DNA of 25,289 nt from Schoenoplectus triqueter (taxonomy: Eukaryota; Streptophyta; Magnoliopsida; Poales; Cyperaceae). Positions 1-25,289 of the stretch are shown here, in pieces. A program made the position numbers and the translations under genes. Below the pieces are notes generated by a model. It had not been told where the DNA came from. It saw only the letters and a list, made by a program, of their open reading frames with translations, and ran no database searches. The DNA lies in contig CAXKVV010001708.1 of assembly GCA_964058805.1 (NCBI GenBank), positions 1-25,289 on the forward strand, written 5' to 3'. The first letter of the stretch is position 1, and every line of letters starts with the position of its first letter.

Positions 1-539
1 AGGATCTTGTACCTGTTTTTGTTAGCAATATTGAAACACAGATTCAACATCACCCTTATCCAAATTCATTCTTCTAAAATCTCTTCTATGATTCTAGCAG
101 CTCCTTTGAGAAATATTAATATCAGTGTCACAATTCAATATTGTTGGTACCTTCCCTACAGCCACTGATACACCAAAGTATTAGGCTAATAGTCAGGGGA
201 TTGACTAGTAACTCTAAGGCTAGAGCTTAACTTGGTTCAGGTAGTTCTTCGTTAGCTCCATTTTCTTTTTCTATATTTACTAATGCTGAGATTGTTGATT
301 TATTTCGCACTTCTAGAGTGCAATTAGGTTCTAATAATGCTCAACATGATGACATAATAAAGTGTATCAAAGCTATGCAGAGGGATAGTTTTTGCTCAGT
401 AATGACACAATTAATTGTTAGGTCAAAAGCTAATACATTTGAGATGGTTATAATTATTCCTATGTTATCAGCTCAGGATAATTTACACATTCAATGAATT
501 TTTTGAACTGAAATATTAAAGGGATGTCATCCCACCAAA
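1..539. other. Flanking AT-rich DNA, nothing recognised
   Basis: This is host DNA outside the LTR element. It is AT-rich, stops occur in all frames, and I recognise no gene, RNA or repeat family in it. It may be the degraded upstream part of the LINE remnant that follows, but I see no motif that shows this. Confidence 0.4.
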
Positions 540-559
540 AAAGATGTATTTTGCATAAT

Positions 560-1093
560 ATTGTTTAGGATAATAAAGTAAATATTATTGTTGTTCAAGA
601 AGCTAAACACTCATAATTTTTCAATAGAATGCTTAAAGTAATTTTTAGTAAATTTGATAATGAGTATAACTCTCCGTGGATTATTTAGTGGTTTAATAGT
701 TGGGTGTGATAGTTCAAAATTTATTATTGAATAATTAATTATTAGATTATTTTTCATTACTCTGATGATTATAAATTGAGTAATATGAAGTGGATTTTTA
801 CTACTATGTATGGTCCTATTAATGCTAGTTTAAAAAAAACAATTTTAGAAAAAAAATAATAAATATTCATATATGTAGCTATGAAGCATGGATTTTTTAT
901 GGTGATTTCAATGCCATTATATTTAGAAATGAAAATTTTCATATTAGAACTAGTGCTCGAGTTAATGCATTTTTAGATGATTTTAATTTGATTGAGTATG
1001 AGTTGGCTAATAGAAAGTATATTTAGTCTAATGAAAGATAATTTGCTTTACTTGATAGGCTCATCTATAGTATGCAGTGAGATATTTCGTTCC
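560..1093 (+). pseudogene. Degenerate L1-type LINE endonuclease fragment
   Basis: Translated fragments match the order of motifs in plant L1-type apurinic endonucleases. A strand ending in IIVVQEAKH (about 584-610) resembles the conserved QE-T/A-K catalytic segment. WIFTTMYGPIN (791-823) resembles the YGP segment. WIFYGDFNAII (from 889) is the GDFN motif, followed by a region ending in SNER and LLDRLIYS (to about 1072), the usual end of the domain. The first two pieces share one frame and the GDFN part lies in another, and several in-frame stops interrupt both, so the copy is long dead. The LTR element begins just after the LDR-like segment and therefore inserted into this LINE. The assignment rests on motif order only. 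Confidence 0.6.
1089..1093. repeat. Candidate target-site duplication (left copy)
   Basis: The five bases GTTCC abut the LTR terminus TGTGCGACCC. Ty3/gypsy integrases normally duplicate 5 bp. The partner copy should follow the outer end of the right LTR, which lies beyond the window, so this cannot be confirmed here. Confidence 0.35.
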
Positions 1094-1269
1094 TGTGCGA
1101 CCCTTTTTCGCGCGCCGCCGCACCGCCGCCGGGCGATGGGTTCTGCGGAAGAAGGACACGGAGATCCCTCCCGAGCGTGCATCTGCTGGGTGTCGGCCGA
1201 TTCTGCCGTTTAGAGATATTTGGATGCACATTCAGGGGGTTTTTAGTGATTGTGAGTTCTTGTAGATTC

Positions 1270-1291
1270 CGGTGGGCGCAAGCCCCCACCG
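1270..1291. other. GC-rich hairpin near the LTR end
   Basis: Arms CGGTGGG (1270-1276) and CCCACCG (1285-1291) pair perfectly around an 8-nt loop. It lies about 180 bp from the LTR terminus, in the part that would be U5. The right copy is at 23073-23094. Confidence 0.5.
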
Positions 1292-1409
1292 TTAATTACC
1301 CTGGGCTACGAACCTCGAGGCACCTCTGGATCTTTGAAAGAGAGAAGCAAATAGTATAGTTAAAAGATGGTCAAGTGGTCGTCTAAGTTTATAAAAGAGG
1401 TCTACGGAA

Positions 1410-2004
1410 GATGAACCTACAAACAGATCGGTTCAATCTATGGAAGACAAACCTACAAACAGATCGGTTTTGTCCTATGGAGGACGAACCTACAAACAGA
1501 TCGGTTCAGTCCATGCCACCTCGAGATGTAACCTTACCTACAGACCAGGTTAATCTCTTCATAGGGGGCTTGAGGTGAGTCTACATACAGATCGACTCGA
1601 CCTCCGTTGATCTAGAAGATAAACCTACAAACAGACCGGTTCAATCTTAACTAGTCAACAACCAATCACACAAAATACAACTCGAAGCGCTGAGCCGGTT
1701 GATCTTGAGGTTGGTGAATCAGGAGAAGGGTGGATATGGCCCACGTGTTTCTTCTCACCGATCTTCTAGACCATGAATTCGAAGCACTAAGCCGATTCAT
1801 AAACCTAGGAAACACAATTGCACACAATATTAAACCTGAAGCGCTGGGCCAGTTCAACATTGAGGCATGTGTTAGTGAAGGAACCTACCTACAGAACGGT
1901 TCACATTCACTGTTTTGTGGATGAATCTACCTACAGACCGATTCAATCTCACAATCTCGGGAAATGAGCCAGGAGACAAACTCATCGACGGACGAGTTCA
2001 GTCT
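1410..2004 (-). repeat. Inverted-repeat array with conserved 12-nt loop, plus a 16-nt-loop family
   Basis: Eight hairpins share a loop of the form TACNNACAGANC: 1410-1438, 1446-1474, 1482-1512, 1523-1557, 1572-1604, 1617-1647, 1875-1910 and 1917-1952. Inner arms differ but pair: GAACC/GGTTC, AAACC/GGTTT, GAGTC/GACTC, GAATC/GATTC, AACCT/AGGTT. Outer arms beyond a one-base bulge also pair and also differ: GGAC/GTCC, GAGGT/ACCTC, GAGAT/ATCTC, GTGAA/TTCAC. A second family has a 16-nt loop around GAAGCRCTRRGCC at 1671-1707, 1773-1800 and 1825-1862. A further hairpin with a different loop is at 1974-2004. The right LTR repeats the array, shifted by 21803. Confidence 0.85.
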
Positions 2005-2018
2005 TGCCAGCTCAAATG

Positions 2019-2632
2019 GTCATGAATTACTTGTTCATGACACCGAGTCATTAAGATGTCGCTTCGCTCGGACATCTTAATGTTCTTCTTCTTCAAAGTC
2101 GACATATCTCTCCATGCTGATGTCGTAACTTTGGTCATTCTTCAGCGAGCGTCGAGATGTTCTTGTCTCAACTAATCATTCTACGTGTTGCATTACTTGT
2201 GCAAAATTACTATGTTGCCCTACACCCCTTGTGTGAGCGTATTCAATCATGAGTTACTTGCTCATGGCAGCGAGTCATTAAGATGTCACCTATCTAGGAC
2301 ATCGTAATGTTCTTCTTCTTCAGAGTCGACATATATCTCCATGTTAGTATCGTAGCTCTGGTTATTCTTCATCAAGTGTCAAGATGTTCTTGTCTCGACA
2401 TGTTCCTTCATGTTGCTATCAAAGCCTTATTCATCTCGCGTCAAGATGTTCCTGTCTCGACGTATCTTGTTATTCTTCATCAAGTGTCAAGATGTTCTTG
2501 TCTCGACATATCTTCTCGTATTGCTATTAAAGCCTTAATCATCTCACGTCAAGATGTTCCTGTCTCAACGTACCTTCTTTATATTGCTATCGAAGCCTTA
2601 ATCATCCTATGTCAAGATTTTCTCGTCTTGAC
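2019..2632 (-). repeat. Second inverted-repeat array in the LTR
   Basis: Three families occur. GTCATGAA/TTCATGAC with loop TTACTTG (2019-2041) recurs as CATGAG/CTCATG with the same loop (2248-2266). A 12-bp stem CATTAAGATGTC (2049-2082, perfect) recurs at 2276-2309 with one mismatch. Six copies of an 8-nt-loop hairpin, mostly TGTTCYTG, have arms of the GTCAAGA/TCTCGAC type: 2151-2172, 2377-2400, 2439-2462, 2485-2508, 2546-2571 and 2611-2632. The block includes an imperfect tandem duplication of about 229 bp (2019-2172 against 2248-2400). The right LTR holds the same array at 23822-24435. Confidence 0.85.
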
Positions 2633-2699
2633 TAATGTATGCAAATATTCTCATGTGGCTCTACACTCCTTATGTGAGCATGTTTATTCATTTCTAAAA

Positions 2700-2753
2700 T
2701 GCACAAAGTCTATGATATAATATCTTCCATTATTATTTTTATTATGAAGATGC

Positions 2754-2812
<59 letters not shown>

Positions 2813-3960
2813 TTTATTCTATTTATCTATGTAGAAAATTATTTACAAAAATAATAGGAAAAGGGGTTAGCTATTTAACTAGAATTTCATTTATATTTTT
2901 GGGATTTTTATAATAGCTAAAATAATAAAATTTTATTTTATTATTTTTAAACTCTATTCACTTTGTAGAAAATCACTTACAAAAATAATAGAAAATAAAA
3001 TGGCTATGATTTTTATTTGTATTTTTAAAATGTTTATAATAGCCAAAGTAATAGAATTTTATTATTATATTCTATTATATTGAAATACTATTCATTATGT
3101 AAGAATCATTTACAAAATTAAAAGATGGTTAGCTATACTATTTTACTATTATTATTTTTATATATTTTTTATATTTTTAATATCTATAATAGCTAAAAAG
3201 AAATCATTACTAATATTCTATCCTATTTATTATACTATTCATTATATCTATTTTTATTATTTCTATTTATTATCTACAGAAAAGTATAAGATTTTTATTA
3301 TTAGTTAAAGATAGTCATAAGAGATGAAATTCATTATGTTTTTATTACAACTATTATTTTTATTACATTTTATTCATCAAAAGTATTTTTATTGTATATT
3401 TGTGTAGAAATAACAAAAGAAATACAATTCATATTATAAAACTATATTATCATTCTTTATTATAAAAGAAAATGTATTTTACTATTTATTACCATAGTAG
3501 TATATTTTGCATATTTTGTGCTATTTATTTTTATTATTATTTTTACAGAAAATATCAACATAATATCTATTATTATTCATATATCTTTTTTTTATTTATC
3601 AAAGAATATAGCTAATCTTATTGTTTATTATAGTATATTACTATCATCATTATTATTTCATGGAAAATCACTTGAAAAATCACTAAAATATATCTAGTTA
3701 TTATTTATGATTTTTATTTGTATTTTTGGAATTTTTATAGTATTTAAAATGGCAAGTCAAAGCTAGGTCAAATATACCAATATATGTAATGTATTTTGCT
3801 TTTAAATTGTTTTATCATGATTATATTTTTAAAACTAGAATATTATTGTATAGAAAAATGGTATGAAAAATAAGAAAATTTTAGAAACAAATTTGAGTTA
3901 ATTTGGAGTTTAGGAGCATTTTCAAATCATTTATTTACCATATATAATTAATGTTCTGTT
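2700..3960. other. AT-rich block of the LTR, no gene
   Basis: This is more than 1.2 kb of very A+T-rich sequence, with loosely repeated phrases such as TTTACAAAATAATAG and ATAATAGCTAAA about every 120 bp between 2830 and 3200. No coding frame is visible. The part up to 3498 is proved LTR; the rest continues in the same style. Confidence 0.7.
2758..2811. repeat. ATT trinucleotide microsatellite
   Basis: About 18 uninterrupted ATT units. The right LTR copy (about 24561-24601) is about 12 bp shorter and carries one C interruption. This is the largest difference between the two LTRs and probably reflects slippage after insertion. Confidence 0.95.
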
Positions 3961-6534
3961 ATTAATTGACTAATGGGCTTAATCTGGGCCTTCAGATTTG
4001 TATCAAGATCAGCGCCTATCTTTCATTTAACTTTATTCTTATTTGGGCCGCCAGATTAGATTAAGATTTGCACTGCGTGGATCGACGGCCCAGATCAATT
4101 CATGCTTTAATTTCCTAAATGTTCAATAGCCCAGATCCTTTGGATTTGTCCCAATATTCGTGCGTCTCTTTGAGATTCGTATAGAAAGCGTCCCCTTCTG
4201 TCTCTCTCCCCCGTGCTTTGAGATGCGCACTGGATAGGCGATCTTGGTGCTCCGGCGACCTGACCGGAGATCGGCTATTGCTTACGGCGTCGCCTTGGCA
4301 TGAGGAGCCAGTCTGTATCTTCAGATAATACATCGGTACGGTAGATCGTTGGCGTCACCATGATCAATAAACTGACTCGTACCGTTTTGGTACCGAATCC
4401 GTTTCCAATCGAATTAAGCCAATTCCGATCAACTTTCTAGCATTTCTTGATTTGTCTATGCAATTCCAAACCTCAATTAACATCATTGATGATTTACACA
4501 CTGTAATTACCTCTATTCTTTCTTGATTCACCAAAGATGCTGATTCATGGTTGATACCGATCGGCGATTCAATATTATATTCTGTATTTCCAGTCAATTG
4601 CCAAGAATTGCTTAATCTTATTGATATGAAACTCATCGCCTATGTAATGCATCTCAATTGAAGCATATAGCTTGATCAATTGGGGTGTTTTCGAGTGTTT
4701 TGCATTACTGGTTCTGAGTTCCAGCGATTGCTTCCAAAATTTCTATCAATTACTCGATTGAAAAGTTGAATTCTTGGAACAATTGCTTGGAAATACAATG
4801 ACTAAGAGGTCAGTGACCTTCGATTAGTCTATCTTCCTTGATTAGTGCTAGGAGATTGTATAATCTTCGACTAGCTCTTCTGGCAAATCAATTCGAGCTC
4901 TTGATCACTTGATTAATCAAGATAAAGGCAAGAAAACAAAACAAGAATGATCTATATAATGAGGCGACAGCTTAAAGAAAAGAATTCAATCAAGAAAGTT
5001 AGGAAATTCAATCGGATTGAAAAGGAAATTTATGAAAATGCAAGTAACAGTACTAAAGCTCTGAAATTACTCAAAATCAAGCACAATTACAACTCAAACT
5101 TCCTATGTACAATGAATACACTCACCTTTCCTTCTTCTCTGTAGCTCTGAGCTCTTAGATTGATTGTTAATAATGGAAAAGGGTGACTGTTTGCCAAGTT
5201 CTCAACACTTGTTGAGATCAATTGGCTTTCTAGCTTCTCACTTGCTCTCTAAGCTTCTCAGGGATCTTACAAATGCTCTAAGGGTCGTGTGTATGCCTCT
5301 GGTTCTTGGTTCCATTCACTGGCTAAGGGTTTATATAGAAATCCATTGGTTTGACCGATTTTGACCATCTCAATCCAATTGCACATGGTGTATTATACTC
5401 TTCACTCTAACTGCTTCCTTGTATGCCTTATGGTCCACTGAACCGAGTCTCCATTGCCTAGCTCATGTGCAACTGCCTAGAGGCAGTTATAAGTTCATTT
5501 TATTTGCTGATTTGCCACTATTCGGTTCCCATACTCTTGCAAGCCTCTCTAGCCCCTTCTAGATCCTTCCAGGCCTCATACCATGTCTATATAAGCTGCT
5601 AGCATGCTCCCTTAACTCCATTTTACAGAATTGATCTCCATTCACATCTTTTCTCCCATTACAAGCCATAATCAAGCTTCAATCTTTCATTCCAATTCCT
5701 TGCTTGTTTCTTCTGTCTCAAAGCTTCACCATCATCAACTCAGTGTCAGGCAACTCCCTGTGCTCTCATCTAGTCGATTTGCAAGCTCCATCACAGTGTT
5801 TGATCAACTCACTTCTAGGCCGAATTGTGAATTGGTACAACTCCTACATCCAGCATTCAACTCCTCTCAATTGTCACTCTAACACCACCGCCTGAGGTCC
5901 TAGAAGCTCTTCCAGCCATTAATTGCAAGTTCCAAGCTTCAATTGGCAAGTTCAAAGTTTTGACCCGAGGTGTTGCTTCTTGCCATTTCTCTCTTTATAT
6001 TGCATCATTCTGAAATCTAAATCCATACACCTTCTCTCCTTTGTACTAGATAGCCAGGGCTAAGAGCAATTGATCTGAAGTTGATCCCTTTGTGTGATCT
6101 CCATTGATGGCGCCATTGACAGCTTCAGCCATCGGGAAGAAGAAGAGAAGAAGAGAGAGGAAGGAGGGAGCGTCCACAAGCTCAGCTGCGTCCGGTGTTC
6201 ATGCGCCAAGGCAAAGGAGAAGAAGAGTGCAGAGAGAGAGTCCCCAGGCACCAGGTGCATACACTCTCTTTCCTTTTATTTAAATTTCAGTCAATAGATC
6301 TGTGTGGACTTGGTTTATTATCTTCTTATATGCCACAGACTCATGAACCTGACTAGTGGGCCCTACTTGTAAGTTCACTGAGTCTTGGTTTATAGATATC
6401 GTTAGTGACTGATTAGTGTATGATTAGGGTTAATTGATATGATATGGCATGTTATGATTGGCTCATTAGTTTAATCACCTTCCTTTTATCTCTGATTATT
6501 CACTAACTAATGCTGAGGTGGCCTTATGATATGG
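3961..6534 (-). other. Probable remainder of the LTR (U3 side), no gene
   Basis: I find no supported coding region here. Base composition is more balanced than in the preceding AT-rich block. The sequence contains TATA-like boxes on the element strand, a purine-rich stretch on the + strand (6137-6170), and short open frames with no recognisable protein. I assign it to the LTR because a plausible LTR terminus with an adjacent polypurine tract lies further right at 6761, but the second LTR copy needed to prove this is outside the window. Confidence 0.4.
5330..5337 (-). promoter_or_regulatory. Candidate TATA box of the element promoter
   Basis: On the minus strand this reads TATATAAA within TCTATATAAACCC, a good plant TATA box. 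If used, transcription would start near 5300 and run left through the whole inverted-repeat array to the LTR end. The corresponding box in the 5' LTR lies beyond the window. A second, weaker box that can be read on either strand is at 5588-5594. Confidence 0.35.
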
Positions 6535-6761
6535 TGTCATGTGGCACAGGGCTGGGTGAAGTGGCCTCCTCTGGCTGTGCCATGTGGCATGGGGTTGGGT
6601 GAAGTGGCCCTGTGATGTAGTGCCATGTGGCACTAGGGTGGTGAGGTGGCCCTGTGGCTGTCTGCCACGTGGCACCAAGGTGGGGCCCACCTGTCAGTGA
6701 CTCATACCAGGGTGGGGCCCACTTGCTGACATGGCCCAATGAGAGGCTGCCACGTGGCACA
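6535..6761. repeat. 42-43 bp degenerate tandem repeat with G-box-like palindromes
   Basis: The palindrome TGCCAYGTGGCA recurs at 6578-6589, 6621-6632, 6663-6674 and 6748-6759, with a half-conserved copy at 6536-6546. Spacings are 42, 43, 42 and 85 bp, so one unit near 6706 has lost the motif. The later units contain CACGTG, the core of plant G-boxes. Between the palindromes the phrase GGGTGAAGTGGCC or GGTGAGGTGGCC repeats. Confidence 0.75.
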
Positions 6762-6773
6762 CCCTCTCTCCTC
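6762..6773 (-). promoter_or_regulatory. Candidate polypurine tract next to the 3' LTR
   Basis: On the minus strand GAGGAGAGAGGG is immediately followed by TGTGCCACG. If this is the LTR start, the LTR ends share the inverted repeat TGTGC/GCACA and the LTR spans 1094-6761. Similar GTGGGTCCCAC phrases occur on both sides of this point, which weakens the case. A longer purine run (8123-8146, minus strand) is a rival but does not directly abut a TG. Confidence 0.35.
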
Positions 6774-7189
6774 GTTTATTTTATTCTTTCTGTGTTTATT
6801 GCACCCAGTTTGTACCCAGAGTTGTTATTATCTCCAATTTGTACCCAGAGTTGCTCTGATCAAATCTCAGCCTTTGATTAATCCATTTATTCTGCTTCTA
6901 TCTTCTCTGAATTTATTTTAATAGCTCCACTTATCCAAAAATCATGAAAATTTCACCAAAAATCCCTAAAATCATGATGATCATCCCTGTAATTTTTAAT
7001 TCCATTTTTGCCCTTGCCTCTCTGAATTAAAAATTCTTTTATCCATAGAACCCTAATATTCCTTATGAATTAATCCCTGATCTCAATTGTAGCTCAATGT
7101 CTCTGCCAATTATCTCTCTCTTGCAGAAACCACCCTAACTAAATACCAATTAGACTTATATTGATATTCATTAGGGCTTGATTTGATCA
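6774..7189. other. Noncoding spacer
   Basis: AT-rich sequence with no coding frame and no recognised motif. It lies between the candidate polypurine tract and the tandem duplications upstream of the antisense gene. Confidence 0.4.
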
Positions 7190-7440
7190 AATGCTGACTA
7201 CTTATCAGCAATTAATACAAATCTAGATTTGATCAGGTGGTTGCTCCCAGCTTTGGCACCTGATCAGTCTTGTGAAATTGACTTTCAATCCCTTAACATG
7301 AGGGTGACTTGGTCAAAGAACTGACTACTTATCAGTAATTGACACAAATTAAAGCATGGTTAGGTGGTTGCTCGCAGCTTTGGCACCAGGTCAGCCTTGA
7401 AAGCAAAATCACATTTGGAATTTCTTATAACTAGTTGCAT
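7190..7440. repeat. 126-bp tandem duplication
   Basis: Two imperfect copies begin near 7190 and 7316. Shared blocks are CTGACTACTTATCAG (7194 and 7321) and GGTGGTTGCT with AGCTTTGGCACC (7237 and 7363). Copy one has a 9-bp hairpin GATCAGGTG/CACCTGATC around the GGTTGCT block, and a 6-bp hairpin TGCTGA/TCAGCA at 7192-7210 that becomes AACTGA/TCAGTA in copy two. Confidence 0.75.
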
Positions 7441-7771
7441 CAAAATGCTAGCTTGGCATTGACATCATTTCATGTAGCATAGGGATTTCACTGCTTCAGC
7501 TCCTTTCTAGGGTTAGCTCCAAAGGCAGATTTTTAAGGTTCAATTCTGACTCCTTCAATAGGTCACTGAGGTGTGGGGTCCACCTGTCAGTGAAAATGGT
7601 CACATGGTGACTCATCAGATAGGCTATGCTATTAGATTCATCTACAAGGGACTGCCAGGTGGGTCCCACTTGTCAGAGAAAATGTAATCAAATGGCTGAC
7701 CCATCAGGAGATTTTCTCTCTCCTAAATCTCCCGAGGGTCAGCTACCTCGAATGAGTAGGAGGTGGTGGGG

Positions 7772-7779
7772 TATTTATA
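7772..7779 (+). promoter_or_regulatory. TATA-like box, upstream copy
   Basis: TATTTATA after GTGGGG in the first unit of the 246-bp duplication, on the strand of the antisense PMD gene. It lies about 590 bp before the best exon boundary at 8358. Confidence 0.35.
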
Positions 7780-8017
7780 TCCTCGTCATTCACCCTATTA
7801 TTTCATTGTGGGATTAATGCTTAACCCCTGTTCCGGGTTGGTTAGCTTTCTTAGCAAAATAGGCTAGGTCCATGTCATTGGAGCTGCTCATAAGGGACTG
7901 CCATGTGGGTCCCACTTGTCAGAAAAGATATAATCACATGGTGACACCCAAGAGGTCTCCTCTCTCCCTCGATCTTCTTGGCTGTCACTCATGCTGAGTG
8001 GATAGAGAATAGTGGGG

Positions 8018-8025
8018 TATTTATA
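8018..8025 (+). promoter_or_regulatory. TATA-like box, proximal copy
   Basis: TATTTATA in the second unit of the 246-bp duplication. It is the closest good TATA element to the PMD gene. Transcription starting about 30 bp downstream (near 8055) would include a donor-like AAGG|GTAAAC at 8215 and the acceptor-like TTCTAG at 8352-8357. Confidence 0.4.
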
Positions 8026-8272
8026 CTCTTCACTTTGCGCTCAGCATTCCGTTGTGGGACTAATGGATTTGTTCCGGGGTTAGGCAGCGACCTCTCCTGA
8101 TCAGTGGGCCACCTTTCCACTGCTCTCTCTCTTTCCCCCCTTTCTTATGATTTATCATTAATCATCAATTTATTTTCATTTATTCATCTACTCATCCTTG
8201 AAATTTTTTCAAGGGTAAACAAAGAGCCACCCACCAAAGCGGGTCCCGAAGATTTTTAGGAAATTAAGGGGG

Positions 8273-10154
8273 TTGCTTTGGTGCATATATTCGTCGCACA
8301 TTTTCTTTTCCTATCTTCTTCCCTCCTTTATTGTTGACTTTATCACCTCTATTCTAGATTCGACCATCTCTCCATATGGCACGATTCCTAGACGTCCTCG
8401 GAGTCATTATCTCTCTTTCTACGAGGATCCGGAGGACTGGATACCCACCATTAGGGTTACACGCGGCACCCCCATACATCTTCGAGCTGGTGGTTTGATT
8501 TTTCGCGACGAGCAGCCTCACGATATTACACCCTTACTGCCTCGAGATCTTTCAGCCGCAGCACCTCCTGTTCATCTCCTTGGCAAGGAGATGATCGATG
8601 GAGAGGCCTCTCGCTGGGCTAGCATTGACTTCAGTCTTCCACTCAGGTATCATGGGCATCAGTTAGAGTGGATTCGCTACATCCTTACACAGGAGAGGGA
8701 TGCTCTTTGTAGTTTAGGTGTGTACAGTTGTATTTTCTTGTCGATGTTTCGGTACCACATTGACACACCTTGGCTCTGTGCTTTCTGCGAGCGGTGGAGC
8801 TACTCCACTAACACCCTCTTTATTGACGATCGAGAGTTGACTCCCACACTATGGGAGATTCGTCAGCTGACCGGTCTGCCCGTATTCGGTCATTATTATG
8901 ATGAGTTCTTATTATCAGAGGATGACTTGAGGGACCCTTCCCTGCATCCAGCTTCTCTTCGGGAGGTGTACAGGATTTATGATCAGTTGAGAGGGCAGCA
9001 TCTTTCTGTCCCCTTCAGATTCTGGATATCTTATTTCACTGATCGGGTACATTCTCATACCGAGTGTTGTGCTTCTACTCGTGACCCTTTTGGTACCGGA
9101 CATCTCGGTCTTTTCAGTGATGTGGCTGCTCCTTCACAGGACACTCTATGCTCACACGAGATCGATCGTGAGACTTATTTGACAGCCTTTCTTTCCTGGT
9201 GGATTTGTTTCTTTCTACTTCCCAGTTCGGGGGCTCGTACCATCCGTCCTTCGGTATTTGTGATGGCGAGTCAGATTGCTCGCGGTGAGAGAGTTTCATT
9301 GGCCGTGCCCGTCTTGGCCAATATCTACAGGAGTTTGCGAGGTATAGCATCTTCACGCGATCCTTCTCACTGTAGGGAGTTGGTACCTTGGCATTTTATT
9401 AGTGGATGGTTGCATATGTATTGGTCTGGCTTGTATCACCCATCCTTATCATCAGACTTGAGGGCCCACCTACCCATCTTGGGTGACTTAGCCGGTACAG
9501 AGCCTGCCTCTCTGACTCCAGAGGATGCTCGTTTCAGATTCTACCGCAGCCATGACCATCTGAGGTTAGCTCGTACTAGATTGGCTACTCACCACCTGGC
9601 TGGGACCACTTGCAGATCTCTAGTTGATGCGGCATTTCATTCTAGAGATTCTTCTCCTCTCAGAGATCAGCCAGATGTCTTAGACTATTTCATCAGTCTT
9701 CGCCACGGGTACTTACCACTCCGTATTGGCGATTATGCTTTCATAGAGCCCTATTCTCCACACAGATGTGCACATCAGTTTGGTTTAGACCAGGACGTGC
9801 CTCTCTTTCTCCTTCGTCCTGAGTCTTTAGCGATGGACCTGGAGGGCCTCGGGTGGTGCTATTCACATCTATTCCGCTTAGGGACAGGTTCTCACTTTCA
9901 GACGGTCCCTGCTTCCCGTTCACCCACGTTCTCGAGACGCTACATTTGGTGGTATTATAATGTCATTCGCTCGTACCAATCATACACCCCTTCAGTGGTG
10001 GTACGCAGTACTTGCCCCAGGGATAGAGGCAGTTCATTATCTAGCCTTTCTTATGATGACTTCATCTCTTTCCCACTTCTCACTTCAGAGCCAGTGGATC
10101 TCCAGGGGTTAGATAGTCGCTGCCTTTGTTCGTCTACTAGGACTCAGCTCACTG
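8273..10154 (+). CDS. Antisense passenger gene, exon 1: plant mobile domain
   Basis: This frame encodes a PMD (aminotransferase-like plant mobile domain, the family of Arabidopsis MAIN and MAIL1). Recognisable landmarks are the WLCAFCERW segment with the following ELTPTLWEIRQLTGLPVFG, and SWWICFFLLPSSGARTIRPS with the following SLAVPVLANIYRSLRGI. MAIN and MAIL1 act in the nucleus in transposon silencing and genome stability; PMDs also occur inside transposons. The true start is unresolved. The frame opens at 8273 without ATG, and the first in-frame ATG is 8591, which still keeps the whole PMD. An acceptor-like AG at 8356-8357 would start the exon at 8358 in phase 1, matching all downstream junctions. 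The exon ends at a GT at 10155. The gene lies opposite to gag-pol, in the region before the 3' LTR, where plant Tat elements are known to carry extra ORFs. Confidence 0.82.
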
Positions 10155-10233
10155 GTATGCTCCAGATTTATCCCTTCTTTTATTTTAAGCTTAGATTTCA
10201 GGCCAGATTTTTGACAGATTTCTTTTTAATCAG

Positions 10234-11246
10234 ATTCTGCATACGAGTATGATGAAGCAGAGCCCGGCTTCTCAGTCCCTCGCCCGAGAGCTGTTGACAC
10301 TTGTTCTCATCCACCTGCTGAGCCACCGGCTTCAGCCGCCGTGGAGAGAGATCGAGACGGCGCTTCTCGGCCGCCTTTCCCATCTTTTTTCCCTTCTCCC
10401 ATTTTGAGTGATTCTCTTTACTGATTCACTTTATCCTTATTCGGGCTCATTTCACTTACAGCTCTAATTAAGGTTTATTTTCAGCTCGTGGGATATCTCC
10501 TGTAGAGGCAGCTCAGGATGACATCGTAGCAGATCCATCAGCGCCTGCGAGTGCTGCCATTTCAGGGTTTTGCACCGACCTTGTCGTCGCAGGTTCGTGT
10601 GCTCCATTTAATACTTAGTTGCCAGCATGCACTAGTATTTTTATTCTTACATGTAGATTTTACAGGCCCTGAGGCCGATGACATGGCATCTCCACACCGC
10701 TCGGAGCCTTTCTTTCATGACGGCCCTGCTTCTCCGTCGATCTTGCTGGTACCTACTGGAGACGGTGACTCATTTGATGTGGTTCTGGGACCAGTGCTCA
10801 CTCTTGTACGATCAGAGGAGGCTTCTTTAGAGCAGAGGAGTCCATTGGCTGTCGAGCCCGCAGGCGACGAGCCATTACTGATCGAGGGAGGGCCATCTCA
10901 TGCTTCTTCATCTCCCGACGGGCAGCCTCTCATGGCCACAGATGGCAGAGTCTCGACTGAGCGGGTTGCAGTCGATTACGACTCAGAGTTGGATGAGAGC
11001 TGGCTGGTGGAGCAGCTATTCCACAGCCCAGAGACGGGGGTTCTGGCTAGCGAGGGTCTCGCCGAGCCTCATGCTTCTCCCGGTATTTTATATTCCCTTT
11101 ATCATTTGCCCGTATTTTACTTTTCCATGCATTCATGCTTTCATTTTATTTTGTAGCCGGGTCTGGTACACCTGCGGGTCCTCCTGAGGCGACCGACATC
11201 CCTATCCCCGATTCAGTCCCGCCTGTCTCAGGCGACGAGACGATAG
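10234..11246 (+). CDS. Antisense passenger gene, exons 2-5: acidic, proline-rich linker
   Basis: I infer four exons: 10234-10407, 10485-10592, 10666-11082 and 11157-11246. Introns are 10155-10233, 10408-10484, 10593-10665, 11083-11156 and 11247-11318 (79, 77, 73, 74 and 72 nt). All begin GT, end AG and have a T-rich 3' part. Every junction is phase 1, and the joined frame has no stop, although unspliced reading hits stops in each interval (for example TGA just after 10418). The product of this stretch is rich in Pro, Ser, Asp and Glu, with no recognised domain. It links the PMD to the C-terminal exon and looks disordered. The donor at 10408 (TTGA|GTGATT) is the weakest, but it is the only one that preserves the frame. 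Confidence 0.72.
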
Positions 11247-11318
11247 GTTAGATCTTCTCTTCCCTCTATTTCTTCTTTGGTTATAACAATTTGTCTAACC
11301 CATTTATTTTACTTGCAG

Positions 11319-11929
11319 ATGTTACATCGAGGGATGTGCAGCTCGCCTTGGCCGCGCTGGCGGATGCACTCCGAGATACCTTCTTCGGGGGCTATCCGCT
11401 AGATTTCGAGATCCTAGATTCTCTGCCCAGTGGCTTCTCCTTCGATTGGTATAGGCTGATGCGGGATACCATCGCGCCAGCTCTACTCATTGCACCTCGT
11501 CTTGAGAGCACTTTCATTTCCAGGAGGTGTGAGGAGCTGCTCAGGGCTAACCAGGATGCGAGCTCTCTCGTATATCAGCACGAGTTGGAGATTCATGAGC
11601 TACGTAGGCATTTGGAGGCTGCTCGACTCCATTATCTTCAGCGGCTCTCCTCTTGTGCCGCTCTCCGCTCCATGGGAGTCAGTGGTGGGCCCGCTCGACT
11701 GCTCGTGCAGGAGCTAGAGGACCATAGATCATCAGTGGAGGGCTTCTCTCGACATTTAGCGGGACGTCTCCCGGAGTTGCAGATTCATTCGAGCGCCCGA
11801 GATAGTGCCTTTGCTCAGTTCTTGGACTTCGAGGCAGCTTCGGAGGAGGATAGGCACTCCCTCCATACTCATTTAGAGACTATTAGCACTGTGCTATTAG
11901 AGTTGGAGTCCCGCTTTTTGGGCCCATAG
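11319..11929 (+). CDS. Antisense passenger gene, last exon: helical/coiled-coil C-terminus
   Basis: This exon follows the acceptor TTACTTGCAG and runs to a TAG stop at 11927-11929. The encoded part starts with DVTSRDVQLALAALADALRD and continues through a hydrophobic segment (FEILDSLPSGFSFDWY). A long helix-prone Glu/Leu/Arg-rich stretch follows (for example CEELLRANQDASSLVYQHEL and HELRRHLEAARLHYLQ), which looks like a coiled coil and may mediate oligomerisation. No family is recognised beyond this. Joined to the earlier exons, the whole frame from 8273 is 3282 nt, an exact multiple of three, giving about 1,090 residues. That the last exon falls into frame after five predicted introns is the best evidence that the gene is intact. 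Confidence 0.72.
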
Positions 11930-12522
11930 ACTGCACTTTCATTTTTTCTTTTCTCCTTTTCTTTTACTATACTTGATATAGGATGTCTTGACATTTATCA
12001 TTTTGATCTCTTGTTGTGGATGATGCTTGCCTCTATTATTATCCCTTCATCGCTTCCTCTGCAGCGCGAGGAAATATTTCATTCATTCATACTGTGCACC
12101 TCCAATCTTATTTGCAAAAGCGCCCTATTACAACTGCTTCATCCTTTCGCAGCGTCTAAACATAATAAAAGGAAAATCTTATAACATCCTATTACATTCA
12201 TTCTATACATCATTTCTCTTTATTCATGGCAATACAAAACTCAAGTAACCGTGGTATTTTACGGATACCGAACCTGTCTGTATTGACCTCTAGGCCGGGT
12301 ACAGAATAAACCCGTTTATCCCTTTATTACTGATGGATAAACTTACCAGTATCAATTGGATTATGGATGCAATTGATAACACCATTTTGTGGATGTTCCT
12401 TATATATTTAATTGACATTTATTTGTGGAAGCTCACCCACTCTCCCCTCATTTGTGCACCGTTGCGTGCTAAAGTGGAAACTCACGTTCACTCATCTCCA
12501 CTCAATTTGTTTTGTGGGGGTA
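11930..12522. other. Noncoding region between antisense gene and tandem repeat
   Basis: Presumed 3' UTR of the PMD gene on + and part of the long 3' noncoding region of the element on -. No coding frame is recognised. A small hairpin GGTAT/ATACC at about 12253-12269, with loop TTTACGG, resembles the hairpins of the following tandem repeat. Confidence 0.45.
12164..12169 (+). terminator. Candidate polyadenylation signal of the antisense gene
   Basis: AATAAA lies 235 bp after the stop of the PMD gene on the same strand. A second AATAAA is at 12305-12310. Both would end the transcript before it enters the region opposite integrase. Confidence 0.4.
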
Positions 12523-13006
12523 CTACCCTCAAACATCCATCACGCATCCCTGCGAGACAGGCTTTCATCGGGTAGGTCCGCTCTCCATGACCTGAGTCAC
12601 TTCTTTAAGCAAATTACTTTATTTGACACTAAATGTCGGGCGAAAGCATAAACCCTTAGTCTGACCCCTCCATGATCTATTTCGGGATTAGAAACAGATC
12701 ACCTCCTTGGGCGTGTGGTACTTTTGCGGATGAATGTACCCAACCTAGTTTTTTTATATTTTAGCTACCCTCAAACATCCATCACGCATCCCTGCGAGAC
12801 AGGCTTTCATCGGGTAGGTCCGCTCTCCATGACCTGAGTCACTTCTTTAAGCGAGCCGCTTTGTTTAACATGAATATGTCGGGTACAAGCGTAAACCCTT
12901 GATCTGACCCCTCCATAATATGTCGTGGGATTATGACATACCATTTCTTCGGGCGTGTGGTGCTTTTACGGATGAATGCACCCAACCTGGCTTTGTATAA
13001 CACTCA
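12523..13006 (-). repeat. 242-bp tandem duplication in the element 3' noncoding region
   Basis: Copy one starts at 12523 and copy two at 12765. The first 88 bp (from CTACCCTCAAACATCC to ACTTCTTTAAGC) are identical; the rest is diverged. Within the diverged half, two hairpins keep their loops but change their stems together. One is 12674-12700 (GATCT/AGATC, TTTC/GAAA) against 12919-12940 (TATGTC/GACATA). The other is 12717-12740 (GGTAC/GTACC) against 12959-12982 (GGTGC/GCACC). Confidence 0.85.
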
Positions 13007-13668
13007 TGGTGTCGGGGACAAAGGTGGCAACCCCTTATTGAAAAGATTTTATTATATATTTTTTTTTTATTATGATTTTTATGAGTATGAAAATAGGTTT
13101 TTATTGTTTTACATATATATCCTTTTATTTTATTAGAAGAAGGCAGATTTTTGGTTATTAGTGATACATGCTACTAATAATATGAGAGTTATTTATTTAT
13201 ATGCCCTCAGAAGCGACTATTTACTAGCCACCAATTTGCTCGACCTATCCCTTGACTTGCGCCGCGGGCGACCAATATGAGCAACTTTCGTCATTGGGCA
13301 ACAGATAGTTTGAGGGACAAACTGCAAACCCTGCCCATTTTTGTGTTTATTCTGTATCAAATGGACAAACCCAGTGGTATTTGTATTATGAGCCCAAACA
13401 CCAAAGCTCTCGCCTTACATTCTCGTGTGGTTTTGGCGTTGAATTCTCTTATTCTATATTTTTTATTTTTATAGGGCTAAATGTGTTTGTGTGGTTTTGG
13501 ATTTTTGGATGCATTCTATTTACAGATGCACAAGTAGGGTTTTTGGGATTTTTATGCAAAAGTGGAGGTTAGACATAGGTTTGTGTTTCGTGCACGTGTG
13601 TGTAGTCGAACACTTATTCCCTCCTTATTTATTTACAATAGATACTACTCAGTTGGCCCCGCTCCGGG
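13007..13668. other. Noncoding region downstream of integrase
   Basis: AT-rich region between the pol stop and the tandem duplication. I see no coding frame or RNA gene. Short + strand open frames here show no protein features and are not supported. Confidence 0.45.
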
Positions 13669-15894
13669 CTATGTGTAGTACTTCTTCAGATATCGCCCAT
13701 TAATCGGTGGCATGGGCCTTTCACCTTCATGATCTATGAGTTGGTATGCGCCGCCTTCGTATACCTTCTCAATTACATATGGCCCTTCCCAGTTCGGAGA
13801 GAATTTCGGGCCGACGTGCCGGCCAATAATCGGCCTCTTAAGGACAAGAACAAGCTCCCCTTGTTGAAATGCCCTGACTCGCGCCATTTTGTCATATGCC
13901 CTTGCCATTTTTGCCTGATATATTTCAAGGTTCTGCTGGGCTATTAATCTCTTCTCGTCCATGGCATCCAACTCGTCCAATCTGAGTTGTTGGCATTCGT
14001 CCATGGTCATATCATTTTGCATAGCCACCCGCAACGACGGTAATTCTACCTCAAGAGGGAGAACGGCTTCAACCCCAAAAGCCAGAGAATACGGGGTAGC
14101 TTGCGTAGGCGTTCGGTATGTGGTCCGATAAGCCCATAATGCCTCCTGTAGACGATTATCCCAGTCTCGTTGGTTGCCGTCCACGGTCTTCTTCATGATA
14201 TTTATTAGGGTTTTATTAAAGGCTTCGGCCAGGCCGTTGGCTCTCGGGTTGTAAATGGACGAGAATCTCCAATCAATGTTAAACTGCTCCGCCAGGGCAT
14301 AGACTTTAGAGCTCTTGAAGGCCGTCCCGTTATCGGATATTATCCGTTGCGGTGTGCCGAATCGGTAAAGGATGTGTGTCTTGAAGAACTTAACCACATC
14401 GGATGCTTTAACTTCTTTAAGCGGAATGGCTTCAGCCCACTTTGTAAAGTAATCTGTCACCGCCAGGATAAACCGGTGACCTCTCGACGTCGGGGGGTCT
14501 ATGGGCCCCACTATATCTGTGCCCCACATATTAAATGGCCAGGATGCTACCGTGGGGTGCAACGGGTTTGGTGCTTGATGTATAAAAGGGCCATGTATCT
14601 GGCACATGCGGCACTTCTTTGCGTGCTCTTCACAATCAGCCACCATCGTGGGCCAATAATATCCCATTCGCTTGATTTTTAACTTCATTTTCGGCCCAGA
14701 CTGATGTGCTCCGCATAGCCCGGAATGAACTTCTTTCATAACCTGCCCGGCTTCAGGCCTTGATACACATCTTAGCCATAACTGATCATAAGACCTACGG
14801 TATAGCGTATTGCCCACATACGCATACCGTAGTACCCGTTTTCTTAGTTGATCAGCGATTCTTTTATCTTTGGGGAGGGTGCCATGCCGGAAATATTCAA
14901 TGAACGGCTGTCTCCAATCATCGTCTTCAGTTATCATTGTTTCTTGGCATTCCATCTTTTCTAGTCCAGCATTTTCATTATTCGCCTCATCTGTTGTTTG
15001 ACACAATGATAATGGCCTTCTATTATGAACGATGATATGGATTTCCGGCTCTGTTGGTTCACCCAGCTCTTTGGCGAGTTTGGCCAACGCATCTGCTTCA
15101 CCATTCACAGCCCTCGTGACCTTCTCGATGGACACGTACGGGATTTTCTTCATTAATTCCATAGCCTTCTGGTGATATTGTATTAGCTCCGGCTTCAAGA
15201 CCTTATACTCGCCAATTATTTGATTTATTATCAGCTGTGAATCCCCAAAAATGCGCACAGCCCTGATCTCTAGCTCCAGTGACAGCTCTAGTCCGGCGAT
15301 AAGTGCCTCATACTCTGCTTCATTATTTGTGCATGGTTCAGTTAAAGCCAGAGAATGTCGTATTATCCCGCCTTCCGGGGTTACGAAGACTAGTCCTGCG
15401 CCAGCTCGCACAGTTGGGACTCCCGGGCCCGCGATCGGCTTGATTGAAGAAGCACCATCAAAGTACATCTCCCATATAGGACTTCCTTCTTCAACATGTA
15501 GGGTTTCCTCATCAGGGAAGTCACATTTTAATGGGGAGTCATCTTGGATCGGGTGTGCAGCCAGGAAATCTGCTAGCGCCTGCCCCTTTATCGCCTTTTG
15601 CGGTGTATAGGTGATGTCGAATTCAGTGAGGATGATAGCCCACTTGGCCAGCCTTCCCGTCAACATTGGCCGAGTCATCAGATATTTGAGAGGGTCTACC
15701 TTGGATATTAAAATGATTTTATGGGCTAGCATGTAGTGCCTTAATTTCTTCACCGCGAAAATTAGGGCTAGGCAATGCTTCTCAATCGGTGAATACCCGT
15801 GTTCTGCCCCTACCATCATGCGACTTAAGTAATATAGCGCAATTTTGATTACCGTCCTGGTTTTCTTGGGCCAATAGGGCTCCCAAGGATCCAT
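13669..15894 (-). CDS. pol, second part: RNase H, archaeal RNase H, integrase
   Basis: This frame (741 codons from its first ATG) continues pol after a frame break, so residues before about 17 are out-of-frame noise. About 18-100 is the end of the ordinary retroviral-type RNase H. About 140-275 is a second, archaeal-type RNase H with YFDGAS (D146), NNEAEYEA, GDSQ (D218) and NGEADAL (D268). Integrase follows: zinc-binding H390, H397, C428, C431, then the catalytic triad D460, D521, E557 with 35 residues between the last two (DD35E). The C-terminal GPY/F module is around 695-711. Integrase inserts the cDNA; RNase H removes the RNA template. All key residues are present, so this part looks functional. 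A programmed shift at this point is not known in the lineage; a simple one-base indel is more likely. Confidence 0.93.
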   Translation of the reverse strand: MDPWEPYWPKKTRTVIKIALYYLSRMMVGAEHGYSPIEKHCLALIFAVKKLRHYMLAHKIILISKVDPLKYLMTRPMLTGRLAKWAIILTEFDITYTPQKAIKGQALADFLAAHPIQDDSPLKCDFPDEETLHVEEGSPIWEMYFDGASSIKPIAGPGVPTVRAGAGLVFVTPEGGIIRHSLALTEPCTNNEAEYEALIAGLELSLELEIRAVRIFGDSQLIINQIIGEYKVLKPELIQYHQKAMELMKKIPYVSIEKVTRAVNGEADALAKLAKELGEPTEPEIHIIVHNRRPLSLCQTTDEANNENAGLEKMECQETMITEDDDWRQPFIEYFRHGTLPKDKRIADQLRKRVLRYAYVGNTLYRRSYDQLWLRCVSRPEAGQVMKEVHSGLCGAHQSGPKMKLKIKRMGYYWPTMVADCEEHAKKCRMCQIHGPFIHQAPNPLHPTVASWPFNMWGTDIVGPIDPPTSRGHRFILAVTDYFTKWAEAIPLKEVKASDVVKFFKTHILYRFGTPQRIISDNGTAFKSSKVYALAEQFNIDWRFSSIYNPRANGLAEAFNKTLINIMKKTVDGNQRDWDNRLQEALWAYRTTYRTPTQATPYSLAFGVEAVLPLEVELPSLRVAMQNDMTMDECQQLRLDELDAMDEKRLIAQQNLEIYQAKMARAYDKMARVRAFQQGELVLVLKRPIIGRHVGPKFSPNWEGPYVIEKVYEGGAYQLIDHEGERPMPPINGRYLKKYYT

Positions 15895-18800
15895 CTAGGG
15901 CGGTCGTGTATAGAATGAGCTCCTTCCCAGGTATAGGCGCCGCCAATACTGGAGGGTTGAGTAGATATGCCTTGATTTCTTCAAAGGCTCGCTGGCACTC
16001 GCCATCCCACTTAAACGGGATATTCTTCTTAGTCAGCCGGGTGAAGGGTTGGATTTTACCCGATAGGTTGGCTATGAACCGCCTAATGTACGCCAATTGC
16101 CCTTGCAAAGATCGCAATTGTTTTAAATTCTTTGGCGGGGATAATTCAGTGATTGCTTTGATCTTGCCCGGGTCTATCTCAATTCCCCTGTGGCGTACTA
16201 CAAACCCTAGAAATTTACCAGATGATACCATGAATGCGCATTTCAACGGGTTTAGTTTGAGCGCATGTTCTCTTAGGCGGTTGAAAACGACCTCAAGATA
16301 TTGGAGGTGTTCTTCATATGACATGGCCTTGATGACTAGATCGTCCACATAGCATTCTACTATTTTGTGGATCAGATCGTCGAATATCTTCGTCATCGCC
16401 CGTTGGTAGGTGGCTCCCGCATTTTTGAGCCCAAACGGCATGACTTTGTAACAATATATGCCAATCGGCGTGCGGAATGCCGTGTGCCTCTCATCTTCTG
16501 GCGCCATTTTGATTTGATTATAACCCGCGTAACCGTCCATGAAGGAGAAGACTTCATAAGAGGATGTATGATCAATTATGATTTCGGTTACTGGGAGCGG
16601 GAAATCATCCTTAGGGCATGCCTTGTTCAAGTCCCGAAAGTCCACACAGATGCGGATTTGCCCATTTTTCTTCTTAACCGGGACGATGCTAGCCACCCAT
16701 TCTGGCGTCTCTTTTTCCCGTATGAAGCCTGCGTCGATGAGTTTCTTTGTCTCTTCCACGACCTTTTCTTCGAGTTCTATTCTCATTCGCCTCGGCGCTT
16801 GTTTAATTGGCTTGAAGGTTGGATCAATTTTCAAGTAATGGACCGCCACGTTGGGATCTAATCCAGGCATTTCTTTATAACTCCAAGCGAAGCAGTCCAT
16901 ATAGCTTTTAAGGAATGTCTTCAACCTGTCAGCCACCTCTTTTGGTAACGACGCGCTTATGAAGGTTGGTCGTGGGTCTTCTTCCGTCCCCAGATTAATT
17001 TCAGCTAACTCATCGACCGTGTTAGGCTCCTTTTCTAGCTGCTTCAAAGCATTTTTCAGGACCGGGGTATTGTCCTCTTCTGTTTCATTATCTGGCATTT
17101 CAACAGAAGTCATGCAACAACTTTCTTCCATACGGTACCCGTTGAGGGACCCCTCAAGACATGCTGCGTCATCACAGTTATACCCTAACCCCCGGGTGTA
17201 TTTTATTTTGCCATCCAGGCCCAGGACCTTATTCTGGCCACCATTCCAGAGTTCATCGAAGCGCTTGGCCTCGGCCTTGGATATGTCTCTCAGACATTTC
17301 GCCATTTTTGCTAGTTTATACAGCTCCTTTCCAAAGGGATGAGATGCAGCGTCACCGCTCGTTGCATTCTCCGATTCTTGTTCCATCACCCACTTCTTCC
17401 AAGTGTTATGATCAAGGTTCTTCAGAGACCGGGTTGAATCGCTCTGATAGAAAATTATAGCCTTGTGGATGATAGTCTTCCCTTTGAGGCGCTCTACCTT
17501 TGCCGGCACAACAAAGGTCTTTAGGGTTTGGATGTGGTTCACCTCCCTTGGTATAAGGTCTTTAAAATGCCTTTCGGGAACCACAGTAATCTCCAGCGCT
17601 GCCATCTCTTCTTCTATTTCAATATTCATGACCGAGTTGGAGCGGTAGATTTCTTTGATAGGCTTACGTCTCGCAACCTTAGGTTTACTAAGTACGGGAG
17701 TGTGCGAGATCGTATAAGCCACCCCTTTGCCCTTGTTATTCAGGTTATGCGGAGCTGGGTCTTGTTGAAAGCTCTTCGGGAGTTGGATCGTCCCATTTCT
17801 GTGCCCTTCTTCTATAAGGTCTTTGAATACCCAGCATTCTTCAATTGTATGGCCCAGTATGCGATGATAAGGGCAGAATTCGCCTTCGCCGGCTCTTTCT
17901 ATGTCTGCGGGTCTTTTACAGACGGGAAGTGTTAACCCGCTCTTTAGAGCTTGCTCAAATATCCGAGCTGTTTTATTTTTCAGAAAAGAGTATGGTTTAC
18001 TCTTCTTGACCTTGAGGGTTTGCATGACGGTCGGTTGCTTAGCTTTTGTTTCTTCCCCCTTTGATTCATCTACTATGACAATTACCCGTTTGCCGCTATC
18101 GGGTATTTGTCTTTCGGGGGTCCCGAAACGGGGTTCGCTCGTCACCTCCTTGAGTAGCTCGGAGTTATAGATCGCGGTTTGCAGGTTTTCAATCATTATC
18201 ATGATTTCATTGTGTTGCACTTTAATATCCTGCATCACTTCCCATTGTTCAGACACCTCTCTTCTATTATTTTCAACTTGGTGCCTTATTTCGTCGATCG
18301 CATTCCAGACGCGACCTTCAAAATTTTCCCGCCATGAGCGTTCTTCATTTATAGGCCTCGGCCTAACTGGGTTATCCCTTCCGCTACCGGGTCCCGTGTT
18401 GATCATATATGACTCCTCACTTTCATTATCTGTTTCGGGCCCTTTATATGGCTTCTTGAGGATGTGATAAATGATCTCTTCGTCAGACTCCTCTTCCCAG
18501 GGTTGACGATCATGGCCAGATTCTTCTCCCGAGGTGGTATTGCCCGAGTCGTTGGAATCTTCAGAGTCTTCTCCCGAAGTTGCCTCTATGATCTGAATTT
18601 GAGGGGTGTTGGTAGGCTTAAAATTGAAAATGACCTCCTCTTCAGAATCACTTGCATTGATTTCGCTCGGTTTTATTTGGGCCTTATACGCAGCCACCTG
18701 TTTGAAGCGGAAGGTTGCTTCTTCACCCGACTTTCTTCCGGGTCTTTGGGCTCGAGCACCTCGGGGTTTAATATTAAATTTGACCTCTTCTTCCTCTCCA

Positions 18801-21800
18801 GATGAGGTATCAAATTTAGGGCCTTTGTTGAAGGGTTTCTGACCTGCTTTTGTCATTGGCCGGCTCGGCGCCACAGCGGATTTAGGCAGAAAATACTGGG
18901 CGTCATTGAACTTAATCTCATGCACCCCGAATGGCTTGACATCTCCGTCAATTCTCTTTTGCTTACCATTCTCAATATATTTCAGGCATTGGTGCAGAGT
19001 AGAGGGTATGACCTGATTACTATGAAGCCACGGGCGACCCAGCAACGCCCGATAAGAGGTTTCAGCGTCAATGACATAGAATTTAGTAGGCGCTTTTAGG
19101 CTTCCACACTGCAGGTTCAGAGTTATAGCTCCCAGGGCCTTTTGGGAGTTTTGATTGAAGCCATGAATAATCACCTTTTCATCAGATAGATTCTTCACAT
19201 CTAAGGTGATGGTCTTTAGAGTTTTAAGTGGCATGATATTGATCGAAGACCCTGCGTCGACCAAGATGCGGCCAATCTTCTGCCCTCCACAATTTCCAGT
19301 AATGTATAACGGGCGGTTATGATCAACGGTGCCTATTAGGAGGTCGTCGTCTGTGAAATTTATACAGGCGGCCCGTTTGGCGGTGAATAGGGCTTCTTGC
19401 ATATTTTGCTCGACAAAGTATGACTTGTACTTCTCGGGATCTTGCAAGGCCTGGATTAGTACCTCCCTTAGGTCTTGTGACATCATCAACGCATCAAATA
19501 TGCTTAATAGCGCTGGGATCTTACGCAGATGTGCCAACACGTTGTATTCTTCGCCCGTCGACCGGGTCTTTTCTGGGTTCTTGCTTAAGCTCTCGGCCTC
19601 TTTGCCTTTATTCAGGGCCTTATCTTTTCCTTTATCGGAATCCTTGGGAGCTTGTCTCTCAGGTATATAAGTCCCGGACCGGAGTACGGCTTTGCACTCT
19701 TCATTCTTGGTCCCAGAGGTGCTTGCTTCCCCTTCGTCATTCGGGAAGAACATCTCCTCTAATGTTGGCATATCTTCGTCGTGGGAAGAATATACCATGT
19801 TGCACGAAGCACCCCAGATCTCTTCGCTTTCTTCTTTATTTATTTCTTCATCTACATTTTCTTCCTTTTGACCTAAGGTTAGCTTCTCCCAGTCTTCTTT
19901 GGAGATGAAATGTTGAAGGGTGATCGCCTCGGGACTGCCCTGCTCGTACTCTTCAATCTTGTTCTTTCTGGACTTGTTGCTTCTATGCTTCTTTTTCTTC
20001 TTAAGAACCTGGTCTTGGCTTTGGTCCACCTTATAATATACCCTGGGTTTTGGTGGGACCACTGGCGTGATATCGTCCTTCCATTTCAAGCCAGGTTCTT
20101 TCTTAAGGGCTTTAAGCATTTTAATTGATTTCTTCGATAGGTGCGTAGTCCATTGCTCTTCTTGTTCTTCGCATGACTGGCCCGGGACTTTCTCTTCCTC
20201 ATGAGAGATCGTGTTGGCCTGCTCATGGGCTGATGGGCTTTGCAAGAACCCTTTAGGTAAAGTAATTTCACCATTTTTATACGCCTTCTCGACCCAATCT
20301 TTGAAGACCCAGCAATCTTCAATTGAGTGCCCTATTATTCTGTGGTATGGGCAAAAGTTGGGTTCGTCCGATTTATCGGCATCTTCCGGGCGTTTACTGG
20401 CCGGCAGGGTTAGGCCATTCTTCAGTGCCCCTCTGAAGATTTGGGCAACTTTATCTTTTCTGAAGGAGTACGGTTTAGATTTCTTTTGTTTGAGAGACTC
20501 AAAACTCCGTGAACTCCCTCCTGGATTGGGCCTAGGTCCCTTATTATAATTGTTGCCATTTGTGCTACTGCTGCCGCCTTGGGTGTCTGCGTTGGCAACC
20601 ATCTTATCTTTCAACGAGGTGAATGCCACTTTAGTCTCGGCTCGGGCTCCTCGTTGCGGCCTATTATTCATAAAGTTCGGCACGGTATGCGGTGACATCC
20701 TTTCCATATTGGATACCGATCTGAGCAAGTCTTTGAATGTGTTGACCTTTGTCACACCAAGAAGCATGCCCATCCACCCGTCAATGTTCTTCATGATTAG
20801 GTTGACGGCCTCATCTTCATTTAATGTGCGGTCGCATTTGATGCTGAGGTTCCGCCATCTGTTGATAAAATCTGTCATTGACTCCCCTTTCTTGGGTTTA
20901 GTGCTTGCCAGATCGGCTATGTTTATTTTGTCGGATACCATGACAAATCGTGCCCTGAACGAGTCTGCCATCTCGTCCCAGGTCCTGATGCTGTTGTTTT
21001 CTAATGAATAATACCATTGAAAAGCGGTTCCCACCAAGCTCTGAGGGAATTGTCTTAACAACAATGCATCATTGCCGCCCGTGTTACCGCACGAGGCTAC
21101 AAAGTGGGCCAGGTGTTGTTCGAGGTTCAGGTCTTTATTACCTTCCCCTGAGAAGGTCCTGAAACGGGGGATCACATACCCTTTTGGATATTCTTCCAAG
21201 TCGTATACGGAAGGGTATGGATGTCCACAGTTTTTAACGGGAGGGATAGCGTATCCACCTCCAGCTATTTGCATTTGCTGGGCAATCATGGCTTGAATCT
21301 CTTTCCGGGATATTCCCGTTGGTTCAGCCTCCACATCTATAGTTCTATGTGGATGGGGTTTAGAATCGACAGGTTGTTTTCCCTTATGATTGCTTTTGGT
21401 ACTGTGGACCCCTTCTTGACGGGAGCTACCAGCTTTGAAATTGGCGTCTTGTGATTCTTGTAACGACTTGACCGCCTTAATCAATTCTTCATTTTGTTTC
21501 AGCATGGTAGCAATTAGCTCCCGTTGCCTAATCAGCTCTTCATCCCGTGCCTCGATGTGGCCTTTTAATATTTCAATCTCATCGATAGGCATCTCGGGAC
21601 GTGTTTCAACGTCATCTTCATTATCGAAGAGATCAGGGTTTTCGTTATGGTCTTCCCCTTCCCTGCTGTTGCCTTCGGGGTTGACTCTCTTTGGGGGTCT
21701 CCCTTTTCTACCATTATTCTTATTGGTATTTGTGACATGAGCTTGATTAGGCGGGGACTGGTCGTCCTGGACCATGTTCACCTCACCATCAGTATCTGGA

Positions 21801-22756
21801 TCAGTATCGTAGCTTATACTGATGGTGTTGACTGAGAAGTGCTCTTCATAACGAGCGGTTCTTCTCTTCTTCTTTGTTTGGTCAGGGGCGGTTATTTTTA
21901 AACTATTGAGTGGTATTCTCGAGCCTAATCGGCTGAATACACTCTTCTGGCCCAAGCGGCTGAACACGCTCTTGGGCGGAGCGTTAGACTTGCCGGCCTT
22001 ACTGGGCTGGGCTTGAGACTGGGGTTTCGTTGGCTGGGAACCCTTCGGGACCCACACCTGCTGGGTGCTAGGTGTTGCCTTTGATGTAAACCTCCTTGGG
22101 TTCGGAGTGGAGGCAATGGCTTGCGGCTGAGCCATGCCTTGAGAATGATCGGAGCGGGAGACGTATCGTCTCGACCTAGCGTTCTTGACGCTCTTCCTCT
22201 GCTTGAGGGCCCTGTGAGCCTTGTAGATGGCTTCTGCAGGGGTTTGAGACTTATCCTGGCGGCGCTGAGGCCTTTGAGTTGGACGAGGTGTGGGCTTAGG
22301 CACCTCCCATGCCTGGCGGAGCTGGCCTGTGGCCGAGTTCTTGGCCACTATTCGGAGAGCTGTAAATTTGTTGGAGACTGGGATAGCTGGCCTAGCCACC
22401 AGCTGGTTTTGGTATGCGTCCAGGGCCCTCTTCCTGGACGCTTGAGAGTTGTGGGCAGTTTGGGCTGCTGCCTTTGGGGCTGTCCTCTTGGACGGGCGCC
22501 TTCTCCTCTTTGGGGAGGTGGTAGGAGAGGCCATGACGTTGTTTGAGATCCCCTTGGGAGTCAGGGTGATCGATTCTTCCTCCTCGTCCGGGATGGAGAT
22601 CCGGACGGTCGCGGGAGTGAAGGCGGCCACTGGAGCTGGGCCATAGATGGTGAGTTCTTGCGGGATGGCCCCGAAGAACATGAAGAGCTTGCCCTCTGGG
22701 CTCTGTGCAGGGGTGACAGTGTAAGGGGCGAGGTTGAAGTTCCCGAAAAATGCCAT
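15782..22756 (-). CDS. gag-protease-reverse transcriptase polyprotein, first part of pol
   Basis: The frame opens at 22795 (2337 codons). I prefer the ATG at 22754-22756 (Met14), because the first 13 codons coincide with a T-rich tract ending in CAG. Numbering below is from 22795. Residues 1-380 are basic and disordered, with a VFSRLG motif twice (277-282, 286-291). About 400-450 is a coiled coil, and about 540-660 the gag capsid domain. C815-H818-H823-C828 is a zinc-knuckle-like CX2HX4HX4C. The aspartic protease (about 1140-1265) has active site VDAGSS at D1180, an unusual DAG in place of DTG/DSG. About 1330-1440 is acidic with three short SxEEE..F.FK repeats. A second coiled coil (1485-1545) and a second zinc-knuckle module (C1641-C1654) follow. 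RT (about 1985-2215) has FRDLNKACP, FGLKNAGATYQR and catalytic YVDD (2149-2152). The frame ends early in RNase H at the frame break. The product forms virus-like particles and copies the RNA in the cytoplasm. Confidence 0.93.
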   Translation of the reverse strand: MAFFGNFNLAPYTVTPAQSPEGKLFMFFGAIPQELTIYGPAPVAAFTPATVRISIPDEEEESITLTPKGISNNVMASPTTSPKRRRRPSKRTAPKAAAQTAHNSQASRKRALDAYQNQLVARPAIPVSNKFTALRIVAKNSATGQLRQAWEVPKPTPRPTQRPQRRQDKSQTPAEAIYKAHRALKQRKSVKNARSRRYVSRSDHSQGMAQPQAIASTPNPRRFTSKATPSTQQVWVPKGSQPTKPQSQAQPSKAGKSNAPPKSVFSRLGQKSVFSRLGSRIPLNSLKITAPDQTKKKRRTARYEEHFSVNTISISYDTDPDTDGEVNMVQDDQSPPNQAHVTNTNKNNGRKGRPPKRVNPEGNSREGEDHNENPDLFDNEDDVETRPEMPIDEIEILKGHIEARDEELIRQRELIATMLKQNEELIKAVKSLQESQDANFKAGSSRQEGVHSTKSNHKGKQPVDSKPHPHRTIDVEAEPTGISRKEIQAMIAQQMQIAGGGYAIPPVKNCGHPYPSVYDLEEYPKGYVIPRFRTFSGEGNKDLNLEQHLAHFVASCGNTGGNDALLLRQFPQSLVGTAFQWYYSLENNSIRTWDEMADSFRARFVMVSDKINIADLASTKPKKGESMTDFINRWRNLSIKCDRTLNEDEAVNLIMKNIDGWMGMLLGVTKVNTFKDLLRSVSNMERMSPHTVPNFMNNRPQRGARAETKVAFTSLKDKMVANADTQGGSSSTNGNNYNKGPRPNPGGSSRSFESLKQKKSKPYSFRKDKVAQIFRGALKNGLTLPASKRPEDADKSDEPNFCPYHRIIGHSIEDCWVFKDWVEKAYKNGEITLPKGFLQSPSAHEQANTISHEEEKVPGQSCEEQEEQWTTHLSKKSIKMLKALKKEPGLKWKDDITPVVPPKPRVYYKVDQSQDQVLKKKKKHRSNKSRKNKIEEYEQGSPEAITLQHFISKEDWEKLTLGQKEENVDEEINKEESEEIWGASCNMVYSSHDEDMPTLEEMFFPNDEGEASTSGTKNEECKAVLRSGTYIPERQAPKDSDKGKDKALNKGKEAESLSKNPEKTRSTGEEYNVLAHLRKIPALLSIFDALMMSQDLREVLIQALQDPEKYKSYFVEQNMQEALFTAKRAACINFTDDDLLIGTVDHNRPLYITGNCGGQKIGRILVDAGSSINIMPLKTLKTITLDVKNLSDEKVIIHGFNQNSQKALGAITLNLQCGSLKAPTKFYVIDAETSYRALLGRPWLHSNQVIPSTLHQCLKYIENGKQKRIDGDVKPFGVHEIKFNDAQYFLPKSAVAPSRPMTKAGQKPFNKGPKFDTSSGEEEEVKFNIKPRGARAQRPGRKSGEEATFRFKQVAAYKAQIKPSEINASDSEEEVIFNFKPTNTPQIQIIEATSGEDSEDSNDSGNTTSGEESGHDRQPWEEESDEEIIYHILKKPYKGPETDNESEESYMINTGPGSGRDNPVRPRPINEERSWRENFEGRVWNAIDEIRHQVENNRREVSEQWEVMQDIKVQHNEIMIMIENLQTAIYNSELLKEVTSEPRFGTPERQIPDSGKRVIVIVDESKGEETKAKQPTVMQTLKVKKSKPYSFLKNKTARIFEQALKSGLTLPVCKRPADIERAGEGEFCPYHRILGHTIEECWVFKDLIEEGHRNGTIQLPKSFQQDPAPHNLNNKGKGVAYTISHTPVLSKPKVARRKPIKEIYRSNSVMNIEIEEEMAALEITVVPERHFKDLIPREVNHIQTLKTFVVPAKVERLKGKTIIHKAIIFYQSDSTRSLKNLDHNTWKKWVMEQESENATSGDAASHPFGKELYKLAKMAKCLRDISKAEAKRFDELWNGGQNKVLGLDGKIKYTRGLGYNCDDAACLEGSLNGYRMEESCCMTSVEMPDNETEEDNTPVLKNALKQLEKEPNTVDELAEINLGTEEDPRPTFISASLPKEVADRLKTFLKSYMDCFAWSYKEMPGLDPNVAVHYLKIDPTFKPIKQAPRRMRIELEEKVVEETKKLIDAGFIREKETPEWVASIVPVKKKNGQIRICVDFRDLNKACPKDDFPLPVTEIIIDHTSSYEVFSFMDGYAGYNQIKMAPEDERHTAFRTPIGIYCYKVMPFGLKNAGATYQRAMTKIFDDLIHKIVECYVDDLVIKAMSYEEHLQYLEVVFNRLREHALKLNPLKCAFMVSSGKFLGFVVRHRGIEIDPGKIKAITELSPPKNLKQLRSLQGQLAYIRRFIANLSGKIQPFTRLTKKNIPFKWDGECQRAFEEIKAYLLNPPVLAAPIPGKELILYTTALDGSLGALLAQENQDGNQNCAILLKSHDGRGRTRVFTD
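15841..15842 (-). other. Frame break inside pol (RNase H)
   Basis: The reading frame moves by +1 beside a short A/T run, between codons for the GALLAQENQDG segment and the YYLSRMM segment, which are adjacent in related elements. A single extra base explains it. Downstream of the break the first frame runs only to a stop at 15782. Confidence 0.8.
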
Positions 22757-22759
22757 TTC

Positions 22760-22784
22760 CTGCAAAAACAAAAACACTTGAAAA
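22760..22784 (-). promoter_or_regulatory. Candidate 3' splice site just upstream of gag ATG
   Basis: On the minus strand a T-rich tract (GTGTTTTTGTTTTTGCAG) ends at an AG three bases before the preferred gag ATG. It is a textbook plant acceptor. A donor would have to lie in the LTR-derived leader; I cannot identify it. Chance T-richness is the alternative. Confidence 0.4.
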
Positions 22785-22872
22785 TTATTAGTCATTTTAG
22801 CACATAGAAGACCACTTGTATCTCTTAATTATTCTATTTGCCTCTCTCTTTCAGAGATAAGAGGAGAATCTA

Positions 22873-22891
22873 GGTCCCACTGGGCGTGCCA
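22873..22891 (-). promoter_or_regulatory. Primer binding site
   Basis: On the minus strand TGGCACGCCCAGTGGGACC starts five bases after the LTR end (GGGTCGCACA, then GGATC). It begins with TGG, as required to pair with a tRNA 3' CCA. I cannot name the tRNA from memory. Its place next to the right LTR fixes the orientation of the element. Confidence 0.75.
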
Positions 22892-22896
22892 GATCC

Positions 22897-24556
22897 TGTG
22901 CGACCCTTTTTCGCGCGCCGCCGCACCGCCGCCGGGCGATGGGTTCTGCGGAAGAAGGACACAGAGATCCCTCCCGAGCGTGCATCTGCTGGGTGTCGGC
23001 CGATTCTGCCGTTTAGAGATATTTGGATGCACATTCAGGGGGTTTTTAGTGATTGTGAGTTCTTGTAGATTCCGGTGGGCGCAAGCCCCCACCGTTAATT
23101 ACCCTGGGCTACGAACCTCGAGGCACCTCTGGATCTTTGAAAGAGAGAAGCAAATAGTATAGTTAAAAGATGGTCAAGTGGTCGTCTAAGTTTATAAAAG
23201 AGGTCTACGGAAGATGAACCTACAAACAGATCGGTTCAATCTATGGAAGACAAACCTACAAACAGATCGGTTTTGTCCTATGGAGGACGAACCTACAAAC
23301 AGATCGGTTCAGTCCATGCCACCTCGAGATGTAACCTTACCTACAGACCAGGTTAATCTCTTCATAGGGGGCTTGAGGTGAGTCTACATACAGATCGACT
23401 CGACCTCCGTTGATCTAGAAGATAAACCTACAAACAGACCGGTTCAATCTTAACTAGTCAACAACCAATCACACAAAATACAACTCGAAGCGCTGAGCCG
23501 GTTGATCTTGAGGTTGGTGAATCAGGAGAAGGGTGGATATGGCCCACGTGTTTCTTCTCACCGATCTTCTAGACCATGAATTCGAAGCACTAAGCCGATT
23601 CATAAACCTAGGAAACACAATTGCACACAATATTAAACCTGAAGCGCTGGGCCAGTTCAACATTGAGGCATGTGTTAGTGAAGGAACCTACCTACAGAAC
23701 GGTTCACATTCACTGTTTTGTGGATGAATCTACCTACAGACCGATTCAATCTCACAATCTCGGGAAATGAGCCAGGAGACAAACTCATCGACGGACGAGT
23801 TCAGTCTTGCCAGCTCAAATGGTCATGAATTACTTGTTCATGACACCGAGTCATTAAGATGTCGCTTCGCTCGGACATCTTAATGTTCTTCTTCTTCAAA
23901 GTCGACATATCTCTCCATGCTGATGTCGTAACTTTGGTCATTCTTCAGCGAGCGTCGAGATGTTCTTGTCTCAACTAATCATTCTACGTGTTGCATTACT
24001 TGTGCAAAATTACTATGTTGCCCTACACCCCTTGTGTGAGCGTATTCAATCATGAGTTACTTGCTCATGGCAGCGAGTCATTAAGATGTCACCTATCTAG
24101 GACATCGTAATGTTCTTCTTCTTCAGAGTCGACATATATCTCCATGTTAGTATCGTAGCTCTGGTTATTCTTCATCAAGTGTCAAGATGTTCTTGTCTCG
24201 ACATGTTCCTTCATGTTGCTATCAAAGCCTTATTCATCTCGCGTCAAGATGTTCCTGTCTCGACGTATCTTGTTATTCTTCATCAAGTGTCAAGATGTTC
24301 TTGTCTCGACATATCTTCTCGTATTGCTATTAAAGCCTTAATCATCTCACGTCAAGATGTTCCTGTCTCAACGTACCTTCTTTATATTGCTATCGAAGCC
24401 TTAATCATCCTATGTCAAGATTTTCTCGTCTTGACTAATGTATGCAAATATTCTCATGTGGCTCTACACTCCTTATGTGAGCATGTTTATTCATTTCTAA
24501 AATGCACAAAGTCTATGATATAATATCTTCCATTATTATTTTTATTATGAAGATGC

Positions 24557-24595
<39 letters not shown>

Positions 24596-25289
24596 TTATT
24601 ATTTTTATTCTATTTATCTATGTAGAAAATTATTTACAAAAATAATAGGAAAAGGGGTTAGCTATTTAACTAGAATTTCATTTATATTTTTGGGATTTTT
24701 ATAATAGCTAAAATAATAAAATTTTATTTTATTATTTTTAAACTCTATTCACTTTGTAGAAAATCACTTACAAAAATAATAGAAAATAAAATGGCTATGA
24801 TTTTTATTTGTATTTTTAAAATGTTTATAATAGCCAAAGTAATAGAATTTTATTATTATATTCTATTATATTGAAATACTATTCATTATGTAAGAATCAT
24901 TTACAAAATTAAAAGATGGTTAGCTATACTATTTTACTATTATTATTTTTATATATTTTTTATATTTTTAATATCTATAATAGCTAAAAAGAAATCATTA
25001 CTAATATTCTATCCTATTTATTATACTATTCATTATATCTATTTTTATTATTTCTATTTATTATCTACAGAAAAGTATAAGATTTTTATTATTAGTTGAA
25101 GATAGTCATAAGAGATGAAATTCATTATGTTTTTATTACAACTATTATTTTTATTACATTTTATTCATCAAAAGTATTTTTATTGTATATTTGTGTAGAA
25201 ATAACAAAAGAAATACAATTCATATTATAAAACTATATTATCATTCTTTATTATAAAAGAAAATGTATTTTACTATTTATTACCATAGT
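22897..25289 (-). repeat. 5' LTR (right copy), truncated by the window end
   Basis: Starts with TGTGCGACCC, like the left LTR, and matches 1094-3498. It contains the same inverted-repeat arrays (23213-24435), a shorter ATT microsatellite and the start of the AT-rich block. In element sense this is the 3' part of the 5' LTR, so the inverted repeats lie within about 320-1540 nt of the LTR end. They would be in the leader RNA if transcription starts further upstream. Confidence 0.95.

Follow-up and report, generated by a model that had tools for sequence, protein, structure and literature searches.

Why should a run of small hairpins in the long terminal repeat (LTR) of a plant retrotransposon keep one loop nearly constant while the arms of its stems change in step? 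This question is raised by a contig of Schoenoplectus triqueter (CAXKVV010001708.1), of which we analysed a stretch of 25,289 nt, referred to below as the window. The original prediction was that eight LTR hairpins carry an almost constant loop, that their inner and outer arms switch while pairing is kept, and that this marks either a structure under constraint or a process that copies one arm onto the other.

On its sequence, the window is most of one plant LTR retrotransposon, of the Tat type of Ty3/gypsy. ORFs and domain matches place gag and most of pol at 15782-22828 on the minus strand, while an overlapping second frame at 13669-15894 (-) encodes RNase H, an additional RNase H and integrase; the domain order across the two ORFs is RVT_1, RT_RNaseH, RVT_3, rve, i.e. 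the additional RNase H that identifies Tat elements lies between RH and INT. Because the two frames of pol, which overlap at 15782-15894 (-), join inside the RNase H region, this copy has an interrupted reading frame. Among the 120 relatives listed for a 741-aa part of pol, the closest named one was from pineapple (68% identity over 98%) and the next from the sedge Carex rostrata (67% over 61%), and metagenome proteins were up to 96% identical. Between pol and the 3' LTR, where Retand elements have an antisense ORF, lies an ORF on the plus strand (8219-10252) with a plant mobile domain (PF10536, E 1.5e-26). Two more ORFs antisense to gag-pol, at 10530-11156 and 11252-11929 (+), had no Pfam match up to E 1.

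The 3' LTR, as far as it was shown to repeat, occupies 1091-3498 (-) and is 99% identical to the 5' LTR at 22894-25289 (-), which is cut by the window end. The two agree at 2393 of 2408 aligned places, and 12 of the 15 differences are one gap in an (ATT)n run. The far end of the LTR was not fixed by two LTR copies on contig C33, as each pair of stretches compared agreed completely wherever they overlapped. Beyond 2700 the sequence is AT-rich and may be U3, in which case the array would fall in the 5' leader. Close to the gag-side end of the LTR, at 1271-1290, there is also a G+C-rich hairpin, GGTGGGCGCAAGCCCCCACC, in which all columns but one were at least 80% conserved among the 57 loci aligned there.

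The eight hairpins were found as predicted. Allowing one mismatch at most, loops of the form TACNNACAGANC lie on the plus strand at 1418, 1454, 1491, 1535, 1582, 1626, 1886 and 1928, and eight further TACNNACAGANC loops occupy the corresponding places of the other LTR (23221-23731); five more one-mismatch loops in the window all lack a perfect inner stem. The original prediction reads the plus strand; with gag-pol on the minus strand, the loop in gag-pol-sense genomic RNA reads GNUCUGUNNGUA. Each hairpin follows one plan, i.e. a nearly constant 12-nt loop, an inner stem of 5 bp, usually a one-base bulge, and an outer stem of about 4 bp. With the hairpins assigned to the minus strand throughout, the inner arms are GAACC/GGTTC in hairpin 1 (1407-1441; outer arms AGAT/ATCT), AAACC/GGTTT in hairpin 2 (1443-1477), GAACC/GGTTC in hairpin 3 (1480-1514; outer GGAC/GTCC), AACCT/AGGTT in hairpin 4 (1524-1558; outer GAGAT/ATCTC), GAGTC/GACTC in hairpin 5 (1571-1605; outer GAGGT/ACCTC), AAACC/GGTTC in hairpin 6 (1615-1649), GAACC/GGTTC in hairpin 7 (1875-1909; outer GTGAA/TTCAC) and GAATC/GATTC in hairpin 8 (1917-1951). 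The inner stem is perfect in seven of the eight, and the predicted switching of inner arms stands, with one exception, an A-C mismatch at the fifth pair of hairpin 6. The outer arms also switch while pairing; the one-base bulge, predicted to lie usually on the same side, is not found throughout, being on the opposite side in hairpin 4 and replaced by a larger internal loop in hairpin 7.

A covariance model made from the hairpins of other loci recovered all 16 copies on the minus strand (E 1.1e-10 to 1.2e-4), i.e. each of the eight listed above and the same eight in the 5' LTR (23210-23754, which the loop search also gave). Up to E 10 it added a weak ninth hairpin with a different loop (1972-2006 (-); 15 bits, E 0.24) and its copy in the other LTR, and nothing outside the LTRs in the window. 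On either strand the array had a better fold than 60 dinucleotide-shuffled sequences (z -4.0 for plus, -3.5 for minus). An Rfam search of window positions 1080-4000 gave no match above the curated score, and one sub-threshold match on the plus strand (1962-2009, E 0.67).

The hairpins belong to a family spread over the 82-Mb assembly. Complementary arm combinations around the loop (1855 ACC/GGT and 172 ACT/AGT) far outnumbered the mismatched ones (22 ACC/AGT and 8 ACT/GGT), counts that include repeated recent copies and are not independent; exact searches of the assembly gave further complementary arms (372 GTC/GAC and 339 ATC/GAT), and the reversed controls for all four complementary combinations gave no match each. 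We collected 101 loci including the window LTR, of which 100 had at least one loop and between them 826 loops (645 distinct 40-mers), with 1 to 20 loops per locus, mostly spaced by 42-48 nt (commonest 46, 44, 42 and 48). These hairpins were gathered by the loop alone, with at most one mismatch, so that the conservation of the loop is partly by construction and some chance matches stay in the counts; the loci, drawn from the first 100 places per pattern, lean to low contig numbers, and all tests are within one genome. BLAST searches with two divergent arrays gave long matches mostly of 71-90% identity (among the best 40 of 674 and the best 40 of 694; the best 40 of 670 in another candidate scoring). 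When 73 loci were aligned to the window LTR, the blocks of hairpins 1-5 were 69-77% identical against 84% for the hairpin 6 block and 86-88% for the spacer at 1651-1730, a difference to which tandem misalignment within the array contributes. The array persists among LTRs that differ at roughly 10-30% of their sites. Beyond this genome, 20 IMG/VR contigs had one exact match each and no array, and we took these single matches for chance; the plasmid sequences searched had no match to the array.

We then asked how far the two arms of the stem depend on each other. Among 426 distinct hairpins without fetching arms, inner pairs 1-5 were Watson-Crick in 364, 334, 366, 395 and 328 cases. In a smaller first set of 275, the paired fractions were 0.89, 0.83, 0.87, 0.93 and 0.80, and fell to 0.55, 0.51, 0.56, 0.82 and 0.68 when 3' arms were swapped among hairpins. 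The shuffle test used 90 of 471 hairpins (86 distinct; fetching arms excluded, at most two per locus, loci of the window family included). In these, 84.1% of cells were paired against 73.5% after shuffling, 91 cells were changed on both sides against 25.7, and the covariation score was 0.423 against 0.221; none of 500 shuffles reached the observed paired share, double-changed cells, pair types or covariation score. Sliding the partners by one to three columns reduced pairing from 84% to 28.4-48.2%. All nine of nine pairs had some double change, a count that 207 of the 500 shuffles equalled. Of seven offsets compared with arm swaps for the outer stem, just two did better than the swaps, each of them placing an extra base on the 3' side (34.1% perfect against 16.3% swapped, and 33.8% against 11.3%). 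Arm swapping also cost a mean folding energy of 2.6 kcal/mol on the plus strand and 2.9 kcal/mol on the sense strand (200 hairpins).

A stricter test in the manner of R-scape, with 100 simulations on a tree of 609 hairpin sequences, kept the substitutions of each column and placed them anew. The four top-ranked of all column pairs were stem pairs, namely inner 3 (E 0.03), inner 1 (0.06), inner 2 (0.88) and, on the outer stem, the pair that the bulge would predict (1.49, the best of the outer pairs), while inner 4 (E 7.5) and inner 5 (E 24) were not significant. At a strict threshold, one pair passes and one is borderline. This null should be conservative, because the hairpin tree was built from the stems themselves.

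A rival explanation does without selection: the arms are matched by template switching or conversion, or ready-made stem types are shuffled among tandem units, with chance double changes on top. The range of 1 to 20 loops per locus means that units are gained and lost, as this explanation expects, and only one pair passes the tree null. We aligned the arrays of 77 of the 101 loci (14 with fewer than four loops and 10 near-identical copies were left out), which gave 20 columns with at least eight hairpins each. Positions tended to keep their own arm sequences, also across divergent LTRs, which speaks against this explanation. At 15 of the 20 positions at least one other perfect stem was seen, e.g. 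GAGTC/GACTC to GAGTT/AACTC or AAGTC/GACTT, and GATCT/AGATC to GACCT/AGGTC or AACCT/AGGTT; minimum spanning trees count no fewer than 25 changed pairs altogether. Compensated hairpins were found in 18 comparisons with flanks at least 70% identical, eight of them at least 90% and up to 95%; these comparisons partly share a hairpin and do not amount to 18 events.

Complementary double-changed cells numbered 159 against a mean of 62.3 and a maximum of 80 in 500 within-position permutations of the 3' arm, and distinct complementary doubles 29 against a mean of 22.1 (reached by three of the 500), while non-complementary doubles showed no excess (8 against 10.0 expected); neither these permutations nor the shuffles model descent. 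A high mutation rate alone thus predicts most of the distinct doubles. Mutation pressure can account for much of the distinct double changes, yet it does not account for an excess confined to the complementary ones. Nor do we favour a process in which one arm is copied onto the other: intermediates that differ by a single base are widespread, and some have been amplified, as with GACCT/AGATC, which lies between GATCT/AGATC and GACCT/AGGTC and makes up 16 of 60 hairpins at one position. We consider an origin without selection quite improbable. The predicted structural constraint is supported by the shuffle and within-position tests, though the tree null lets just one pair through, with a second at the borderline; taken together, it is very likely that the fold of the array is under such constraint.

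Pairing tests do not tell DNA from RNA, and an LTR is also a DNA regulatory region. The arms could therefore be constrained as DNA, i.e. as sites of a dyad-binding protein, as cruciforms, or as hairpins in single-stranded cDNA during reverse transcription. We regard this as unlikely, since the usual dyad sites keep their arms constant and arms of 5 bp around a 12-nt loop should extrude poorly. Constraint at the RNA level is the probable case.

If the hairpins act in RNA, the strand matters, as an A-C mismatch on the plus strand corresponds to G.U pairing in RNA of the gag-pol sense. Tree-counted losses in a first set of 388 distinct hairpins were 66 of the sense type and 40 of the antisense type (p 0.04 against the background ratio), but in the full set they were 100 and 78 (p 0.29 against the background share), and mismatch types seen at least twice at a position were 27 and 21. 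We rejected this asymmetry as proof of sense RNA: it is gone in the full set, and CG/CHG methylation context can produce it. In the 3' arm, the first G mostly comes directly after the last C of the loop (CG) and the second frequently stands in CAG (CHG), and because stem positions differ in this way no strand conclusion is drawn; the same objection applies to the genome-wide asymmetry between 22 ACC/AGT and 8 ACT/GGT.

The G.U tests are thus compatible with hairpins that act in antisense RNA, driven by an LTR promoter reading toward the plant-mobile-domain ORF with the array in that transcript. That ORF is indeed antisense to gag-pol, the plus strand folds as well, and a TATAAAA stretch lies on the plus strand at about 1390, directly before the array. 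However, the 55 loci aligned over this stretch do not conserve it, so that a promoter at 1390 was dropped as a candidate, and the mean hairpin energy is less favourable on the plus strand (-6.0 kcal/mol against -7.7 kcal/mol for the sense strand; 200 hairpins). An antisense role appears improbable.

The reading that we prefer, at a probability of roughly 55%, is that the array is a set of constrained RNA hairpins serving as repeated, putative protein-binding sites. The working molecule would be RNA whose transcription, assumed here, runs through the LTR in the same direction as gag-pol, with the loop as GNUCUGUNNGUA. A conserved loop on stems whose letters may change is the pattern that a loop-reading protein would select; the stem would merely present the loop, and the repeats would offer many sites to one such protein. 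The element's polyprotein carries two zinc-knuckle-like CX2HX4HX4C motifs, encoded at 20312-20353 and 17834-17875 (-), and the sense loop contains UCUGU. The nucleocapsid (NC) zinc knuckle of MoMuLV is reported to bind UCUG in the leader, where several UCUG sites have been proposed (passages of PMC7599994). Together these points favour, among possible ligands, an array in the leader that would bind Gag through its zinc-knuckle-like motif and act as a multivalent packaging or dimerisation signal. By this analogy the ligand could be the element's own Gag, a suggestion that we make tentatively; the analogy is weakened because 117 of the 645 distinct hairpins have another letter in place of the C in UCUG. 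The two zinc-knuckle-like stretches, CPYHRIIGHSIEDC and CPYHRILGHTIEEC, resemble each other across a distance of 826 residues, and look as though a duplication had placed a second nucleocapsid-like segment between gag and RT. The loop can also be read in a Pumilio-like way, as UGUNNGUA, which was set aside; the G of this motif is changed in 71 of the 645.

Other recurring hairpins lie in the same part of the LTR. A second class, with loop GAAGCRCTRRGCC, recurs within 1679-1857 (-) at about 1679-1700, 1775-1798 and 1833-1857, on short, imperfect stems, and a third, around AGATGTTCYTGTCT, has about six copies within 2151-2632 (-), starting near 2151, 2377, 2439, 2485, 2547 and 2611, with arms such as TGTC/GACA, CGTC/GACG and CATC/GATG. 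In a CATGARTTACTTGYTCATG motif, A-T and G-C switch together. The fetched stretches do not all reach these places, which affects the counts of 84 loci for GAAGCRCTRRGCC and 47 for AGATGTTCYTGTCT (each up to two mismatches) and of 32 for CATGARTTACTTGYTCATG (up to four). There is a hairpin around CATGAATTACTTGTTCATG at 2020-2040 (-) and a second one at about 2248-2266 that reads CATGAGTTACTTGCTCATG. A 12-bp hairpin, CATTAAGATGTC/GACATCTTAATG, at 2049-2082 (-) has an imperfect copy with one mismatch at about 2276-2309, and these two differ in loop while sharing almost one stem, which inverts the pattern of the main array. The stretch 2000-2690 folded with z -4.9 on the sense strand and -3.5 on the plus strand. 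A CTCTACACYCCTTRTGTGAG block at 2655-2680, with a similar stretch near 2218-2240, could form a short hairpin, and among the 20 loci that align at 2640-2760 conservation was 80% or more in every one of its columns. A wider and more speculative form of the protein-binding reading is that up to 20 copies of one loop on covarying stems, with the further hairpin classes, might form a polyvalent RNA scaffold, a tandem packaging array that gathers Gag or a host loop-reading protein (e.g. of Pumilio type) on the genomic RNA.

To our knowledge, little is known of the way in which LTR retrotransposons of plants choose their own RNA and package it, and a repeated loop on interchangeable stems is an unusually clear lead on this process. 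The loop could serve as bait to which Gag or host proteins bind, with the natural arm changes as ready-made compensatory variants, and the array can be used as a marker by which to locate divergent LTRs of this retrotransposon family.

The element resembles the Ogre and Retand members of the Tat clade in its additional RNase H between RH and integrase and in its antisense ORF between pol and the 3' LTR, as described in parts of PMC6317226 and PMC11963269. A plant mobile domain is reported there in 57% of Ogre elements, and PMC11963269 gives a TRP28 domain in an antisense ORF for 97% of Retand clusters. In this the element differs from Retand clusters with TRP28, as its antisense ORF has the plant mobile domain and TRP28 had no match in the three antisense ORFs searched, two of them re-searched at E up to 1. 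The word 'hairpin' does not occur in the main texts of these two papers. The original prediction also held that no LTR element described with such an array was known, and the open-access literature searched on LTR hairpins, Tat elements and UCUG packaging motifs agrees, in that no such array appears in the titles and abstract openings among the matches listed.

The nearest parallels are the structured leaders of other elements. As with the MoMuLV packaging signal psi, the hairpins would lie near the 5' end of the RNA, and they carry UCUG as in the single-knuckle sites (passages of PMC7599994); unlike in psi, one loop type is tandemly repeated within the LTR with UCUG inside the loop. In Ty1, hairpins in the leader start dimerisation, a function supported by compensatory mutants (PMC5454406). 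Both are LTR elements with hairpins, which here may lie in a structured leader as they do in Ty1, but Ty1 has two different hairpins with complementary loops, whereas the element described here has an array of one kind.
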